DNA of 64,000 nt from Flavihumibacter petaseus NBRC 106054 (GTDB lineage Bacteria > Bacteroidota > Bacteroidia > Chitinophagales > Chitinophagaceae), in assembly GCF_000974785.1 (NCBI RefSeq), contig NZ_BBWV01000002.1, positions 992,001 to 1,056,000 on the forward strand, read 5' to 3'. The translations under genes were made by a program, and so were the position numbers. Positions within the stretch are counted from its first letter, which is position 1. Every line of letters starts with the position of its first letter. The notes under the pieces were generated by a model. That model worked only from the letters and a program-made list of their open reading frames with translations. It had not been told where the DNA came from and did no database searches. This document shows, one piece after another, positions 1 through 64,000 of this stretch.

Positions 1-1941
1 CAGTACTTCTTCGAAACTATCCGGGATAAGAAGGGCCTGCTGCTGGATGTGGTTGAGCTGGAAGCCTGTGCATTTCAGTATATCGATGGTGTTTCCGCCA
101 ATGTGTGGAAGCTCGGAAAAACAACTCAAACCGTCGAAGAGTGCCAGAAGAAAGCAAGCTCAGTTGCTTCCACACTGCTCCGGAACTTCATAGTGGAAGT
201 CGGAGTCTATCTGGATGACATGCAGGAGATCCTGGACGTCGAGGTTAGTATTGACGAATTTCTGACCATCAACGGCGTGGATATCCCCCTGCCATGCCAT
301 GGGAAGATTGACCTTGTTATCCTGACCACGGAAGGTAAAACCGTGATCGTTGACCACAAGTCGAAGACCTCCTACACGGATGACGATGAAATAGCCCTGA
401 GTATCGGTACCCAGGCGATCACCTACGTCACTTCCTACGAAGCGCGTTCAGGCAGGACGATAGATGAAGTGTGGTTCGTGGAGAATAAAAGCTCTGTGAA
501 CAAGGATAAGTCTGCCCAGCTCCGGAAGTTCAAGGTGGAAATGGACCTCAACACCCGCCGGCTGTATGAAGCGCTGCTTTACGAACCGCTGAAGCGCATG
601 CTGGAAGCCATATCAAATCCGGATTACATCTACCTGATCAATGAGGCGGATAATTATGTGGACCGCGCTGAAATGTACGACTTCTGGTGCCGGACAATGA
701 TCTGTGAAGTGGAAGATTTCAATGTCGAGGAATCGAAAAAGGACCTGGTAGCCAGGCGCCTGAAGCGGATCAAGGACTCAAGTCTAACAATCGTTACCCC
801 CAACATTATCAAAAAATTCAAGGAAAACGCCTCGGCGTTCATCCAATACGATTTAAGCAACAAGAACATGACACAAGCTGAAAAAATTGAGCACGTTATG
901 CGCAGCTTCGGAACAGCAATCCGGGTTGCCCATATGTTCGAAGGTTATTCCAGCAACACCTACCTCCTGGAGGTTTCCGCTGGTGTAAAGCTGGCATCGA
1001 TCCAGTCTCATCGCCTGGATATTGCCAATGCCCTGGACGTTTCCAGTGTGCGAATCTCCAAGGATCTCGTGGTGCACGAAGGAAAATCCTACCTGGCTGT
1101 GGACTTCGTCAAGAAGCGTGACCGGGATCTGTTCTTTGACCGGTCTGCCTTGGTTGGCCGGAGGATTCCACTGGGCAAGGACAACTTTGACAATGTAGTT
1201 GCCTGGGATCTGGACAACAGTTCTACGCCACACATGCTGGTCTGCGGCGCAACAGGATCTGGTAAGTCTGTTTTCGTGAAATCCATTCTGGAGTATGGCC
1301 ATCTCGCCGGCGTCAAGGAGATCGTCGTATTCGATCCTAAGTTCGAATTCACCGACTACAACCACCGGCGCAATGTTAAAGTGTACAACGATATCGAGGA
1401 TATCGAAAAGGCTATGGAGAAGCTGGTAGAAGACATGCAGGGCCGGGTGAAGACTGGCCAGAACAGGTCCACACTGGTGATTTTCGACGAGTTTGCTGAC
1501 GCCCTGGCCAACTCAGCCAAAGCAAAAGATCTTCGGATTTATGAGGAAATAGTAACGATCAATGCCAAGGGCGTTCCCATCAAACACCGTGAGCACGTCG
1601 GCGATCGCAAGCCGCTGGAAGAAAACCTCCGGATCCTACTGCAGAAAGGTCGCTCATCCGGGTTCCGGATTGTTGCCGCCACTCAACGGGCCTCTGTTAA
1701 GGTTATCACTGGTGATGCGAAAGTCAATTTCCCCGTGCAGGTTTGTTTCCGCGTGCCCAAAGAGGCTGATTCCCGCGTCGTTCTTGACGAATCTGGCGCT
1801 GAATCCCTTGCGGGCAGCGGTGACGGCCTGATCAAATCTCCGGAGTATAAGGATACCGTTCGCTTCCAGGCTTATTATGTAAAACCCAGCGAGATCACAG
1901 CTGTGAGTGACACCGGTGAGGAAATCATTGTAGTGGAATAG
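1..1941 (+). CDS. PD-(D/E)XK nuclease domain fused to FtsK-like ATPase (5' end missing)
   Basis: The frame is open to the first base of the window, so the gene starts further left; a GTG at 49 is only an internal possibility. Counting from that GTG, residues 60-110 look like a RecB/Cas4-type PD-(D/E)XK nuclease core (D88 in GKID, then D102-H-K104). Residues 390-600 are an FtsK/HerA-type motor with Walker A GATGSGKS (400-407) and Walker B VIFDE (477-481). Such a protein could translocate and cut DNA, for example in replication, recombination or resolving phage concatemers. The fusion of the two domains in one chain is unusual. It ends 2 bases before the next gene, so it heads or belongs to the early operon. 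Domain calls are from motifs; the biological role is inference. Confidence 0.8.
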   Translation, partial: QYFFETIRDKKGLLLDVVELEACAFQYIDGVSANVWKLGKTTQTVEECQKKASSVASTLLRNFIVEVGVYLDDMQEILDVEVSIDEFLTINGVDIPLPCHGKIDLVILTTEGKTVIVDHKSKTSYTDDDEIALSIGTQAITYVTSYEARSGRTIDEVWFVENKSSVNKDKSAQLRKFKVEMDLNTRRLYEALLYEPLKRMLEAISNPDYIYLINEADNYVDRAEMYDFWCRTMICEVEDFNVEESKKDLVARRLKRIKDSSLTIVTPNIIKKFKENASAFIQYDLSNKNMTQAEKIEHVMRSFGTAIRVAHMFEGYSSNTYLLEVSAGVKLASIQSHRLDIANALDVSSVRISKDLVVHEGKSYLAVDFVKKRDRDLFFDRSALVGRRIPLGKDNFDNVVAWDLDNSSTPHMLVCGATGSGKSVFVKSILEYGHLAGVKEIVVFDPKFEFTDYNHRRNVKVYNDIEDIEKAMEKLVEDMQGRVKTGQNRSTLVIFDEFADALANSAKAKDLRIYEEIVTINAKGVPIKHREHVGDRKPLEENLRILLQKGRSSGFRIVAATQRASVKVITGDAKVNFPVQVCFRVPKEADSRVVLDESGAESLAGSGDGLIKSPEYKDTVRFQAYYVKPSEITAVSDTGEEIIVVE

Positions 1942-1943
1942 AC

Positions 1944-2219
1944 ATGAAGCCCCAGGACAGTTTCCTCCTCCCCGCAGACGTGTTCAGTTTTACTGGCAAA
2001 CGTCAATATGCAGCAGCTGGCGACAGAGTTACGGTTGTTTCCGTGTCGCCAGCTGTATCGGGGGATCAGGTTCTGATTCTGGAAACGGCGGATGGCTTTC
2101 GGTTCCCATGGTCAGAAGACAAGCCAAAGAGAGTGGAAGTCCAGGCGCTAGATAGTTCCAAGAAACAAAAGTTAAAATCCGCGCCCATTCATCATAAAGA
2201 ACAAACATCCCTTTTTTAA
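1944..2219 (+). CDS. Small hypothetical protein with C-terminal clamp-binding-like motif
   Basis: I do not recognise the family. The 91-residue protein has a beta-rich first half (residues 15-65, with valines alternating) and a basic C-terminal third. Its last five residues are QTSLF, a good match to the bacterial sliding-clamp binding pentapeptide (consensus QL(S/D)LF), placed at the extreme C-terminus as in many clamp partners. A clamp gene lies 660 bases downstream in the same operon, which makes clamp binding plausible. It follows the FtsK fusion by 2 bases, suggesting co-translation. The role is inferred only from the motif and position. Confidence 0.65.
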   Translation: MKPQDSFLLPADVFSFTGKRQYAAAGDRVTVVSVSPAVSGDQVLILETADGFRFPWSEDKPKRVEVQALDSSKKQKLKSAPIHHKEQTSLF

Positions 2220-2231
2220 CGACCAATTCCT

Positions 2232-2615
2232 ATGGCAGCAACTTGTAAGCATGAACATTGTCGATTTCCGGTTTTCTCCCACGGCTACTGCAAAATCCAT
2301 CAGTACTGCTGGAAGCAGGCTGCCGGGATACCGCCGGTCAGCAAAAAGAGGGTAAGCCTAAATAAGCAATACAGCATACTCGCCAGGACTTTCAAAAGGT
2401 TGTTTCCGGTTTGCATGGCAAAATTGCCAGGCTGCACCCATGCTGCAACGGATATCCACCATAAACGGGGACGGGGAATATTCTTTCTCGTGACCGCGAC
2501 CTGGTTATCGGTATGTAGGTCATGTCACTGCAAGATCGAGCAGGATCCAGCTATGGCAAAAGAACGCGGGTTTAGCGACAGCAGATTAGGAAACCAAGAT
2601 ATCAGCAAATTATGA
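2232..2615 (+). CDS. HNH-type endonuclease (phage)
   Basis: The N-terminus carries a zinc-binding pattern (C5, C10, C20, H23). Residues 67-110 form an HNH-like treble-clef: C68, a His pair H76-H77 followed by KRGRG, then CRSCH (95-99) and a trailing P-x-A-x-x-x-G segment. This arrangement, HH-x-x-GR followed by CRxCHxxIExxP, is typical of small phage HNH proteins placed in recombination and replication modules. It may nick or process phage DNA. The stop overlaps the start of the next gene (ATGA). No introns or homing context are visible, so it is read as a resident nuclease and not as a homing element. Confidence 0.7.
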   Translation: MAATCKHEHCRFPVFSHGYCKIHQYCWKQAAGIPPVSKKRVSLNKQYSILARTFKRLFPVCMAKLPGCTHAATDIHHKRGRGIFFLVTATWLSVCRSCHCKIEQDPAMAKERGFSDSRLGNQDISKL

Positions 2616-2902
2616 CATCCAGCCAGATAAAACTAGTAGACCAACTGTTGGCGAAGGACAGGTTTATGATCCTTTCCCGAAATCATCGCGGCGCCGTTGC
2701 CTACAAAATATTCCAGGGTCGAATGAACCCTGTTGGCTATGCTCGGACCAAAACTGCAACCGCAATCTGGCACCTGATGAAGGAAGACAAGAAGGGTAGG
2801 GTCACGTTGAACCGTACCGCTATCCGGCAAGTACATGGTAATTCAACTGTCAAAAAACTTTATAAAAATCAACTGCATGCAAAAGGTGATTCTCAGCTCT
2901 GA
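2612..2902 (+). CDS. Hypothetical phage protein
   Basis: The 96-residue protein has no domain I recognise. It is basic, with a winged-helix-like alternation of helices and strands between residues 1 and 75 that could bind DNA, but no diagnostic motif is visible. It starts in a 4-base ATGA overlap with the HNH gene and its 3' end overlaps the sliding-clamp start by 26 bases, so it is embedded in a translationally coupled operon. Confidence 0.6.
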   Translation: MTSSQIKLVDQLLAKDRFMILSRNHRGAVAYKIFQGRMNPVGYARTKTATAIWHLMKEDKKGRVTLNRTAIRQVHGNSTVKKLYKNQLHAKGDSQL

Positions 2903-3965
2903 CGCGCTGAAAGCTGGCCTGAAAAAACTTTCCCAGGCCATCAGTAAAAAATCCGTCATGCCCGTCCTCCAGAACGTACTGTGTAAAGTTTCTGAGGGTC
3001 ATATGGAGATGATCAGCAGCGATCTGGAGCTGACAATCAAGCTGGTTCTTGAAGTGGAAGCAAAGGAAAGTTTTCAGTTCCTGCTTCCCTTCGAATTCGT
3101 CAGTAAGATCGTGGGAATCCTTAAAGTTCAGCCGATAGCAATTGAGGTTGAAACCTCAAGGGTAGCGCTTAGAGCTGAGCACGATCTTTTTGAAATTGGG
3201 GGCTTCGAAGGTGCTGAGCTCTACCCGGCAGTGCCAGACATTCCAAAAAAGAACAGGACCATCCTGAATAATGAGTTGCTGTTTTGGTTGGGGCGTGCGA
3301 TGGATACTGTCTCCAGTGACGAGAATCGGCCAGCAATGATGAAGGCTTGCCTGGATATCAAAGCTGAGAGCCTTACGATTGCCAGCACCAACGCAACGAT
3401 GCTTTTCACAAAAGTGGCCGCCGTCGAGTCGGCAAACGTCGATCAACTGCTAATCACCCCTAAAGTTGCCAAAGTGTTGGAGGGATTTGCTGAGGCTGAG
3501 GTGTTCTGGCATAAAAAACAGATCGCATTTAAAAGCAGCCACATGACCGTTATCGCTACTCGACATGAAGATAAATTCCCAGATTACAAGGTTGTTATTC
3601 CAGACTTCAAGGCAAATCTCACTCTGGAAAGGTCGGTGTTAGTCGAAGCTCTGGAAAAGTCTTCTTTGAGCAGTAGCACGCTCACTACAGTTTTTCTCAC
3701 CCGCGGCAAAGAGACGCAGACGATCTACTTTGAAACCTTTGATCAAGATCTCGATCGCAAAATTTTGATAGATATCACGGGTGACTACACCGGTACGGTT
3801 GATCAAGTAGCAATCAACCCAAAAAGCATGTTGACACTTTTAAAGCAGGTAGACTTTGGTGAGATCTCCCTTCATATCGAAAAGCCTGCCTCGCCTGTGC
3901 TGATCTCCAGTACTGAGGATGCTGGTTATTTAAGTCTTCTTGTACCATACAAAATCAATGATTAA
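2877..3965 (+). CDS. dnaN: DNA polymerase III beta sliding clamp, phage-encoded
   Basis: The 362-residue product is a full-length beta clamp: it starts MQKVILSSDALKAGLKKLS, the classic first strand and helix, and has three repeated clamp domains of about 120 residues. The frame is open further upstream to an ATG at 2835, but the family always starts at the equivalent of the ATG at 2877. The clamp encircles DNA and tethers polymerase and repair proteins through short LF-containing peptides. The chromosome has its own dnaN, so this copy would give the phage a clamp of its own. It directly precedes the PRTRC cassette (9 bases to protein E), which ties that cassette to replication. The upstream sequence is A/T-rich and has no Shine-Dalgarno site. 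Confidence 0.93.
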   Translation: MQKVILSSDALKAGLKKLSQAISKKSVMPVLQNVLCKVSEGHMEMISSDLELTIKLVLEVEAKESFQFLLPFEFVSKIVGILKVQPIAIEVETSRVALRAEHDLFEIGGFEGAELYPAVPDIPKKNRTILNNELLFWLGRAMDTVSSDENRPAMMKACLDIKAESLTIASTNATMLFTKVAAVESANVDQLLITPKVAKVLEGFAEAEVFWHKKQIAFKSSHMTVIATRHEDKFPDYKVVIPDFKANLTLERSVLVEALEKSSLSSSTLTTVFLTRGKETQTIYFETFDQDLDRKILIDITGDYTGTVDQVAINPKSMLTLLKQVDFGEISLHIEKPASPVLISSTEDAGYLSLLVPYKIND

Positions 3966-3974
3966 AACTTTTAT

Positions 3975-4418
3975 ATGAACTTTTTTCAGTCACTTTTTGA
4001 AGCAGCTCCTGGCCTTGATCTTACCATACGGATGAAAGAAAAGGCCGGCATAATCACCATGACCGTTCTGCCGCACGTTGGCGCTAAGGATGGTAAGATC
4101 AAACCGGTCAATATCTCCGGTACCCCAGCTGATCTGGACGAAGGCTTCTTTGCAGCAATTACTCCGATGCTCGAAGCTGCCAAAGGCCTGACAGTATCGG
4201 AAGGCCCAGAAACCGCAAGCGATTCGGGTGATGATAACGGTACCGGGAAATCAGCACCAGCCAAAAAGCAGCCTGTTGAAAAGAAGTCAACTGCCAAGAA
4301 GCAGGCAATGAAGAAGGCGGCAAAGGCAGAGCCCAAGGACAGCGATACTGATTCGGAAGGTGATCAACCACCTACAGAGGAACTGAAACCAAAAGTTGAA
4401 ACCCCATCCCTTTTTTAA
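3975..4418 (+). CDS. PRTRC system protein E
   Basis: The first 75 residues match the PRTRC E family as seen in Bacteroidota: a short helix, a LTIRM strand, and the signature GTPADLDEGFFAAITPMLE around residues 48-67. Residues 80-140 are a Lys/Ala/Asp/Glu-rich, probably disordered tail (KK repeats resembling a nucleic-acid-binding linker). The protein ends TPSLF, close to a clamp-binding motif though lacking the first Gln. The PRTRC system (ParB-related, ThiF-related cassette) is usually found on plasmids and conjugative elements; its function is not established. The gene lies between the clamp and PRTRC C and shares the leader AAAACTTTTATATGAA with the gene at 39925. Confidence 0.85.
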   Translation: MNFFQSLFEAAPGLDLTIRMKEKAGIITMTVLPHVGAKDGKIKPVNISGTPADLDEGFFAAITPMLEAAKGLTVSEGPETASDSGDDNGTGKSAPAKKQPVEKKSTAKKQAMKKAAKAEPKDSDTDSEGDQPPTEELKPKVETPSLF

Positions 4419-4436
4419 CCCAACAATTCAATACCA

Positions 4437-4658
4437 ATGGCACTCGAGGTAACCAACCTGAAGCGCAGCTTCAAATTCAAGAAAGATGGCAAAATGATCA
4501 CCCTGGCTGATGCTAACCCGGCATTTACCCTGGAAGAAACGGTACAGTTTTACAGTACCCAATACCCGGAACTCACGACTGCCACCATTGATGGACCCAA
4601 GGTGGAATGCGATAACGCTGTTTATGAATTCAAAACAACCATAGGTACCAAAGGATGA
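4437..4658 (+). CDS. PRTRC system protein C, ubiquitin-like protein
   Basis: The 73-residue protein matches PRTRC C nearly end to end: R-x-F-x-F near residue 10, the EETVQFYSTQYPELTTA segment (33-49) and the family-invariant finish VYEFKTTIGTKG. It is a predicted beta-grasp, ubiquitin-like (Prok_Ub-type) protein, and the open C-terminal Gly is what an E1-like enzyme would adenylate. No processing peptidase would be needed because translation stops directly after this Gly. The E2-like and E1-like partners lie 1.2 and 1.9 kb downstream. Family match is strong; the conjugation role is from published comparative genomics of these families as I recall it, and the targets are unknown. Confidence 0.9.
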   Translation: MALEVTNLKRSFKFKKDGKMITLADANPAFTLEETVQFYSTQYPELTTATIDGPKVECDNAVYEFKTTIGTKG

Positions 4659-4680
4659 AAAATTCCAAGGAAACCAAACC

Positions 4681-5859
4681 ATGCCGGCGAAAATTAAACA
4701 TAAGAGATCTGCACCGCGAACTGGCGCATCTGTTTCAGGAAGAAAAACGAAACGGACGGCTAATGGCGGGAGAAGAGAAGCAGGATCGCCGGCAGCTGCC
4801 GTCATCGCAGATTCCTTTCATTCCCTGATCCTGAAGCCGGTGCCGGGACCGGTCGTATTCTTCAATGGCCAGCACAGGGATGCTGATGGCGAAGATGCCA
4901 TGTTGATCTACCAGGCTGTTTTTGATGCGTACCGGCAGATGAAGTTCATCCGGAATGCAGAAAGGATTCGGATCAATCCAGCAGCTATAGGATTGAGCAT
5001 TGAAAACAGCATTCATTTCTGCCTTACGGAAATAAAGAAGATGCTGCCGTCCCGGTGGGAGGTAAACGTGGAGAAGGAGGGTGATAAATACCTGGTAGTA
5101 ATCTACTTCACCTGTGAATTAAACGACAGCTGGAACATATTTGAAGCGGGGCCGATTATCAGGATCCTGGAACAGGAAAATCCAAAGTTGCTCGGATACT
5201 TTCTTCAGTTTCTGTCTGCGATGGTCCGCGTTGCAGCGATCGGCAACTGGCAGACAGACTTTCAGGATGATTTATTCAACCTGCGTGATAGGGTTGAAGA
5301 AATGTGGGCAGATCCGGAGGAGTACGAAGACCTGGATGAACTGACACTTGCACTCAACGAGTATAATGCCGGCGCTCCAGATCACTTTGGCAGGAAGATT
5401 CTGAACATAAAAAAGGTAAATCTAAAGAAGCTGCAGCAACAGGCCCGTAGGTTCAGAAGCTGCCCGGAAGTGGCCAATGTGATCTGCCAGGGCTGTGAAC
5501 TCCTGATGGAAGGAAGATCCCTTGCCGAATACCGGAATATGGACAGGATGGAAAAGGAAGGCTATGACGGGTATTACCTGCAACTGGATCTGCAGTACTG
5601 TGTGGTGTGGAAGTACGCTGATCCTGTTTTTGACGACTACGAGGAATATCTCAATTCAATGGCCAATGAAGGATTGGAAGAGCCGGAAATAAGATTGGTC
5701 ATTGATCAGAACCTAAAACTGGAAGATATCCTTCACTGTGACGATCGAAAGTCGTGGCCTATGCGCTTGGCAAATTTCATGGACAGAGCAAAAGAGTTAC
5801 TGGTAATATTCAAATCAAAGTATGAACCAACGGACGGACGCGCTGATGAAGACTTTTAA
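4681..5859 (+). CDS. Large protein in the PRTRC F position
   Basis: The 392-residue acidic protein lies between PRTRC C and PRTRC B, the place of protein F in the cassette. I cannot confirm the F family from sequence alone, so this is a call by position. The first 45 residues are basic and probably disordered (KIKHKRS, KTKRT). The rest is mostly helical with a D/E-rich middle (residues 195-240, containing WADPEEYEDLDEL). No catalytic motif was recognised. It overlaps protein B by 38 bases if B starts at 5822, or 14 bases if it starts at 5846, so the two are translationally coupled. It could be a scaffold or substrate adaptor for the conjugation module; this is speculation. Confidence 0.7.
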   Translation: MPAKIKHKRSAPRTGASVSGRKTKRTANGGRREAGSPAAAVIADSFHSLILKPVPGPVVFFNGQHRDADGEDAMLIYQAVFDAYRQMKFIRNAERIRINPAAIGLSIENSIHFCLTEIKKMLPSRWEVNVEKEGDKYLVVIYFTCELNDSWNIFEAGPIIRILEQENPKLLGYFLQFLSAMVRVAAIGNWQTDFQDDLFNLRDRVEEMWADPEEYEDLDELTLALNEYNAGAPDHFGRKILNIKKVNLKKLQQQARRFRSCPEVANVICQGCELLMEGRSLAEYRNMDRMEKEGYDGYYLQLDLQYCVVWKYADPVFDDYEEYLNSMANEGLEEPEIRLVIDQNLKLEDILHCDDRKSWPMRLANFMDRAKELLVIFKSKYEPTDGRADEDF

Positions 5860-6541
5860 CCCGCAACTGCTGATTGCGGTATATGCCCCTACCGGCAGCT
5901 GGATGGATGCCTACCTGGAAAGCCACGAGGTGGACACAAAGGGTAGGATTCTGGAAGGCAGGCCGCTGAAGCAGGAAACTATTGACGGGTTAGTGGATGT
6001 GTTCTACCAGGAACGGCAGCAAAGGAGCGAAATATCGGGCCTTCTGCCGCATAATATGCTCCATTTCCAACAACTGAGTGGTGGCGGCCACGAACTTATC
6101 TGGTACCGGCCAGCCGAGAAAAGGCAGCTGTTCTTTGCGGAGAAGCTCCACATACCTTCCGGCGAGGCCTGGGTGCCACCGATGATCTACCACGTTCATA
6201 AAAGGCAAATGGAAGTATTTGCCTGGGAAGATGATGGGTCACGGCCAACCGAAAAAACACAGCTGCTGCGTGCGCCTTTCCACAATGTTTCCGGGAGCGG
6301 TGATGTATGCCTGGGCAGTGCAAAAGCTAAGAAGCCCGAAACAAATACGATCGCGGCACTGCTAAAATACTGGGAAGATATGTTCTGGCTGAGCGAATTC
6401 ACGCACCTGGCCGGCTCTGAAAACCCAACCAAAACGAATGTCAACCTGATCTGGAGACAGCTCATTGGCTCAGAAACCAAATGGTCTGACCTGGGTGAAC
6501 TGTTACCAATTAAAAACACACTGGAGGATCTGCTGCCATGA
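5822..6541 (+). CDS. PRTRC system protein B, E2-like
   Basis: The 239-residue protein matches PRTRC B: LPHNMLHF (75-82), IWY, RQLFFAEKLHIPSG (101-114), VPPMIY (118-123), then APFHNV (151-156) followed by GSGDVCLG (158-165). C163 is the only cysteine in the protein and sits where E2-like (Prok-E2_D-type) proteins carry the thioester-forming Cys. The expected role is to accept PRTRC C from the ThiF protein and pass it to a target. The start at 5822 overlaps the upstream gene by 38 bases; an alternative ATG at 5846 (residue 9, MKTFNPQLL) gives a smaller overlap. Its stop overlaps the ThiF start by 4 bases, supporting one transcriptional and translational unit. Confidence 0.88.
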   Translation: MNQRTDALMKTFNPQLLIAVYAPTGSWMDAYLESHEVDTKGRILEGRPLKQETIDGLVDVFYQERQQRSEISGLLPHNMLHFQQLSGGGHELIWYRPAEKRQLFFAEKLHIPSGEAWVPPMIYHVHKRQMEVFAWEDDGSRPTEKTQLLRAPFHNVSGSGDVCLGSAKAKKPETNTIAALLKYWEDMFWLSEFTHLAGSENPTKTNVNLIWRQLIGSETKWSDLGELLPIKNTLEDLLP

Positions 6542-7338
6542 CCGTACACTATACGCACCCCTACCTGCTCAATCCGCAGCACAAGGTCACCATTAACCTG
6601 GTAGGTCTTGGCGGTACCGGATCCCAAATGCTGACGGCGCTGGCCAGGATCAACGAAACACTGCTGGCGATCGGCCACCCGGGCATTCATGTCAGGAGCT
6701 TTGATAGTGACACGGTTTCGGCTTCCAATATAGGCAGGCAGCTGTTTTCCCCTGCAGACCTCGGCATGAATAAGGCTGTAGTACTTACAACCCGGATCAA
6801 CCGGTTCTTCGGCTATGAATGGGAAGGACATCCGGAAAATTTTTCCGGGCAATATAGAGCCAATATCACCATCAGCTGCATTGATTCTGCTTTAGGAAGG
6901 GTAATGCTTGCGGAGACAATTACCGGCAAACAGGGACCATGTGAGCCACTTGACCGGCCACATTATTGGTTGGATATCGGCAACCTTCAGAAGACCGGGC
7001 AGGTCGTGCTTGGAACTGTTACTTCCATCAAGCAACCGAAAAGCGACCAGCCCACCGTTAATCAATTACCAAATGTGATTCAGCGGTTTCCCGATATCAA
7101 GAAGATCAAGGAAGCAGATCAGGGCCCCAGCTGCTCAGTTGCCCAGGCGATCAGCCGGCAGGATCTCTTCATAAACAGCACGCTGGCACAATTCGGCGCC
7201 AACCTGATCTGGAAGTTATTCCGGGAGGGTATGCTGACTTACCATGGCTGCTACATCAACCTGGAAAGCTTCCTGGTTACTCCCATGAGGATTGATTCGT
7301 TCAATTATTCCATAAAAAAATCAAAATCCAAAAAATGA
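6538..7338 (+). CDS. PRTRC system ThiF family protein, E1-like
   Basis: The 266-residue protein is an E1/ThiF/MoeB-type adenylating enzyme. The nucleotide-binding loop is G23-L-G25-G26-T-G28, followed by FDSD (55-58), the SNIGRQ motif with the conserved Arg (R67) and ISCID (112-116). The GPSCS motif places a candidate catalytic Cys at C199. It should activate the C-terminal Gly of PRTRC C with ATP and load it through a thioester. The match to the PRTRC ThiF family is strong across the whole length, including the final NSTLAQFGANLIW segment. It overlaps genes on both sides (ATGA at each end). ParB, protein A and protein D of the full cassette are not in this window and may lie to the left. Confidence 0.92.
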   Translation: MTVHYTHPYLLNPQHKVTINLVGLGGTGSQMLTALARINETLLAIGHPGIHVRSFDSDTVSASNIGRQLFSPADLGMNKAVVLTTRINRFFGYEWEGHPENFSGQYRANITISCIDSALGRVMLAETITGKQGPCEPLDRPHYWLDIGNLQKTGQVVLGTVTSIKQPKSDQPTVNQLPNVIQRFPDIKKIKEADQGPSCSVAQAISRQDLFINSTLAQFGANLIWKLFREGMLTYHGCYINLESFLVTPMRIDSFNYSIKKSKSKK

Positions 7339-7733
7339 AGTTGAAGTATTTCACAGAACAGACGCTACCGAAGGTTAGGGGCGCTGGTGGTACAAGGCTC
7401 GCCAGGATCAACCTGAGCACGAAAGGAGCCATCCGGATAAACGAGGCAGCTTGTCAGCTTATCGGTATTAAGGATGGCGATAAGATCTCAATTGCCCAGG
7501 ATCAGGAAGCCAAAGAAAACTGGTACATCTTTAAGGATCCCAGTCACGGATACCAGGTCCGTCTGATGAGTGACAAGAAAACCTGCGGGTTCAACCATGC
7601 AACGTTCATCGGCGCATTTAAAAAGGCTATGAACCTGAAAGATGACATCGGGGTTTCATATCTAATTGCTGGCCAGCCCACCGTGATGAGTGGTGACAAA
7701 ACCAAATTCTGGGGAATTCTGATACCATCATAA
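7335..7733 (+). CDS. Hypothetical phage protein
   Basis: The 132-residue protein is coupled to the ThiF gene by a 4-base overlap. Residues 20-60 (RINLSTKGAIRINEAACQLIGI, then KDGDKISI) have the look of an AbrB/SpoVT-like swapped beta-hairpin, with GIKDGDKI as the turn, but this is a weak structural guess. A second beta-rich segment follows at 60-130. No catalytic residues are recognised. It may be a small accessory of the replication operon. Confidence 0.6.
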   Translation: MKLKYFTEQTLPKVRGAGGTRLARINLSTKGAIRINEAACQLIGIKDGDKISIAQDQEAKENWYIFKDPSHGYQVRLMSDKKTCGFNHATFIGAFKKAMNLKDDIGVSYLIAGQPTVMSGDKTKFWGILIPS

Positions 7734-7742
7734 TCGGTAGTT

Positions 7743-7955
7743 ATGGCACACCAATCAGTTCAACAGAAGTACGAAACGCTCGTGGACAAAGTCCGCCGGA
7801 TGCGCAAACACCAGATCAATTGGTTCAACCTTCGGGTAAGCGACGATCTCCGGGCGGCAAAGAAACTGGAGCGTGAAGTTGATGCCCTATTATCCCAGGA
7901 AATTCCAATCCAGAAACCCAACCAAACGGATCTCTTTAATGGCAACAGAAGCTAG
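7743..7955 (+). CDS. Small coiled-coil protein with internal clamp-binding-like motif
   Basis: The 70-residue protein is a predicted helical hairpin (residues 5-50, rich in K/R/E/L) followed by a flexible tail holding QTDLF (residues 61-65), a near-perfect match to the sliding-clamp consensus QL(S/D)LF. With the phage clamp 4 kb upstream in the same gene string, it is a candidate clamp-binding small protein. Its 3' end overlaps the next gene's preferred start by 17 bases. The family is unknown to me. Confidence 0.65.
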   Translation: MAHQSVQQKYETLVDKVRRMRKHQINWFNLRVSDDLRAAKKLEREVDALLSQEIPIQKPNQTDLFNGNRS

Positions 7956-8700
7956 GCTGATCAGGAACGCAATATTGACCAGCGACAGGGTCAACAAACT
8001 TTCGTTCCCTGCAGAGGTATTTTTCAGAAGGCTAATGCATGTAGCTGACGACTACGGTAGATACGACGCGAGGCCGTCGGTCCTGAGAGTCGCACTGTAT
8101 CCCCTTAAAATCGAAAAGGTGTCAGAATCGGACGTAGTCAAGTGGATGACTGAGTGTGTCAACGCGGGGCTCGTAAGGCAGTACACGGTCGATGAGAAAA
8201 ATTATCTCCTGATAGAGCGATTTGGTCAAAGAATGCGTACCAAAAAAAGCCGGTATCCTGATCCTCATGGAGTTATGGAGGAATCGGCGGCGGATGGCGG
8301 CGAAGTGCAGCAACATGCGGCAACTGGCAGCAACAAATTACAAAATGTCGGAAGAGAAGTAGAAGGGAAGAGAAGTAGAAGAGAAGAGAAAGTGGCGGAT
8401 AAACCGCCCATGCTCAAAGGAAAAAGTTTAGAAGACAGGGAACAGGAATTCTATGTTGAGCTGGCCAGCTATGTACAGACCTACGGAAAGGAAATGATCA
8501 GGAAGTTTTATGACTACTGGCGCGAGCCCAATAAATCGCGATCGAAAATGCGATGGGAGCAGGAACGTACCTGGGAGCTAAAGCTTCGCCTGATCAAATG
8601 GGAGGAACGGGACGCAAGTTTCAACCGGGGGAAATCAGAAAGACCAGTGGACGGGCTGACGATCAACGAAAAAATTAAGGCTGCCAGCAAGGCGAACTGA
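7939..8700 (+). CDS. Phage replication initiator-like / replisome-organiser-like protein
   Basis: The frame is open from 7873 but the natural start is the ATG at 7939 (MATEARLIRNAILTSDRV), which gives 253 residues and a much smaller overlap with the upstream gene. Residues 15-95 look like the winged-helix N-terminal domain of phage replication proteins that precede DnaB: FFRRLMHVADDYGRYDARP, LYPLK and a conserved ERFGQR strand. The middle is a charged linker, and the C-terminal part (WREPNKSRSKMRWEQERTWELKLRL) is like DnaD-type or helicase-loader tails. It probably binds the phage origin and loads the DnaB encoded 2 bases further on. Confidence 0.7.
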   Translation: MATEARLIRNAILTSDRVNKLSFPAEVFFRRLMHVADDYGRYDARPSVLRVALYPLKIEKVSESDVVKWMTECVNAGLVRQYTVDEKNYLLIERFGQRMRTKKSRYPDPHGVMEESAADGGEVQQHAATGSNKLQNVGREVEGKRSRREEKVADKPPMLKGKSLEDREQEFYVELASYVQTYGKEMIRKFYDYWREPNKSRSKMRWEQERTWELKLRLIKWEERDASFNRGKSERPVDGLTINEKIKAASKAN

Positions 8701-8702
8701 TT

Positions 8703-10214
8703 ATGGATCTGACGAACATAAATAAAAGCAGGAAGGACAGGAGACCCGCCGGATCGGTTGATCTCACCACGATGGTTTACGGGAAAGTTCCACCACAAGC
8801 GAAGGACCTGGAAGAAGCTATCCTTGGTGCGATCATGCTGGAAAGCCGCGCATTTGATACGGTTTCCGAAATCCTGCAGCCCGATCGATTTTATGTGAAT
8901 GCGCATGAGCTGATCTTCCGGGCAATGCAGAACCTGGCTCAGAAGAGCGTGCCGATCGACATCATGACGGTTACTGAGCAGCTGAGAAAGCAAGAGCAGC
9001 TTGAAATGGTTGGCGGGCCCTATTACGTGACGAAGCTGACAAATACGGTTGTTTCCTCTGCAAACCTGGAGGCGCACTGCCGGATCGTCCTGGAAATGTA
9101 CATGAAGCGGGAAGTGATCCGACTGGGTGGCCAGTTTGTGGGTGATGGTTACGATGACGCTGTGGATGTGTTTGACCTGATTGATCGTGTGGAGACCGAT
9201 ATCATGGCTCTGAGTACGTCCACTGTAAAAACTGACTTCCGGCCAATTTCTTCCGGATTGGTAAAGGTGGTTCACCAGATGGAGGATATCCGCCACCGGC
9301 CAGAGGCTCTTACAGGTGTGACGTCCGGATTTCCGGAGGTGGATCGGTGCACCAATGGGTGGCAGAAAACGGATTTGATTATCCTGGCTGCCCGGCCATC
9401 GGTAGGGAAAACCGCATTCGCATTGAACCTGGCCAGAAACGCTGCCATGGCACCGGATCCTGTGGGAGTGGGATTGTTCTCGCTCGAAATGAGTGAATCA
9501 CAGCTGGTGCAGCGGATCCTTTCAGCGGAAAGCGGAATCTTTTTGGAACGGATAAAGAACGGACGGTTGGACGATCACCATATGGCGCAGATCTATCACC
9601 GCGGTGTCGAGCGGCTTCACGAAGCGCCGATCTATATCGATGATTCAGCAGCCCTGAACATTTTCGAACTGAGGGCCAAAGCCAGGAGGATGAAAAACAA
9701 GTTCGATGTCGGTCTGATCATTATCGATTACCTGCAGCTGATGTCCGGCGACACCAACAAAAGTGACAACCGGGAAAGAGAGATCGCCAAAATATCCCGG
9801 GAATTGAAGCGCCTGGCGAAGGATCTGGAGGTCCCTCTGATTGCCCTCAGCCAGCTGAGTCGGGCGATTGAAAGTCGGGCCAGCCGTGAGCCTCAGTTGT
9901 CGGATTTACGGGAATCAGGAGCGATCGAACAGGATGCTGACCTGGTTGGATTTCTCTACCGGCCATCGGACAAGGAGATCATGGACGACAGGGAACTGGA
10001 AAACAAGGGAATGGTGAAGATAGCAAAGCACAGGAATGGTTCTCTGATGGATTTCGTGGGTGAGTTTCACGGCAATATCCAGAAGTGGACGAACCTGAAG
10101 GAAATGAGCAGATTTTCTTCCGGCCAGCATTCAAACATGAAACCTATATCTAGCCCATACGGCAACAGCCAGGGAAGTTTTTACGAAAAAGATGACGATG
10201 AGATATCGTTTTAA
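8703..10214 (+). CDS. dnaB: Replicative DNA helicase DnaB
   Basis: The 503-residue product is a full DnaB: an N-terminal helical domain (about residues 28-170, PPQAKDLEEAILGA), a linker, and a RecA-type motor with Walker A RPSVGKT (231-237), Walker B IIIDYLQLM (339-347) and the QLSRAIESR arginine region near 385. It unwinds DNA at the phage fork as a hexamer. It directly follows the initiator-like gene (2-base gap) in the order usual for phage replication modules. The C-terminal 60 residues are polar and species-specific. About 150 non-coding bases follow, the first real gap in the early operon. Confidence 0.93.
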   Translation: MDLTNINKSRKDRRPAGSVDLTTMVYGKVPPQAKDLEEAILGAIMLESRAFDTVSEILQPDRFYVNAHELIFRAMQNLAQKSVPIDIMTVTEQLRKQEQLEMVGGPYYVTKLTNTVVSSANLEAHCRIVLEMYMKREVIRLGGQFVGDGYDDAVDVFDLIDRVETDIMALSTSTVKTDFRPISSGLVKVVHQMEDIRHRPEALTGVTSGFPEVDRCTNGWQKTDLIILAARPSVGKTAFALNLARNAAMAPDPVGVGLFSLEMSESQLVQRILSAESGIFLERIKNGRLDDHHMAQIYHRGVERLHEAPIYIDDSAALNIFELRAKARRMKNKFDVGLIIIDYLQLMSGDTNKSDNREREIAKISRELKRLAKDLEVPLIALSQLSRAIESRASREPQLSDLRESGAIEQDADLVGFLYRPSDKEIMDDRELENKGMVKIAKHRNGSLMDFVGEFHGNIQKWTNLKEMSRFSSGQHSNMKPISSPYGNSQGSFYEKDDDEISF

Positions 10215-10361
10215 GCTCGAGAGATATCCTTCAGGAATTGATAAAAGGTGCTCGATTTGTAATAGATCTCGCGACTTAAATGCCAATGTGGCTGGATATG
10301 CTCCCGTTCCCATTTTAAGAAATCAAATAGCGGCATAGGCCGCAAAAATACAATTCATTTT

Positions 10362-10697
10362 ATGCCAAAGCAGCAGTTTCATTTCGCAGCGATCAGCAAA
10401 ATAATCCTCGAGCACGAAGAGGGGACGCCGACGTCCATTCTCAAAAGCACGGATCTCAGGCTGGAGGTTTCAGGCAACCTCGACCGGTCAGTATACCTGG
10501 ACGGCCGAGGGATGCCACGGCGCGATGCCCTGAAGCCCATTACGCAGGCATTGCTTTCGGGCCTGACGCTTAACATCGCCATGGGCCATGAAAAGGGTTG
10601 GTGGAAAGACCACGAGCATATACAGTACATCATTGAACAGCTGCAGCGACAGTTCGTGGCTCAGAAAGAGACCGGTGAAGGAATGATGGAATACTAA
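10362..10697 (+). CDS. Hypothetical phage protein
   Basis: A 111-residue protein with no recognised domain. It has a strand-rich N-terminal half and an amphipathic C-terminal helix (residues 80-105, IQYIIEQLQRQFVAQKE). It starts 147 bases after dnaB and ends 2 bases before an MmcB-like gene, so it heads a second early gene block. Confidence 0.55.
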   Translation: MPKQQFHFAAISKIILEHEEGTPTSILKSTDLRLEVSGNLDRSVYLDGRGMPRRDALKPITQALLSGLTLNIAMGHEKGWWKDHEHIQYIIEQLQRQFVAQKETGEGMMEY

Positions 10698-10699
10698 GC

Positions 10700-11389
10700 A
10701 TGGAACCTAATAATAAGTCATCGATGACGGAGGCCGATATTCAGAGAAAGCTGCGCAATTTGTTTGCCGATAACAGCTACCACCTGTACAACCAGTACAT
10801 CATAAAAGAAGGCTGGGAGAGCGACTATTTCAGTGTGACCAGGGCAGGATTGATTGTAGAATGCGAAGTGAAAATAAGCAGATCTGACTTCTTTGCAGAT
10901 TTTAAAAAGCCCAAACACCGATACTACCAGGCGCTGGTGGCAGGGAAAAGCCATGTTGTCGATGATCTCGGCCGGTGGGATTATGCTGGTGATATTATTT
11001 GTTCTTTTCAAAAAGGGGTGCTTAATATGAAGGGATCGAATTGGGGATACAGACGTGGTCCAATAGGAAGATGGACCCCTGTTCACGAGTTCTACCAGGC
11101 GGATATCCGACATGAGAAAGTTCAATTGCGGGCGCCGTGTCACTCAATCCGGATCCGGCAGTTCGATGAAATGCATTTACCCCACCGGTTCATGTTTGCT
11201 GTTCCTAAAGGACTGATCCGTATGGATGAAGTGCCTCCATACGCCGGCCTGATTGAAGTCGATGAAGCAGAAACATTGGTGACAAGGCGCGGGCCGGTCC
11301 TCCATAAAAGGAAGAATCCGCCGCACCTGTGGAAAACCATTTTGGATAAATATTACTTCAAACATTCGCAATTGATAACAAACCCGTAA
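10700..11389 (+). CDS. MmcB-like PD-(D/E)XK nuclease
   Basis: Residues 10-75 fit the MmcB-like DNA repair nuclease core: D42 in ESDYFSV, the strand GLIVECEVK with E56-V-K58 as the (D/E)xK pair, then SRSDFFADFKK-x-KHRYYQ, a conserved signature of the family. The C-terminal half contains PHRFMFAVPKGLI and a two-strand finish. Members are thought to act in DNA repair or as phage nucleases. The protein lies among small early genes that modify or protect DNA. The assignment rests on motif recognition. Confidence 0.7.
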   Translation: MEPNNKSSMTEADIQRKLRNLFADNSYHLYNQYIIKEGWESDYFSVTRAGLIVECEVKISRSDFFADFKKPKHRYYQALVAGKSHVVDDLGRWDYAGDIICSFQKGVLNMKGSNWGYRRGPIGRWTPVHEFYQADIRHEKVQLRAPCHSIRIRQFDEMHLPHRFMFAVPKGLIRMDEVPPYAGLIEVDEAETLVTRRGPVLHKRKNPPHLWKTILDKYYFKHSQLITNP

Positions 11390-11396
11390 TCGTAAA

Positions 11397-12062
11397 ATGA
11401 AGCAGACACCGATACTTTTTTCAACGCCGATGGTTCAGGCGATCCTGAACGGACGGAAAACGCAAACCCGTAGAGTGGTGAAAGGCACTGCCCTGGAATG
11501 GTTGGATCGAGACGGGTTTGTTAAAGAATATGTGGCACTTCCAAAGAACGAACTGTGCCCTTACGGCAACCCAGGTGACTTTCTATGGGTTCGGGAAGAG
11601 TTTTATCAGATTGGTCACTGGAAGGAGGTTCCAGGTGTAAAGACCAAGACCGGCAAGATGAAATGGAAGTTTGTTCCCGACAATGGTGAGATCAGATATT
11701 CCGACAATCGGCCGGAAACTTTTCGAAAAGGCCGACATCACAAAGACCCATCTACTTCGGTTTGGCATAAGCGCCTTGCCAGGTTCATGCCTCGTTCGGC
11801 CTGCCGTTTGTTCCTGAAAGTAACCAATATACGTGTAGAACGGTTGCAGGATATCAGCACCGAAGATGTTCGGAAGGAAGGTGCCGGGCAAAACGTACGA
11901 CAAATGTCGCTTTATGGTCTTGACGCAAAGGGAATCAGGGAGGTGTACGCAACTCACTTTAGTATCCTTTGGACATCCATCAACGGTGAAGAATCCTGGA
12001 ATAGCAATCCGTGGGTATGGGTGGTATCATTCGAAAGAACAGATAAACCGGAATCATTTTAA
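11397..12062 (+). CDS. ASCH-like phage protein
   Basis: The 221-residue protein has the pattern of a phage family related to the ASCH/PUA-like fold: an opening PILFSTPMVQAILNGRKTQTRRV (residues 4-26), GNPGDFLWVREEF, the middle MPRSACRLFLKVTNIRVERLQDIS and the ending SWNSNPWVWVVSFE. ASCH domains are proposed to bind RNA or nucleotides; the function in phages is unknown. It stands alone with short gaps on both sides (7 and 29 bases). Confidence 0.75.
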   Translation: MKQTPILFSTPMVQAILNGRKTQTRRVVKGTALEWLDRDGFVKEYVALPKNELCPYGNPGDFLWVREEFYQIGHWKEVPGVKTKTGKMKWKFVPDNGEIRYSDNRPETFRKGRHHKDPSTSVWHKRLARFMPRSACRLFLKVTNIRVERLQDISTEDVRKEGAGQNVRQMSLYGLDAKGIREVYATHFSILWTSINGEESWNSNPWVWVVSFERTDKPESF

Positions 12063-12091
12063 CCCCTCCCGGCGGGCAGTCGGGACAATAT

Positions 12092-12691
12092 ATGAACGAA
12101 ACTATTGAAACGTATCCCCTCTGTTGGCCTACCGGGTACAAACGGACGCCAAACGGCCAGAGAGCATCGTCAAGGTTTGATCAGACCTACGATAAAGCTC
12201 AGCGGTTCATGAGAATGGAAGTTGAGCGCCTGGGTGGCAAGGATCTGATTGTATCAACGAATCTGCGGGTAAGGAAAGATGGCCTTTTGTATGCCGATGA
12301 GCTCAACCGACGAATTGATGATCCCGGCGTTGCCATCTACTTCAAGTACAAAGGGAAAGTGGTAGCCATGTGCGCGGATCAGTATCTCAGAATCTGGGAA
12401 AACATGTATGCCCTTGGCAAAGGCATCGAGGCATTGCGCGGAATGGAGCGCTGGGGAGTGAGTGAGTTCCTGGATAGGGCATTTACTGGATTTACCGCTC
12501 TTCCGGAGGCTACCCCTGGAAAGGATATATGGGGAATCCTGGGGCTTTCGTCCAGGCCCGAATATAGTGAGATCGTTCGCGTTCAGTATCGAAAGCTGGC
12601 CAAGGAACGGCATCCGGACCAAGGGGGCTCTGATGCCGCCTTTCAAGAGCTGGTTGATGCATTTAATAGAGCAATTCAAACATATGAATAA
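12092..12691 (+). CDS. J-domain (DnaJ-like) phage protein
   Basis: The C-terminal 55 residues are a J domain: DIWGILGLSS, then helix II with the HPD triad at 174-176 in KLAKERHPDQGG, and helix III AFQELVDAFNRAI. The first 140 residues are of unknown fold. J domains stimulate the ATPase of host DnaK, which several phages use in replication initiation or head assembly. Here the J domain is C-terminal, the reverse of classical DnaJ. The last base overlaps the start of the next gene. Confidence 0.85.
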   Translation: MNETIETYPLCWPTGYKRTPNGQRASSRFDQTYDKAQRFMRMEVERLGGKDLIVSTNLRVRKDGLLYADELNRRIDDPGVAIYFKYKGKVVAMCADQYLRIWENMYALGKGIEALRGMERWGVSEFLDRAFTGFTALPEATPGKDIWGILGLSSRPEYSEIVRVQYRKLAKERHPDQGGSDAAFQELVDAFNRAIQTYE

Positions 12692-13083
12692 TGGACTACA
12701 AACAATTTGAAGGACATACGCCGGGACCCTGGTTCCCGGTTGAGTTCGGCGGTTACTGGAATATCCACGATGAACCTTTCTACGAGGGAACCAACCTTTT
12801 AGATAAGGAAAGCTCCGATCAGGCTGATGTAAATGCGAAGCTCGCTGCCGCCGCGACACAACTTTTATCCCGCTGCATCGAACTGGAGAGGTGGAAAGCT
12901 GAGGCAACTATTGTTCAGCATAGGTGGGACAGAGTTTTAGATGCTGCGCAAAAATCCCCTGCATTCAAACTTGGCTGCGATATTCCTTCCAGAGTAGCCG
13001 AAATGATCGAGGAGAACAAAAGGCTGATGGAGGCGCTGGATGCAATGCTTACCACATTAGAATCATTGAAGGCTGCGAAGTAA
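12691..13083 (+). CDS. Hypothetical phage protein, HTPGPW-type
   Basis: The 130-residue protein opens with the HTPGPW motif (residues 9-14) and a later ANAKLAAAATQLL-like stretch (47-60), a combination common in small phage proteins of unknown function. The C-terminal 40 residues form a helix rich in E/L/M (VAEMIEENKRLMEALDAML), probably a coiled coil. No activity can be assigned. Confidence 0.65.
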   Translation: MDYKQFEGHTPGPWFPVEFGGYWNIHDEPFYEGTNLLDKESSDQADVNAKLAAAATQLLSRCIELERWKAEATIVQHRWDRVLDAAQKSPAFKLGCDIPSRVAEMIEENKRLMEALDAMLTTLESLKAAK

Positions 13084-13113
13084 CGCCCGCGCCGCACTAA
13101 TAAATGGAGAGGT

Positions 13114-13440
13114 ATGAGAAAAATTACACTTGGTGAATTCCTTAAACAGCGACGCGAAGCCGCAGGACTTACCTTAAGGCAGATCGAGGAAGGTGCAGGG
13201 GTATCCAATCCATACCTGAGCCAATTGGAAAACGGGAAGATTAAACGACCATCAGTCAATATTCTGTATAAGGTGTGTTCTTTTTTGGGGATAGACTTTG
13301 ACGAAGTTCTTTTTTATGCTGGATTGATCGACGAACATCCGGCTTTCAGTGACACCCAAAATATCACCGCTGAAGAACAACAACAGCTTTTGGAGTATTT
13401 GGAATTTCTCCGTTCAAAGAAAAACACAATTAAGCCATGA
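13114..13440 (+). CDS. XRE-family helix-turn-helix regulator
   Basis: Residues 5-65 form an XRE/Cro-type HTH: LGEFLKQRREAAGLTLRQIEEGAGVSNPYLSQLENG, followed by PSVNILYKVCSFLGI. The C-terminal segment (TAEEQQQLLEYLEFLRSKK) is a helix that may dimerise. It is a repressor or activator candidate within the early block and one of three phage HTH proteins in the window that could bind the late dyads. A purine-rich GGAGAGG lies almost against the ATG. The stop overlaps the next start (ATGA). Confidence 0.85.
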   Translation: MRKITLGEFLKQRREAAGLTLRQIEEGAGVSNPYLSQLENGKIKRPSVNILYKVCSFLGIDFDEVLFYAGLIDEHPAFSDTQNITAEEQQQLLEYLEFLRSKKNTIKP

Positions 13441-13775
13441 AAAGTGTCACCCTATTCCTCCTCCTCCTTGCCGGGTGCCAGGTACAGGCGCAGAATAAAC
13501 CGGCTACCGTCGACGGGGAGACGAACCATGTAAGGGTATTCGCCTGGAAGTTCTGGAATGGTAACGACAGGAATGTCGCGACCATCCCGGATACGTCCCG
13601 CGCCATGATCACTGTTAGCCATAAGATCCGGTATAATAAAACCTTCAGATTCCCGGGCTATATCGTCCATAATGGTGGACGCCGGACCATTTTCGATGAA
13701 TGCTGGCACAAGCTGCCGGAGACCTGGGCAGTCAAAAAAATTGAGAAACAGTTAAATCAACAAATATGCAATTAG
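13437..13775 (+). CDS. Small putative lipoprotein
   Basis: The 112-residue protein starts with a lipoprotein signal (MKSVTLFLLLLAGC): hydrophobic run and lipobox LAGC with the Cys at 14, then QVQAQ. An alternative reading is a signal-peptidase I site at QAQ. The mature part is basic, beta-rich and of unknown family. A membrane-anchored product in the early region could act in exclusion of other phages; this is only a guess. It overlaps the upstream regulator by 4 bases and the next gene by 10. Confidence 0.6.
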   Translation: MKSVTLFLLLLAGCQVQAQNKPATVDGETNHVRVFAWKFWNGNDRNVATIPDTSRAMITVSHKIRYNKTFRFPGYIVHNGGRRTIFDECWHKLPETWAVKKIEKQLNQQICN

Positions 13776-14455
13776 AAGCTGTAGTTCAGACCGAACTGAA
13801 CACAATGGTTGAAAACGGCACCATTGAAAAAATTATCCGGGAAAAGCTCACCAAGACTCTAAACGATGTCATTGAAGAATCCCTCCGATCCTGGTCGGAT
13901 TTTGGAAAAAAGCTAAAGGAAGCTGTCAATAAAGCCTTGGATATCGACCTGGAAAGGTTATCGGTACTTGACTATAATGAAATTGTTGTCAGGACGGTAA
14001 AGGAGCAGCTTGATGCATCGTTATTCAAGCATGTTCAGGGCCCGATCGCTGACCAGATCCGGTCGTACGTTGGTTTGCTGGAAAAGCAGGAATGGAAATT
14101 ATCGGAAATAATCCACAAGTTTATCTCCGAAGAGATCCTTGAGGGGAAGGACGGCTATGAGGATGGCGAGATCTACTGCGAAGTGAAAAAGTCTGAATAC
14201 GGTACAGTCACGATTATTTTTGATGAGACAGAAAAGTCGTGGTATGATTGTAAATATCGTCTGTACGCTGACAGCAAGGACGGCAAGGTGTTTTCTTTCG
14301 CTATCGGTGACAAGTATAGCCGGAAAGAAATTCGCGGGGATGTCAGGATTGATGGTGTACTTCATGGTTTTGACGGCTTCATATTCAAGCTCTATGCTAC
14401 CGGGGCGAAGATAATTTTGGATGAGCCGGAAACCTTCTGGTCTACCGGTGACTAA
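13766..14455 (+). CDS. Hypothetical phage protein
   Basis: The 229-residue protein is helical and charged in its first half (residues 1-110, several KL/EE repeats that could form a coiled coil) and beta-rich in the second half, where alternating aromatic and charged residues (EIYCEV, TVTIIF, KYRLYA) suggest a sandwich. No family is recognised. It overlaps its upstream neighbour by 10 bases and its stop overlaps a likely GTG start of a 40-residue protein. Confidence 0.6.
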   Translation: MQLEAVVQTELNTMVENGTIEKIIREKLTKTLNDVIEESLRSWSDFGKKLKEAVNKALDIDLERLSVLDYNEIVVRTVKEQLDASLFKHVQGPIADQIRSYVGLLEKQEWKLSEIIHKFISEEILEGKDGYEDGEIYCEVKKSEYGTVTIIFDETEKSWYDCKYRLYADSKDGKVFSFAIGDKYSRKEIRGDVRIDGVLHGFDGFIFKLYATGAKIILDEPETFWSTGD

Positions 14456-14570
14456 GAGATTGTTCCTGCGCAGAAAATACGGCACCGGCTCCGTACGGGG
14501 CGGGATTAGCACCAGAAGCGGCACAGGTGGCCTAAATACGCGGCGCGGGATTTGTAAATTCAGGTTATGA
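14448..14570 (+). CDS. Small basic protein (40 residues), GTG start
   Basis: A 40-codon frame starts at GTG within the stop region of the upstream gene (GGTGACTAA) and ends in TTATGA, overlapping the ATG of the next small gene. The product is Arg/Gly/Thr-rich (RRKYGTGSVRGG, STRSGTGG, NTRRG). The tight interlocking with both neighbours is what a real coupled phage gene looks like, and it fills an otherwise empty stretch. Evidence is context only, so confidence is moderate. Confidence 0.4.
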   Translation: MTKRLFLRRKYGTGSVRGGISTRSGTGGLNTRRGICKFRL

Positions 14571-14707
14571 TAGTAATAGTTTCCGATACCAAGACTTGCC
14601 CTGGCAGTCCAGAAGTCTCCATAACCATTTGCCGGTGGGAAAACGGCACAGCGGCCGAGACAGTTGTAAATATCCCAGTCGGCGAAACCATCTCCGTAAT
14701 CAGTTGA
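14567..14707 (+). CDS. Small hypothetical protein (46 residues)
   Basis: A 46-codon frame begins at an ATG overlapping the stop of the preceding small gene and ends 1 base before the next ATG at 14709. The product (MIVIVSDTKTCPGSPEVSIT, then a beta-like stretch ending TVVNIPVGETISVIS) looks like a compact beta protein with two Cys. Coding potential is supported by the position in a gap-free gene string. The family is unknown. Confidence 0.5.
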   Translation: MIVIVSDTKTCPGSPEVSITICRWENGTAAETVVNIPVGETISVIS

Positions 14708-14708
14708 C

Positions 14709-14936
14709 ATGAAATCCCCATTTGGAGAAAATATGAGGATTGCCAGGACAACCTGGGGATATACCCAGGAGCGTGCAGCTGAACTGATCGGTATCTCCCG
14801 GGCAAGCGTAGCTGCATATGAACTGTCGAACGCGCAACCATCTTTCGAAATACTCGAGAAGATCATTGAAGTGTACCGTATAGTCGATCTCAGCGACTTT
14901 ATTTTCGATCCTCATTACTTTTCTTCCCCACGTTAA
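14709..14936 (+). CDS. XRE-family helix-turn-helix protein
   Basis: A 75-residue protein that is nearly all HTH: MRIARTTWGYTQERAAELIGISRASVAAYELSNAQPSFEILEKII. It is the last gene before the late region and lies about 50 bases upstream of a late dyad element, so it is a good candidate for the factor that recognises the dyads or switches early to late expression. That link is inference from position. Confidence 0.8.
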   Translation: MKSPFGENMRIARTTWGYTQERAAELIGISRASVAAYELSNAQPSFEILEKIIEVYRIVDLSDFIFDPHYFSSPR

Positions 14937-14988
14937 CGCATCGAAAAGCGTTTTGCTATTGCCGTTAGCAATGAACGGCCCAACTGTT

Positions 14989-15012
14989 TGTGAAAGATAG
15001 GCAATAATTACA
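14989..15012 (-). promoter_or_regulatory. Late dyad element, copy 1 (before terminase block)
   Basis: Read on the minus strand the site is TGTAATT, 10 bases, TTTCACA, the same spacing as the other four copies. The motif is near-symmetric, so its orientation is ambiguous. It lies 22 bases before the ATG at 15035. The TAnnATTGCC box that follows other copies at +30 is not present here on either strand. Confidence 0.6.
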
Positions 15013-15034
15013 TCTTGCCCGTGAATCAGTTCTT

Positions 15035-15508
15035 ATGCAGAAAGTATCGGGCTTTTCTTCAAACGAATACCAGTTGATCGGGAAGCTTGTGGTAGAACGG
15101 GAACCCGCTTTTGCCGCCAACATCGTCAACTCCTTCCGGGTATCTCCAGCCAAAGAGAGAGACCTATCTAAAATCCCTCAGTTTTTCACATCGTACTGCC
15201 AGATGCGCGGAGTAGAGCAGGAGGCCCTGCTTGTTACCAGCGGCGACAGAACCAATAAACAGCTGATCCGGGTATTCGTGTCAGCCATCATGCGCTTGTA
15301 TTGCCCGGAGCTATCCCTGTTGGTCAAGTTCCAGATGAAGGTAAGGAGCGGCCTGGTACAGGGTATTCAGCGCACCATTAACCGGACGCTCAGTAACACC
15401 ACTGTCATGATCCGTCAGAACCTGATCCTGGAAACCGTATACGATGACTTCCGGGAAGATGTAGACGCAGCAGTTAACCATTTACTGGCATTAAATCCTG
15501 AGGTATGA
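15035..15508 (+). CDS. Hypothetical protein preceding terminase
   Basis: The 157-residue helical protein is the first gene of the late region and overlaps the small terminase start by 4 bases. No domain is recognised. It includes NKQLIRVFVSAIMRLYCPELS and a C-terminal acidic helix. The position suggests a role in switching to or starting packaging, perhaps as a regulator or packaging accessory. Confidence 0.6.
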   Translation: MQKVSGFSSNEYQLIGKLVVEREPAFAANIVNSFRVSPAKERDLSKIPQFFTSYCQMRGVEQEALLVTSGDRTNKQLIRVFVSAIMRLYCPELSLLVKFQMKVRSGLVQGIQRTINRTLSNTTVMIRQNLILETVYDDFREDVDAAVNHLLALNPEV

Positions 15509-16017
15509 AGACTGGACCAGCGAAAAAGCCCACGAAGAAACCGGTGAAGAAGGCAGCCAAGAAGAAGGCGCCGAAGAAGAAGCATGGGAGACCGGATCTA
15601 TACACTGAGGAGGTGGCCGCGAAAATCCTTCACCTGATCTCCACTACCGCGAAAGGCCTTTCCTCAATCTGCAAAAGCGATAAGTCACTCCCTTCTGACG
15701 AGACAGTGCGCAAATGGATCAATGAGGACCGCGAAGGTTTCCTTGGGAGGTACACGCGTGCGCGTGAGGAGCAGGCTGACTTACTGGCGGAGGAGATAGT
15801 GGGCATTTCCGATGAGGTTTCCAGGAAGAAAGCGCTCTCTCACGAGGCTGTGGCCGCGGCCAGACTGCGGATGGATGCCCGCAAATGGGTGGCGTCCAAA
15901 CTAAAGCCAAAAAAATACGGCGATAAAATCGACCATACTACTGACGGTGAATCACTTAACAAAGGATTCTTTGACTATTTAAAGCAGACATCGGGCAATG
16001 CCGGCAGCCAAGGTTAA
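15505..16017 (+). CDS. Terminase small subunit
   Basis: The 170-residue protein has a Lys-rich N-terminus (KK repeats, residues 5-28), then a Sf6-type small terminase: GRPDLYTEEVAAKILHLIS, an HTH with SLPSDETVRKWI, YTRAREEQADLLAEEIVGISDE and the diagnostic MDARKWVASKLKPKKYGDK. It recognises the phage packaging site and feeds DNA to the large subunit, whose start it overlaps by 20 bases. Confidence 0.88.
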   Translation: MKTGPAKKPTKKPVKKAAKKKAPKKKHGRPDLYTEEVAAKILHLISTTAKGLSSICKSDKSLPSDETVRKWINEDREGFLGRYTRAREEQADLLAEEIVGISDEVSRKKALSHEAVAAARLRMDARKWVASKLKPKKYGDKIDHTTDGESLNKGFFDYLKQTSGNAGSQG

Positions 16018-17584
16018 TGAATATGAGCAGCTGGCCATTGACCGGCTGAAGCGCTGGCGGAGCGACTGGGTTCTCTTTGCTGAAGAGGCTTTGGGCGTCA
16101 CCATGGACGATGAGCAGAAGGCTATCCTCCGGTCTGTTCAGGTCAACAAGATGACTTCCGTTGCTTCCGGTACCGCCAGGGGCAAAGACTTTACTGCGGC
16201 GGTCTGTGCGGTGTGTTTCCTGTACCTGACACCGGTATGGGATGTGAGGGGAGAGATGACCGAAAATACAAAGGTGGCCCTCACGGCTCCGACTGACCGG
16301 CAGGTAGGCAACATCATGGTTCCGGAGTTTACCCGTTTATTTTTACGCGCTAAACGCAACGGCATAGACTTGCCGGGAAGGCTCACGGGGTACGATATCC
16401 GTACGGATAACAAAGAATGGTTTCTGACCGGTTTTAAAGCCGATTCCAAGCGGCATGAAAGCTGGTCGGGCTTCCATGCCTCCAATACCATGTTCGTGGT
16501 AACGGAGGCCTCAGGTATTCCTGAGGACATATTCGCCGCGATTGAAGGTAACCTGCAGGGTAACTCCCGAATCCTGATCGTCTTCAATCCCAACGTTTCA
16601 ACCGGATATGCAGCGACCTCTCAGCGGTCACCCAGGTGGAAGACTTTCAGGCTTGACAGCCTCAATGCTCCCAACGTAGTGGAAAAGCGATCGATCATTC
16701 CCGGCCAGGTGGACTATGAGTGGGTAGCAGACAAGGTGGAAAACTGGTGCCATATGATTTCCCAGGATGATTTCTCCGTCACAGAAGGTGATTTCGAGTG
16801 GGAGGGTAACCTGTACCGGCCAAACGATCTTTTTCGGGTGAAGGTCCGCGGTATGTTCCCGAAAGTGGGATCAGACGTGCTGGTGCCTCAGCTGTGGATC
16901 GAGATGGCGAACGAACGATGGCTGGAATTCAAGAAAGACGGTCTGCCGGTTGAAAGGCCGCTGCGGCTGGGTGTCGATGTTGCCGGCATGGGACGGGACA
17001 GCAGCTGCTTCTGCCCACGATTCGGCGACCTGGTTGAACCATTCCGCCTGATCCATTCCGGAGGCGTGGCCAACCATATGGAGATCGTCGGCGTTACCAA
17101 AACAATCCTTGCCCAGCATACCGATTCTTTCCGAGGGGTTACCCCGCAGGCTTTCATAGACACCATCGGCGAAGGTGCTGGCGTATACAGCCGCCTGGTT
17201 GAGCTGGAGGTACCTCATGTGCACTCAGTGAAGGGCAGCAGCGCCGCCAAGATCGGCACAACGCCAATGAAGGATAAGACCGGCGTCCGGACCTTCCGAA
17301 ACTATCGTGCTTTCCTGTACTGGAAGGTCCGCGAGTGGCTGGATCCTGACAATGATTCAAAGGCGATGCTGCCGAAGGACGATTACCTGCTTCAGGAGCT
17401 GACCGAAACCAAATGGGAGATGCTCAGCGATGGATCCATCAAGATTGAGGAGAAAGAGGAGATCAAGAAGCGGATCGGAAGATCTCCCGATCGGAGCGAC
17501 TCCCTAGCCCAGACATTTCACAATTCGCCGGATGTGGAGGCAGCACCCGGCAAGAAGAAAAACCTTGCAAATTTTTTCAGATGA
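15998..17584 (+). CDS. Terminase large subunit
   Basis: The 528-residue protein has an ATPase domain with a Walker A-like SGTARGKD (57-64), Walker B FVVTEA (166-171), and an RNase H-like nuclease with acidic residues D327 (RLGVDVAGMGRD), D388 (AFIDTIGEG) and the late SPDRSDSLAQTF motif. It cuts concatemeric DNA and drives it into the procapsid. The unusual Walker A (ARGKD) occurs in related phage terminases. A methyltransferase gene follows directly with a 4-base overlap, before the portal. Confidence 0.92.
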   Translation: MPAAKVNEYEQLAIDRLKRWRSDWVLFAEEALGVTMDDEQKAILRSVQVNKMTSVASGTARGKDFTAAVCAVCFLYLTPVWDVRGEMTENTKVALTAPTDRQVGNIMVPEFTRLFLRAKRNGIDLPGRLTGYDIRTDNKEWFLTGFKADSKRHESWSGFHASNTMFVVTEASGIPEDIFAAIEGNLQGNSRILIVFNPNVSTGYAATSQRSPRWKTFRLDSLNAPNVVEKRSIIPGQVDYEWVADKVENWCHMISQDDFSVTEGDFEWEGNLYRPNDLFRVKVRGMFPKVGSDVLVPQLWIEMANERWLEFKKDGLPVERPLRLGVDVAGMGRDSSCFCPRFGDLVEPFRLIHSGGVANHMEIVGVTKTILAQHTDSFRGVTPQAFIDTIGEGAGVYSRLVELEVPHVHSVKGSSAAKIGTTPMKDKTGVRTFRNYRAFLYWKVREWLDPDNDSKAMLPKDDYLLQELTETKWEMLSDGSIKIEEKEEIKKRIGRSPDRSDSLAQTFHNSPDVEAAPGKKKNLANFFR

Positions 17585-18132
17585 ATACACTTATTACACA
17601 AGACAGGCTTGACGCACTTGCGGCGTTGGCAAAGCAAGCTGTACAGAGAGTCCCCGACTATTCTTTTGTGGCTGAGATCGGCATATACAAGGGAGGATCC
17701 CTGAAAGTGCTGGCTGACGCATTGCCGGACAGGAAGATTGTCGGATTTGACACATTCGAAGGGTTGCCAAAGGAGCATTTTACTGAAGGGGAAGTCCATC
17801 AGCCTGGTGAGTTTTCAGACACATCACTTGAAGCCGTCACGGAGTTCGTTCGCCACAGTGACCATGTTACACTGATCAAAGGCCTGTTCCCGTCTACTGC
17901 AGAACCTTATGCCGAATGCACCTTCAGCTTCGTCCACGTCGACACGGACTTCTACCTGTCTGTAAAATCATGCCTCGAATGGTTTTGGCCGCGCCTGATC
18001 CCGGGTGGTATTATGGTTTTCGATGACTACGACTGGCCCAACTGCCCGGGTGTGAAAAAAGCCCTGGATGAATTCGGACAGCCAATCCATGACACCGGCG
18101 CCGCCTACCAAGCTTATATCATCAAAAAATAA
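17581..18132 (+). CDS. TylF/MycF-like O-methyltransferase
   Basis: The 183-residue protein is a class I SAM-dependent methyltransferase of the TylF (macrocin O-methyltransferase) type: AEIGIYKGGSLKVLA (motif I, residues 31-45), IVGFDTFEGLP (53-63), FSFVHVDTDFY metal-binding acidic pair, and GGIMVFDDYDWP. Such enzymes methylate sugar hydroxyls. With the two glycosyltransferases just downstream it forms a sugar-modifying cassette between terminase and portal. Start overlaps the terL stop by 4 bases. Confidence 0.82.
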   Translation: MNTLITQDRLDALAALAKQAVQRVPDYSFVAEIGIYKGGSLKVLADALPDRKIVGFDTFEGLPKEHFTEGEVHQPGEFSDTSLEAVTEFVRHSDHVTLIKGLFPSTAEPYAECTFSFVHVDTDFYLSVKSCLEWFWPRLIPGGIMVFDDYDWPNCPGVKKALDEFGQPIHDTGAAYQAYIIKK

Positions 18133-18134
18133 AC

Positions 18135-18473
18135 ATGAAACACTTACTGCTGCTGGCCCTCGTGTGCGCCAGTCTTGCCGCGACCGCACAAAAGAAGGAT
18201 CCGCCAATGAAGGAATACGACTGGGTGATTGATCCACCGGGTAAGGACAACCGACCTGACACATTGGCTTACCAGCTGAAGGGCAAGACACCGGTGATCG
18301 TGAAGGATTCGGCTTTCGCCAAGTTGTATATCAGCACCGTCAACCAGGCCATGACCATGCAGCGCAAGCTACAGCTGGCGGATGCAGCCCTGCAATACGT
18401 GACAGTAAAAGGCCAGGTGGTGGACTTGGAAAAATTCCTGGCTATTATCGGACAATACAACAAGATCCAATGA
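18135..18473 (+). CDS. Secreted small hypothetical protein
   Basis: The 112-residue protein opens with a secretory signal (MKHLLLLALVCASLAATAQK): hydrophobic core and an A-x-A-Q cleavage site typical of Bacteroidota. The mature part is mixed alpha/beta with no recognised domain. Its place in the sugar cassette is odd for a secreted protein; it could sit in the periplasm and act in superinfection exclusion or in modifying surface glycans. It overlaps the next gene by 4 bases. Confidence 0.6.
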   Translation: MKHLLLLALVCASLAATAQKKDPPMKEYDWVIDPPGKDNRPDTLAYQLKGKTPVIVKDSAFAKLYISTVNQAMTMQRKLQLADAALQYVTVKGQVVDLEKFLAIIGQYNKIQ

Positions 18474-19456
18474 AAGGAGTAGAGTTCCCCCAAATGAATG
18501 CCGTTCTTGGACGGCCTGGATCCATGAAAGAAACGGAGTGTTATGATTTGCCCATTCGGCGACACGTTACCAACCTGGGGCCGGCGATCGCCAGCGTCTG
18601 GGAGCTTACGGATGAGGATATCGACCGGATCATCGTTTCCAGGAAGATCTTCGTGAACACGATGGGCACCTCACTGGCGCCGTTCTCGCTGGATACGGAA
18701 GATCCGTTTCCGCGGAGAAGGGTCCTGCTGAGGAACCCAGATGGCCTCATCGGTGATTTCCTTGGCACGATACCGGCAATGATCGACGTTGCCCGGATCC
18801 ACCAGCTGGATGTAGTGATCCATCCGGAAGCAAGAGAGTTGTTTGACTTGATTCCCAAACGATACGGTATAACCGCCATTGACGAACCTGGTTCCAATGA
18901 CGGATATGACTACCACGGAACTATGGATATTTCAGCGGCCTTTACACTTTCCCATCAGAAGGATTACTACATGAGCCAGGCTCATATGGAGCTGTTGGGT
19001 TTGTGGGTGTCGCCGCAACCGCCAAAGGCTGAGTTGGATATTCCTGATATAGATGTGCCAGTGGCCGATTTTATCCTGGCGCCGTTCTCGAGATCACTGC
19101 CTTCTGAACAAAAATGGCCTGCGGCACAGTGGCAGAAGCTGGTGGATATGCATCCGGACAAAACTTTCGTAGTTATCGGCCATGACCGCGATCCCAGGAG
19201 GTTCATTACTGGCCGGAACGTACTTGACGCCTATGCCCAACCCATAACCGAGGTCTGCAATCTACTCAAAAAGGCCCGTCGCGGGTTGATTTCCGTGGTA
19301 TCTGGGCCTTCGCATCTTGCATTCCACCTCGGAGTAAAAAACTACCTGCTCACCAATCAGAATATGACTTGGGGAAACAATCCGGACGCAATCCAGCTCC
19401 GCCACCAGATCCCCAATATGACCGCTGAAGACTTTTCAACCTTCCTTGATGCTTAG
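18470..19456 (+). CDS. GT9-like (heptosyltransferase-type) glycosyltransferase with N-terminal extension
   Basis: Residues 85-325 resemble the GT9 (ADP-heptose:LPS heptosyltransferase) fold: LIGDFLGTIPAMIDVA, ILAPFSRSLPSEQKWPAAQWQKLV, FVVIGHDRDP and VVSGPSHLAFHLGVKNYLL near the sugar-nucleotide site. Residues 35-75 (VWELTDEDIDRI, IFVNTMG-x-SLAPFSLD) resemble a short domain found as a separate small protein in phages. Substrate is unknown; candidates are virion proteins or host surface glycan. It overlaps the next glycosyltransferase by 11 bases. Confidence 0.75.
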   Translation: MKGVEFPQMNAVLGRPGSMKETECYDLPIRRHVTNLGPAIASVWELTDEDIDRIIVSRKIFVNTMGTSLAPFSLDTEDPFPRRRVLLRNPDGLIGDFLGTIPAMIDVARIHQLDVVIHPEARELFDLIPKRYGITAIDEPGSNDGYDYHGTMDISAAFTLSHQKDYYMSQAHMELLGLWVSPQPPKAELDIPDIDVPVADFILAPFSRSLPSEQKWPAAQWQKLVDMHPDKTFVVIGHDRDPRRFITGRNVLDAYAQPITEVCNLLKKARRGLISVVSGPSHLAFHLGVKNYLLTNQNMTWGNNPDAIQLRHQIPNMTAEDFSTFLDA

Positions 19457-20462
19457 AGCTTTCCCATTATACACCAAACATTCGGGCTGTGACTATCATC
19501 GCGTGCATCTGCCGTTCAATTTTGCCAGTCAGTACCTGGATGCGCCATTTTTTGAAGGCTATTCGATCGAAAAGACGCTGGATTACATCATGGATGCAGA
19601 CCTGGTAGTTTGGAATAGGGCGTGCCCGATCGATATCAACCACATTCTGGGCTTCCGAAAACGATCCGGGCTGAAGATCGTGGTAGATCTTGATGACTGG
19701 GTGGAGCTGCCTGTACGGCATCCGCTATATGAACACTTCCGGAATGGTTATGCGAAGCTGATCCTTGACCATCTCCGGTTCGCAGATCTGGTCACAGTCA
19801 CTACTGACCGTCTGGCAAAGAAGGTTCGTCCGTACAATGCCAACGTGCTGGTAATTCCCAATGCACTCCCGTACGGAGAAGACCAGTTCGCACCTACAGA
19901 TGTGGAAAAGCCAGACAAGTTCACCTTCGTGTATGCCGGCCAGTCATCTCACCTGGAGGATATCCGAATGCTGACCAATCCGTTCAACCGGATCCGCCAG
20001 CTGCCCGACATTGCCTTCTCCATGGCCGGATACCAGTCTTCACCGGTCTGGAAGAAAATGGAAGCAGTTTTTCACGGCATGCCGGGATATACCAGGATCC
20101 CAAACCAACCCTTGACCGAATACATGAATATCTACGATCAGGCGCACTGTTCATTGGTACCGCTCCTGGATAACCACTTCAACTGGCATAAATCAAACCT
20201 GAAGATCCTGGAAGCATCTGCCAAGAAGATCCCGGCGATCGTCTCCCATGTTCCGCCGTATTCTGATGATGCCGATGCACCGGTCCTGTGGGTGAAAAGG
20301 CAGTCCGACTGGTATGAGCACGTGCGGTACCTGAGCAAGAATCCAACTGCGGGGCAGGAAATGGGGGAGCAGTTGCATGAATGGGCCCGGGAAAAATACG
20401 ACCTGCATAAATGGAACCAGGTGAGGTTTGAGGCATATAGTGAATTGTTGGTTTGTCCGTAG
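19446..20462 (+). CDS. GT4-like (GT-B) glycosyltransferase
   Basis: The 338-residue protein is a GT-B fold enzyme: SGCDYHRVHLPF, IVVDLDDW, ADLVTVTTDRLAKKV, LVIPNALP at the domain hinge, FTFVYAGQSSHLEDI and the acidic NLKILEASAKKIPAIVS loop typical of family 4 donors. It lacks a clear signal or transmembrane segment, so it acts in the cytoplasm, as does the GT9-like enzyme. A pair of cytoplasmic glycosyltransferases plus a methyltransferase in the late block is consistent with decorating a virion protein as it is made. Confidence 0.8.
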   Translation: MMLRAFPLYTKHSGCDYHRVHLPFNFASQYLDAPFFEGYSIEKTLDYIMDADLVVWNRACPIDINHILGFRKRSGLKIVVDLDDWVELPVRHPLYEHFRNGYAKLILDHLRFADLVTVTTDRLAKKVRPYNANVLVIPNALPYGEDQFAPTDVEKPDKFTFVYAGQSSHLEDIRMLTNPFNRIRQLPDIAFSMAGYQSSPVWKKMEAVFHGMPGYTRIPNQPLTEYMNIYDQAHCSLVPLLDNHFNWHKSNLKILEASAKKIPAIVSHVPPYSDDADAPVLWVKRQSDWYEHVRYLSKNPTAGQEMGEQLHEWAREKYDLHKWNQVRFEAYSELLVCP

Positions 20463-20523
20463 AAATACGGATTGCCGTGACTGCGGTATTACCGAATTTT
20501 ACTGGTAACCCAAATCGAAAAAT

Positions 20524-20841
20524 ATGGCAAAATACTTTTGCACTGGCGTCTGGACTGGAAAAGACAAGGTTATAACACACCTTCTGCTTCATGAAGACTT
20601 GGAAATATTTTTTTCCAGCGGGAAAAAATATACAGTTGCCGCAGTGGTTGAATTACTTGAGTCTCAAAACAAGGTTATCACACGACAATGGGACTATAAC
20701 AAGGGAAATTGGCGAGATGGAAGCCCGATACTTGCCGCTTACTTTACAAATGGGAATCCACCATACGTTCGTTCTCACCCTGATGCTAAAACTTCGGATA
20801 ATTTGGATAATATTTTGGTATTGAATTCCATGATTCCGTAA
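20524..20841 (+). CDS. DUF3892-like small protein
   Basis: The 105-residue protein resembles the DUF3892 family: an I-T-H opening, DLEIFFSSGKKYTVAAVVELLE, a beta-hairpin with PPYVRSHPDAKTSDNLDNIL at the end. DUF3892 proteins are small and of unknown function, frequent in mobile elements. It stands between the sugar cassette and the first late promoter-terminator module at 20855. Confidence 0.6.
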   Translation: MAKYFCTGVWTGKDKVITHLLLHEDLEIFFSSGKKYTVAAVVELLESQNKVITRQWDYNKGNWRDGSPILAAYFTNGNPPYVRSHPDAKTSDNLDNILVLNSMIP

Positions 20842-20854
20842 CCGACCCTTTTGA

Positions 20855-20918
20855 TGTAATTCAGCACATTCTTTCACAGAAATAGCCACTCCCCGCAGTG
20901 GCTATTTTTATTATTGCC
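20855..20918 (+). promoter_or_regulatory. Late promoter module before portal (dyad, 30 nt, TAnnATTGCC)
   Basis: TGTAATT at 20855-20861, 10 bases, TTTCACA at 20872-20878, then exactly 30 bases and TATTATTGCC at 20909-20918, 4 bases before the portal ATG. The same layout with identical spacing occurs before 35767 and 42786. The TAnnATTG box resembles the Bacteroidota -7 element (TAnnTTTG) but no -33 TTTG is visible at the usual 17-23 bases upstream, suggesting activation by a factor bound to the dyad centred near -55. Confidence 0.7.
20882..20911 (+). terminator. Rho-independent terminator nested in late promoter
   Basis: A 9-base stem (ATAGCCACT with AGTGGCTAT) around a 6-base loop is followed by TTTTTATT. 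It ends transcription from the sugar cassette. It lies inside the 30-base spacer of the late promoter module, and its T-tract overlaps the TA of the -7-like box. Confidence 0.85.
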
Positions 20919-20922
20919 CTGT

Positions 20923-22344
20923 ATGACACAGGAGCAACTTGACGAACTCGTTTCCGATCCGGAAAAATTAAAGGCACAATTGGATGCCGAGAAGCCGGTC
21001 AAGAATTTGGCCGATATCCTGAAGCAATACGAGCCATCTACCCACGACATCACTGACCAGACCAAGCGCCCGGACAAATTGGTTACAACTGATGCTGGTA
21101 CCAGCACAGTTACGGTTGCCAGGCTGACGCTAAATCTGCAAAAGAAGATCGCATTCTATGCCGCGGCATTCCTGTGTGCCAACCCGGTAAAGGTGGATGC
21201 TGCAGCAGCTGACGAAACCCAGCAGGGCCTGCTCGATGTCATTCGAAAAACGCTTGAGGATAACAAGGTCGACTACAAGAACATGCAGTTGGCTGAGATG
21301 ATGATGGCGGAAACAGAAGTTGCCGAGCTGTGGTATACAGAGCCTCTGCCGCCGGACAGTACAGTTTGGGCTGGCACTGTCAATGAAAAAAAAGCAGAGT
21401 TCAGGCTTCGCATGAAGGTCTTGGCCAATTCACTTGGTGATGCATTATACCCGGTTTTTAATGAATTCGGTGACATGATCGCCTTCGGTCGTGGATATTT
21501 CGTCGGTGCCGAGGGTTCAAAGTCCGAGATGTTGGAGCTCTATACAGCTACAAAGATCTATATCTATCAAAAAACAACGAATGGGTGGATTGAACTGAAA
21601 TCAGCTGCAAACATCGTTCAGAAAATCCCGGTGATCTATTACAGGCAGCCGAAACCAGAGTGGTCAGATGTCCAGACGCTGATAGACCGCCTGGAAATAT
21701 CAATTTCCAACCACGGGGACACGAACGACTACTTCGGCTCACCCATGGTCAAAGTAAAGGGGGAGGTTAAAGGGTTCGCGAAGAAGGGCGAGAGTGGCAA
21801 GGTGATTGAAATGTCCGAATCAGCTGATGCCGACTACCTCACCTGGGATCAATCGCCAGATTCGATCAAGCTGGAACAGACCAATCTGAGATCCTTCATC
21901 TACGACAATACCGACACTCCTGATATTTCATTCACTCAGATGAGCAAACTGGGAACATTCTCAGGTTTTGCCATCAAACTGCTGTTCATGTCTGCCCACC
22001 TGAAAGCAGCAAAAAAGGAACAGACGTTCGGCGAAGGCGTTCAGAGGAGACTAAACTTTCTCAAAGCCGCCATGGCCAAAATCAATGTTACGTTGGAAAA
22101 GGGGCAGGTTCTTTCTGTGAAGCCTAAGTTCAAATATTTCCTTCCAGAGGATACCGAGACGGACGTAGATGTATTGGTTCGCGCCAAGGAAGGCGGCATT
22201 CTTTCTCAGGAATCCGCAGTTGCTGCAAATCCTCTGGTATCCAATCCAGAGGAGGAACTGGAGCGTCTCAAAAAAGAACGTGACGCTGCTGCAGGCCTGG
22301 ATGAAGCAATCAATGATGATGTTACTGATCCGGATGAAGAATAA
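20923..22344 (+). CDS. Phage portal protein, SPP1 gp6-like
   Basis: A 473-residue portal protein of the SPP1 gp6 (DUF935-unrelated) type: early LTLNLQKKIAFYAAAFLCANPV, the KIPVIYYRQPKPEWSDVQTLIDRLEISISN segment with the wing/stem transition, and FSGFAIKLLFMSAHLKAAKK at the stem. The C-terminal 40 residues are acidic. It forms the dodecameric vertex through which DNA enters. A TTG at 20914 is in frame upstream, but the ATG at 20923 is preferred because it follows the promoter box by 4 bases and gives MTQEQLDEL. Confidence 0.88.
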   Translation: MTQEQLDELVSDPEKLKAQLDAEKPVKNLADILKQYEPSTHDITDQTKRPDKLVTTDAGTSTVTVARLTLNLQKKIAFYAAAFLCANPVKVDAAAADETQQGLLDVIRKTLEDNKVDYKNMQLAEMMMAETEVAELWYTEPLPPDSTVWAGTVNEKKAEFRLRMKVLANSLGDALYPVFNEFGDMIAFGRGYFVGAEGSKSEMLELYTATKIYIYQKTTNGWIELKSAANIVQKIPVIYYRQPKPEWSDVQTLIDRLEISISNHGDTNDYFGSPMVKVKGEVKGFAKKGESGKVIEMSESADADYLTWDQSPDSIKLEQTNLRSFIYDNTDTPDISFTQMSKLGTFSGFAIKLLFMSAHLKAAKKEQTFGEGVQRRLNFLKAAMAKINVTLEKGQVLSVKPKFKYFLPEDTETDVDVLVRAKEGGILSQESAVAANPLVSNPEEELERLKKERDAAAGLDEAINDDVTDPDEE

Positions 22345-22352
22345 TTACCGGT

Positions 22353-23393
22353 ATGCCTACCCCCAAACGTAAGTTCAGCCTCAAGGATATCATCCGGAAA
22401 TCCCAAAACCAGAATATCCGCAATGCCCAGCGCGTTCTGGATGAGATCATGGCGCTGATGGATAAAGGTGCCTCGAAAGCTGCGAACCTGGTAAACAGGC
22501 GTCAGCTGATCAACAACCGGTTTCTACCCAAGGATGTTCGGGACGCCATTGACAGGATTGTTACCACCTTTCACGCTGACGCAAGCCAGGTGATCATTAA
22601 CGGCATCACCAGGGCTCGGAAGCTGGCAGATGAAAAGACCAACGTCATTTCCGAGGGATACATGGGAGGGGGGCAGAAACCGCCAACTAAGGCAACGGAG
22701 ATCTCATCTTCTGGTGGCCGCAGACGCCGGCCGCCATCCGCACCGAAAAATCCGATCGCATCAAACTTTGGCAAGCACTTCAACCCAAGGAGCCTTTCTC
22801 CTCGAGTTTGGAAGCTTGCGAACTCATACAAATCCACCATCAACAAAACCCTGGTCGATGGCATGAAGAAGGGCATTGGCGCCAAGCAGCTGGCCAAGGA
22901 CCTTACGCGCAACCTGCGCAACCCCAGCGGATCCCTTTCACCTGGTACCGGCGTGTACCGGTCTCCGAAAAAGAATGCAGAACGATTGGCCCGCACTGAA
23001 ACAAATCTTGCATATCAATTCCAAGACTTTGAACGCTGGCAAACCCAATGGTTCGTTACTGCGATCGAAATAAGGCTGAGTGCACAGCATCCGAAATACG
23101 ATATCTGTGATCCCCTGGTTGGAGAGTATCCTAAAGATTTCCTATTTCCTGGATGGCACCCCAACTGTTTATGCATCGCGGTGCCAGTGCTCGCTGACGA
23201 AGAAACCCGCGACGCCATGCTGGACTACAATCTTGGACTACGCAAGTATCCGCCGGAAGTAAAATACCGGACGATCGTTCCCGGTAGAATGATTCTCTGG
23301 ATGAAAAACAACAGTGAGCGCATTAAAAAGTGGAAGAATCAGCCCTATTTCATCAAGTACAACCAGAAACACCTCGCTGATTTGATGGAATAA
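22353..23393 (+). CDS. Minor head protein, MuF/SPP1 gp7-like
   Basis: The 346-residue protein carries the MuF-type C-terminal motif with a Cys/His cluster: ETNLAYQFQDFERW, PKYDICDPLVGEYP, then GWHPNCLC (about residues 269-276). The N-terminal half is helical with an internal basic stretch (GGRRRRPPSAPKNP, about 123-136). It is expected to attach to the portal inside the head and may be injected with DNA. It lies 8 bases after the portal, the usual position. Confidence 0.85.
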   Translation: MPTPKRKFSLKDIIRKSQNQNIRNAQRVLDEIMALMDKGASKAANLVNRRQLINNRFLPKDVRDAIDRIVTTFHADASQVIINGITRARKLADEKTNVISEGYMGGGQKPPTKATEISSSGGRRRRPPSAPKNPIASNFGKHFNPRSLSPRVWKLANSYKSTINKTLVDGMKKGIGAKQLAKDLTRNLRNPSGSLSPGTGVYRSPKKNAERLARTETNLAYQFQDFERWQTQWFVTAIEIRLSAQHPKYDICDPLVGEYPKDFLFPGWHPNCLCIAVPVLADEETRDAMLDYNLGLRKYPPEVKYRTIVPGRMILWMKNNSERIKKWKNQPYFIKYNQKHLADLME

Positions 23394-23394
23394 A

Positions 23395-23418
23395 TGTAAC
23401 AAAGCAGGGTCTTTCACA
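23395..23418 (+). promoter_or_regulatory. Late dyad element, copy before scaffold
   Basis: TGTAACA (23395-23401), 10 bases, TTTCACA (23412-23418), in the 84-base gap before the scaffold gene. The spacing matches the other copies, but there is no TAnnATTGCC at +30; a TATTTATTCCC sequence lies just before the ATG at 23478 instead. The promoter may therefore differ or be weaker. Confidence 0.6.
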
Positions 23419-23477
23419 AACACTCAGAATGCGCAAGGGAAGAAGAAACAATTTCACGCAAACAATTATTTATTCCC

Positions 23478-24116
23478 ATGCACAAGGCGAAAATTCTGGC
23501 ACAACTGAAGGCGAAACACCCAGGGGTGTCAGCGGCGGTTTTGGAACTGGTGGCCGACAAGCTCGCGCAAACAGTGACCGAAGAAGCCAAGATCGATGAA
23601 GCCATTACGGCACTCGACAACATGCCTATTTCGATCAAGGACTTTGCCGATACACTTCAAAAAGAAGGGGATCGCAGAGTAACTGAGGCACAGAAAAAGT
23701 TCAAAGAGAAAAAAGCAGAACCGAAAGAGGAGGATACCCCTCCTGGTGACAACAGCGATTCTGCACTTGCAAAGCAACTGAAGGCTCTTACTGATAAGCT
23801 TGATCGCCTGGAAGGCGAGAGGCTGCAGTCTGATTATGGTCAAAGGCTTGCCAGGAAACTCACCGACGCAAAAATACCAGCGCAACTGGCCAAGGGGCGC
23901 ACGGTGACCAGCGACGATGAACTGGAAACTGTGTTCAAAGAAATCGAAACCGATTACGCGGATATGAAGCAGACTATGGCCAATCAAGGATTCGGTGAAG
24001 TGCCGAAGCCGGGAGAAGGTCAGAAGACTGAGCCCACGAAAACGGCAGTTGAAGCCGGCATTAAGGATTGGGCAGCCAGGAACCAACCTGCAAAGGAAGC
24101 TCCGGTAGCCAAGTAA
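23478..24116 (+). CDS. Capsid scaffold-like protein
   Basis: The 212-residue acidic/basic protein is almost wholly helical and low in hydrophobics, with a coiled-coil region (residues 85-125, LAKQLKALTDKLDRLEGERLQ) and Pro/Glu-rich linkers. This composition and the position between the MuF and decoration/major capsid genes match a scaffolding protein. No protease domain is visible in it or nearby, so procapsid maturation protease is either absent or host-supplied. Confidence 0.7.
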   Translation: MHKAKILAQLKAKHPGVSAAVLELVADKLAQTVTEEAKIDEAITALDNMPISIKDFADTLQKEGDRRVTEAQKKFKEKKAEPKEEDTPPGDNSDSALAKQLKALTDKLDRLEGERLQSDYGQRLARKLTDAKIPAQLAKGRTVTSDDELETVFKEIETDYADMKQTMANQGFGEVPKPGEGQKTEPTKTAVEAGIKDWAARNQPAKEAPVAK

Positions 24117-24146
24117 TTGAATCAATCAATTCAAATTTTTTCAACC

Positions 24147-24731
24147 ATGGGTTTACATCCTAAGAAAGAATCCGCCCAGAGCGGTAAAGTGATTTTCCAG
24201 AAAGTTCTGGAAACAGCCCGTGGTGGTTTCACACTGGACCCGTCGGGTCTCAGCGAAGGAAATGTAATCCCTGCCGGTACACCCATTTCTTTTGATGAAA
24301 CCACCCGGAAAGCCCGGATCCTGAAAACCGCCAAGGTTTATGAAACCGCTGGCGGATCAGCCACTACCTACAAGGTAGAAAAGGGCCATCTGCTGAAAGT
24401 GGGTGAATATGCTGGTGCAACTGTAGGCGGTCCTGCTTACGCGATCACAGCGATCGACACCAGCAACTCGGCCTACGATACAATCACGGTTGGTACCACC
24501 ATCGGAGCTGCTTCAGCTGGAGCTGCTTTGTTCCAATCAAGCGCAACCGGTGCGTCATCCGCTGCGCTGATGGTGACCGCTAAAGGTCTGTCCTGGGACG
24601 ATGTGGAATATGCAGAAGATGCCAGCGTGTCAGTAGTGCTGCGCGGCACCCTGTATGCCCGTCGTGCGCCGGCAGTTCCTTCCAGCGTGGTTACCGGCCT
24701 TCCTCTCATCATTTTCTCAAACAGCTATTAA
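24147..24731 (+). CDS. Head decoration-like protein
   Basis: The true start is the ATG at 24147 (MGLHPKKESAQ); an earlier TTG at 24117 is in frame. The 194-residue product is Ala/Gly/Ser/Thr-rich and beta-rich (TAKVYETAGGSATTYKV, GYAGATVGG and similar), the composition of phage head decoration or head-fibre proteins. It lies directly before the major capsid gene, where decoration proteins usually are. An AT-rich leader (AAATTTTTTCAACC) precedes the ATG. Confidence 0.65.
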   Translation: MGLHPKKESAQSGKVIFQKVLETARGGFTLDPSGLSEGNVIPAGTPISFDETTRKARILKTAKVYETAGGSATTYKVEKGHLLKVGEYAGATVGGPAYAITAIDTSNSAYDTITVGTTIGAASAGAALFQSSATGASSAALMVTAKGLSWDDVEYAEDASVSVVLRGTLYARRAPAVPSSVVTGLPLIIFSNSY

Positions 24732-24753
24732 ACCACAGCGGAGGAAATAAACT

Positions 24754-25848
24754 ATGAGCAAGTTAAAATCAATTTTCGGTGCTTACGCAGATCAGCTGCA
24801 GTTGGTCATCGATGCGAGGAACGACAGGTTCGATCCTCTGTGGTACCCGAAGTATTTCGGGTTAGCCCCCAAGCAGATGTCGCTTGATTTCACCACCGTG
24901 ATCGGGGCAACCCGTATTGAAGCAGCTGCTTCTGTGGTGGATCGCGATTCTGAAACTCCTTTGAGGAGCCGTCCGGATCTGAGTAAATACTCAGGATCCA
25001 TTCCTGCCATCAGGGAAATGTTCATGATGAAGGAAAGCGACCTGCGCGAGTACGAGATCATGAAGGCAATGCCTCTGAGTGATGCAGCCCGCCAGAACGC
25101 CATCCTGGATCTGATCTGGAATGACACCAAAAAAGCAGGTAACTCGGTTTTCAAGCGCGTCGACATGATGTGTTTGCAGGCAGTTTCTACTGGCGTAATC
25201 AGCCTGGATACTACCAATAACCCTGATGGTATCGTTACCGGTACCATTGATCTGCTGATGCCTTCTGACAACAAGAAGCAAGCAGCAGTAACCTGGGCAA
25301 CAGCAGCAACCGCCACGCCAATTACCGACATCACCAATGTTGTGAAAGCCGGCCAGGACATTGGCGTAACCTTCGCCAAGATCCTGATGTCGCCGATCCT
25401 TTTTGGCTACTTCAAAAAGACCAAGGAAGTAATAGATTCCCTCACCGGTTTCTATTATGGTCCAAAGCCTGGCGGTAGCTTCAATCCGATCGGTGTAACC
25501 ACGCTGGACAACATCAACAATTTCCTCAGCCAGACCGGTCTGCCAACCATCGAATTGGTTGATCAATCCTATGGCGTGGAGAAGGATGGCAAGATCGGTG
25601 TACTGCGTCCGTTCAGCGACAACAACGCTTCTTTCATTCCTGCCGGACAGCTGGGCGTGATCAAAAACGCATTTGCGATCGAGGAATTTAAGAAGAGTGA
25701 GAGTGTTTCGTACGCAAACTTCGGCCCTGCACTCATTTCCAAATGGGTACAGAATGAGCCAGTTCGTGAGTGGACGAAAGCCGAGTGGAACGCGTTCCCT
25801 GGATTCGAGTCCATTGACCGGACGTTCCTGCTGACCGCCGTGTATTAA
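24754..25848 (+). CDS. Major capsid protein
   Basis: The 364-residue protein has the profile of an HK97-fold/gpE-type capsid protein: an N-arm (residues 1-40), then IEAAASVVDRDSETPLRS, ISLDTTNNPDGIV in the E-loop region, a P-domain helix (VVKAGQDIGVTFAKILMSPILFGYF) and the FIPAGQLGVIKN and WVQNEPVREWTKAEWNAFPGFESI C-terminal strand region. It is the most abundant virion protein and shows no odd features. A purine-rich GGAGG sits 12 bases before the ATG. Confidence 0.88.
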   Translation: MSKLKSIFGAYADQLQLVIDARNDRFDPLWYPKYFGLAPKQMSLDFTTVIGATRIEAAASVVDRDSETPLRSRPDLSKYSGSIPAIREMFMMKESDLREYEIMKAMPLSDAARQNAILDLIWNDTKKAGNSVFKRVDMMCLQAVSTGVISLDTTNNPDGIVTGTIDLLMPSDNKKQAAVTWATAATATPITDITNVVKAGQDIGVTFAKILMSPILFGYFKKTKEVIDSLTGFYYGPKPGGSFNPIGVTTLDNINNFLSQTGLPTIELVDQSYGVEKDGKIGVLRPFSDNNASFIPAGQLGVIKNAFAIEEFKKSESVSYANFGPALISKWVQNEPVREWTKAEWNAFPGFESIDRTFLLTAVY

Positions 25849-25869
25849 TCACAATCAGCTCTTTGAATA

Positions 25870-26190
25870 ATGACTGTAAAAGAAGCCTTGATCGCAGAGA
25901 TTGCAATGTCAGTTGATGACATGCTTGTCGACAAGACCCTGGTGGATCATGGGGTTTATGAAAATAGAACCTACACCAAGGAGCTTTCCGAAACAATAGG
26001 GAAGGCATCCATCGACATTCTGCTTTCAATATGGACAATGCCTGATGTAAGCGAAGGCGGCTATTCGGTTAAATACAACCGTGACGCCGTCAAATCAAGG
26101 CTTCTTTTCCTTGCGGGGAAATATGGCAGGACTGATATCACAGACCAGCTGAACCCCAAGCCAACTGTCACCAGCAAAACGGTGTGGTGA
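25870..26190 (+). CDS. Head-tail connector / head completion protein
   Basis: The 106-residue helical protein is the first gene after the major capsid, the place of the adaptor (gp6/gp15-like). It has two to three helices (ALIAEIAMSVDDMLVDKTLVDHG and similar) and a conserved-looking Y-x-x-x-W in the C-terminal half. It is inferred to bind the portal ring and form the neck. Confidence 0.65.
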   Translation: MTVKEALIAEIAMSVDDMLVDKTLVDHGVYENRTYTKELSETIGKASIDILLSIWTMPDVSEGGYSVKYNRDAVKSRLLFLAGKYGRTDITDQLNPKPTVTSKTVW

Positions 26191-26516
26191 TCAGGCAGTA
26201 TCCACATACTGCTTTCTTCACCATTCCGGCAACGGTAGTTCAAGATGCCAATGGGAACTGGACGGAGATCTCCGGCACCAGTTCCACCATTGAGCAGATC
26301 TGCCGTCTGGAAACACGGACTGGTAGAAATGACGCCTATATCACCGGCGAAGACGGTGTAAAGGTGGAAATGACAGCTGTGATTTATATGCCGGTAAATG
26401 CGCCAAAGATCGCTGTAGGTACTTGGGTGGTGGTAAAGGATAAATATGGGGCGATCCTGAGGAGTACTGTGAAACAATATTCCAAAGGCCAACTGAATAC
26501 CAGGATATGGGTATGA
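26184..26516 (+). CDS. Head-tail closure-like protein
   Basis: A 110-residue beta-rich protein (FTIPATVVQDANGNW, AVIYMPVNAP, VGTWVVVKDKYG), matching the head-closure (gp16/FII-like) type by position and composition. The start is a GTG that overlaps the previous gene by 7 bases, so translation is coupled. Stop overlaps the next gene by 10 bases. Confidence 0.65.
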   Translation: MVIRQYPHTAFFTIPATVVQDANGNWTEISGTSSTIEQICRLETRTGRNDAYITGEDGVKVEMTAVIYMPVNAPKIAVGTWVVVKDKYGAILRSTVKQYSKGQLNTRIWV

Positions 26517-27013
26517 AGTTCACACCGCAGTTCTCCAGCTACGATATCACCGAATTTATTCGGCGGCAGGTATCCGTGGTAGAAAATGCCACACTGGATC
26601 AGCTGCAACAAATCGGTGAACAGTTTGTGCGGGACGCCAGATCTACCAGCACCTACAAGGACAGAACCAGGAATCTCCGCGGTTCCATCGGCTACATCAT
26701 CCTGAAAGATGGTGCTGTGGTCTTTGGAAATTTCGTGGAGCCGAACAGGAAGTCAACCGGCAAGCGGACAACCAAAAAGGCCAAGAAGGAAAGTGTTGAA
26801 AATTTCGTCGGAACTGAGCTTGGACGAAAACTGGCCATTGAGATAGGGAAGGAGCATCCTGTTGGGTATGTGCTGGTGGTAGTCGCAGGCATGAGCTACG
26901 CCGGATACGTGGAGGCCAAAGGGTATGACGTGTTGACAGGTTCAAGCCTGAGTGCAGAAGCAAACCTGGTTAAGGCAATCAATAAAATTCAAGCCCGTCT
27001 GAAAAAGCTATGA
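26507..27013 (+). CDS. HK97 gp10-like head-tail protein
   Basis: The 168-residue protein fits the HK97 gp10-type neck protein: an N-terminal helix, DARSTSTYKDRTRNLRGSI (residues 45-63), a beta core including AVVFGNF, and GHP-like YVLVVVAGMSYAGYVEAKGYDVL. A Lys-rich loop (85-100) interrupts it. It is presumed to form the head-to-tail ring. Overlaps both neighbours (10 and 4 bases). Confidence 0.72.
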   Translation: MGMKFTPQFSSYDITEFIRRQVSVVENATLDQLQQIGEQFVRDARSTSTYKDRTRNLRGSIGYIILKDGAVVFGNFVEPNRKSTGKRTTKKAKKESVENFVGTELGRKLAIEIGKEHPVGYVLVVVAGMSYAGYVEAKGYDVLTGSSLSAEANLVKAINKIQARLKKL

Positions 27014-27423
27014 AGTCGAATTACGAAATAGTAGACCTGATTTGGACCCGCCTGAATGCCTCTGACGAACTGAAGGGTATGATATCCGGGGGCATTTTCA
27101 AACACAAGCGTCCGGACGGCTCAACAGCCCAGGACATTGCGATTGTGCCTTTGGTGAGTGGTAACGAGCAGCTGCAGACCAGTTTCGTTAACGTCAACTT
27201 TCATTGCCAGAACCTTGAGGTTACTATCGGTGGCCAGCCAGCTGTTTATCAGCCGGACCATGTCAAACTGAAAGAGGTTACAGAATTCCTTATTCCCCTG
27301 CTGGATGATTACTGGACGGATGATTACCATTTTGAAGTCCAGCGACAGACAGATTTCGAAGAGCCAGATATAAAAGAAACTTTTTCCAATATCCGAGTGA
27401 TCGTGTATTCCATCAACGTTTAA
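27010..27423 (+). CDS. Tail terminator-like protein
   Basis: A 137-residue protein with the profile of a tail terminator/minor tail protein: helix (EIVDLIWTRLNASDEL), then SFVNVNFHCQN and a C-terminal strand VIVYSINV. By position it caps the tail tube before the major tail protein. Its start overlaps the previous gene by 4 bases. The family match is inferred from order and fold-like pattern. Confidence 0.65.
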   Translation: MKSNYEIVDLIWTRLNASDELKGMISGGIFKHKRPDGSTAQDIAIVPLVSGNEQLQTSFVNVNFHCQNLEVTIGGQPAVYQPDHVKLKEVTEFLIPLLDDYWTDDYHFEVQRQTDFEEPDIKETFSNIRVIVYSINV

Positions 27424-27437
27424 AATTTTTAACTACC

Positions 27438-27950
27438 ATGGGTAAGTATAAAATCGGTCTTACGACCATCAAACTGGGTGCAATCGCCGTTGACGGCGGT
27501 ATGGGCACTGTTCTCACCGCTGTGGGAGATACCGTTGCCGGTACTGCCCAGATGACCACTGAGGATGATCAGAAAACGGACTTCAACATCGAGGAAAGTG
27601 ATTCCCCGGTGATGTCGATCGTAACCACACCGGGTGCCATCACGCTGGCCTGGTCCACTTATGCCAACGATGCAACTACCCTGCAGAAGATGTTCGGTGG
27701 TACCATCGTTCCGGCAGGATCTGGCGGAGGTGAGACCTGGAAAGCTCCCGATTCCTTCCCTGAGCAGGAACTGTCTCTGGAAGCTACCTGGAAGCAGGGT
27801 GGTATTCTGCGTGTTCCCCGCGCTAAAATTGCAGCAAACCTGAATATGTCCTTCAAGAAAGACACTCTTTCTCAGATCGACATCACGGCGACAATCCTGC
27901 AACCTACGAAAGCCAATGAGCCGCGTATTTCTATCGAAAACGCCAACTGA
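27438..27950 (+). CDS. Major tail tube protein
   Basis: The 170-residue beta-rich protein (GLTTIKLGAIAVDGGMG, TPGAITLAWSTYAND, AAWKQGGI-like repeats of strands) lies before a strong terminator and the tail chaperone, the standard place for the major tail protein. It has two sandwich-like halves and ends NEPRISIENAN. The AT-rich leader AAAATTTTTAACTACC precedes the ATG. The downstream terminator would keep its high transcript from reading fully into the chaperone. Confidence 0.8.
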   Translation: MGKYKIGLTTIKLGAIAVDGGMGTVLTAVGDTVAGTAQMTTEDDQKTDFNIEESDSPVMSIVTTPGAITLAWSTYANDATTLQKMFGGTIVPAGSGGGETWKAPDSFPEQELSLEATWKQGGILRVPRAKIAANLNMSFKKDTLSQIDITATILQPTKANEPRISIENAN

Positions 27951-27975
27951 TATTCAATTTCCTAACTAAATCCAG

Positions 27976-27998
27976 GGCCCCGTAACAGGGGCTTTTTA
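27976..27998 (+). terminator. Rho-independent terminator after major tail gene
   Basis: Stem GCCCC/GGGGC (27977-27981 with 27988-27992) with a 6-base loop and TTTTT, ending 3 bases before the tail chaperone ATG. It probably acts as a partial terminator that lowers chaperone expression relative to the tube protein. Confidence 0.75.
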
Positions 27999-28000
27999 CT

Positions 28001-28531
28001 ATGCTGAAAGAAACTGCCCAGGCAATACTTGAGACGCCTTACAAGGTGGATATACGCGGGATGCGCGGGCATCCGATATTTTTCTGGCGCCAGGTGCCGT
28101 TCGTGAAGACTTTCGAACTGCAGCCCCTCAGTCTGGGTTCGCTGACGAGAATCTCGGAGCTGATCCTGGACATCAACCCGGATTATTTTGCTGCCGGAAA
28201 GGCAATGCAGGACCTGACGTATGAACTGGCGCTGAAGCACGGGAGGGCGCTGGCAACCATTGTGGCTGTTGGGTTTACCAACACAAAAGCGAAACCGCGT
28301 GAGGAGCTGGTTGATATGATCCTCGAATACGTGACACCTGCCCAGCTGGCAGATATTTTTTCAGTGATTGTAGCAAAAATTGATATCACGGGTTTTATAA
28401 CTTCTATAGTCTCAATCAGAGGGACGAGCATTCTGACGAGGACGAATCCAGCAGATCAGGGGAGTCAAATAGCCTCTGGGGAACCATCGGAGGAATCATC
28501 AAGTACTTCCGGTTCTCCTGGCACGAAGTAG
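28001..28531 (+). CDS. Tail assembly chaperone, short form (G-like)
   Basis: The 176-residue product follows the major tail protein and precedes the tape measure, the place of gpG. It is mixed alpha/beta (KTFELQPLSLGSLTRISELILD, LALKHGRALATIV) and has a Ser/Glu-rich tail produced by reading to the zero-frame stop. Most of the tail (after residue about 130) is the part that overlaps the -1 frame, so it may be a by-product of the frameshift arrangement. Confidence 0.78.
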   Translation: MLKETAQAILETPYKVDIRGMRGHPIFFWRQVPFVKTFELQPLSLGSLTRISELILDINPDYFAAGKAMQDLTYELALKHGRALATIVAVGFTNTKAKPREELVDMILEYVTPAQLADIFSVIVAKIDITGFITSIVSIRGTSILTRTNPADQGSQIASGEPSEESSSTSGSPGTK

Positions 28532-28698
28532 TATGGGAGATGAGTTACGTCAATGTACTCATGCTTTCTGGTACTATTCCGAAGTATGATTTCGGAAGGA
28601 AGAAAAAGAAGTCTGGTGAGGACCCCGACGGTCCCGCGGAAGATCCAGATAAAGAGCTCGACGCTGATGAGCTCGCCAAATATTTAGGACTCAAATAA
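28001..28698 (+). CDS. Tail assembly chaperone, -1 frameshifted long form (GT-like)
   Basis: From the end of a TGA at 28381-28383 the -1 frame is open to the TAA at 28696-28698. At 28390-28396 the zero frame reads ACG GGT TTT through G GGT TTT, a heptamer (GGGTTTT) that permits slippage to GGG TTT in the -1 frame. The resulting product is about 232 residues: 132 from the G frame plus a 100-residue extension that contains a W-rich T-like domain (FRFSWHEVVWEMSYVNVLML), then a charged GRKKKK and acidic tail. The G/GT pair chaperones tape measure folding. Frameshifting is not proven, but the layout and homologous practice make it likely. Confidence 0.72.
28390..28396 (+). other. Putative slippery heptamer GGGTTTT
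   Basis: In the zero frame it reads G GGT TTT and in the -1 frame GGG TTT T, matching the X XXY YYZ form. It lies near the 5' boundary of the 148-base stretch where both frames are open, and gives the long extension. Confidence 0.55.
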
Positions 28699-28704
28699 GT
28701 AACC

Positions 28705-31700
28705 ATGGCAGATTCTCAACAGACCACCGGCGCCAGCCTTTCCTGGAAGGCCAGTATTGACTACTCGGAAATCCCAAATGACATAGCTGCCATCCAGCGC
28801 ATGTTTAAAGAGCTGGGAGTCGGTATCGTCAATCCTGATGACATATCCGCACCAATGAAGGAGGCTCAGGCTCAGATCGACCAGGTCATCAAGGATCAAG
28901 CTGCTCAGGAATTAAAGTTGCGGGAAGAGGTGGCGCAGCGGGTTGTTTCCATCAATGAGGACGTTGCCAAGAAGCAGATTCAGTTCTATAAAGACCAGAA
29001 TACCCAGGTTGAAGATCAGATGAAGGCCCTGGTTGCCTACCAGGAAAAGATCAACGCCATCGCTGCAGACTCTGAAAAATTGAAGTCACCTGTAGAAATG
29101 CCGGCTTTCTCCGGCGGCGGTGATCTCAACCAAATTTTGTCAGAGTCCAAGAATCTGTTTGCTCAGCTGGACCAGGAAACGGCCGAATATGTTTCACAAC
29201 TGTTGTCGTTGGAGCTGGCATTGGCCAAGATTCGGCAGAGCCAGCAAGAACTGGATGCTGCCATGGACGGCGGTAAGGTTACTACGGAAGAGTATGCGCA
29301 AGCGACGGCCTCGCTGAATGTACAACAAGCCGCTGTAGAACAGAATATTCAGGAAATCGTCCAACGTCAGAAGGATCTGGCGAAGATCAACCAGGCGGAG
29401 ATCGGTTCCATTGAACAGAAGAAACTTGCCTTGGAATTCCTCCGGAAGGAATACGAGGCGCTTTCCGAGGCTGAACGCAGTGGTGACGCCGGAAAGCAGC
29501 TGTCTGATGAAATAGCCACCCTAAATACAGAGATCAAGAACCTTGACCCGACAAAGCTCAAGGAAATGAAGCTTCAGACCATCAGTCTGTCAAAAGAACT
29601 GAGTGGTCTGCTTGAAAATATGGCCAAGAACCCTGGATCCTCACAGTTCGATGACTGGAAAGACCGGGCGGTTGAGATTCAGCAGAGCCTGGCCAACGTT
29701 CGGCAATCTTTGAAAGATGCTGCTTCAGGTGGCGACCTAAATTCCATTACTCAGAAGACGATCGCACTCCGGAAACTGCGGGAAGAATATAGCAAGCTGA
29801 GTGATGTACAGCGCGACAGCCAGCAGGGTGAGGACCTTAAAGACAGGATCCAGTCACTTGCGAAAGAGATCAAGGCCTTGGATCCTGCAAAAATTGAAAA
29901 GGCTAAGGAAAATATTCAGACAGCCAGGGCCGAGCTGAGTAAGCTCATGGACCAGATGGCGCGCAATCCTAATTCTCCGCTGTTTGAGTCTTGGAGGGAG
30001 CGTGCGACCGAATTGAAGCAGTCCATTGAAGCCGTACGCCATGAAATTGAGCTGACTGCCTCCCAAGCCTCCTGGGTGGATGCCATAAAAGAAGGTGTGA
30101 GTGGCGCCGTTGGTGTCTTTGCGTCGCTCACTGGTGCTGTTGCCCTGTTCACCGGTGAGAATGAGGAGGCCGAAAAGGCCATTATGAAGACTCTGGCAGC
30201 TATGGAGCTGCTGAACGGCGTGCAGGAGGTGTCAAAAGTACTCGAGAAGGAAAGCAAGCTGAATATCTTTCTGACCAACCTGATGCGAAAGGAATCAGTG
30301 GTACTAACTGAGGCGCAAACCGTTGCCGTTGCTACACAGACTGCTGCAACCACAGCCGGTACCGCTGCCCAGACAGCATTGAATACCGCCATGTTGGCAA
30401 ACCCGGCATTGCTGCTGGTTGCCGCCATCACTGCGCTGATCGGCGCCTATATGGTTTACAGAAAGCGGGTGGAAGAGGCGGAGGAAGCTCAGAAGCGGCA
30501 GGCCGAAACCCTGAAAAAGATTGGCAACTCCTACGCTGAGCACACCGCCAAGATTGCCCCTTACCTGGAAGCGCTGAAGAAATCCAACTTGACTGAACAC
30601 GAACGTCTGGAGATCTATAAAAAGTTGCAGGAGATCGAGCCGAAGATCGTTGAAAACCTCGACGCAAAATCGCTCTCCTACGAAAATCTTAATGTCAATG
30701 TTCAGAAATACATCAAGTCGCTGGAGAAGCAGATCCAGCTGGAGGCCAACCAGGAAGCACTTACTGCCGGCATCAAAAAGGTGCTGGATCTTGACCGGCA
30801 GATTAAGCAACAGAATGAACTGGTTGAACTGAAGCGGAAAGATTATGAGGCTTCCAAAAAGCTCAGCACCGTCGCAGGCGGCAGCAGCACCGGTGTTACC
30901 AATACTGAAGATCGACTTTCGCCACTGATCGCAGCCAAGGAAAAACTTGACGAGCTGACCCAGGAGAAAATCAAGGCTCAACGGGAGAACGAGCACCTGA
31001 TTGAATCGAATGCCGAGCTGGCCATGTCGCAGATCAATCAGGCGGAAGACTATGGTCGGACTGTTGAACGTATAGACGAAGAGATTGCAGCGCAGAAAAA
31101 ACTGCAGACTGAGCGGTCAACAACTGCTGAACAGTACCTGCTATACCAGAAGCGTATCAACGAGCTGGAGGCTGAGCGGAAGCGGATTACCGGTGAATCC
31201 AAGAAAGATACACGTGATCGTATTCGTGAGGACGATGCCCTGAACGCCATCCTGAAAAAGCGACTGGCCATCCTGGAGGGTATTGCTGGTCTTGAGCGTG
31301 ATGCTAAGCAGAGCGGCATGATCGAAGAGGCCAGTGAGCTGGATAAGATCAATGAAAAGTACGATAAACAGATCCTTGCGCTGAAAGCTGTAAACAAGGA
31401 AATTGATATATACAATCAAAGACATCCTAAAAGCCAAATCAATCCCCTCGGCGCGGCAGAATTGGCAAAACTTGAAGCGGCAAAGAATGTGGAAATTGCC
31501 AATTACCTGTACAAACAGGATGCCAAGCAGTACTTAGATTCACTTGACCAAAAGCAAAAGGCATTCGAGGATTTTCAGCAGATCCAACTGGAAGGTAATG
31601 ATGAACTGACTGCCGTTGCCCGCGAGCATTATCGTGATCAGATCGGAGACTATACGAGTTATTTGGATTTCTTGAGATCAGAATCAGAGGGTGTTGTTAA

Positions 31701-33627
31701 GAAGATCTCAGATTCCTTGTTGACTGATCCGTCGAAAAATGTGGGCAATGTGACCAAGCTTTTCGGGCTGGCTAAGGCGTACATGGAAGAGATGATACGT
31801 GTCAGTAATGTAATTAAACAGAAGCAGATCGATGATTTGGCGGACATGCTGCGCCGGACGGCTACGTACAATATTCGTCGCAAAGAGTTGGAAGTGCGGT
31901 ACCAGAAAGACGTCGCTGCACTGGAAAACAACCCCTTGATCAAGGACAAAGCGGGCCGCAGGGCTGTACTTGACCGGCAGTTCAAGGATGACCTGGAAGC
32001 GCTGAAAATTCACACTGCAGAGGAGTCTGCGGAATACCGGAAACTGAATGATGTTATCGCTGAATATGGCCGCAAAGCTCTGAAGATCCGCATTGCTGAT
32101 AAAAAGGCATACCTGAAAAAGGTTGCCGAGACTGTAGGAGTTGAAAGTAATTATTACAAGGCTCTGCAGAAGGAAATCAACGATATGGAGTTTGAATTGA
32201 AGGCCGATACCTTCGATTCCTTCAAACAGTTTGCAGCCCTTGCAGTTGAACTTACCGAGTCCATCGGCCAGATCAATGATGGTTTCGCACAAACCAGCAA
32301 CCTCATTTCCGGTGTTCTGGAGTCTGCTGAATTGCTCTCTACAGCTTTTAGCAAGACAGCTGACACCTCCGATAAGATACAGGCAGGTGTCGCGGGCGTG
32401 GTGAAGCTGATTGATATTGTTGTTTCCTCAGCCAAACAACGAAAGAAGGCAGAGGAAGATTATTACCGCCAGATCCTGGGCCAGCAAGCGGAATATAACC
32501 GGCTGCTGAATGATCAGATCGGCCTCCAATCAGAACTGAACGAATCAGTATTTCTTCCGGATTTTGAAGGGCGACTGCGCGATGGTGTTGAAAAGCTTAA
32601 CGACGCAAACCAGCGGTACCAAAAAGCGCTGGAAAAACTGTCGGAAGGTCGTGCCAAGTATGATGAGAAGCTGGCGACGGATCTGCAAAACATCGGCCGC
32701 GGTATTGGTGCTGGTGCGGCGGCCGGCGCTGTCGTTGGTAGCATCGTGCCGGTAATTGGAACAGCCATTGGCGCGGCTGTTGGTGCCGTAGTCGGCGGCT
32801 TGGTAGGTTTCTTTGGCGGCAAAAAGAAGAAGGACGAATTCGGCGCACTGCTGGAAATTTACCCGGATCTGGTTAAAGAAGGCGCCAATGGGTGGGAAGA
32901 GCTCAACAAGGAACTTGCGCAAACGCTAATCGATCAGAACCTGGTGGACGAAACGACCAAGCAGCTGCTACAGGACACCATGGATTGGGTGAAGCAAATT
33001 GAAGAGGCCCGAGAGCAGATCAAAGGTGTGGTTTCTCAGCTCGCTGGTGATCTGGGCAACAACCTTCGGGATGCATTGGTAACTGCTTTTGAAGATGGCT
33101 CCGATGCTGGTGTTGCCATGGCAAACACCGTTGGTAAGTCACTGGAAAACATCCTGTCGCAGCTGATATTCAACCAGGTATTTTCAAAAGCCTTTAAGAA
33201 GCTCGAGGATGACATGACTGCATCCTTTGATATCGGCGGAGATGGTTCATTTATTGACGATTTTGGGTCATTTTTCGACCAGGCCAAGGATCTATACTCA
33301 CAGTTCTACGAAAGCCTGACTGAAGCGCAAAAGGCTGCAGCTGATCAGGGCATCGATGTGTTCAAGCAAATAGATCAGGCGAGCCAGGATAATTCTCTCA
33401 AAGGCGCCATCAAGGGGATGACGGAGCAGCAGGCGGAATTGCTCGCTGGGCAGTTCGGAGGCCTTCGGATGACAGCTATAGATCAGCTGAACGTGGCCAC
33501 CAGCTCCCTTAATGTTCTGGCCGAGATCCGAAACAACACCGCATATATCCAGTTGCAATATTCCGTCACCCAGGAAATGAAGGCCATTTTGAAGGACTTT
33601 CAGCTTTCCGGATTAAAAGTGAAATAA
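28705..33627 (+). CDS. Tail tape measure protein
   Basis: The 1640-residue protein is mainly helical with long heptad-rich coiled-coil stretches (about residues 140-460 and 600-1030). A helical hydrophobic segment (about 530-590, including TAGTAAQTALNTAMLANPALLLVAAITALIG) and a Gly/Ala-rich hydrophobic stretch (about 1332-1370, GIGAGAAAGAVVGS then GTAIGAAVGAVVGGLVGFFGG) may insert into membranes during DNA entry. Using the usual 0.15 nm per residue, tail length would be roughly 245 nm, a long siphovirus tail. It is the largest gene, follows the chaperone by 6 bases and precedes distal tail genes. Confidence 0.93.
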   Translation: MADSQQTTGASLSWKASIDYSEIPNDIAAIQRMFKELGVGIVNPDDISAPMKEAQAQIDQVIKDQAAQELKLREEVAQRVVSINEDVAKKQIQFYKDQNTQVEDQMKALVAYQEKINAIAADSEKLKSPVEMPAFSGGGDLNQILSESKNLFAQLDQETAEYVSQLLSLELALAKIRQSQQELDAAMDGGKVTTEEYAQATASLNVQQAAVEQNIQEIVQRQKDLAKINQAEIGSIEQKKLALEFLRKEYEALSEAERSGDAGKQLSDEIATLNTEIKNLDPTKLKEMKLQTISLSKELSGLLENMAKNPGSSQFDDWKDRAVEIQQSLANVRQSLKDAASGGDLNSITQKTIALRKLREEYSKLSDVQRDSQQGEDLKDRIQSLAKEIKALDPAKIEKAKENIQTARAELSKLMDQMARNPNSPLFESWRERATELKQSIEAVRHEIELTASQASWVDAIKEGVSGAVGVFASLTGAVALFTGENEEAEKAIMKTLAAMELLNGVQEVSKVLEKESKLNIFLTNLMRKESVVLTEAQTVAVATQTAATTAGTAAQTALNTAMLANPALLLVAAITALIGAYMVYRKRVEEAEEAQKRQAETLKKIGNSYAEHTAKIAPYLEALKKSNLTEHERLEIYKKLQEIEPKIVENLDAKSLSYENLNVNVQKYIKSLEKQIQLEANQEALTAGIKKVLDLDRQIKQQNELVELKRKDYEASKKLSTVAGGSSTGVTNTEDRLSPLIAAKEKLDELTQEKIKAQRENEHLIESNAELAMSQINQAEDYGRTVERIDEEIAAQKKLQTERSTTAEQYLLYQKRINELEAERKRITGESKKDTRDRIREDDALNAILKKRLAILEGIAGLERDAKQSGMIEEASELDKINEKYDKQILALKAVNKEIDIYNQRHPKSQINPLGAAELAKLEAAKNVEIANYLYKQDAKQYLDSLDQKQKAFEDFQQIQLEGNDELTAVAREHYRDQIGDYTSYLDFLRSESEGVVKKISDSLLTDPSKNVGNVTKLFGLAKAYMEEMIRVSNVIKQKQIDDLADMLRRTATYNIRRKELEVRYQKDVAALENNPLIKDKAGRRAVLDRQFKDDLEALKIHTAEESAEYRKLNDVIAEYGRKALKIRIADKKAYLKKVAETVGVESNYYKALQKEINDMEFELKADTFDSFKQFAALAVELTESIGQINDGFAQTSNLISGVLESAELLSTAFSKTADTSDKIQAGVAGVVKLIDIVVSSAKQRKKAEEDYYRQILGQQAEYNRLLNDQIGLQSELNESVFLPDFEGRLRDGVEKLNDANQRYQKALEKLSEGRAKYDEKLATDLQNIGRGIGAGAAAGAVVGSIVPVIGTAIGAAVGAVVGGLVGFFGGKKKKDEFGALLEIYPDLVKEGANGWEELNKELAQTLIDQNLVDETTKQLLQDTMDWVKQIEEAREQIKGVVSQLAGDLGNNLRDALVTAFEDGSDAGVAMANTVGKSLENILSQLIFNQVFSKAFKKLEDDMTASFDIGGDGSFIDDFGSFFDQAKDLYSQFYESLTEAQKAAADQGIDVFKQIDQASQDNSLKGAIKGMTEQQAELLAGQFGGLRMTAIDQLNVATSSLNVLAEIRNNTAYIQLQYSVTQEMKAILKDFQLSGLKVK

Positions 33628-33630
33628 TCT

Positions 33631-34119
33631 ATGGACACTACACAACTATCAGGGTGGTACCGGATCGACGGGCGCGATCTGTGGACCGTTTATTCCATGT
33701 TCGTGGAATCCGGATCCGACGGCTTCCTGAAATATGCTGCCAAAAAGGAAAGCATTACCCATGACTGGCGTGACGAGGATGGCCTGGACGTGGACTTATC
33801 TCAGATATTCCTGAAGGATCGTGATATTACCCTGAATGTGGCTATCCTGGCTGAGAGTGAAAGCCGTTTCTGGGAGGTCTATGAGGCGTTCCTGGCACAT
33901 ATGATGCAGCCGGGTCAGCGACGAATTGAGGTGACCGAGTTCGGGGACCGGTCATTTAATGTCTTCTACAAGGAATGCAACAACTTCAAACGGTTCACCA
34001 GGATCAAGGACTCCAACCTGATCGGCTGCAAATTTTCTATTGTCTTCACCGAAAACAAACCCAGCATCTCATCCAACGTCTATATCGTGGATGATCAGGG
34101 TAGGTACTTGATTACTTAA
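33631..34119 (+). CDS. Distal tail-like protein
   Basis: A 162-residue protein between the tape measure and a large baseplate protein, so in the position of Dit. It contains beta-strand segments (DITLNVAILAES, RRIEVTEFGDRSFNVFY) and ends with a strand-rich C-terminus. I do not recognise the family by sequence; the assignment is positional. Confidence 0.6.
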   Translation: MDTTQLSGWYRIDGRDLWTVYSMFVESGSDGFLKYAAKKESITHDWRDEDGLDVDLSQIFLKDRDITLNVAILAESESRFWEVYEAFLAHMMQPGQRRIEVTEFGDRSFNVFYKECNNFKRFTRIKDSNLIGCKFSIVFTENKPSISSNVYIVDDQGRYLIT

Positions 34120-34131
34120 CCCTATTGGAAT

Positions 34132-35697
34132 ATGAAAACGATCGATATCTACCGCGGGACGGACTTACTGGCCACCATCAAGCCATCCGATAGCTCCACT
34201 CAGAACAAGGCCATCATGGGTGACAATGCCCTGAATCTTGACTTTGAGGATAGTCGGCATATCAGTTTCCAGATAAACGACTGGTGCGAAGTTTTCGGAG
34301 AGCGGTACGTGGTGAATGCAAAACCTACCGTAACCAAATCCAGCACCAGGTACTATGATTACAAGGTTCCGATGGTCGCCGAGGGTACGCTGATCTCCCG
34401 GGTGCAATTCCTTTTCCTCGGCGATGACAATTCTTTGAAGGAGCCGGATTTCTCCCTGATGGGAAATGCTGACACCTTCATGGATCTGCTGATGCAGAAC
34501 CTGCATCGGGTGGACAGCAGCTGGGTCCGTGGCCAGGTGCAGCCGACTGCGTACAAAAACATGACATTCTCTGCAGAGAACTGCTACAACGCACTTTCGC
34601 GGATAGCGGAGGAGTTCGGTACTGAGTTCTGGCTGGAAGGTAAGACCGTTCACCTAGTGAAGCGGGTGACGGATACTGGTCACACGTTCAAATATGGCCG
34701 GGGAAATGGCCTTTACGATCTGACTGGCCAGCCGATCGACCAGAGCAGTGTGATCACCCGCTTATATGCATTCGGGTCTGACAAGAACCTGCCCTCAGAT
34801 TACAGGAATTTCAGCAGGCGGCTGCGGATGACCGATGGCGAGCTGTACGTGGAACAGAATACCGCCCAGTATGGTGTCATTGAGTTCACCCAGATCTTCG
34901 ACGACATCTTCCCCCACCGTACTGGAAAGGTTACTGGTGTAAATGCTATCGACCCCTTCCTTTTCACCGATTCGACCATGGATTTTGACATCAATGCCCA
35001 GCTGCTACCCGGGATTTCGGCCAAGGTGACATTCAATACCGGCCAGCTGTCTGGCTATACGCTGGAGATTAAATCCTTCAACAACACCACCAAGGAGGTG
35101 CGAGTACTGCTGAACAAGGATGAACGTGCCCTGGATATCCCCAACACCAATATCCGGCCAGCCATCGGGGATGAATACGTGTTCGTGGACATCATCATGC
35201 CGGACAGTTACATCACTGCGGCTGAAGCTGCATTAAAAGAGGCTGCTGTAAGTATGCTGGATCAGGTTTCCGTTCCCCAGGAAAAGTATACGGTGACGTT
35301 CGACCCAACGGTGCTGAGGAGGAAAAATATCATTCCAGCTATTGGCCAGCTCCTGTGGATCACCGATTCCCAATTCGGCCTTGATCGTAAGATCCGGATC
35401 ACATCTTCCACCAGGAAGGTAGTGGATGAATGGGACATATCTGTTGAGCTGGCTGATACAGTGAATGCCGGCAAGATTGATCTCCTGGTGAACAATGGTA
35501 GTAACAACGCTCGGGATATTGTCAGCCTGGAAGATTACCTGAAGAACAACTCCACGCTTAACAACAACATCATTGGGGACGTGAATATCCGGCAAGGGAC
35601 CGTAAGGCTAGAGGAGTTTCCTACCACCGCAACAATGACTGGATTTTCTGAAGTGGTTGTGGAAAACGCTACCGGCAAGCTTTTCAAGAAGGTCTAA
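34132..35697 (+). CDS. Baseplate/tail-associated protein (Tal-like)
   Basis: The 521-residue protein has the layout of a tail-tip hub (gp27/Tal-like): an N-terminal beta domain with WCEVFGERYVVNAKP, a middle SAENCYNALSRIAEEFGTEFWLEGKT and RGNGLYDLTGQPIDQSSVITRLYAFGS, and a C-terminal half with strand-helix repeats. It should seal the tube and anchor fibres. No peptidase domain was recognised. The final residues (MTGFSEVVVENATGKLFKKV) may bind a fibre. Confidence 0.75.
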   Translation: MKTIDIYRGTDLLATIKPSDSSTQNKAIMGDNALNLDFEDSRHISFQINDWCEVFGERYVVNAKPTVTKSSTRYYDYKVPMVAEGTLISRVQFLFLGDDNSLKEPDFSLMGNADTFMDLLMQNLHRVDSSWVRGQVQPTAYKNMTFSAENCYNALSRIAEEFGTEFWLEGKTVHLVKRVTDTGHTFKYGRGNGLYDLTGQPIDQSSVITRLYAFGSDKNLPSDYRNFSRRLRMTDGELYVEQNTAQYGVIEFTQIFDDIFPHRTGKVTGVNAIDPFLFTDSTMDFDINAQLLPGISAKVTFNTGQLSGYTLEIKSFNNTTKEVRVLLNKDERALDIPNTNIRPAIGDEYVFVDIIMPDSYITAAEAALKEAAVSMLDQVSVPQEKYTVTFDPTVLRRKNIIPAIGQLLWITDSQFGLDRKIRITSSTRKVVDEWDISVELADTVNAGKIDLLVNNGSNNARDIVSLEDYLKNNSTLNNNIIGDVNIRQGTVRLEEFPTTATMTGFSEVVVENATGKLFKKV

Positions 35698-35700
35698 TTG

Positions 35701-35764
35701 TGTAATTAAAGCCGTTATTTCACACACTGTCCAAAGCGCTGCAACCATGCCGGGTAATATTGCC
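35701..35764 (+). promoter_or_regulatory. Late promoter module before tail fibre (dyad, 30 nt, TAnnATTGCC)
   Basis: TGTAATT at 35701-35707, 10 bases, TTTCACA at 35718-35724, 30 bases, TAATATTGCC at 35755-35764, and 2 bases later ATG. Unlike the copies at 20855 and 42720 the spacer has no terminator hairpin, yet the box and spacing are kept, which suggests selection for function rather than simple duplication. Confidence 0.7.
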
Positions 35765-35766
35765 CC

Positions 35767-37059
35767 ATGGCGGAACATATAACAGTTCGGATACCAGAGT
35801 TGCCGGCGGTCAGTGATGAACATCCGCTTACGCTCGCCGACACTTTCCCGCTCTGGAGTGCGGATGACAATATCACCCGCCACACAACCCTCAGTAAGCT
35901 TCGCGAATTCATTGCGACCGGTGGCGGGCCCACTGCAGCGCCCATTGTCATCGGCAATACTATTTACCATACTGTCACAGTTGGAGAGGCTGGTGACGGT
36001 GAGGAGACGATCCTTTCCATTCCTTCGCTTGCGGGTAAAAACTATAAGCTGCGCCGGGATGGAAGCGACATGGAGCCAGGTATTGCTTTTAACAATCTGT
36101 CCGCCGGTGGACTGCAGCTGATTCGCCCTTTTGATTACCTGGTGGCAGGGCAGTTATATGTGTTCGACTTGTTCGAACTGGCAGGCGGATCCTCAACACC
36201 AGGAAGCGGCAGCGGGTCCTTGTACAAAGGCGTTATTCGGGTTGATACCAACAAATTGATGGCACCAGGCGACATGAATAAGATCATGCAGCTGCGCGGC
36301 GGCGCCAGCGCCATTACGCTTACGCTTCCGGACGGCTCGCTGATACCGGCCAACTCCCTCACCATCATTGAGAGCAATATCCTGAACGATAAGCATAACG
36401 CTGTTACAACCTCTGGTGGCCAGTACATCTACATGAATGGCGCCAGTTACAACACTATCTATCCAGGAATAGGAGAATCGGTGTGGCTCTATTTTGATGA
36501 GGATGGATGGTATATCCTCAATGATTTTGGTGGCATCTATCGCGAGCTGGGCAACATTGTACCGGTATATAAAGCCGGCCCGAACGATCTGGTATTGGAT
36601 GGTTCACTTGTTTCCCGGGCTGATAATGCCAGGCTGTGGCAGGTTGTTCAGGGATTTGGGTCCTCGCTTGTTTCTGATACTACCTGGAATACTGCAGATG
36701 CTCTTGTGGCCGGCAGGACAGTTCAGAAGCCTTACCGTGGCTGCTTCAGTACGGGTGACGGATCTACGACATTTCGCCTTCCTGACTACCGAAACATGAC
36801 TTTGCGGGGTCTTAAATCGCTGATTGGTGGTGATACCGAACGCTTCCTCAACAGGCCAGGCGGCTACCAGCGACATGAATTCGAATCCCATGATCATGAT
36901 GTGCAGCCGCCGAATTCAAATAGTGACAGCGGATCAGGAAAAACTGCAACCGGTAATGACTCTCCGGAAGGATCTATCGCTCCATACAGCACTTCAGCTG
37001 TCGGTGGGGCGGAAACCAGAATGGATAATATCGGGGTAATCTGGGTGATTAAACGATAA
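35767..37059 (+). CDS. Tail fibre with phage tail collar domain
   Basis: The 430-residue protein has a beta-rich N-terminus that likely attaches to the tail, a middle stretch with strand repeats, and a C-terminal collar-type domain: GNIVPVYKAGPNDLVLDGSLVSRADNARLW (about 270-300), GDGSTTFRLPDYRNMTLRGL and a His-rich QRHEFESHDHDV loop (about 367-378), the usual metal-binding trimer tip. It lacks a signal peptide, unlike the four downstream fibre and spike genes. Confidence 0.8.
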   Translation: MAEHITVRIPELPAVSDEHPLTLADTFPLWSADDNITRHTTLSKLREFIATGGGPTAAPIVIGNTIYHTVTVGEAGDGEETILSIPSLAGKNYKLRRDGSDMEPGIAFNNLSAGGLQLIRPFDYLVAGQLYVFDLFELAGGSSTPGSGSGSLYKGVIRVDTNKLMAPGDMNKIMQLRGGASAITLTLPDGSLIPANSLTIIESNILNDKHNAVTTSGGQYIYMNGASYNTIYPGIGESVWLYFDEDGWYILNDFGGIYRELGNIVPVYKAGPNDLVLDGSLVSRADNARLWQVVQGFGSSLVSDTTWNTADALVAGRTVQKPYRGCFSTGDGSTTFRLPDYRNMTLRGLKSLIGGDTERFLNRPGGYQRHEFESHDHDVQPPNSNSDSGSGKTATGNDSPEGSIAPYSTSAVGGAETRMDNIGVIWVIKR

Positions 37060-37064
37060 CGGTT

Positions 37065-38450
37065 ATGAAGAACTTTTCAATATTATTTCTCTTTTTGCTG
37101 GCGAAACTTGGCGCCCTTGGGCAGAATACCAAGAGCGGAATCTTCTATACGCCCGTCCCCACACCGATGAAATACGATCGGCTGTGGATAGGGAAGGAGC
37201 TTTCGCTGTCCGACACAACCGCTCTGGGTGCCCAGGATTACACCAGGATCGCCAATCACAATGGTGACCTGTATCTGTCCTATCATGATCTCGACTGCGA
37301 TTGCGCGAAGTGGAGGAAATATTCAAGTGGAGTAGGATCTGCAGATACAACTTATATTATTCCTGGTCCAAGTGGAGGAGGTTTTTATCAGTTGGTACGC
37401 CAGATAGATTCGACCACCATCCAGGTTAAGAGTTTGGGAACCGATCTGCCTACGGGCTACATCACTGAAACAGATTCAAGTCTCTTGCTCCAGATAAGGA
37501 AATGGGTGTTGGATAGCGTATCCAGCTTCACAACTCCAACGATATACACCGGCAACGGTGTATTGAATGGCAATCGTACAGTTGACGCATCATCATACAC
37601 ACTTACTGTCTCATCCAGTGTTACGGGGTTTGTTCCGGTTATGGATGTTGCATCAACAGGCACCCGAACCGCATTGCGCGGATCTTCATCAGGCACTGGA
37701 GCTGGAGTCAATGGGGTGTCTTCAACAGGAATCGGGGTGAATGGAACGTCGAGTTCAAACGGTATCGGTGTATATGGGTTGTCATCAACCGGCACCGGTG
37801 TTGCTGGACAAACGTCTCAGGCGGGTACGGGTTCAGCTATTGCCGGGACATTTACTGCCAGCAACCCCGGATCAGGAAGCAGTGTTTATAGGGTCGTATC
37901 TTTCATTGCCTCGCCAGGTACGGCCGGGGATGGATTAGGGCTGCAGCTTGATTTCACGGGTAAGAACTACGGGGCCTCCTCTGGTTCGTTCATAATGAAC
38001 AAGATTAAATCCGAATGGCTGTCTGCGAACAATGCAACCCGCACAAGTAAGTTCACGATTACCGGCGTTTCCAACGGTACTGAAACCGACTGGCTTACAT
38101 TGATTCCCTCATATGGTCTTTTGCATGGAGATACAATTTCCACTCGTGCATATGCTCGCAATGCTGCTTTGTCTGTTGTCGATGCAACAAATGTCGCTGA
38201 TGGTAACTACGTAGTCACTTCTAACGATCGTTTCTTGTTACTGGGCGATATCACCGCCGACCGCACCGTGACGGTCCCGGATGGGACTGTAGTCAACCAA
38301 CGACTGGAAGTCGACTGCACTAATACCACAGGCTTTTCCTGGCTGATTTCCGGCAATGTGGTCTATTATGACGGTACCGCAATTCCGTCATTTTCGCCTG
38401 CGTATTACCGATTTTACTGGAACGGAACTAAATGGAAGCAGATCCAATGA
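37065..38450 (+). CDS. Fibre-like protein with signal peptide and short repeats
   Basis: The first 20 residues form a secretory signal (MKNFSILFLFLLAKLGALGQ) with a Gly-Gln cleavage site. A following beta domain (residues 25-150) and a repeat block at about 208-252 made of [TG]G(A/I/T)GV(N/Y/A)G-x-SS units are fibre-like; such repeats are common in fibre shafts and adhesins. The remainder is a beta-rich globular tip (SKFTITGVSNGTETDWLTL and similar). It overlaps the polysaccharide-lyase gene by 4 bases. Whether it is a virion or an exported protein is open. Confidence 0.65.
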   Translation: MKNFSILFLFLLAKLGALGQNTKSGIFYTPVPTPMKYDRLWIGKELSLSDTTALGAQDYTRIANHNGDLYLSYHDLDCDCAKWRKYSSGVGSADTTYIIPGPSGGGFYQLVRQIDSTTIQVKSLGTDLPTGYITETDSSLLLQIRKWVLDSVSSFTTPTIYTGNGVLNGNRTVDASSYTLTVSSSVTGFVPVMDVASTGTRTALRGSSSGTGAGVNGVSSTGIGVNGTSSSNGIGVYGLSSTGTGVAGQTSQAGTGSAIAGTFTASNPGSGSSVYRVVSFIASPGTAGDGLGLQLDFTGKNYGASSGSFIMNKIKSEWLSANNATRTSKFTITGVSNGTETDWLTLIPSYGLLHGDTISTRAYARNAALSVVDATNVADGNYVVTSNDRFLLLGDITADRTVTVPDGTVVNQRLEVDCTNTTGFSWLISGNVVYYDGTAIPSFSPAYYRFYWNGTKWKQIQ

Positions 38451-39913
38451 GGTATTTGCTGACCATATTATCCGTTTTGATTGCCTGTGTTTCGCACGGG
38501 CAATTGATGTTTTCATGCAGCTTCGAGATGACACCTTTCAACAAGTACCAGGAATCTCCGGAGAAGAAATTTCCAGTTGAGCAGGCTGTTGGATATACTG
38601 ACCGGGTTCGAGCGGATAACGCTTATGTTGTTACTGGCGCAAAGTCGGCCAGGTTCGAACTGAATACAACGGATCCCCAGTCCAATGTTGGAAATCACCG
38701 GTCAGAAATTGTTCCATATGAAAATGCTGCCGGCGTCTGGTATGAATGGACGTCTACTTTGGATCCAAATAACTGGGCTGATGACGCACAGGAGGAAGTA
38801 ATTGCCCAATGGCATGAGCGGTCAGCCAGCTGCTCGGCATCTCCCATGCTTTCCCTGGAGACTAAGTTTTACCAGGGTGCACAGCAGTTCCGGATCATGA
38901 CCAGGTATAGTGACGCTGATTATTGTGCAAATAACGGCGCTGCGAGAAAAGAACGTGCACCCGTTTACATTGGACAAATCACCAAGGGAGTACTGATTCG
39001 CTGGATTGTATACTACAAAGTTGGATTTGCGGGTGATGGTGAGATTCAGATATGGCGTGATCATGTCCCGGGCGAGGCAAATCCGCTCAAAATGGTTTCG
39101 GTTTATCACCTTGAGAATGCCACAACGGCTTACCAGGGCATGAACGCGGCGACATACTGGAAACTTGGTATATACAAATGGGTATGGGACCGGCCCAGCT
39201 ATGGAGGATCCACATCGACCAAGCGTGTACAGTGGATCGATGACCTGAAAGTATACGGTGCAGCTACCACCAAAGAGGAGCTGATGCCCTCCGGATCTGG
39301 GAATCTTTACCCGATAGCGAACGTAGGGTCACCAGCAACAGTCGCCGGCGGCACGAGCATCTTCGCTCGTACAGTGAGTGACAGTGATCCAGACGGATCT
39401 GTCGTATACCGGAAATGGACACGCATTTCGGGTCCCAATACTCCACTGCTCTCCAGCGGCAGCACCTCACAAACGCTTTCACTTGAGAACCTGGTACCGG
39501 GAGATTACCTGTATAGATATACGGTTGTAGATAATGCTGGCGATACAACATTTGCCACGCTCCCCATTAATGTTGGATCCTCCGGAAATGCAGCTCCTGC
39601 CGTTACCGTTACTCCATTGCCGGGTGCTATTAAGAATACCAACGGCCAGCTTTTGCTTCAAAGTGATGGTGGTACTGATAGCGACGGTACGATCCAAAAC
39701 ATACTGTGGGAAAAGATCTCCGGCGAACCCGTAAACATTATTTCTCCTGGATCTGCCAGTACTCAGGTTTCGCTACTCAAGCCAGGCTACTACGTGTTCC
39801 AAGTCACTGTGACCGATGACAAGGGAGCTGTCGCCAGCCGACAGGTAAGCCTCCGAATAACTGACAATTCAGCCATCAAAATCTCTGGCAGGGGAGTATT
39901 CAAAATGCTATAA
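38447..39913 (+). CDS. Secreted polysaccharide lyase-like protein with PKD-like domains
   Basis: The preferred start is the ATG at 38447 (MRYLLTILSVLIACVSHGQ); a longer in-frame ATG at 38432 would put five residues before the signal. Residues 20-270 resemble a heparin-lyase-I-type beta-jelly-roll enzyme: SEIVPYENAAGVWYEW, EVIAQWHERS and GEIQIWRDHVPG, the last two typical of the catalytic cleft. Two PKD-like domains follow (about 285-380 and 385-480). It is a candidate depolymerase for host surface glycan, carried on the tail or secreted. Confidence 0.75.
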   Translation: MRYLLTILSVLIACVSHGQLMFSCSFEMTPFNKYQESPEKKFPVEQAVGYTDRVRADNAYVVTGAKSARFELNTTDPQSNVGNHRSEIVPYENAAGVWYEWTSTLDPNNWADDAQEEVIAQWHERSASCSASPMLSLETKFYQGAQQFRIMTRYSDADYCANNGAARKERAPVYIGQITKGVLIRWIVYYKVGFAGDGEIQIWRDHVPGEANPLKMVSVYHLENATTAYQGMNAATYWKLGIYKWVWDRPSYGGSTSTKRVQWIDDLKVYGAATTKEELMPSGSGNLYPIANVGSPATVAGGTSIFARTVSDSDPDGSVVYRKWTRISGPNTPLLSSGSTSQTLSLENLVPGDYLYRYTVVDNAGDTTFATLPINVGSSGNAAPAVTVTPLPGAIKNTNGQLLLQSDGGTDSDGTIQNILWEKISGEPVNIISPGSASTQVSLLKPGYYVFQVTVTDDKGAVASRQVSLRITDNSAIKISGRGVFKML

Positions 39914-39924
39914 AAAACTTTTAT

Positions 39925-41010
39925 ATGAAAAAACTAATCGTTGATTTCAGTGGAACAATCCAGAAAGCAAGCAAATACGGTGTGCTGGGCGAAGTCCAGG
40001 TTAATTCACCTTATGGCGTACAAAATGCAGTACTGCCAGGCACGAGTATCAAGGCAATCCGGTTCGAAACCCGTTCGACCGATACGGCGATTTATGGTGG
40101 TGTGCGCTCGGAGATCGTTGTAAATGCACCAGTGAAGGACGCTACGGCCTTCAATCCCTGGTTTGCCTTCAAGTTCTACATCCCGTCAGCTGAGTGGGAC
40201 GGCGGAACAAAGGAATGCATTTTCCCCTTCCAATTTCATGACAAGAGCCTGGCTGACGGTGGCGAGAAAGCGTCACCGAATTTCGCTTTGGAGATCCTGA
40301 ACAAGAGGTTTCGTGTGGCTACCAGGTGGAGCACTGCAGATTACAACACAGCCAGCAACCGGAAAGAAAAGTGGACAGATATCGGTCCTGCTCCGATGGA
40401 CCAGGTCGTTGACCTCGTTGGTTACTATTTACCCCGGACTGATGGAACAGGAGTTCAAAAATTGTGGTTTAATGGCAAAGAGGTCTTTAACCTGGTTGGA
40501 GCAAATGCATTTGTCGGCAGCTACTACGACTACCTCAAAGTGGGCAACTACAACTGGAACAGGGTGCTCAAATGCGTCGGTTTTATCGGAGGTCCGCTGA
40601 TTGTCGGTGATTCGGCGGAGACTTACGAAAGCATGTATGCTGCGCTTCAGCCGGCAAGTCCGCAACCGGTTCCCAATAAGGCGCCTGTCGTTACTCTAAC
40701 CGACCAAAACGTGGTTACTACGTTCGCCACTTTATCCGCTTCTGTAGTTGATCCGGATGGTAAGATCGTTTCCACACAATGGCGTCAGGTGTCCGGCCCA
40801 AACGTCGCCCTTATCGGATCCCTTCAGTCGGCCGTAACCGGTATTTCCGGCCTCGTTACCGGTCAGTACGTGTTCGAATGTACTGCGACTGATGACAAAG
40901 GCGCTCAGACTGCTGGCAAATGCACAGTTGATGTTGATATACCCGTCCCCGCGAAAAAGGTGGTGTTTGAAGGAAGAATGTTTGACGACGGTACCTGGGA
41001 GAAACTGTAA
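39925..41010 (+). CDS. Polysaccharide lyase-like protein with one PKD-like domain (no signal)
   Basis: The 361-residue protein resembles the preceding gene: RSEIVVNAPVKDATAFNPWFAFKFYI, ECIFPFQFHDKS and KLWFNGKEVFNL follow the same order of lyase core segments, and a single PKD-like domain (about 250-340) ends the chain. It lacks a signal peptide, unlike the upstream copy, so the tandem pair differ in export or assembly. It ends EGRMFDDGTWEKL. The leader AAAACTTTTATATGAA is the same as at 3965. Confidence 0.7.
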   Translation: MKKLIVDFSGTIQKASKYGVLGEVQVNSPYGVQNAVLPGTSIKAIRFETRSTDTAIYGGVRSEIVVNAPVKDATAFNPWFAFKFYIPSAEWDGGTKECIFPFQFHDKSLADGGEKASPNFALEILNKRFRVATRWSTADYNTASNRKEKWTDIGPAPMDQVVDLVGYYLPRTDGTGVQKLWFNGKEVFNLVGANAFVGSYYDYLKVGNYNWNRVLKCVGFIGGPLIVGDSAETYESMYAALQPASPQPVPNKAPVVTLTDQNVVTTFATLSASVVDPDGKIVSTQWRQVSGPNVALIGSLQSAVTGISGLVTGQYVFECTATDDKGAQTAGKCTVDVDIPVPAKKVVFEGRMFDDGTWEKL

Positions 41011-41045
41011 ACAACCAATAGATCCTTAACCCGTATCGCCTAAAA

Positions 41046-41309
41046 ATGATACACATGCCAAATAAAACCATGCACTACGGAGATAGCGCAATTGCATACT
41101 GGACCGGATTTTTCAGTGCCGGCAGCACAGGAGTATTGCTTCTGAAAGTTGATTGGGCATTTCTGCCCATTGAGATCGGCGTTAAGATATTCATTGCTAT
41201 TGTAATTGCCTTTCTGGGTGGGATTGCTGGCGTGGCAGGTAAGGATATCTATAATTCCCGGCTGAAAAAATATATCGTAAAAGAAGACAAAACCAAAAAG
41301 GAAGAATAA
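41046..41309 (+). CDS. Small membrane protein, holin-like
   Basis: An 87-residue protein with two predicted transmembrane helices (about residues 15-34 and 42-65: FLPIEIGVKIFIAIVIAFLGGIAGVAG) and a basic, charged C-terminus (KKYIVKEDKTKKEE). Size, two TM segments and position just before the spanin-like and lysin genes suit a class II holin. It shares one base with the next start. Confidence 0.6.
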   Translation: MIHMPNKTMHYGDSAIAYWTGFFSAGSTGVLLLKVDWAFLPIEIGVKIFIAIVIAFLGGIAGVAGKDIYNSRLKKYIVKEDKTKKEE

Positions 41310-41566
41310 TGGGTCAAACGACAATCAAAACGACGAATGTCAATAAGCCTGCACCGCGCTGGTGGAGGAAGTTGGAAAGGGCAATGTTGATTGCCTTCAT
41401 CCCCGCGGCAGTTACGATTATCCAGGGTGTCAAGTTCAAAGACGAGCTGCAGGCTACCAAGCTTGTTTTGTTCCTAAATGTCGGCGTAGTGGCATTAATA
41501 AAGGGAACAGGAATGATTCTGGCCAATGGGGAAGAATACACCAGCACGGAAAAGCCTGATCAATGA
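41309..41566 (+). CDS. Small membrane protein, holin-like (second)
   Basis: An 85-residue protein with two hydrophobic stretches (about residues 25-40 and 53-70: KLVLFLNVGVVALIKGTGMIL). A basic N-terminus (RWWRKLER) and acidic C-terminus fit a membrane-spanning pair. It could be a holin or antiholin partner of the preceding gene. Overlaps the next gene by 4 bases (ATGA). Confidence 0.55.
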   Translation: MGQTTIKTTNVNKPAPRWWRKLERAMLIAFIPAAVTIIQGVKFKDELQATKLVLFLNVGVVALIKGTGMILANGEEYTSTEKPDQ

Positions 41567-42216
41567 GCACCAGTAAAACCATTCTGGGTATGCTGTTCCT
41601 TGCCCTGTTGATCATCCTGGCATTGAAGGACTGGTCGTGCAATGAACCAGCCGAACCTTCAGTGAATATCGACAGTATCGCGGCTACTCATGAAGCTATT
41701 CTTGCGGTAAAGGACAATCGTATTGCGGTACTTGACAGCCAGATCAGCGAGGCGAAACATCAGCTGCGGTCAGACAGCACATTGATCGTAAAGGCAAACG
41801 CACTGATCAAACCCCTCAACCAGAAAGTGCGTGACCTGGTAGCCGCCAATGAGCGGCTGAAAGCTGCAGGCGACATTCCAGGCCGTCTCGACAACTGTGA
41901 TTCGCTTGCCGACTATAGCTTGCGCTTTGCCATCCAGGAGGATAGCCTGCGTGCTTTGAATGAAGCATATCAGCAGCTGGGCAGTGATCTCGGCGTCATC
42001 TATGGCGCTGCGATCGATGCAGCCAATGATAAGGCCCTGGCTGAAACGAGGCAAAGGCAGTATCTGGAATCGCTGTTGCGGGCGACCCCCGCGCCGGTTC
42101 GCGAATCCCCCATTTCCCTGGGCCTGCATGCTGGGTATGGCGTGTCTGCCGGCGGCATGTCGCCGGTGATCAGTGTCGGAATCAATTATCGCTTAATCAA
42201 ATTCAAACGGAAATGA
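41563..42216 (+). CDS. Putative spanin-like protein with beta-strand tail
   Basis: The 217-residue protein has an N-terminal membrane segment (residues 6-22, ILGMLFLALLIILALKD), a Cys-containing linker, a coiled-coil periplasmic stretch (about 40-175: SQISEAKHQLRSDS, RDLVAANERLKAAG) and a beta-hairpin C-terminus (SLGLHAGYGVSAGG, MSPVISVGINYRL) that looks like an outer-membrane strand pair. A link between inner and outer membrane is what spanins provide. Its place between holin-like genes and the lysin supports this. Not a known spanin family, so the call is tentative. Confidence 0.55.
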   Translation: MSTSKTILGMLFLALLIILALKDWSCNEPAEPSVNIDSIAATHEAILAVKDNRIAVLDSQISEAKHQLRSDSTLIVKANALIKPLNQKVRDLVAANERLKAAGDIPGRLDNCDSLADYSLRFAIQEDSLRALNEAYQQLGSDLGVIYGAAIDAANDKALAETRQRQYLESLLRATPAPVRESPISLGLHAGYGVSAGGMSPVISVGINYRLIKFKRK

Positions 42217-42437
42217 TATTAAAATTCATCTTTCACACCTGGACAGGTGGTGTCGTACTCGGTGCTTGGATCGCGGGCTTTATTCTCGCTTCTGAGCGGT
42301 ACACAATCTTCACAGCAAAGGGTAAATACCCTGACAAAGTTATCGGCGACTGGCTCGCTGCCATCTTCTGGCCGTTGCCGACGCTATGGCGATGGGCTGA
42401 GGCTGGAATAAGGTGGTTCAAATCTCGCAAGAAGTAA
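42213..42437 (+). CDS. Small membrane protein
   Basis: A 74-residue protein with one or two hydrophobic stretches (GGVVLGAWIAGFILA and IGDWLAAIFWPLPTLW) and a Trp/Arg/Lys-rich end. It overlaps the spanin-like gene by 4 bases. It may be part of the lysis set; no family was recognised. Confidence 0.55.
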   Translation: MILKFIFHTWTGGVVLGAWIAGFILASERYTIFTAKGKYPDKVIGDWLAAIFWPLPTLWRWAEAGIRWFKSRKK

Positions 42438-42448
42438 AATCAACCTAT

Positions 42449-42703
42449 ATGACAGTAAAAGCAAAGTTCCGCTGTAACAACATTGTTGACTCAAATTTCG
42501 GTACCGCTACTGACGGTAGTATCTTTGGAAACCGAAAAGTGCAGTTCTCTCCCGTGTATGGCAATTCCGGTGAAAATGCTTCGTTCGCGAAAGCAACACC
42601 CAATGGCAATCTCGAACTGCAGATTGACAAATCCACACCAGCCTATGACTTCTTCAAGCCAGGCAAGGAATATTACCTAACAATCGAAGAGGCGACTGCC
42701 TGA
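42449..42703 (+). CDS. Small hypothetical phage protein
   Basis: The preferred start is the ATG at 42449 (MTVKAKFRCNNIVDSNFG); a longer frame opens at 42413 but overlaps the upstream gene. The 84-residue product is beta-rich (NRKVQFSPVYG, NGNLELQIDKS, GKEYYLTIEE), with no family I can name. It ends 16 bases before the late dyad at 42720. Confidence 0.55.
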   Translation: MTVKAKFRCNNIVDSNFGTATDGSIFGNRKVQFSPVYGNSGENASFAKATPNGNLELQIDKSTPAYDFFKPGKEYYLTIEEATA

Positions 42704-42719
42704 TATAAGTCAGCTTTAA

Positions 42720-42783
42720 TGTAATTACAGACGTTCTTTCACACAAATAGCCACCCGCAGCGGTGGCTATTTTTATCATTGCC
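42720..42783 (+). promoter_or_regulatory. Late promoter module before lysin (dyad, 30 nt, TAnnATTGCC)
   Basis: TGTAATT at 42720-42726, 10 bases, TTTCACA at 42737-42743, 30 bases, TATCATTGCC at 42774-42783, 2 bases, ATG at 42786. The element is closely similar to that at 20855, including the nested terminator, and is the third copy with an identical 30-base spacer. Confidence 0.7.
42746..42775 (+). terminator. Rho-independent terminator nested in late promoter
   Basis: Stem AATAGCCACC with GGTGGCTATT (42746-42755 and 42762-42771) and a 6-base loop, then TTTTA. It closes the lysis/small-gene operon while the following box starts the next. Confidence 0.85.
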
Positions 42784-42785
42784 GC

Positions 42786-43331
42786 ATGGGAAACGTTCCA
42801 TCATCGCGGCCACAACTCACAAAAGAAGCAGCGCTTGAAAAGGTGGCTGCTTTTTCTGTTCCTGAAAAAGTTATTCTGCTTGGAATTCGCGGGTATTACC
42901 GTGATACAATGGGGGAGAAGGGAAAAAACGACCGTGGGATCTATGATGATGCCATTTTCGTAATTGCCCCCGACTATTTTGCCTCCTTCAATGCTAATAC
43001 AGACCCCACCGTTAAGCGGAATGGGGTCTCTGTGTTGAAACCAGGCCTGCATTACTACAAGAAAGGTCGCCACCGGATCAGCCGACCACCATCCTATCCA
43101 GCATTTCGCCCAGACACACCAGGGGAGCTGCTGCCTGTGACCCGTGATGACATTGGCGACAGCATGGGCATCGCTATCAACATTCATAAAGGCGGGTACA
43201 ATAGCACCAGTTCAGAAGGTTGCCAAACGATTTATCCTTCACAGTGGGAAGCTTTTCAGACTAAGGTGTACCAATTAATGGATGAGGCAGGCCAAACACG
43301 AATTCCGTACATCTTAATCGAACAAGCATGA
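42786..43331 (+). CDS. YkuD-like lysin candidate (Cys-dependent)
   Basis: The 181-residue protein has a YkuD/L,D-transpeptidase-like signature: GIRGYYRDTMGEKGKNDRGIYDDAIFVI, YPAFRP and INIHKGGYNSTSSEGCQTI, with H137 and C149 in an H-x(11)-C arrangement like the YkuD active site. Phage proteins of this type cleave or edit peptidoglycan cross-links. No signal peptide was seen, so holin-mediated release is expected. It is directly preceded by a late promoter, giving separate control of lysis. An alternative is a peptidase with the same fold. Confidence 0.65.
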   Translation: MGNVPSSRPQLTKEAALEKVAAFSVPEKVILLGIRGYYRDTMGEKGKNDRGIYDDAIFVIAPDYFASFNANTDPTVKRNGVSVLKPGLHYYKKGRHRISRPPSYPAFRPDTPGELLPVTRDDIGDSMGIAINIHKGGYNSTSSEGCQTIYPSQWEAFQTKVYQLMDEAGQTRIPYILIEQA

Positions 43332-43921
43332 TAACAGGAAGTAGCACAATCAGCAGTGCGGACATTTTTTTAGGTACAGGATATGAAGATCTCCAGCTCG
43401 ATACCGGCATTGACCTATCTGGTGCGAATAATCCACAGGTCCATTACAAGAAGCCTAGTGGCGAAACAGGTGTTTGGCCTGCTACTATTGAGGGAAGCAC
43501 CCTATTCTACAATATAGCATCCGGAGACCTGAATGAATCTGGCACTTGGAGTTTACAAGCCGCAGCTGCGATCGCGGGCGAGCCAGCCAAAGGGAAAATT
43601 GTTGACATGGAAGTACTGGTGCCGCTAATCATTGGTGATCTCCCGGCGACAGGCACCCCAGGCACTGAATTCACGCTTATGCAGGACGGGGCGATTCCTC
43701 TAATCACCGACAGGTTGCTCTCTGTGGTTTTGTTGTTTCCGGAGGAAGAAGCCAGTGCACTGCAGGCAGTGGTTGGCTCAGTTGAAATTCGTCCCGCAAT
43801 ACCGGCCTACCCAGATAATCGTGGTAACGCATTTAACCCACTGATTTTTACCACAGAAGGTGATCAGATGACTATTACTGGAATCACTTCAACAACCAAA
43901 GTCAAACTTTTCTATGCGTAA
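43328..43921 (+). CDS. Baseplate/fibre-like beta protein
   Basis: The 197-residue protein is beta-rich with an Ig-like segment (VHYKKPSGETGVWPATIEGSTLFYNIASGDLNESGTW), resembling upper-baseplate or fibre-attachment proteins of phages (BppU-like). It overlaps the lysin by 4 bases and the next fibre gene by 8. The role is inferred from this pattern and its neighbours. Confidence 0.6.
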   Translation: MITGSSTISSADIFLGTGYEDLQLDTGIDLSGANNPQVHYKKPSGETGVWPATIEGSTLFYNIASGDLNESGTWSLQAAAAIAGEPAKGKIVDMEVLVPLIIGDLPATGTPGTEFTLMQDGAIPLITDRLLSVVLLFPEEEASALQAVVGSVEIRPAIPAYPDNRGNAFNPLIFTTEGDQMTITGITSTTKVKLFYA

Positions 43922-45809
43922 TATTTTTTTTCTTGCAACCTTGTTTGCTGCGACCGTTGTTTATGGTCAATCAGACTTTATCCAAGCTCGCAAAGGCTTG
44001 TTCCTGGAAAGCCTACGCCCGCCATTGGATACCGCCAGGGCTCCGATATTCTTGGGCGAAATTCGTGTGAGCTCCACCAGTAATGAAATGTACAAGGCGA
44101 TCTCTTTGTCCGGCGCCCACAAATGGAATGTCATTGCAGGTACTGGTGGTGGTGGTGCAGGTGCGTGGGGAGCTATTACCGGAACACTGTCGGATCAAAC
44201 TGATCTTCAAAGCGCCTTAAATGGCAAACAGTCCAGTCTCGTTAGCGGTACCAATATTAAGACAGTGAACGGAAATTCATTGGTTGGTTCAGGTGATGTT
44301 GCAGTAGGATCTACCAATAGTAATGTGGGATCCGGTTACAGGCTGGCAGTGCAAAACACAAATAATATCAAATCTTTGACACCTGGCCAGTTTGTGAAAA
44401 TTGACAGCACGTCCTCGACGAATACATTGGGCATTGACTCCACAACCTTTCCGTTTTTTATCCCTACGGTTCCTGATATTCCAACCCTGGAATCAAAAGG
44501 GATTTCAGATAACAACCAATTTATCCTGAAGGATGTCGGTATTTTCGAGTATAGAGCCAGTGGAACTCCCGACGGTAGCAGCTCGTTTGCTGCCAATGGT
44601 GGCGGTATCTGGCTCCTGGTCACCAACAACGTCGGCCCCTCTACGTTTTCAGACCTGGCTCAGCTCGCTGGAACCATCACTGACAACAATAAATGGGTGA
44701 AGTTCGGTACAGCCATCATTCGATTCAGTACCGTTACGAATAACGACGGTACGCAGGTCTATCGAAAGCAGGGGCAATCCTTCACCTGGACAACAGTTGA
44801 TCAGCCATGGAATAATAATGATACGCACCGAAAGCTCTTCACGGATACAGCTATTTCAAGCGGCGCCTCCGGCATCCAGGTGAATTTTGCCAATACCAGG
44901 GCGGTGATCTACGGATCAATCAACATGGATGAATCATTGGCACAGTTTGGTATGGTAGGCGGTGGAACGATTGCCAACGCCAATGCTGATTTCCGGGTAT
45001 TCAAGCAAGAAAACCATACCTATCAGTTTACAGATGCACAGATTACATCCCTTAATGCAGGTACAGAAATTACGTTGAGTAAGCGAAACAGTAGTACCAA
45101 TGCGTATATATACACAGGCACATGGGATGACACGAAGCTAAAATATGATGCAAGCACTGGCCTGTTTACGCTCAGATCATTTGGCGTCAACTCCTGGACA
45201 AGGGATGCATCTTCTATGTCGCCAATTATCGAATGGGCAGGCGCTGACAGTATGTATTGGGCACGCCCGGTAATCGAGACAAGGGATATGACCGAATCTT
45301 CAGGAACGGTCAACTGGCCATTAAGTACCGCCTGGCAAAAGAAATTCTACCTGGTGAACCACCTTGGTCAGATCAGAACAACCGCGTTGCGATCAACCGA
45401 TAATCTTAACATCATTCAGAATGGAGTTTGGGAGCATGTCCCTCATGCTGCAGCTGATGGCCGTGCGGCGGCTGATTTCCAGAAGAACATTTTTGTTTCT
45501 TCCGGCGGTACGCTTCGTAATTACTGGTGCTTGTTCATTATGGAGATCTGGGCCGACACCTATAACGTGACAGGATCTTCAGATATCATGGTTCACTGGC
45601 AACAATTCCGAAATGGCTCGGGTATCGCAACAAGTTACCGTCTGCAGGAAGCAACCCTTGCAAACTATTCTGATGCTGTGGACATCTATACCGGTTCGGC
45701 CTTGCAGTTCCGGGATTCCAGCCCTCAGAAATATTACCGGCTATACGCCACTGTCGGAGGCGTCGAATCGTTGGTCACTTCATTTAACCGCAAACTCCCA
45801 GCAAGATGA
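43914..45809 (+). CDS. Fibre-like protein with signal peptide
   Basis: The 631-residue protein starts with a signal (MRNIFFLATLFAATVVYGQ). Residues 80-130 contain the tail-fibre patterns AWGAITGTLSDQTDLQSALNGKQ and NGNSLVGSGDV, which recur in phage fibre shafts. The middle and C-terminal parts are beta-rich, with aromatic-rich strands. It is either a fibre that is exported or an outer-surface protein that shares domains with fibres. It overlaps the beta-helix gene by 4 bases. Confidence 0.7.
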   Translation: MRNIFFLATLFAATVVYGQSDFIQARKGLFLESLRPPLDTARAPIFLGEIRVSSTSNEMYKAISLSGAHKWNVIAGTGGGGAGAWGAITGTLSDQTDLQSALNGKQSSLVSGTNIKTVNGNSLVGSGDVAVGSTNSNVGSGYRLAVQNTNNIKSLTPGQFVKIDSTSSTNTLGIDSTTFPFFIPTVPDIPTLESKGISDNNQFILKDVGIFEYRASGTPDGSSSFAANGGGIWLLVTNNVGPSTFSDLAQLAGTITDNNKWVKFGTAIIRFSTVTNNDGTQVYRKQGQSFTWTTVDQPWNNNDTHRKLFTDTAISSGASGIQVNFANTRAVIYGSINMDESLAQFGMVGGGTIANANADFRVFKQENHTYQFTDAQITSLNAGTEITLSKRNSSTNAYIYTGTWDDTKLKYDASTGLFTLRSFGVNSWTRDASSMSPIIEWAGADSMYWARPVIETRDMTESSGTVNWPLSTAWQKKFYLVNHLGQIRTTALRSTDNLNIIQNGVWEHVPHAAADGRAAADFQKNIFVSSGGTLRNYWCLFIMEIWADTYNVTGSSDIMVHWQQFRNGSGIATSYRLQEATLANYSDAVDIYTGSALQFRDSSPQKYYRLYATVGGVESLVTSFNRKLPAR

Positions 45810-47134
45810 GAACGCTCATTCTGTTGTTGATATCCTGCTCATTCCTGGCCGCTCAGCGGCCGGGGATGCCTGTTATTACCCCTGAGATGTTCGGGGCTAA
45901 AGGGGATGGTCGGGCCGATGATACACGGCCACTGCAGCTTGCAATCGATTCAGCGGTGAAAGTCAGCGGCACACTTTATGTTCCAAACAAATATCGAATA
46001 ACCAATAGTTGTTTAGCGGCAGCATGGAATGGCAAAGAATATGGCACATTCACTTTTAAAATGATTGGGGATGCTACCTGGTGGGATGTCAATAACAGAT
46101 CTGTAATCATCGCTGACTTTAAAGATGGTTTTGCCCTGGGCATTCAGCGGGGAAAAGGATGTGTTGTGCAGGGAATCAACTTCCAGGGAAAGTATGTGGC
46201 TCCGAAAAGCAGCTACCTTGAAATGGTCCTGGGCGCCGTTCCGTCTGATACCACCTGCCTGGATACCCGGTATGCCGTATACTGCGCGGTGGCCGTGGAT
46301 CCGGTGGGCCCTAAAAAGCCTTCTACCGGTGGCTATCCTCGCTGTGAAAGTTTGTACCGCGGCAACACCTCAGGATCCACCGGCATCACTATTGACAATT
46401 GTACAGCCAATGGATTTACCGTGCCATTCATAACATCCCCAAACGGACAGACACAAAATGCTGAACAGCTCACCTTTTCCAATATCCGCATAGGCGACGG
46501 TAAATTTGGCTTTGTTGGCTGCCAGGCACAGGAACGGACCAACTTAATTTCGAACGTCGGCGCATGGGGCACGCTGCACACTCTGTTCCATTTCGGTTCC
46601 TATGGAGCTGGCCAGGCAGGGCAGTGGATGGTGGATCGCGCCAACATTGCAGGTAATGTGTTTCAGATCGTGTCCAGGAACAGCAGTGGGTTTTACCCCC
46701 TCACTATGACCCGAATTGCAGCAGAATCGATCGTGCGTATCGGCAGCTGGTACAGCGGGGTTGGTGATGTGCTTGACCTTTCGAACATTCACCTGAAATA
46801 CATCGACCAGATCGGCTTTATACCCCCATATCACCTGAAGGGTGAGGGGCTGACCATTCGGAATAGCAACATACGATATTACGGGTTATCACTGCCAGTG
46901 ATCGTTGACGGCAAAGTCAATTGGGAAGGCAAGTGGACGCGGGCAGCCGTAAAGCCTGATAGTACCTATTCTTTTGACCGGGTAGGAGCGTTTACAGAAG
47001 TGCAGCCCGGGCAATTCGTTGACTATGGCGATCAGGGTTCCTGGAATTCAAAGGGATTCGGGTACCATGACGGCAAGAAGCTTTACACCACGCCCGGAGT
47101 TACTGGCAACTACCGGTTGAACAAATTGAAATAA
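45806..47134 (+). CDS. Right-handed beta-helix (pectate-lyase-type) protein with signal
   Basis: The 442-residue protein starts with a signal (MRTLILLLISCSFLAAQRPG) and then the beta-helix entry motif TPEMFGAKGDGRADDTRPLQLAID (residues 26-49), the hallmark of the pectate-lyase-3/tail-spike family. Repeating strand turns fill the rest (NFQGKYVAPKSSYLE, TIDNCTANGFTVP, LTFSNIRIGDG). It is a likely depolymerase or spike enzyme. It is the last gene before a strong terminator and the change to moron genes. Confidence 0.78.
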   Translation: MRTLILLLISCSFLAAQRPGMPVITPEMFGAKGDGRADDTRPLQLAIDSAVKVSGTLYVPNKYRITNSCLAAAWNGKEYGTFTFKMIGDATWWDVNNRSVIIADFKDGFALGIQRGKGCVVQGINFQGKYVAPKSSYLEMVLGAVPSDTTCLDTRYAVYCAVAVDPVGPKKPSTGGYPRCESLYRGNTSGSTGITIDNCTANGFTVPFITSPNGQTQNAEQLTFSNIRIGDGKFGFVGCQAQERTNLISNVGAWGTLHTLFHFGSYGAGQAGQWMVDRANIAGNVFQIVSRNSSGFYPLTMTRIAAESIVRIGSWYSGVGDVLDLSNIHLKYIDQIGFIPPYHLKGEGLTIRNSNIRYYGLSLPVIVDGKVNWEGKWTRAAVKPDSTYSFDRVGAFTEVQPGQFVDYGDQGSWNSKGFGYHDGKKLYTTPGVTGNYRLNKLK

Positions 47135-47167
47135 CACTTTTTCTCATAAGCAGTTAGTTTTGGTACG

Positions 47168-47194
47168 GCCCCTGTTTCTACAGGGGCTTTTTTT
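47168..47194 (+). terminator. Strong rho-independent terminator at end of late operon
   Basis: Stem GCCCCTGT with ACAGGGGC (8 bp) around a TTCT loop, followed by a run of seven T. It closes the structural gene string. Confidence 0.9.
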
Positions 47195-47308
47195 GTGCTA
47201 TTTGATAGTTGATATTCATATTATTATGTATATGTGACCCTGTAAAGTGTCGGTTAACAAACCTTTGGCGTACTATTTCGGTTAAAATATCGTCTTTAGA
47301 ACTAGGAA

Positions 47309-47605
47309 ATGAAGTTTGAAAACAATATGTTTGGCTTGGAATGGGTTAATAAGGCAATGTTCTTTATGAAAAACCGCGTATTGAACCACCTTATTCAAAA
47401 GTCAACTATGCATGTCAGAATTAGCGACAAAGGCCGCCAATTGATCAACAACAGAAATCTCGCTTACAAAGTTGTTGAGACTGTTATTAATCAGAAAGCC
47501 CAGTTAGATGAAGGCAAAGCTGTAAAGGTTGATGACACCAACACTACTGTCCAGCTCGTAACCACAATCAAAGAAGCTCCGGCTGCCTCTAAAGACAAGA
47601 AGTAG
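47309..47605 (+). CDS. Hypothetical moron protein
   Basis: A 98-residue protein with an amphipathic N-terminal helix and a basic C-terminus (EAPAASKDKK), lower in G+C than the structural genes. No family is recognised. It lies after the late terminator, 5 bases from the next gene, so they form a separate unit, likely expressed in the lysogen. A weak TTTG (47265) with a TA-rich box 20 bases later may be its promoter. Confidence 0.5.
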   Translation: MKFENNMFGLEWVNKAMFFMKNRVLNHLIQKSTMHVRISDKGRQLINNRNLAYKVVETVINQKAQLDEGKAVKVDDTNTTVQLVTTIKEAPAASKDKK

Positions 47606-47610
47606 TATTA

Positions 47611-48432
47611 ATGAACTTCGTACTGAGTTCCCTTGTCTTGGTAATTCTTCTATTACCAGGATCGGTGGTTATTAAAGGATATTACACATCTTTTGAGGAA
47701 AAAAAGTCAAACATTCATATCCCCTTTAGCGATTTGCTTTGGCGGGGTCTGATCTTTTCACTTATCATCCACTCAATCGGAATTTGTGTGCTCAATCTTT
47801 TGGGAAGGCACACTGATTTCAGGATGTTCTATTGGATAATTTCGGCCAAAGACATCGACTTTGTTGAGAATGACTTCAACAAAGTGTTTTTGCAATTCAT
47901 GTTCTATATCCTCAGTGTATGCCTGTTGACATTGTATGTTACAAAAAGGGCAAAAGAGTACATTCAGGACAGGAATTGGGATATCGATTATTACTCTCTC
48001 CGAAATACAAATTATTGGTATCATATTCTCAGTGCTCGTTATTTGAACGGTAGAGGTGTGCAGGGCTCACTGGGCGAAACCGACATTATTGTAGTTGATG
48101 TGCTTACTGACAAGCAGGTTTTATACACCGGTATTCTCTTAGATTTCAATTATTCTCCTCAAAAGGATGAGCTGGAAAACATAATTCTAGGGACCGTTTT
48201 AAAGCGAAATTGGGCCAAATCTGCTGATGATGATCGTATTGACAAAGACGAACATTCAACTGGCAAACCTTCAAAAATTCCAGGAGACGTTTTTGTAATA
48301 CCAGCTAAGCAGATCCTCAACTTGAACATCCACTACTTGAAATTGGGATCAGAGATTTCCGTGGGGCCGAGCTCCACATTAACTAAGCAGGAAGGTCCAA
48401 AAATTTCACAAGGGCCGCTTGCAAAGGGTTAA
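47611..48432 (+). CDS. Membrane protein, DUF6338-like moron
   Basis: The 273-residue protein has three hydrophobic segments (about residues 2-22, 45-65 and 92-112), then a cytoplasmic, beta-rich C-terminal domain (TDIIVVDVLTDKQVLYTG). The layout resembles DUF6338-type membrane proteins, but I cannot confirm this. The gene is AT-richer than its phage neighbours and lies between terminators, so it is a likely moron, for example for superinfection exclusion. That function is inference. Confidence 0.55.
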   Translation: MNFVLSSLVLVILLLPGSVVIKGYYTSFEEKKSNIHIPFSDLLWRGLIFSLIIHSIGICVLNLLGRHTDFRMFYWIISAKDIDFVENDFNKVFLQFMFYILSVCLLTLYVTKRAKEYIQDRNWDIDYYSLRNTNYWYHILSARYLNGRGVQGSLGETDIIVVDVLTDKQVLYTGILLDFNYSPQKDELENIILGTVLKRNWAKSADDDRIDKDEHSTGKPSKIPGDVFVIPAKQILNLNIHYLKLGSEISVGPSSTLTKQEGPKISQGPLAKG

Positions 48433-48578
48433 TCTAATTCGTACGTTGTATTTTTCATAGGATAAGGTTTAAATGGCCCGGCAGTTCTCTGCAGAGCTCT
48501 TTCTTTTTTACGGGAACCAGTAAAATTGTTTCTGACCCGCCAAGTACCTTCATTGCCTATAGCATTGTTTTAGTTTTT

Positions 48579-48609
48579 CGCCCCTGTATCTTCCCAGCAG
48601 GGGCGTTTT
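48579..48609 (+). terminator. Rho-independent terminator after membrane-protein moron
   Basis: Stem CGCCCCTG with CAGGGGCG (48579-48586 and 48598-48605) and TTTTC. It isolates the 48724 unit on its left side. Confidence 0.8.
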
Positions 48610-48620
48610 CTTAAAATAGT

Positions 48621-48662
48621 TGTCAAAATATTTTGACATATCAAACCCGCTTTGTATCTTTG
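48621..48662 (+). promoter_or_regulatory. Palindromic operator over a Bacteroidota promoter
   Basis: A perfect 18-base palindrome TGTCAAAATATTTTGACA (48621-48638) overlaps the -33 TTTG (48632-48635). A consensus -7 element TATCTTTG (48655-48662) follows 19 bases later. This is a textbook Bacteroidota promoter with a likely repressor site, giving a start near 48668 and a 55-base leader before the ATG at 48724. Confidence 0.7.
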
Positions 48663-48723
48663 ATCTATCATTAACAAAAACGGTGATCCTGAACACCGCC
48701 ACAAAAAAAGCAGATGAAATAAG

Positions 48724-48981
48724 ATGGCTACAATCACTTTTCTTTCCGCCGAAAAATCCCTGAAAGTAAACGCTGACAAGCTGGTAGGTGTGTCTACCCA
48801 GTCCCTTTACATTCGTAAAGGTCACCTGAGCGGCGCATTGTTCGTAAGTCAAAAGAGAACTGGTGGCGAAGGCGCTGGCGATATCTGCCGGTTGGTTGAT
48901 GGCGAGATTGTAACGGTAGGCGCCAACCTTTTTGCTAGGCTGATGATTTACGCCGACAAAGCTGGCGCTGTGATCAACTAA
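48724..48981 (+). CDS. Small hypothetical protein, own operator and terminator
   Basis: An 85-residue protein (MATITFLSAEKSLKVNADKL, then GHLSGALFVSQKR and a Gly-rich turn) of unknown family, compact alpha/beta. It has its own promoter, operator and a terminator 5 bases after the stop, so it is a single-gene regulated unit, probably expressed in the lysogen. The palindrome would be bound by a phage or host repressor, and one of the nearby HTH proteins is a candidate. Confidence 0.6.
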   Translation: MATITFLSAEKSLKVNADKLVGVSTQSLYIRKGHLSGALFVSQKRTGGEGAGDICRLVDGEIVTVGANLFARLMIYADKAGAVIN

Positions 48982-48986
48982 TCAAC

Positions 48987-49006
48987 GGGCCTTCGGGCCC
49001 CTTTTT
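48987..49006 (+). terminator. Rho-independent terminator
   Basis: Stem GGGCC/GGCCC with a TTCG tetraloop and TTTTT. It ends the 48724 unit, leaving 2 bases before the next ATG at 49009. Confidence 0.8.
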
Positions 49007-49008
49007 AT

Positions 49009-49308
49009 ATGGACAAATTCTTACTTGCCGACAACCCCATGACGGAAAGCGATGAAACGTATATCGTTCATGCGTTGCCGCCGTTCAGCTTGATCCAGGC
49101 ATTCCAAGGAGCCGGAAAGGCAAACATTGCACCGGAGCTATTCCAGTCATTCGCTTTCCGAAATTCTATCGGGGAGGTGGAAGACTGGACACTTGCGATC
49201 CTTTACAGCGAAGCTCCGGTCGATCAAGCTGGTAAGCTGCTATCCAAGGCATGGCGCTGGTACCGCGCGTACATGGAATGGGAAGACAAACAGTTTGACA
49301 ATGAATAA
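49009..49308 (+). CDS. Hypothetical protein
   Basis: A 99-residue protein with acidic and Trp-rich ends (WRWYRAYMEWEDKQFDNE), of unknown family. It overlaps the HTH gene by 8 bases. It starts 2 bases after the terminator, so its promoter must lie within or overlap it, or it depends on read-through. Confidence 0.5.
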   Translation: MDKFLLADNPMTESDETYIVHALPPFSLIQAFQGAGKANIAPELFQSFAFRNSIGEVEDWTLAILYSEAPVDQAGKLLSKAWRWYRAYMEWEDKQFDNE

Positions 49309-49495
49309 CACCGAAAATAAGCTGGTAGCATACATACGCGACGCCGCTATCTTCAACATCTCCCAGCTGGAAAAAGCTGCAGGTCTGTCCGGAGGAACGC
49401 TTTCCCGGGCAATCAAAGGGGAGCGGGGACTGTCAGAATCAGCCGAAAAAAAGATCCTGTGGGTGTTTAAGCAGCTGGGGGTGACGCCCTCATAA
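49301..49495 (+). CDS. Small HTH protein
   Basis: The natural start is the ATG at 49301, although the frame is open from 49127 within the previous gene. The 64-residue product contains a Cro/XRE-like HTH: ISQLEKAAGLSGGTLSRAIKGERGLSESAEKKIL. It may regulate the right-end unit or the lysogeny switch. Its stop overlaps the end of the convergent HTH gene on the minus strand by 6 bases. Confidence 0.7.
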   Translation: MNNTENKLVAYIRDAAIFNISQLEKAAGLSGGTLSRAIKGERGLSESAEKKILWVFKQLGVTPS

Positions 49496-49729
49496 TGGGC
49501 GTTCCGGTATAAAGTAATGCAGGGAGCACTTGAACCTGAATGCCAGCATGTTGATGTCATTCGGTTCGTAGGTGTATGGCCCCTCATATCGCTCCATCTG
49601 GATGATTTCATCCACCGGCCGGTCAAGCCATTCAGCTATTTGCTCCTGTGAAATATTATGGCTTTCCCGCATCGCCCTGACGCGGTCGGTGACGTATATG
49701 TAGATGGGTTCCATGGGCTGAAGATACAT
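49490..49729 (-). CDS. XRE-like HTH protein on minus strand
   Basis: The 79-residue protein carries VTDRVRAMRESHNISQEQIAEWLDRPVDEIIQMERYEGPYTY, an XRE-type HTH, and ends SLHYFIPERPL. An in-frame ATG at 49714 (MEPIYIY) is a possible alternative. It is transcribed leftward and shares a 37-base region with the divergent gene at 49767, a layout typical of small autoregulated switches. It is the only phage-side minus-strand gene. Confidence 0.68.
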   Translation of the reverse strand: MYLQPMEPIYIYVTDRVRAMRESHNISQEQIAEWLDRPVDEIIQMERYEGPYTYEPNDINMLAFRFKCSLHYFIPERPL

Positions 49730-49766
49730 TCCTTTATGCTAATTAATTTAGCAATACCTTCGCGCC
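49730..49766. promoter_or_regulatory. Short divergent promoter region
   Basis: The 37 bases between divergent starts hold an imperfect palindrome GCTAATTAATTTAGC and a TAccTTCG box close to the Bacteroidota -7 consensus, only a few bases before the ATG at 49767. The downstream message would be leaderless or nearly so. Confidence 0.45.
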
Positions 49767-50030
49767 ATGCCCTGGTACCGCATTACTTTTTCAATCCGTG
49801 GGGTGGCCAAACTAGCCTACCGTAATCTGCCGTCAACTGATATTGATGAGGTGTTCCGTGATATACAAGGGAAGTGCGACCGGCGGTTCGGCTTTGGTAC
49901 TGTCCAAGATTTTGACTGCGTCATGATCTCCAGGTGGTCGACTCCTTTCAAGGAATTTGAGAAACACTTGTCGCCAAGAACAGGTAAGGAATATTTTATA
50001 TGGAAAGGGTACCGTGACGAACCGGAATAA
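49767..50030 (+). CDS. Hypothetical protein at right end
   Basis: An 87-residue protein (YRITFSIRGVAKLAYRNL, then FGFGTVQDFDCVMISRWS) of unknown family, beta/alpha. Its divergent partner is an HTH gene, so it could be the partner or target of that regulator. It is the last gene with phage-like character before terminators and host genes. Confidence 0.55.
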   Translation: MPWYRITFSIRGVAKLAYRNLPSTDIDEVFRDIQGKCDRRFGFGTVQDFDCVMISRWSTPFKEFEKHLSPRTGKEYFIWKGYRDEPE

Positions 50031-50083
50031 TGTCCCTACCTTAGATTATTCTTCGCCATTGGCTTGGAAGAAATAAAGGTTTC

Positions 50084-50115
50084 AGCCGCTGAACCAGTCA
50101 ATCAGCGGCTTCTTT
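50084..50115 (+). terminator. Rho-independent terminator
   Basis: Stem GCCGCTGA with TCAGCGGC (50085-50092 and 50102-50109) around a 9-base loop and TTCTTT. It closes the last phage unit and marks the likely right boundary of the prophage. Confidence 0.8.
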
Positions 50116-50233
50116 AATTCCAAGAGTGATGGATTATCGTTACCTATTTGTTACTAAAATGATGATTTTGCCCTGTAATACACTGGTATTGGGCATTAAT
50201 TCATAATAAGAATGTCCCAGCGGGATCACAGAA

Positions 50234-50266
50234 AAGAGGTCATCGAAAGATGACCTCTTTTTTTTG
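50234..50266 (-). terminator. Terminator after host lipoprotein (possibly bidirectional)
   Basis: An 11-base stem AAGAGGTCATC with GATGACCTCTT around GAAA, flanked by a run of T on the right and A on the left, can act on either strand. It lies 34 bases beyond the stop of the minus-strand lipoprotein gene. Confidence 0.75.
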
Positions 50267-50299
50267 ATTGTTATTCCCGGTGCATTCATGCAATTCAGG

Positions 50300-50881
50300 T
50301 TACTTTTTTTTCGGCGGTGGTGGCGGCATTTTGGGAGGCCGTTGTTCATATTGATACACCAGGTTGATCTTTCCGTTGTTGTCAAACCGCCATACTTCAT
50401 GCAATTCTTTGGCTGTCTTTTTTCCTTTTGCATCCGTTGAAATTTCACGGGTCCAGATGGCTACCCAGTTTTCATTTTTATTCTTGCTGCGGAGCGGTAC
50501 CCAGGCATGAACTGAATCTACAACAGTTCCCATCTGTGCCCTGGCCTTGCCGGCCATGGCAACCAGGCTATCCCTGCCGCCGGCAAACATGGTACCATCG
50601 GAAAAATACATCGTGTCAACTTCTGCGAAAGAATTTTTGAAATTGTCTGTTTTGTTGTCATCCCAGTCTTTGTACACCTGCAACAATGTTTGTGCATTTT
50701 TGGCATCGCCGATCTCAAAATCGGAAGAATAATCTGCCGTGTAAGGATATGTAAGGGTTTCCTGTTTTACCGTACTCGTGGTATCGGTAGTGGTCGCTGC
50801 TTCTTCTGTTTTTGTTTTGTCGGGGTTGGAACCGCAGGCTGCCAGGAAGGCAAACGCTGCGAATAGATAAATCTGTCTCAT
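50300..50881 (-). CDS. Lipoprotein, SnoaL/NTF2-like
   Basis: The natural start is the ATG at 50881 (MRQIYLFAAFAFLAACGSNPD), giving 193 residues with a lipobox LAAC at residues 13-16 and a Thr/Glu-rich linker. The rest (VYKDWDDNKTDNFKNSFAEVDTMYFSDGTMFAGGRDSLVAM, then WVAIWTREIS) fits a SnoaL/NTF2-like cone fold. It ends in a Pro/Lys-rich tail. Function unknown; a typical host outer-membrane lipoprotein. It reads toward the phage. Confidence 0.75.
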   Translation of the reverse strand: MRQIYLFAAFAFLAACGSNPDKTKTEEAATTTDTTSTVKQETLTYPYTADYSSDFEIGDAKNAQTLLQVYKDWDDNKTDNFKNSFAEVDTMYFSDGTMFAGGRDSLVAMAGKARAQMGTVVDSVHAWVPLRSKNKNENWVAIWTREISTDAKGKKTAKELHEVWRFDNNGKINLVYQYEQRPPKMPPPPPKKK

Positions 50882-51141
50882 AAAATGAGTTTCTAAGGTT
50901 TTAAAATGAACAAGGTTAAAAGCGATGGAGTAAGGGGCGGAAGCGGGACTGGATGAAAGCGTAACGGATGACAAAGGGACAGGATGGAAGTGGGCCAGTA
51001 ATGCTTATCCTAAGTTACGCATTTCGGGGCGGCTGAAATACGCCAAAATGAAACAATCTGCCTGTATTATGATACTATTTGGCCGGATCCGGGTAAGTGT
51101 TTTATTTAATTTGCCGGTTTGCGTTCCATATAAACTGATTG

Positions 51142-52293
51142 ATGAATAACAACAGCCTTGCCACAAAACCGCACTACCCGATCCTGGATGGATTACGCGG
51201 TGTTGCAGCTATTATCGTGGTCACCTTTCACCTCACGGAACCGTTAGGTACCGGGCACCTGGATATCCTGGTCAACCACGGCTACCTGGCGGTGGATTTT
51301 TTCTTTTTGTTGTCGGGCTTCGTGATCGGCTATGCTTATGACGATCGCTGGCATAAAATGTCCGTCGGCTCATTTTTTAAACGGAGGATCGAAAGGCTCC
51401 AGCCAATGGTAGTGCTGGGGATGATCCTGGGTGCGATCGGCTTTTATTTTACCGACTCCACCATCTGGCCGCTTATTCATACGGTACCGCTCTGGAAAAT
51501 GCTGCTGGTAATGTTCATCGGTTTTACGGTGCTGCCGGTACCCCTGTCCATGGATATCCGCGGATGGCAGGAAATGCACCCCCTCAACAGTGTAACCTGG
51601 TCGTTGTTTTTTGAATACATCGCCAATATTCTGTATGCGATCGGTATCAGGAAATTTTCTAATGCTGCGCTGGGGCTACTGGTGTCGGTTGCTGCCATTG
51701 CGCTTGCCCATCTTGCCATTACCAGCCCCAACGGGGATGTAAGCGGCGGCTGGACGCTGAATGCAGAACACCTGCATATTGGTTTTATCCGGGTGATGTA
51801 TCCTTTTTTTGCAGGATTGTTGCTGAGCCGGATAGCCAAACCCACACGCATTAAGAATGCCTTTTTGTGGTGCAGCCTGCTGGTCGCGCTCGTGCTGTAT
51901 ATGCCGCGCATCGGCGGGGCCGATCATCTCTGGATGAATGGCCTCTATGAATCTGTCTGCATCATCCTTGTTTTCCCGCTTATTGTTTACCTGGGTGCGA
52001 GCGGCGTAATTCATGGCACGACGGAACGCAGGGTCTGCAAATTCCTCGGAGATATTTCCTACCCGCTTTACCTGGTGCATTATCCCCTGGTATATTTCTA
52101 CGTTGCCTGGATCAGCAACAACAAAGGCGTGACCATTGTACAGGCCTGGCCTTATGCGGCAATGATCCTGTTCGGCAGCATTGTTTTGGCTTATGCCAGC
52201 CTGAAATGGTTTGACGAACCGGTACGCAAATGGCTGAGAAAAAAAGCTGACGCCAAAAAGCAGGCAAATCATTTGAGCCTGACATCCAGGTAA
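51142..52293 (+). CDS. Acyltransferase 3 family membrane protein
   Basis: The ATG at 51142 (MNNNSLATKPHYPILDG) is preferred over a TTG at 51139. The 383-residue protein has about ten transmembrane helices and the family opening HYPILDGLRGVAAIIVVTFHL with the catalytic His (H30), FFFLLSGFVIGYAYDDRW, and ends RKWLRKK. It acylates an exopolysaccharide, lipid or other surface glycan. The 260 bases before it hold no other gene. Confidence 0.88.
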   Translation: MNNNSLATKPHYPILDGLRGVAAIIVVTFHLTEPLGTGHLDILVNHGYLAVDFFFLLSGFVIGYAYDDRWHKMSVGSFFKRRIERLQPMVVLGMILGAIGFYFTDSTIWPLIHTVPLWKMLLVMFIGFTVLPVPLSMDIRGWQEMHPLNSVTWSLFFEYIANILYAIGIRKFSNAALGLLVSVAAIALAHLAITSPNGDVSGGWTLNAEHLHIGFIRVMYPFFAGLLLSRIAKPTRIKNAFLWCSLLVALVLYMPRIGGADHLWMNGLYESVCIILVFPLIVYLGASGVIHGTTERRVCKFLGDISYPLYLVHYPLVYFYVAWISNNKGVTIVQAWPYAAMILFGSIVLAYASLKWFDEPVRKWLRKKADAKKQANHLSLTSR

Positions 52294-55200
52294 ACGGAAT
52301 GCCGGCCATAGGTTTCATAAAATGGTTTGAACTCCACATCGTCGATGGTAAATTCCAGCTGTTGCGGATCGCCCTTGATGGACTTACCGAGATCCTGCGC
52401 ATCCAGGGTTATCTTACGCCAATCTTTTCGTGCTGAAGATTCCTGGGCAGCCAGTAAAACCGGGCCGTAAAAGAGGCTGGCAATATTCTGCTGATCCATA
52501 ACGGGGTCGAGGTGGAACTGGAACGGCATTTTCAATTCGATCGTATCACCGGCTTTCCAGGTGCGGCTGATCTTCAGGTAGGTGCCCGGCTTTGCGGAAA
52601 GTTTTTGCTGCACGCCATTGATCTTCACAAAAAATCCTTTGGTTGCCCAGCCCGGTACGCGAACATGTACATCAAATTTTCCACTGCCCTTAATAGTCAG
52701 CCGGGTATTGTCTGCATTGGGGAAATCGGTGGTCTGTTCTACGGACACATTCCGTTCCGTCCAGTGTACGGTGGAAGGAATAAAGAGGTTCACATAAAGC
52801 GCCTGGTTGTCGAGGCTTTTGAAGTAGATAGAATTCTGCAGTTTGGTACTGCTTTCTATAGCCGTGCCGTTGCAACAGGTAAAGCCTGTCATATCTGAAT
52901 TGCTGAATTGTTTCACCGAACCGGGACGAAGCGGCACGTGGTAAGTGTTGGCCGGACTGTTTTCCGCTACTGAAGCGAGGATATGGTTGTACAAGGAACG
53001 CTCATAGTAATCCATGTATTCCGCTTTCTGGTCGTACAGGAAAAGGTCGCCGGTAAGCTTCAGCATGTTGTAGGTGGCGCAGGTTTCATTTTGTCCGCCT
53101 TCTGAAAATCCGTTTTCATACAGCGTTGCCGGCTGACTGGTAAAACATTCGGCATTGTTGGGATTGCGCGCGCCTGCCACACCGCCGATGCTGTACATAT
53201 AGTCGTTCACCATCTTGTACCAGAAATTGTCGGCGATCTTATAATACTCGGGGTTGTTGGAAACCCTGTACATTTCGATGCTGCCCACGATCTGGGGAAT
53301 ATGCTGGTTGGCGTGCAGACCCCGGAACAGGTCAACGTTCCTGGCCAGTCCGTGTGCATGTGCCGTGTCGCCATAGAATACCCTGATATTGTCAAACAGC
53401 TGCGCCGTTTTCAGGTGATTGGGCTGTTTGGTTAACCTGTAGAGGCGGGCCATGGCTTCGTTCATGCCGCCGAATTCTCCTGCGATGTAAGTGTTCCACA
53501 TTTTGATGAGCGTATCGGTGGGCACTTTGCTCAGGCGTGCATACACCCAGTCGCCCATGCCGGAAGCAACAGCCAGCGCTTTTTGGTTGCCGCTGACTTC
53601 ATACACATCCATCAGTCCTGCCAGGATCTTGTGTAAAGTGTAATAGGGCGCCCATACCTGTGTTTTTTGTCCGCCGTATTTCGCGCCGTTCTCCAGCATA
53701 ATAAACTGGTCCGGCGGATAGGCGCTGATGAAGCCTGTGCCCCAGTTCCAGTAATCGGTACGGATGCCTTCGTCACTGAGATCTGAATCATATGCTGTTT
53801 TGCCCGGGCCTACGGGTACTGCTGTTGGATCGCTTACATTTGGCCCGCCTGCTTCTTTTGGTTTGCCGGACAACTGCGACAATGCGTACAGGGTGTTGAC
53901 CATGTACTCCATTTTCTCCGCAAAACCGGCTTGCAGCGCCTTGTCATAGCCCGTGCCGGCATAGGCCTGGGCGATGGCAGAAAGATAATGCCCGGTAGCG
54001 TGTCCTCTTAATTTCGTATCGCGGCTGTCCCACACACCGAGTGGCTTTGCGCCTTCCGGCTGGGGCTGTCCGAAAGCATGGCGGAACATATAGAGAAAAG
54101 AATTGGGATCTGTTTTTGCCAGCGTGTTGACAAACTTGTCGCGGTTCAGCACAAACTGGGTGCTGTGACCGTGTGCGTCTGATTTCAGGGTTACTTTTCC
54201 GAGATCAAAAGCTGCGAGTTTCAGGCCCGGTGTTGTTGCTTTGCCGTTCGCTTTAACGGTCACGGTAGCTTTAGGTTTGAAGTCTGTTCCTGCAACGCGC
54301 CCGGTCACTGTATAGGTGCCCGGCTTAAGCACGGCAGTGTTGTCGGTATCTTCGGGCCACAGCACCCGAACTTTGGGGCCTTTTCCCTTCAATTCATTTT
54401 TGTAGGTTCCGGAAACATAAGCCGGCAGGCGTGGCAGGTCACCCTGGGCTGTTTCCACGGTTACGTCGGCCACTTTGACCAGGTAGGTGTTATACAGCTG
54501 GGCTTCGTCGGGGGCAAAACGCGGAAGTTCATCGGCCGGCTTTTTTCCGCGTGTATTGACGGAGCCTTCATTCAGGCCTTTGCCGCCTTTGGCATTGTTG
54601 AAGATCCCTGCTACCTGGTCGCTGCTGAGGGGAACCCGGTAAATCCGGAAATCGTGGATCATCGCGTTCAGGTTCGGATCACCAGCCTGGAGCGATTTCC
54701 CGATATATAATTTTTCGCCTTGTTGCTGGTTGGCAACCACGGTGAGTTCCAGCGGAATATTTTTGATTTCGCCAACAAGCTTGCTGTTTACATAGGCAAC
54801 AACAGACCTGGCAGGAACATCGATGACGATCGCCAGGTGCACCCACTTGTTAACTTCTATTGCCGGTGACACTGTTTCTTTGTTGCTGCCGGTTTCCGCG
54901 GTGATGGAAGTCAGGAATCCTTCTTTGCTTTTGGTACCCGCAGGTGTTGCAGAAAAATGTTTGTTCGCATCTTTTCCGAAATCAAACCAGCGCTGTCCTG
55001 GTTGATTGGAACGCAGGTAGATCCACCCGGAGATGCTGAGCGATTCGAGGTCGGCCAGTGCGTCAATGGGAAGGGTCAGAAAGGAAGCGCTGTCTCCTGG
55101 AAGTGATAGTACTTTTCCAAACCGGTTGTCGTTGACAAATGCCACGCCGGGTCCCTGGATGGTGGCATGCAGGTTGTTCCTGCTCCAGTCTTTCGTATCA

Positions 55201-55346
55201 CCGGCAAATACATAACGTGCGATCATTCCCGTTTCACCGATACCGTCCAGGATCTGGTCCCCGTTCTGGGCAAAGGCGGAGCTGATTCCCGTGATCAGTA
55301 CGAATATGAGCTGGAAGAAACGGGCGGGCGCCTTATACCTTTTCAT
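52269..55346 (-). CDS. Secreted GH127 (DUF1680) beta-L-arabinofuranosidase-like protein with LamG domain
   Basis: The ATG at 55346 (MKRYKAPARFFQ) precedes a signal ending SSAFAQ; a longer ATG at 55364 adds six residues. After the signal a LamG/concanavalin-like domain spans about residues 40-250, then a Pro-rich linker, and a GH127/DUF1680 enzyme (about 380-1020) with GGQNETCATYNMLKLTGDLFLYD and the metal/Cys site TGFTCCNGTAIESS. The total of 1025 residues is longer than most GH127. Substrate likely a beta-linked arabinose-containing glycan. It overlaps the acyltransferase end by 25 bases convergently. Confidence 0.85.
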   Translation of the reverse strand: MKRYKAPARFFQLIFVLITGISSAFAQNGDQILDGIGETGMIARYVFAGDTKDWSRNNLHATIQGPGVAFVNDNRFGKVLSLPGDSASFLTLPIDALADLESLSISGWIYLRSNQPGQRWFDFGKDANKHFSATPAGTKSKEGFLTSITAETGSNKETVSPAIEVNKWVHLAIVIDVPARSVVAYVNSKLVGEIKNIPLELTVVANQQQGEKLYIGKSLQAGDPNLNAMIHDFRIYRVPLSSDQVAGIFNNAKGGKGLNEGSVNTRGKKPADELPRFAPDEAQLYNTYLVKVADVTVETAQGDLPRLPAYVSGTYKNELKGKGPKVRVLWPEDTDNTAVLKPGTYTVTGRVAGTDFKPKATVTVKANGKATTPGLKLAAFDLGKVTLKSDAHGHSTQFVLNRDKFVNTLAKTDPNSFLYMFRHAFGQPQPEGAKPLGVWDSRDTKLRGHATGHYLSAIAQAYAGTGYDKALQAGFAEKMEYMVNTLYALSQLSGKPKEAGGPNVSDPTAVPVGPGKTAYDSDLSDEGIRTDYWNWGTGFISAYPPDQFIMLENGAKYGGQKTQVWAPYYTLHKILAGLMDVYEVSGNQKALAVASGMGDWVYARLSKVPTDTLIKMWNTYIAGEFGGMNEAMARLYRLTKQPNHLKTAQLFDNIRVFYGDTAHAHGLARNVDLFRGLHANQHIPQIVGSIEMYRVSNNPEYYKIADNFWYKMVNDYMYSIGGVAGARNPNNAECFTSQPATLYENGFSEGGQNETCATYNMLKLTGDLFLYDQKAEYMDYYERSLYNHILASVAENSPANTYHVPLRPGSVKQFSNSDMTGFTCCNGTAIESSTKLQNSIYFKSLDNQALYVNLFIPSTVHWTERNVSVEQTTDFPNADNTRLTIKGSGKFDVHVRVPGWATKGFFVKINGVQQKLSAKPGTYLKISRTWKAGDTIELKMPFQFHLDPVMDQQNIASLFYGPVLLAAQESSARKDWRKITLDAQDLGKSIKGDPQQLEFTIDDVEFKPFYETYGRHSVYLDVRLK

Positions 55347-55470
55347 ACATTGCTTAATTGTCATCTTTACATTTAAAAAGCAATATGAAACTAGGAAGCG
55401 CCCGGAATTTCCGCTAGGTTTATTTTAGCTAACCATGAATTGATATTAACAGGGTAGGGCAACCTGTACC

Positions 55471-55920
55471 TTATGCATCAGGGATAACCGGCTCTACCAG
55501 GCGTTTCAGTTTATCTAAAGATTCCTGCCAGCCAAGGTAGCACATGTCGGCCGGGATTTGCTCGGGAATGCCTTCCTGGGTGATCTTGAGTTCGGTTCCG
55601 GCGATGGATTTTTTGATCCAGACGCTGGTGGTCATTTCACCGGGCAGGTTGGGGTCGTCAAATTTGTCGGTGTATTTCAGGAATTCATTGGGTTTGATCT
55701 CCAGGTAATTTCCGCCGAAGGAATGGCCGTTCCCGGTAGAGAAGTTGTGAAACGACATCCGGAAGGTACCGCCCGTTTTGGGTTCCATGTGGTGCACCGT
55801 GCAAAGGAAGCCATAGGGGGGTAACCATGCTGCCATAGCAGTCGCGTCTGTAGAAGCGCGGAATACTTTTTCCGGTGATGCTGTGAGCACCCTGTGCAGG
55901 GAAACTGAATTGCTTGACAT
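55471..55920 (-). CDS. AHSA1/SRPBCC domain protein
   Basis: The ATG at 55920 (MSSNSVSLHRVLTASPEKVFRAST) is the natural start; a longer frame from 55983 begins in an unlikely leader. The 149-residue protein is a START-like AHSA1 domain: VFRASTDATAMAAWLPPYGF, TFRMSF, FDDPNLPGEMTTSVW and CYLGWQESLDKLKRLVE. Binds small hydrophobic ligands or acts as an Hsp90 activator-like protein; physiological role unknown. Confidence 0.85.
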   Translation of the reverse strand: MSSNSVSLHRVLTASPEKVFRASTDATAMAAWLPPYGFLCTVHHMEPKTGGTFRMSFHNFSTGNGHSFGGNYLEIKPNEFLKYTDKFDDPNLPGEMTTSVWIKKSIAGTELKITQEGIPEQIPADMCYLGWQESLDKLKRLVEPVIPDA

Positions 55921-56017
55921 AAGATCTGTTTTGTTTGACAGGACAAAGATGGAGAGAAGTGGCGACAGGGAAGGAGGGTGCATCCGGCTTTTCCGGGGGC
56001 CATTTGCGACGGCAAAC

Positions 56018-56224
56018 TTATTCTTCTTTATACTCGAGAATATCCGCAGGCTGGCAATCCAGCACTTTGCAGATCGTTTCGAGTGTGCTGAAGCGGATGG
56101 CCTTGGCCTTCCCGGTTTTGAGGATCGAAAGGTTGGACAGGGTCAGGCCGACTTTTTCGGAAAGTTCATTCAGCGACATTTTGCGCCGGGCCATCATGAC
56201 GTCAAGGTTTACAATAATGGGCAT
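56018..56224 (-). CDS. XRE/YozG-type HTH regulator
   Basis: A 68-residue HTH: NLDVMMARRKMSLNELSEKVGLTLSNLSILKTGKAKAIRFSTLETICKVLDCQP. It lies 3 bases downstream of the DUF2975 gene, the usual pair, and probably represses their shared promoter at the duplicated palindromes near 56806 and 56848. Confidence 0.88.
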   Translation of the reverse strand: MPIIVNLDVMMARRKMSLNELSEKVGLTLSNLSILKTGKAKAIRFSTLETICKVLDCQPADILEYKEE

Positions 56225-56227
56225 GGG

Positions 56228-56779
56228 TCAGATGGTTAATTCGTTTTCAGATTGAATTTCAATTCCTCTTTTGAAGAGCTGCGAGATCACAAACAGCACT
56301 ACCGCCATAAAATACCAAACGTCCGAACCGCCGAACCGCAGGTATTGGGTATCCGGAAAAGTAACACCTTTCTGCACCAGCCAGCCGGTATAGTTGATGC
56401 CATAGGAACAGAAAAACCCGATCATCAGCGCGAGGCACGCCAACACTACAATGAATCGTTGTACAGTTTTGCTGAAGGGCAGTGCGAGGTCCAGGTCCTT
56501 CCGGTGCAGGATCCTGATGATCTGGTAGAACATCGTGGCTTTCAGTATGGCTACGATACTCATGATCAGGGTAATGGCAAAAAAGTGTCCCTTGTCGTAC
56601 CGGAACAGGGCAGAAAGGTCAACCTGTTGCCACAGCTGTTTGACGGCACCTGGTTTAACGAGTGCGAAAATCGCATTGAGGATGAAGCCGCCTGCTTCTA
56701 TACAGATCCCGATGAATATGATCCAGGAGAGGATCAGCAGGATGTTCAGGATATGCCTGAGCGTGATCTTGAATTCCAT
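56228..56779 (-). CDS. DUF2975 membrane protein
   Basis: The ATG at 56779 (MEFKITLRHILNILL) is preferred over 56800. The 183-residue protein has four transmembrane helices with loops matching DUF2975, and pairs with the XRE gene downstream. DUF2975 proteins are often linked to membrane stress or toxin-antitoxin-like control; the function is not known. Confidence 0.85.
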   Translation of the reverse strand: MEFKITLRHILNILLILSWIIFIGICIEAGGFILNAIFALVKPGAVKQLWQQVDLSALFRYDKGHFFAITLIMSIVAILKATMFYQIIRILHRKDLDLALPFSKTVQRFIVVLACLALMIGFFCSYGINYTGWLVQKGVTFPDTQYLRFGGSDVWYFMAVVLFVISQLFKRGIEIQSENELTI

Positions 56780-56805
56780 GATGAATTGTTTTGGAACCAC
56801 AATAC

Positions 56806-56863
56806 TAATAAATATTTATTGAATAACAATAAAAATAGATCACTATTTAATAAATATTTGTTG
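56806..56863. promoter_or_regulatory. Duplicated palindromic site upstream of DUF2975/XRE
   Basis: Two copies of a 16-base site, TAATAAATATTTATTG (56806-56821) and TAATAAATATTTGTTG (56848-56863), differ at one base and are 42 bases apart, about four helical turns. The core AATAAATATTTATT of the first copy is a perfect palindrome. On the minus strand a TAGTATTG box lies just downstream, consistent with the promoter of the XRE/DUF2975 pair. Confidence 0.5.
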
Positions 56864-56998
56864 CCCTGCTTTTTGCTTGTTTTCTATTGATGATGGTCAC
56901 GACCCAGGTTAATGTAGAGGAATCTCGCGTTTGAAAACGTTTCTCCCAGGCACAAGAATTTAGATGCGACGATACTATTCATTCGTTAATTCATCCAC

Positions 56999-59146
56999 AT
57001 GCCATCTAAAAAAAATAAACCCACTGAAAAGATTACTGCCAGCGAAAAAGTGAACGAGTTGTCTGCTGACAGGGAAAATAGTGCCGGGCAACTGATGACG
57101 ACCAACACCGGTGTCAAAGTGAACGATGACCAGAATTCGTTAAAGGCCGGCGAGCGAGGTGGCACACTTATGGAGGACTTTATTTTCCGGGAAAAAATGA
57201 CCCATTTTGATCATGAAAGAATTCCCGAAAGAGTCGTTCATGCGAGAGGTTCTGCAGCCCATGGTGTGTTTAAATTGTACAAACCGCTTTCCGAGTTCAC
57301 AAGGGCGGCCTTCCTCAACGACACGTCAATTGAAACGCCTGTTTTTGTGCGTTTCTCAACAGTAGCAGGATCGCGTGGTTCTACGGATCTTCCGCGTGAT
57401 GTCCGCGGGTTTGCGGTTAAGTTTTATACGCAGGAGGGCAATTTCGATCTTGTGGGCAACAATATGCCGGTATTCTTTATCCAGGATGCCATCAAATTTC
57501 CGGACCTCATCCACGCCGTAAAACCTGAGCCGCATAACGAGATCCCGCAGGCAGCGTCGGCTCATGATACTTTCTGGGATTTTATTTCGCTCATGCCTGA
57601 ATCCACGCATATGATCCTCTGGCTGATGAGCGATCGTGCCATTCCCCGTAGCCTCCGGATGATGGAAGGATTCGGTGTACATACTTTCCGGCTGGTGAAT
57701 GATGCCGGCAAAGCCTGTTTTGTCAAATTCCACTGGAAGCCGCTGCTGGGTGTGCATTCCGTTGCGTGGGACGAAGCCCAGAAAATTTCGGGCAAGGATC
57801 CGGATTTCCATCGGCGTGATCTCTGGGAAGCAATCGAAAGCGGCAATTTCCCGGAATGGGAATTTGGCGTGCAGATCGTGAAAGAAGAAGACGAGATGTC
57901 TTTCGATTTTGATCTGCTGGATCCAACGAAACTGATCCCGGAAGAACTGGTGCCCGTCATTCCCATCGGAAAAATGACCCTGAACCGTAACCCGGACAAC
58001 TTTTTTGCAGAGACGGAGCAGGTGGCTTTCCACGTGGGACATGTAGTGCCCGGCATCGATTTTACCAATGACCCGTTACTGCAGGGCCGCCTCTTTTCCT
58101 ACACCGATACACAGCTGATCCGCCTGGGTGGTCCCAATTTCCAGGAGATCCCCATTAACCGGCCCGTTGTGCCTGTTCACAATAACCAGCGTGACGGTTT
58201 CATGCGGCAGACGATCAACCAGGGAAAAACAAGTTATCATCCCAATTCCATCGGTGGCGGTTGTCCCTTTCAGGCCAAATGGGCAGAACAGGGATTTGCC
58301 TCTTATGCAGAAAGGATTGATGCGAACAAGGTCAGGGCACGCAGCAAGAGTTTCTTTGATCATTTCAGCCAGGCCACGCTGTTTTACAACAGCCAGTCAG
58401 AAGCAGAACAGGAACATATTGTGAACGCATTCAGCTTTGAACTGGGAAAGGTGGAGATCGTTGCCATCCGGCAGCGCATGCTGGGCATCATTTCCCAGGT
58501 TGACCAGGCGCTGGCAGAAAAAGTGGCCTTTAACCTTGGCCTGGAAGTGCCAAAGAAACCGGAACAGCCCATGAACCATAGTATCCCTGCCGACGGCAAT
58601 CCAAAAGATTTTCAGCCCGTGCCGGGAAAAAGTGCAGTGGAACGATCGGCCGCATTGAGCATGGCCAATACGGTGAAAGGAGATATCCGTACCCGTAAGG
58701 TGGCTGTACTGGCAGCCGACGGCGTTGACATCAATGCCGTGAACGAAATGATGAAAGCATTGACCGCGCAGGGTGCGGTGCCGGAAATTGTTGCCCCAAG
58801 GCTGGGCGTGATCCGCCATAAAAATGCTTCTCTTCCCGTAAACAAAAGCCTGCTGACGGCAGCATCCGTATTGTATGATGCCGTATATGTACCCGGCGGA
58901 GAAAGCAGTGTGGTGACGATCGCCGGAAATAAAGATGCCATCAACTTCCTCAATGAAGCTTACCAGCATTGCAAGGCAATTGCATTTGATACCGATGCGC
59001 AGGTTGTGTGGGAACAAACTTCTTTTGGAGAGATGTTCCCGGATCATGGTATCGTGGTGGAGGAAGACCCGGTAAAACTGGCCAATCGTTTTATCGGGGC
59101 GATCGGACGTCATCGCTTCTGGGAACGCGAGGCCGAAATCAAGTAG
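56999..59146 (+). CDS. katE: Catalase, large-subunit (clade 2) type
   Basis: The 715-residue protein has the catalase core: the catalytic His81 in ERVVHARGSAAHG, the VGNNMPVFFIQD motif with the conserved Asn (155), haem-side Tyr near YTDTQLIRLGG, and a C-terminal flavodoxin/GATase-like domain (about 555-700: KVAVLAADGVDINAVNEMMKAL) that marks the large HPII class. It breaks down hydrogen peroxide in the cytoplasm. A TTTG about 80 bases upstream could be part of its promoter, but the -7 box is weak. It is in the same frame as the next small gene. Confidence 0.95.
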   Translation: MPSKKNKPTEKITASEKVNELSADRENSAGQLMTTNTGVKVNDDQNSLKAGERGGTLMEDFIFREKMTHFDHERIPERVVHARGSAAHGVFKLYKPLSEFTRAAFLNDTSIETPVFVRFSTVAGSRGSTDLPRDVRGFAVKFYTQEGNFDLVGNNMPVFFIQDAIKFPDLIHAVKPEPHNEIPQAASAHDTFWDFISLMPESTHMILWLMSDRAIPRSLRMMEGFGVHTFRLVNDAGKACFVKFHWKPLLGVHSVAWDEAQKISGKDPDFHRRDLWEAIESGNFPEWEFGVQIVKEEDEMSFDFDLLDPTKLIPEELVPVIPIGKMTLNRNPDNFFAETEQVAFHVGHVVPGIDFTNDPLLQGRLFSYTDTQLIRLGGPNFQEIPINRPVVPVHNNQRDGFMRQTINQGKTSYHPNSIGGGCPFQAKWAEQGFASYAERIDANKVRARSKSFFDHFSQATLFYNSQSEAEQEHIVNAFSFELGKVEIVAIRQRMLGIISQVDQALAEKVAFNLGLEVPKKPEQPMNHSIPADGNPKDFQPVPGKSAVERSAALSMANTVKGDIRTRKVAVLAADGVDINAVNEMMKALTAQGAVPEIVAPRLGVIRHKNASLPVNKSLLTAASVLYDAVYVPGGESSVVTIAGNKDAINFLNEAYQHCKAIAFDTDAQVVWEQTSFGEMFPDHGIVVEEDPVKLANRFIGAIGRHRFWEREAEIK

Positions 59147-59149
59147 CCA

Positions 59150-59344
59150 TTGCCCTCAACAGTTATTGCCCATATAGATTATTCCCCTGCAGACCATACG
59201 CTGACGATCCGTTTCGTCAGCGGTATGGTCTACCAGTATCTTGACGTGCCTGAACCCGTCTACCAGGCTTTCCTCCAGTTCAGGGAAAAGGGAGTTTACC
59301 TGAACAAATTTATCAAAGGGAAATACCGGTTTAAGAAGTTATGA
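59150..59344 (+). CDS. KTSC domain protein, TTG start
   Basis: The 64-residue protein fits the KTSC domain: VIAHIDYSPADHTLTIRFVSGMVYQYLDVPEPVYQAFLQF, then KGVYLNKFIKGKYRF. No ATG is available before the domain, so the start is a TTG at 59150, two codons after the katE TAG and in the same frame. It could be translated by reinitiation after katE. The 3' end overlaps the convergent gene by 14 bases. KTSC function is not known. Confidence 0.75.
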   Translation: MPSTVIAHIDYSPADHTLTIRFVSGMVYQYLDVPEPVYQAFLQFREKGVYLNKFIKGKYRFKKL

Positions 59345-60002
59345 ATTCCATTTTTCTGATGTTTTCCAGGGAGAAGGACGAAGTATTCAATTGTTGGTTT
59401 TCCCGGACAAAATCCTGGTTTGTCCGCACCCCGGTGACGCGTCCTTTCCAGGCGTCATAATCTGAATAGAAGGAGGCGCGTACAATGTCCTCCGGGGTAG
59501 CCAGCAGGTTTTCCGTCAATTTTTCCATTGTTGTCAACGCTGATGACTCTGATCTGCACGTGCTCAGTACAAACAACAGAAATTGGTCTACGGCAAGGAA
59601 GTAAAGCAGTCCGTCATGGTTTTTTTGCTTGTAGTCGCTGCAAAGTCTAATGAGGTCATGATAATGAAATTGCTCCAGTAGCCCATATTGCTCCCTGAAG
59701 GAATCAATAAAAGTCATGATTTCCGGCAGATCCGCTTCAGCATTTTCCCATCTGAAATTTCTTACCATTCCCTGTTGATTCAAACAGGGAATGGATATGG
59801 TTGCCGGCAGATCACCGGATGTGTTTATATACCGGTCTGAAATCAGTGAATTCAGTTCAAAGTAAAGCCGGAAATAGTCTTTGCGGGGCCTGTCAATATA
59901 AAAGCCTGCCAGGAAAGGGCCATAATTAACAAGACAGGAATTCCTTGTAACGGAATAATCCAGGCGCGCTGCAATCGCTTTTAACAGTTTTTGATTGGTC
60001 AC
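59331..60002 (-). CDS. Hypothetical protein
   Basis: A 223-residue soluble protein with alternating helices and strands and no signal (TNQKLLKAIAARLDYSV, then FHYHDLIRLCSDYKQKNHDG). No family recognised. It is convergent with the KTSC gene. About 190 bases separate its start from the divergent cold-shock protein gene. Confidence 0.6.
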   Translation of the reverse strand: MTNQKLLKAIAARLDYSVTRNSCLVNYGPFLAGFYIDRPRKDYFRLYFELNSLISDRYINTSGDLPATISIPCLNQQGMVRNFRWENAEADLPEIMTFIDSFREQYGLLEQFHYHDLIRLCSDYKQKNHDGLLYFLAVDQFLLFVLSTCRSESSALTTMEKLTENLLATPEDIVRASFYSDYDAWKGRVTGVRTNQDFVRENQQLNTSSFSLENIRKMEFITS

Positions 60003-60193
60003 CCCGCAAATATAAGTGCCTGACTAACAGTACGCTTGCCCATTTGTGCAGGATTTTGTAGCTTTGTCAGGATTCCCTCCCGTAATCACATCTGTCCAAT
60101 TTCTGGCTTTTTATCAGGTATACGCTGCAGGCTATGGGCAGTGTGATTCGTCCGATACCAAACTGAAACATTGTTAACCAAATAGTATAAAAT

Positions 60194-60637
60194 ATGGCTA
60201 CAAGCTGGAATAAAAAGGAAAGAGAAAACAAGAAAAAAGCTGAACGCAAGAAGAAGGAAGAAAAAATGCAGGACAGAAAGGAAAATGCCGCGAAAGGTAA
60301 AAGCCTTGATGACATGATGGCGTACCTGGATGAAAATGGCAACCTGACCTCAGTACCCCCCGACAACCGACCCAGGAAAGAGATCCGGGCGGAGGATATC
60401 GAGATCGGTGTACCGCGCCAGAAAGATCCGTCTCCGGAAGACCTGATCCGTAAAGGGACCGTTACCTATTTCAATGACGGGAAGGGCTTCGGTTTTATCG
60501 AAGACAGTGAAGATAAGGAACGTATTTTCGTGCACCAGTCTGAAGCCAACGGTCCGTTGCGCGAAGGCCTGAAGGTGACTTTCGAGATCGTAAAAGGCCC
60601 GCGTGGTTTCCAGGCAGCCAATGTTACTGTCGGTTAA
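60194..60637 (+). CDS. Cold-shock-domain protein with Lys-rich N-terminus
   Basis: The C-terminal 65 residues are a cold-shock domain (GTVTYFNDGKGFGFIEDSEDKERIFVHQSEANG, with the RNP-like aromatic set) that binds single-stranded nucleic acid. The first 35 residues are a KK/EK-rich coil (KKERENKKKAERKKKEEK), followed by a short conserved-looking helix (SLDDMMAYLDENGNLTSVPP). The extension is unlike typical small Csp proteins. It ends 5 bases before the convergent transporter. Confidence 0.88.
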   Translation: MATSWNKKERENKKKAERKKKEEKMQDRKENAAKGKSLDDMMAYLDENGNLTSVPPDNRPRKEIRAEDIEIGVPRQKDPSPEDLIRKGTVTYFNDGKGFGFIEDSEDKERIFVHQSEANGPLREGLKVTFEIVKGPRGFQAANVTVG

Positions 60638-60642
60638 GGCAG

Positions 60643-62139
60643 TTACCAGATGCCTGCCAGTAAAAAGATTACGCAAAGCACCACCAGTGCCACCAGCAGT
60701 GGCATGATAAATTTCAGCCAGGCTTTGTAACTCACATTGATGATCGCCAGGTTTGGCAGGATCAGCCCGGTAGGCGTGAGAAAAGCCATGATATTCATGC
60801 CATACTGGTAAGCATTCACCACTTCTTTTCCCGGCAGGTTCACAATGATGGCCAGTGCGCCGATGATCGGCATTGTCAATACAGCCATCCCGGATGTGGA
60901 GCTGATAAAAATGCTGAAGAAAAAATAGAATACCAGCAGCAGCAGGATAAAGACAGCCGGCGGCATTCCGCCAACCACACCCGCGGCATAATACAGGATG
61001 GAATCACTGATATGCCCGTCATTGAGAACTACTGTAACACCCCGCGCCACGCCCACAATAAAGGCAACACTCAGCAGGCTCTCTGCACCTTTCAGGAATT
61101 CCCTGATAAAGACCTTTTCCTTCATCCTGCTGATCACCGCCACCAGGATGGAAGCGCCAATAAAAAGTGCCGACATTTCCAGGGTCCACCAGCCAAAGAA
61201 AACTACGCCGGCAATCATGCCCAGGAAAGTGGCGATATAAATAAACAGCAACAGTTTTGTACGCAGGTCGAGCTTCTTGAAACCGGTGCCGGTTTCCAGG
61301 TTGACTGCAAATGCAGGGGCAACGTTGCCATCAATTTTCAACACGATCGAGCGGGAGGGATCTTTCTTTACCCTGGCCGCATACCGCAGGATATAGATAT
61401 CAAGCATGGCCGTAATACCGGCCCAGATGGCAAGGCGCTGGTAGAGACCGTCAGCCCAGTTAATGCCTGCAGCATTGGACGCGATGATTGTGGAAAACGG
61501 GTTCGAAAAAGCAGACACCACACCGATGGTCGTACCGCCGAAAATGATGGCCAGCGGAACCATCAGGTCGTACCCGGCCCCAAGAAACAGCGGAACCAGT
61601 AAAGGGTAAAATATCAATGCTTCTTCCGCCATGCCATACGATGCTGCAAAAAAAGAAAAGATCGTGGTGAGCAGAACAATCAAAACAGGTTCGCGTCCTT
61701 TCATAACAGTGGCCAGCCACGTGATGCCTTTCACGACTGCGCCGGTTTCCGTGATCACAAACATGAAACCACCGATTGTAAGGATGAACAGGATGATATC
61801 GATGCTTTCATGAATGCCTTTTACCGGCGCCTGCAAAACCTGGATAAATCCCTGCGGCGTGTTTGCTGTCTGCTGAAAAGTACCGGGAACCGAAACCGGT
61901 TTGCGCAGATCCCCATTGGTGAATTTCTCCAGGGCAATATGCATACCGAGACTATCCAGCGTATGCTGTGTGTAGGGCAACTGCACTTCACTTCCGGCAC
62001 CGGTAAGCACAAAGTTGTTGCCATTCACGGAAAGCTTGCTGTATTGTCCTGCCGGTATCACCCAGGTTCCGATCGCGGCGATCACTACCACGATCATCAG
62101 GATGGTCAGCGGAGATAGCATGTTTTTTGTAGCGGCCAT
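60643..62139 (-). CDS. YfcC-type (C4-dicarboxylate/basic amino acid antiporter-like) membrane protein
   Basis: The ATG at 62139 (MAATKNMLSPLTILMIVVVIAAIGTWVIPAGQYS) is preferred. The 498-residue protein has 11-12 transmembrane helices; the opening loop VIPAGQYSKL and the helices TIGGFMFVITETGAV and TGLILPNLAIINVSYKAW match the YfcC/AbgT-like superfamily. The substrate is uncertain. About 550 bases to its right hold no gene. Confidence 0.82.
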   Translation of the reverse strand: MAATKNMLSPLTILMIVVVIAAIGTWVIPAGQYSKLSVNGNNFVLTGAGSEVQLPYTQHTLDSLGMHIALEKFTNGDLRKPVSVPGTFQQTANTPQGFIQVLQAPVKGIHESIDIILFILTIGGFMFVITETGAVVKGITWLATVMKGREPVLIVLLTTIFSFFAASYGMAEEALIFYPLLVPLFLGAGYDLMVPLAIIFGGTTIGVVSAFSNPFSTIIASNAAGINWADGLYQRLAIWAGITAMLDIYILRYAARVKKDPSRSIVLKIDGNVAPAFAVNLETGTGFKKLDLRTKLLLFIYIATFLGMIAGVVFFGWWTLEMSALFIGASILVAVISRMKEKVFIREFLKGAESLLSVAFIVGVARGVTVVLNDGHISDSILYYAAGVVGGMPPAVFILLLLVFYFFFSIFISSTSGMAVLTMPIIGALAIIVNLPGKEVVNAYQYGMNIMAFLTPTGLILPNLAIINVSYKAWLKFIMPLLVALVVLCVIFLLAGIW

Positions 62140-62695
62140 GCACAAATCAAAACAAAAAACAGGGGAAAACAAGGATCATCCACCGAAATCGTCCACTGAA
62201 ACCGCCCAGCGATTCTTTGGCGGACCGGAACGCTGTGTCCAGTTCTTTACCGGCGATGTCATTATGAGGATGATGCCGGAAACACGGTAGGATCCACTGC
62301 TCAGCAGGTAGTAACTGCCATGCCGACTCCCGGCACGGGCAGCGCAAGGGTATAACTATTTTAGGAAAAGACACACTTGTTGCTTCCTGATGCTTTAAAC
62401 ATGCTGGAAAATTGCTTTAAAGTTGCTTTAACCTTGCTTCAAAATAGCTTTTTCCCTATGATAACCTTGCTGCTGAAGCAAGGTTAAAGCAAGGATTAAG
62501 CAACCTTTAAGCTTGTATTAAGTTAGTTTTCAGCTAGTTACAGGCAGTTGCAATCGTTAATTAATGCGCGCACTTACCTTTTATTCCTCTAAATAACTGG
62601 TTCCCAGGTAGTAATTATCATTGGAAAGTGTTTTGTTATAGCATCCCGATACCGCGAAATAAAACGCAATTGCGAAAATCATCTCCACCAAACCA
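62140..62695. other. Intergenic stretch without a supported gene
   Basis: About 550 bases between the YfcC-type start and the RND pump stop. A 75-codon minus-strand frame (62147-62374) is not supported: its composition is poor and no domain is visible. The notable structure is the inverted repeat at 62423-62492. A low-complexity stretch of TTGCTTTAA-type words surrounds it. Confidence 0.7.
62423..62492. repeat. 19-base inverted repeat with extended imperfect arms
   Basis: TTGCTTTAACCTTGCTTCA (62423-62441) is perfectly complementary to TGAAGCAAGGTTAAAGCAA (62474-62492), separated by 32 bases; neighbouring TTGCTTTAA words extend the arms imperfectly on both sides. It can form a long hairpin. 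It is not a classic terminator because there is no T-run. Confidence 0.75.
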
Positions 62696-64000
62696 TCATA
62701 CCCCCGCGAGCTTCCTTTTCCTTTCCCGCAAATGAAGTGCCTTATGATACACAATGGGAAATACGAGCAGCGTGAAAAGTGTCGCCGTAACCAGGCCCCC
62801 GATGATGACGATCGCGAGCGGTTTCTGGCTTTCTGAACCGATCCCGCTGCTAAGCGCCGCTGGCAGCAAACCGATAGCTGCCATCAGCGCCGTCATTACC
62901 ACAGGGCGCGTTCTCACCCGGACTGCATTCACAATCGCTTCGTTTAGATCGGAAACTGTTTTCGTTTGCCGGTGGAATTCCGAGATCAGGATCACCCCGT
63001 TCTGCACGCAGATACCAAACAGCGCGATAAACCCTACGCCGGCGGAGATCCCGAAATTGATGCCGGTGACATGCAGTGCGAGAATGCCGCCGATCAGGGC
63101 AAAAGGCACATTGATGAGTACGTAAGTAGCATCTTTGGCGTTGCTGAACATGATGAACAGTAAAATGAAAATAAGCACCAGGCTGATGGGTACCACCTGC
63201 AACAACCGTTCACTCGCCCGAACCTGGTTCTCGAATTCTCCTGTCCACCCTATACGATATCCTTCCGGCAGCCGGATTCCTGCATTCAATTTGGCCTGTG
63301 CTTCAGAAATGGTGCTGCCCAGGTCTCTTTCCCGAACCGAGAATTTTACACCGATAAATCTTTTGGTATTGTCCCGGTAAATGAACGCCGGACCGGTAAC
63401 CTGGCTGACAGTCGCCACTTCCTTCAGCGGGATCCTGTTGCCCGTGATCGTGGGGATCATGAGCATCATAATATCGTCCTCATCCTGCCGGTACGCCTTG
63501 TCGTACCGGATCCGGATATCAAACTTCCTTTCGCCTTCATACTTCTGTGTGGCAGTCTTGCCGCCGATGGCCATTTCGATCACCGCCTGTGCATCGGCTT
63601 TGGTGATGCCGTAGATGGCCATCTTTTCTTCGTTCAGCAAAACACTGATCTCCGGCTGGCCGATGTTCCGCAGGATGCCCACGTCCTTGATGCCGGGTAC
63701 CGCTTTGATCTGCTCAATTACCTGGTTGGCGATCTCATCGAGTTTATCGAGATTTTCACCGTAGATCTTAACGGCATTGGAGGCATTCATGCCGGCCACC
63801 GCCTCGGCCACATTGTCAATGATCGGCTGCGAATAGTTATAGTTGATTCCCTGGAATGCCTTTAGCCGGGTGTCCATTTCTTCCACCAGGTCGTCCAGTG
63901 AAATTTTGCGCTGCCAGTTTTCTTTGGGCTTCAGGTTCACCTGCATCTGCACGTAGTAAAAACCACTCGGGTCGGTGCCGTCATTGCTTCTGCCGGTCTG
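62696..64000 (-). CDS. RND metal-efflux pump (CusA/CzcA type), 5' end missing
   Basis: The frame runs to the right edge of the window. The 434 visible residues are the C-terminal part of a CusA/CzcA RND pump: the periplasmic TDPSGFYY, LKPKENW, IYRDNTKRFIGVKFSVRERDLGS, and the transmembrane helices FALIGGILALHVTGINFGISAGVGFIALFGICVQNGVILISEF and FTLLVFPIVY. It exports heavy metals such as Cu, Ag, Co, Zn or Cd; the metal cannot be told from this part. Confidence 0.9.
   Translation of the reverse strand, partial: QTGRSNDGTDPSGFYYVQMQVNLKPKENWQRKISLDDLVEEMDTRLKAFQGINYNYSQPIIDNVAEAVAGMNASNAVKIYGENLDKLDEIANQVIEQIKAVPGIKDVGILRNIGQPEISVLLNEEKMAIYGITKADAQAVIEMAIGGKTATQKYEGERKFDIRIRYDKAYRQDEDDIMMLMIPTITGNRIPLKEVATVSQVTGPAFIYRDNTKRFIGVKFSVRERDLGSTISEAQAKLNAGIRLPEGYRIGWTGEFENQVRASERLLQVVPISLVLIFILLFIMFSNAKDATYVLINVPFALIGGILALHVTGINFGISAGVGFIALFGICVQNGVILISEFHRQTKTVSDLNEAIVNAVRVRTRPVVMTALMAAIGLLPAALSSGIGSESQKPLAIVIIGGLVTATLFTLLVFPIVYHKALHLRERKRKLAGV

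Follow-up and report, generated by a model that had tools for sequence, protein, structure and literature searches.

The locus and its carrier

The window, a stretch of 64,000 nucleotides from Flavihumibacter petaseus NBRC 106054, contains a PRTRC gene cassette within a 57.7-kb prophage that sits at tRNA-Lys in the bacterial chromosome (G000:C21:984511-1042231). Terminase, portal, capsid, tape measure and integrase genes, together with att repeats, identify this carrier as a tailed-phage prophage. PHROGs assigned, all on the + strand of the window, the small (15505-16017) and large (15998-17584) terminase subunits, the portal (20914-22344), the head proteins (22353-25848) and the tape measure (28705-33627). 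The right attachment site, GTCCCAGCGGGATCACAG (50214..50231, + strand), repeats the 3' end of the tRNA-Lys left of the window.

The cassette occupies positions 3975-7338, where the genes for E (3975..4418), C (4437..4658), an F-position protein (4681..5859), B (5822..6541) and ThiF (6538..7338) follow one another on the + strand with gaps of 9-22 bp or overlaps. The initial annotation had described these genes as one string, and both their coordinates and their order were borne out.

This string is located between a clamp gene and a replication initiator gene. On its 5' side, the phage sliding clamp DnaN (2877..3965, + strand; PF00712 6.7e-18, PF02768 4.9e-7, phrog_947 1e-33) precedes E by 9 bp; its open reading frame opens at 2835, the likely start being 2877, where homologues begin. 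The N- and C-terminal domains of this clamp pass the Pfam cut-offs, the central domain fails, and TIGR00663 gives 132.8 against 137.65. A separate host DnaN is encoded on contig C22. Further 5', a 91-residue protein (1944..2219, + strand) has the clamp-binding-like C-terminus EQTSLF. On the 3' side, also on the + strand, a 132-residue protein without family (7335..7733) overlaps the end of ThiF, followed by a 70-residue protein with NQTDLF close to its C-terminus (7743..7955), a replication initiation protein (7942..8700; phrog_5810 2.1e-16) and a DnaB-like replicative helicase (8703..10214), named after an annotated DnaB gene that tblastn matched in a homologous locus (L011). Homologues of the 132-residue protein were found in 9 of 162 loci, including the window and its IMG/VR copy; in these few phages they are positioned 3' of ThiF or between E and C, so it is possibly an optional cassette member.

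Family assignment and structure models

An HMM search had been proposed as the check on the cassette. C passes both PRTRC_C (TIGR03738, 68.2 bits against a cut-off of 45.95) and Prok_Ub (PF14454 1.8e-24, 85.8 against 25), ThiF passes PRTRC_ThiF clearly (TIGR03736, 252.5 bits against 144.75), and E passes PRTRC_E narrowly in bits (TIGR03741, 38.9 against 37.95) as well as its Pfam model (PF19556 4.4e-11, 43.3 against 26). B passes Prok-E2_D (PF14460 7.4e-33, 114.1 against 25) but stays under the PRTRC_B cut-off (TIGR03737, 117 bits against 131.45), so that the check succeeded for three proteins and on one of two models for the fourth.

The F-position protein is mostly helical and is modelled by AF2 at a pLDDT of 87.9. 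It matched no family at E<=1 and not TIGR03742 in Pfam, NCBIfam and PHROGs, and its model found no fold match in the PDB at E<=0.001. Comparison with the phage F protein gave an hhalign probability of 4.6%, although its place is right and it is helical; an HMM of the protein finds homologues in 121 of 162 loci. In the case of E, an ordered N-terminal domain (about residues 1-74) is followed by a low-confidence tail ending in ETPSLF, and the domain has only weak dsRBD-like matches (best E 0.013). A search for solved relatives of C, B, ThiF and E returned none that was convincing. In the genome, with silent search controls, the models for PRTRC_A (the JAB protein) and PRTRC_D had no match, the same PRTRC_A model detecting A in L011; PRTRC_parB had one match, below cut-off and distant from the prophage.

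Catalytic residues and the end of the ubiquitin-like protein

Counts across elements used 160 of 162 loci, after removal of L016, which is the window's own prophage, and of a locus in which C had no match. Some elements among the 160 are counted twice, having come from two collections, and 148 loci had ThiF plus 4.5 kb downstream. The residues singled out by the initial annotation are correct. C is a 73-residue ubiquitin-like protein (Ubl) whose last residue is Gly73, ending exactly in GTKG, a motif that 9 of 9 aligned C proteins contain. B, which is E2-like, has a single cysteine, C163, at a position that is Cys in 155/155 aligned B proteins, and its H195 is His in 153/155. The E1-like ThiF carries the GLGGTG loop, SNIGRQ and GPSCS; C199 of the latter is Cys in 149 of 150 aligned sequences, the remaining one being a gap.

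The end of C varies together with the JAB gene. In loci without this gene the Ubl stops at the terminal G-x-K-G in 110/110 cases (one of them GTKA), and in loci with it the Ubl extends past G-x-K-G in 35/38; ends on plasmids were read manually. Because JAB was not found in 110 of 148 full loci, it is probably dispensable for the PRTRC system. The pairing of JAB with a C extension, although clean, was not upheld as a series of repeated independent events, for which the tree (built on 98 of 150 ThiF rows) gives only 1-4 independent pairs.

Membership of ThiF in the ThiF superfamily, together with PAPS-reductase-family genes near 4 of the 18 plasmid records examined, would suit a sulfur-carrier or cofactor pathway with ThiS/ThiF-like thiocarboxylate chemistry instead of protein conjugation. 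Nevertheless, an E2-like partner is detected in 157/162 loci with the conserved Cys and His described above, the pattern of JAB and C ends suits a processed Ubl, and the window cassette has no sulfur-transfer family match in Pfam or NCBIfam. This pathway is thus very improbable.

Distribution of PRTRC

PRTRC is found on plasmids, phage contigs and Bacteroidota chromosomes. The window ThiF was matched in 377 of 72,556 plasmid records (E<=1e-5), and in IMG/VR the Ubl is encoded on 111 stretches, of which 80 were kept. The cassette had been presented as new to tailed phages; the carrier is indeed a tailed prophage, but many IMG/VR contigs and the Burkholderia phage BgVeeders33, which has A, B, C, E, F and ThiF, carry PRTRC too. 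Five of 149 genomes of the host's order exceed the ThiF cut-off, the window genome among them. Of the other four, which lie outside the 160 loci, three have E to ThiF with no DnaN in 15-16 kb and one starts inside F at a contig end. The plasmids were chosen non-randomly for genus variety (18 records, 17 distinct, pSEA1 being present twice), with flanks of 6 kb for 10 records and 14 kb for 8; as neither E nor C is annotated in L272 and L274, counts for these two proteins are based on 15 plasmids.

The bacterial Ubl systems whose roles are known to us are antiphage, and a defence or counter-defence module was considered on this ground. In such a module, virion proteins or defence proteins of the host would receive the Ubl, much as in Bil and CBASS, and the site in the replication module would be incidental. 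Defence-annotated genes are close to two of the plasmid copies examined, and ThiF weakly matches PADLOC E1-E2 models (best 3.2e-5) and the NCBIfam 6A-MBL cap2_3 model (1.2e-4). However, these ThiF matches span the nucleotide-binding part only and fall far short of the NCBIfam cut-off (20.7 against 320), PADLOC gives nothing better than 0.01 for the rest of the cassette proteins, the cassette is flanked by the clamp and the replication initiator, and E carries a clamp-like peptide. A defence role therefore appears decidedly unlikely.

Recurrent linkage to the sliding clamp

The initial annotation had drawn attention to the neighbouring clamp, and this link was confirmed beyond the window. Of 160 loci, 26 have DnaN no more than 6.5 kb from C; at 90% identity these reduce to 22 clamps. 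Among the 17 plasmids examined, DnaN is near PRTRC in three, which are proteobacterial. DnaN recurs immediately 5' of E, separated from it by a small gap or overlapping it, in clamps that share 19-45% identity with that of the window; in L024 and L098 it sits inside the cassette, between C and F. On an Aeromonas plasmid it is placed just 5' of E, with E (27.5 bits) and C (19.9) below the PRTRC cut-offs, and on a Xanthomonas plasmid the gene order is DnaN-ParB-E. In the Aeromonas clamp the pocket does not end in the usual MP; the window DnaN has VP there. A single ThiF clade of DnaN-linked loci was rejected both with plasmids included (p-AU 1.3e-65) and with plasmids left out (p-AU 5e-5, 20 of 83 rows). 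A scan from the clamp side recovered the seven clamps from which the query was built, each accompanied by PRTRC; the other 14 clamps were remote (19-26% identity), and one of these has PRTRC. Since the scan yielded no new close clamp, it is no test of the linkage.

We also considered the proposal that the Ubl is placed on the clamp itself, by aligning 20 PRTRC-linked DnaNs with nine unlinked phage DnaNs and the host DnaN. No lysine was both near-invariant in linked and rare in unlinked clamps, the best positions being 0.75 against 0.33 and 0.60 against 0.11, and the proposal gained no support.

A clamp-binding-like peptide in the tail of E

A short peptide is conserved in the E tail of most phage and Bacteroidota copies. 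After redundancy removal, which left 81 of 156 E proteins, [SDTNG][LMI][FY] was present in 70 of 81 tails against 10.4 expected from shuffling; the reversed motif, as control, occurred in 13 against 10.6. The peptide resembles those of Bacteroidota DnaE and DinB: the same -[TS]LFG peptide is present in DnaE of 6/6 genomes examined, and -LF peptides in 4 of the 6 DinBs listed (6 of 10 DinB loci passed the filter). Only 13 of the 70 motif-bearing tails have the glutamine preferred by clamps at its position, and among 15 plasmid E proteins just 4 carry the strict motif. A -DLF- peptide is likewise conserved within the folded ThiF (44/49), so conservation by itself is no proof of docking. At first sight the motif seemed to prefer the very end of E in loci that have DnaN, but independent pairs on the tree gave this no support, with 0.5 in one direction and 0.5 in the other.

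Proposed mechanism

These observations could be described by a DnaN adjacency that is mere co-location of modules, with the E peptide docking F, B or ThiF and PRTRC acting, independently of the clamp, in partition-like element maintenance. Phage and plasmid replication genes cluster in any case, SSB, helicase and ParB genes also adjoin PRTRC on plasmids, the examined stretch lacks DnaN at 134 of 160 loci, motifs at the extreme end of E do not follow DnaN presence on the tree, and most plasmid E proteins miss the strict motif. Against this, DnaN touches E or sits within the cassette repeatedly and in separate lineages, and the E motif resembles the polymerases' own peptides. Altogether we regard simple co-location as rather unlikely.

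Based on sequence, we tentatively favor, at somewhat less than even confidence, that PRTRC is a Ubl-conjugation system that docks on the clamp and serves the replication of mobile elements; here it lies within the replication module of a tailed, temperate phage. ThiF, as E1, would adenylate the C-terminal Gly of C and transfer C to its own C199 and then to C163 of B, the E2. As C is synthesised already ending in GTKG, no JAB protease would be needed. E would be the adaptor, its flexible tail docking the -SLF peptide in the peptide pocket of a sliding clamp, the phage's own DnaN here and the host DnaN elsewhere. Once docked, E would recruit E1, E2 and Ubl to the replication fork, where some protein would be modified, and F may bind the substrate or the E2. 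As a probable result, the element's replisome would be helped to compete with that of the host, or would be protected from it.

Comparison with known systems

To our knowledge, PRTRC has no settled function. For this widespread orphan gene set, the DnaN linkage and the clamp-like E peptide give a testable role at the fork. The PRTRC system of plasmids (NCBIfam TIGR03734-TIGR03742) corresponds in its components to the type 6d operon described by Iyer et al. 2006 (PMC1779556). The window shares with it the E, C, B and ThiF families, the order E-C-F-B-(A)-ThiF, a Ubl with conserved terminal Gly, an E2 with downstream His and a helical protein. It differs in that neither JAB (A) nor D was found, ParB stayed below cut-off and the F-position protein fails TIGR03742, and in that its copy lies inside a tailed prophage with its own DnaN adjoining E. 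BgVeeders33 (OK665841) is, like the window, a tailed phage with E, C, F, B and ThiF; unlike it, this phage has A and a C that extends 62 residues beyond GTKG, and 23 kb examined out of its 33 kb contain no DnaN.

The clamp-binding motif QL[S/D]LF is described for bacterial DnaE, DinB, delta and transposases (PMC11139829, PMC4549789). E is similar in having a short peptide, C-terminal or within a flexible tail, that ends in [S/D/T]-[L/M]-F, and differs in that the first Gln is mostly replaced, as in the ETPSLF of the window, and in that its binding is putative.

An Ubl system acting at the replication clamp is a role known in eukaryotes. By analogy, PRTRC might be a bacterial counterpart of PCNA modification by ubiquitin and SUMO, in which a clamp-docked E1-E2-Ubl machine, with E as its clamp adaptor, tags the clamp or a clamp-bound replisome protein and so lets a phage, plasmid or conjugative element control the fork, phages that bring their own DnaN being the self-contained version. 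We consider this extended reading unlikely; no clamp lysine stands out in PRTRC-linked DnaNs, unlike in PCNA modification. The likeness, if the mechanism favored above is right, would be Ubl machinery at a sliding clamp, and bacteria and phages would then possess a Ubl system working at the replication clamp, as eukaryotes do.

The cassette in its prophage

On re-reading, the genes for E, C, the F-position protein, B and ThiF were found at the coordinates of the initial annotation (window 3975-7338), all on the + strand and tightly coupled. Its family assignments held in both NCBIfam and Pfam for E, C and ThiF. In the case of B they held in Pfam only, where the score was far above the cut-off, yet in NCBIfam it reached 117 against a PRTRC_B cut-off of 131.45. 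The F-position protein had no family match in NCBIfam or Pfam, only a weak hhalign match to phage F, and no structural match for its predicted fold. The active-site residues proposed earlier are conserved in alignments, Cys163 in 155/155 B proteins and Cys199 in 149/150 ThiF proteins, the single non-Cys row being a gap. C ends in GTKG in 8 of 9 aligned sequences, and the ninth carries an extension beyond it.

The window corresponds to G000:C21:992001-1056000 in a genome of 5.69 Mb. A tRNA-Lys followed by a tyrosine integrase lies to its left, and an 18-bp copy of the tRNA end is found at 50214-50231, thus delimiting a prophage of 57.7 kb that encodes terminase subunits, portal, capsid and tape measure (PHROGs). 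PRTRC is flanked by the clamp gene on one side, with a divergent DnaN 9 bp upstream of E, and by replication initiator and DnaB genes on the other; a separate host DnaN is found on a different contig.

Several other prophage genes were observed. An ORF at 49-1941, which opens further upstream, fuses a PD-(D/E)XK nuclease region (PF12705) to an FtsK/HerA-type translocase (PF01580, PF01935) and has a 64% homologue in locus L009. The top PHROG match of the head-morphogenesis protein (22353-23393), covering residues 196-343 at 8.7e-47, bears the name Bxa ADP-ribosyl transferase, which may be just a label. A 127-135-aa protein without family travels with the cassette in some phages (window 7335-7733; between E and C in L013 and L018; after ThiF in L015 and L021).

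Distribution of PRTRC

In a phage collection of 50,697 records, ThiF matched 3 and C matched 2, among them Burkholderia phage BgVeeders33 (sewage sample, host Burkholderia gladioli per record), in which the A, B, C, E and F proteins each exceed their NCBIfam cut-offs. Scans with C gave 111 confirmed stretches in IMG/VR (80 kept) and 120 in GTDB genomes (80 kept), and ThiF matched 377 of 72,556 plasmid records. PRTRC thus does occur in phages, and not only in this window: the tailed-phage setting described initially stands, its novelty only in part.

Linkage to DnaN

DnaN lies within the examined stretch in 26 of 160 loci (the window counted, its duplicate removed), representing 22 distinct clamps at 90% identity, with 19-45% identity to the window's clamp. 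In 21 it is upstream of C with E between, in 2 between C and F, and in 3 downstream at 4.9-6.5 kb. All 26 belong to the 119 JAB-free loci (genomic 7/71), and none to the 41 JAB-bearing ones. In phages, for which the initial annotation proposed a survey, the linkage recurs, in 19/48 JAB-free viral loci. Terminase or portal was detected on 7/16 DnaN-linked IMG/VR records (two PHROG models), the others being fragments or unmatched. In phage contigs L015 (5779-6942) and L025 (5754-7193), a PHROG 'reverse transcriptase' family gene (phrog_1423, 4e-120 and 6e-112) lies directly upstream of DnaN.

By annotation, DnaN was nearby in 3/17 distinct plasmids: an Aeromonas plasmid (ParB-DnaN-E-C-small gene-F-B-ThiF), a Xanthomonas plasmid (DnaN-ParB-E, JAB present) and a Pseudomonas putida plasmid (DnaN 3.8 kb after ThiF). 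Against an hmmscan cut-off of 137.65, the DnaN of the Pseudomonas plasmid scored 226 bits and that of the Aeromonas plasmid 125; E and C of the Aeromonas plasmid were both below the PRTRC cut-offs. PAPS-reductase-family genes recur near plasmid cassettes (L259, L261, L262, L272).

Mapped onto a 98-row ThiF tree, DnaN requires 9 changes of state with undecided rows omitted (20.8 in shuffles), or 11 with these scored as absent, 8 being forced by supported branches. A single clade of all 23 linked rows was rejected (p-AU 1.3e-65), as was one of 20 linked rows with plasmids omitted (6 changes, p-AU 5e-5), both on quick trees with long branches. The latter rejection counts for a clamp-docked Ubl-conjugation system, a reading that we consider slightly likelier to be wrong than right. 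A clamp-side scan counts for nothing here, being circular: it returned the 7 query clamps and 14 remote ones, of which 1 had PRTRC. The earlier proposal that the Ubl is attached to the clamp itself gained no support from a comparison of clamps.

The tail peptide of E

In the structural model of E, an ordered N-terminal domain is followed by a tail of low confidence. The motif [SDTNG][LMI][FY] was present in 70 of 81 non-redundant tails, where shuffling gave 10.4 (sd 2.6); reversed, it occurred in 13 (10.6 shuffled), and with Gln/Glu two positions upstream in 27 (0.9 shuffled). First-position Gln is present in 13/70 motif-bearing tails. The window's E ends in ETPSLF, and two small phage proteins carry clamp-binding-like peptides, EQTSLF at the end of 1944-2219 and NQTDLF near the end of 7743-7955. 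Similarly, DnaE of the host and of five other Bacteroidota genomes, selected via named loci (6/6 inspected), contains NTLFG, NSLFG or VSLFG, located 40-odd residues after GAFD in the 4/6 measured; by this distance, it would be the counterpart of the QADMF site of E. coli. PMC11139829 names the E. coli site. Among the six DinB proteins listed, four have QISLF, QTHLF, QTNLF or QLTLF, one QLSLEF and one none.

These peptides make E a possible clamp adaptor. Against clamp docking count the low share of tails with a first-position Gln, a -DLF- peptide that is conserved in folded ThiF as well, and the strict motif's presence in only 4/15 plasmid E proteins (looser hydrophobic ends in 8). The peptide is therefore a trait of Bacteroidota and Burkholderiaceae-type phage copies and not PRTRC-wide.

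JAB and the C-terminus of the Ubl

Among 148 loci with enough flanking sequence to show JAB, C stops exactly at G-x-K-G in 110/110 JAB-free cassettes (one ends GTKA) and extends past it in 35/38 JAB-bearing ones, by >5 residues in 30. The extensions vary in sequence among loci. In plasmids without annotated A, C ends in Gly in 9/9; with A, it is extended in 4/6. The pattern fits JAB as a putative maturation protease of C, with Gly as the reactive end, but the ThiF tree offers few independent JAB/extension events. L083, L087, L172, L258 and L269 are exceptions, with JAB present and C unextended.

Comparison with known systems

No PRTRC-sliding clamp link appeared in the titles or abstract openings of the PRTRC literature searched, PMC7466150 included, or in any title from a search on sliding clamps and Ubl, most subscription papers and preprints lying outside the coverage of both. 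Regarding catalysis, His195 is present in 153/155 aligned B proteins, and for operon type 6d Iyer et al. 2006 (PMC1779556) describe conservation of a His that follows the E2 Cys in the sequence. Judged by the components given there, operon type 6d is the PRTRC cassette.
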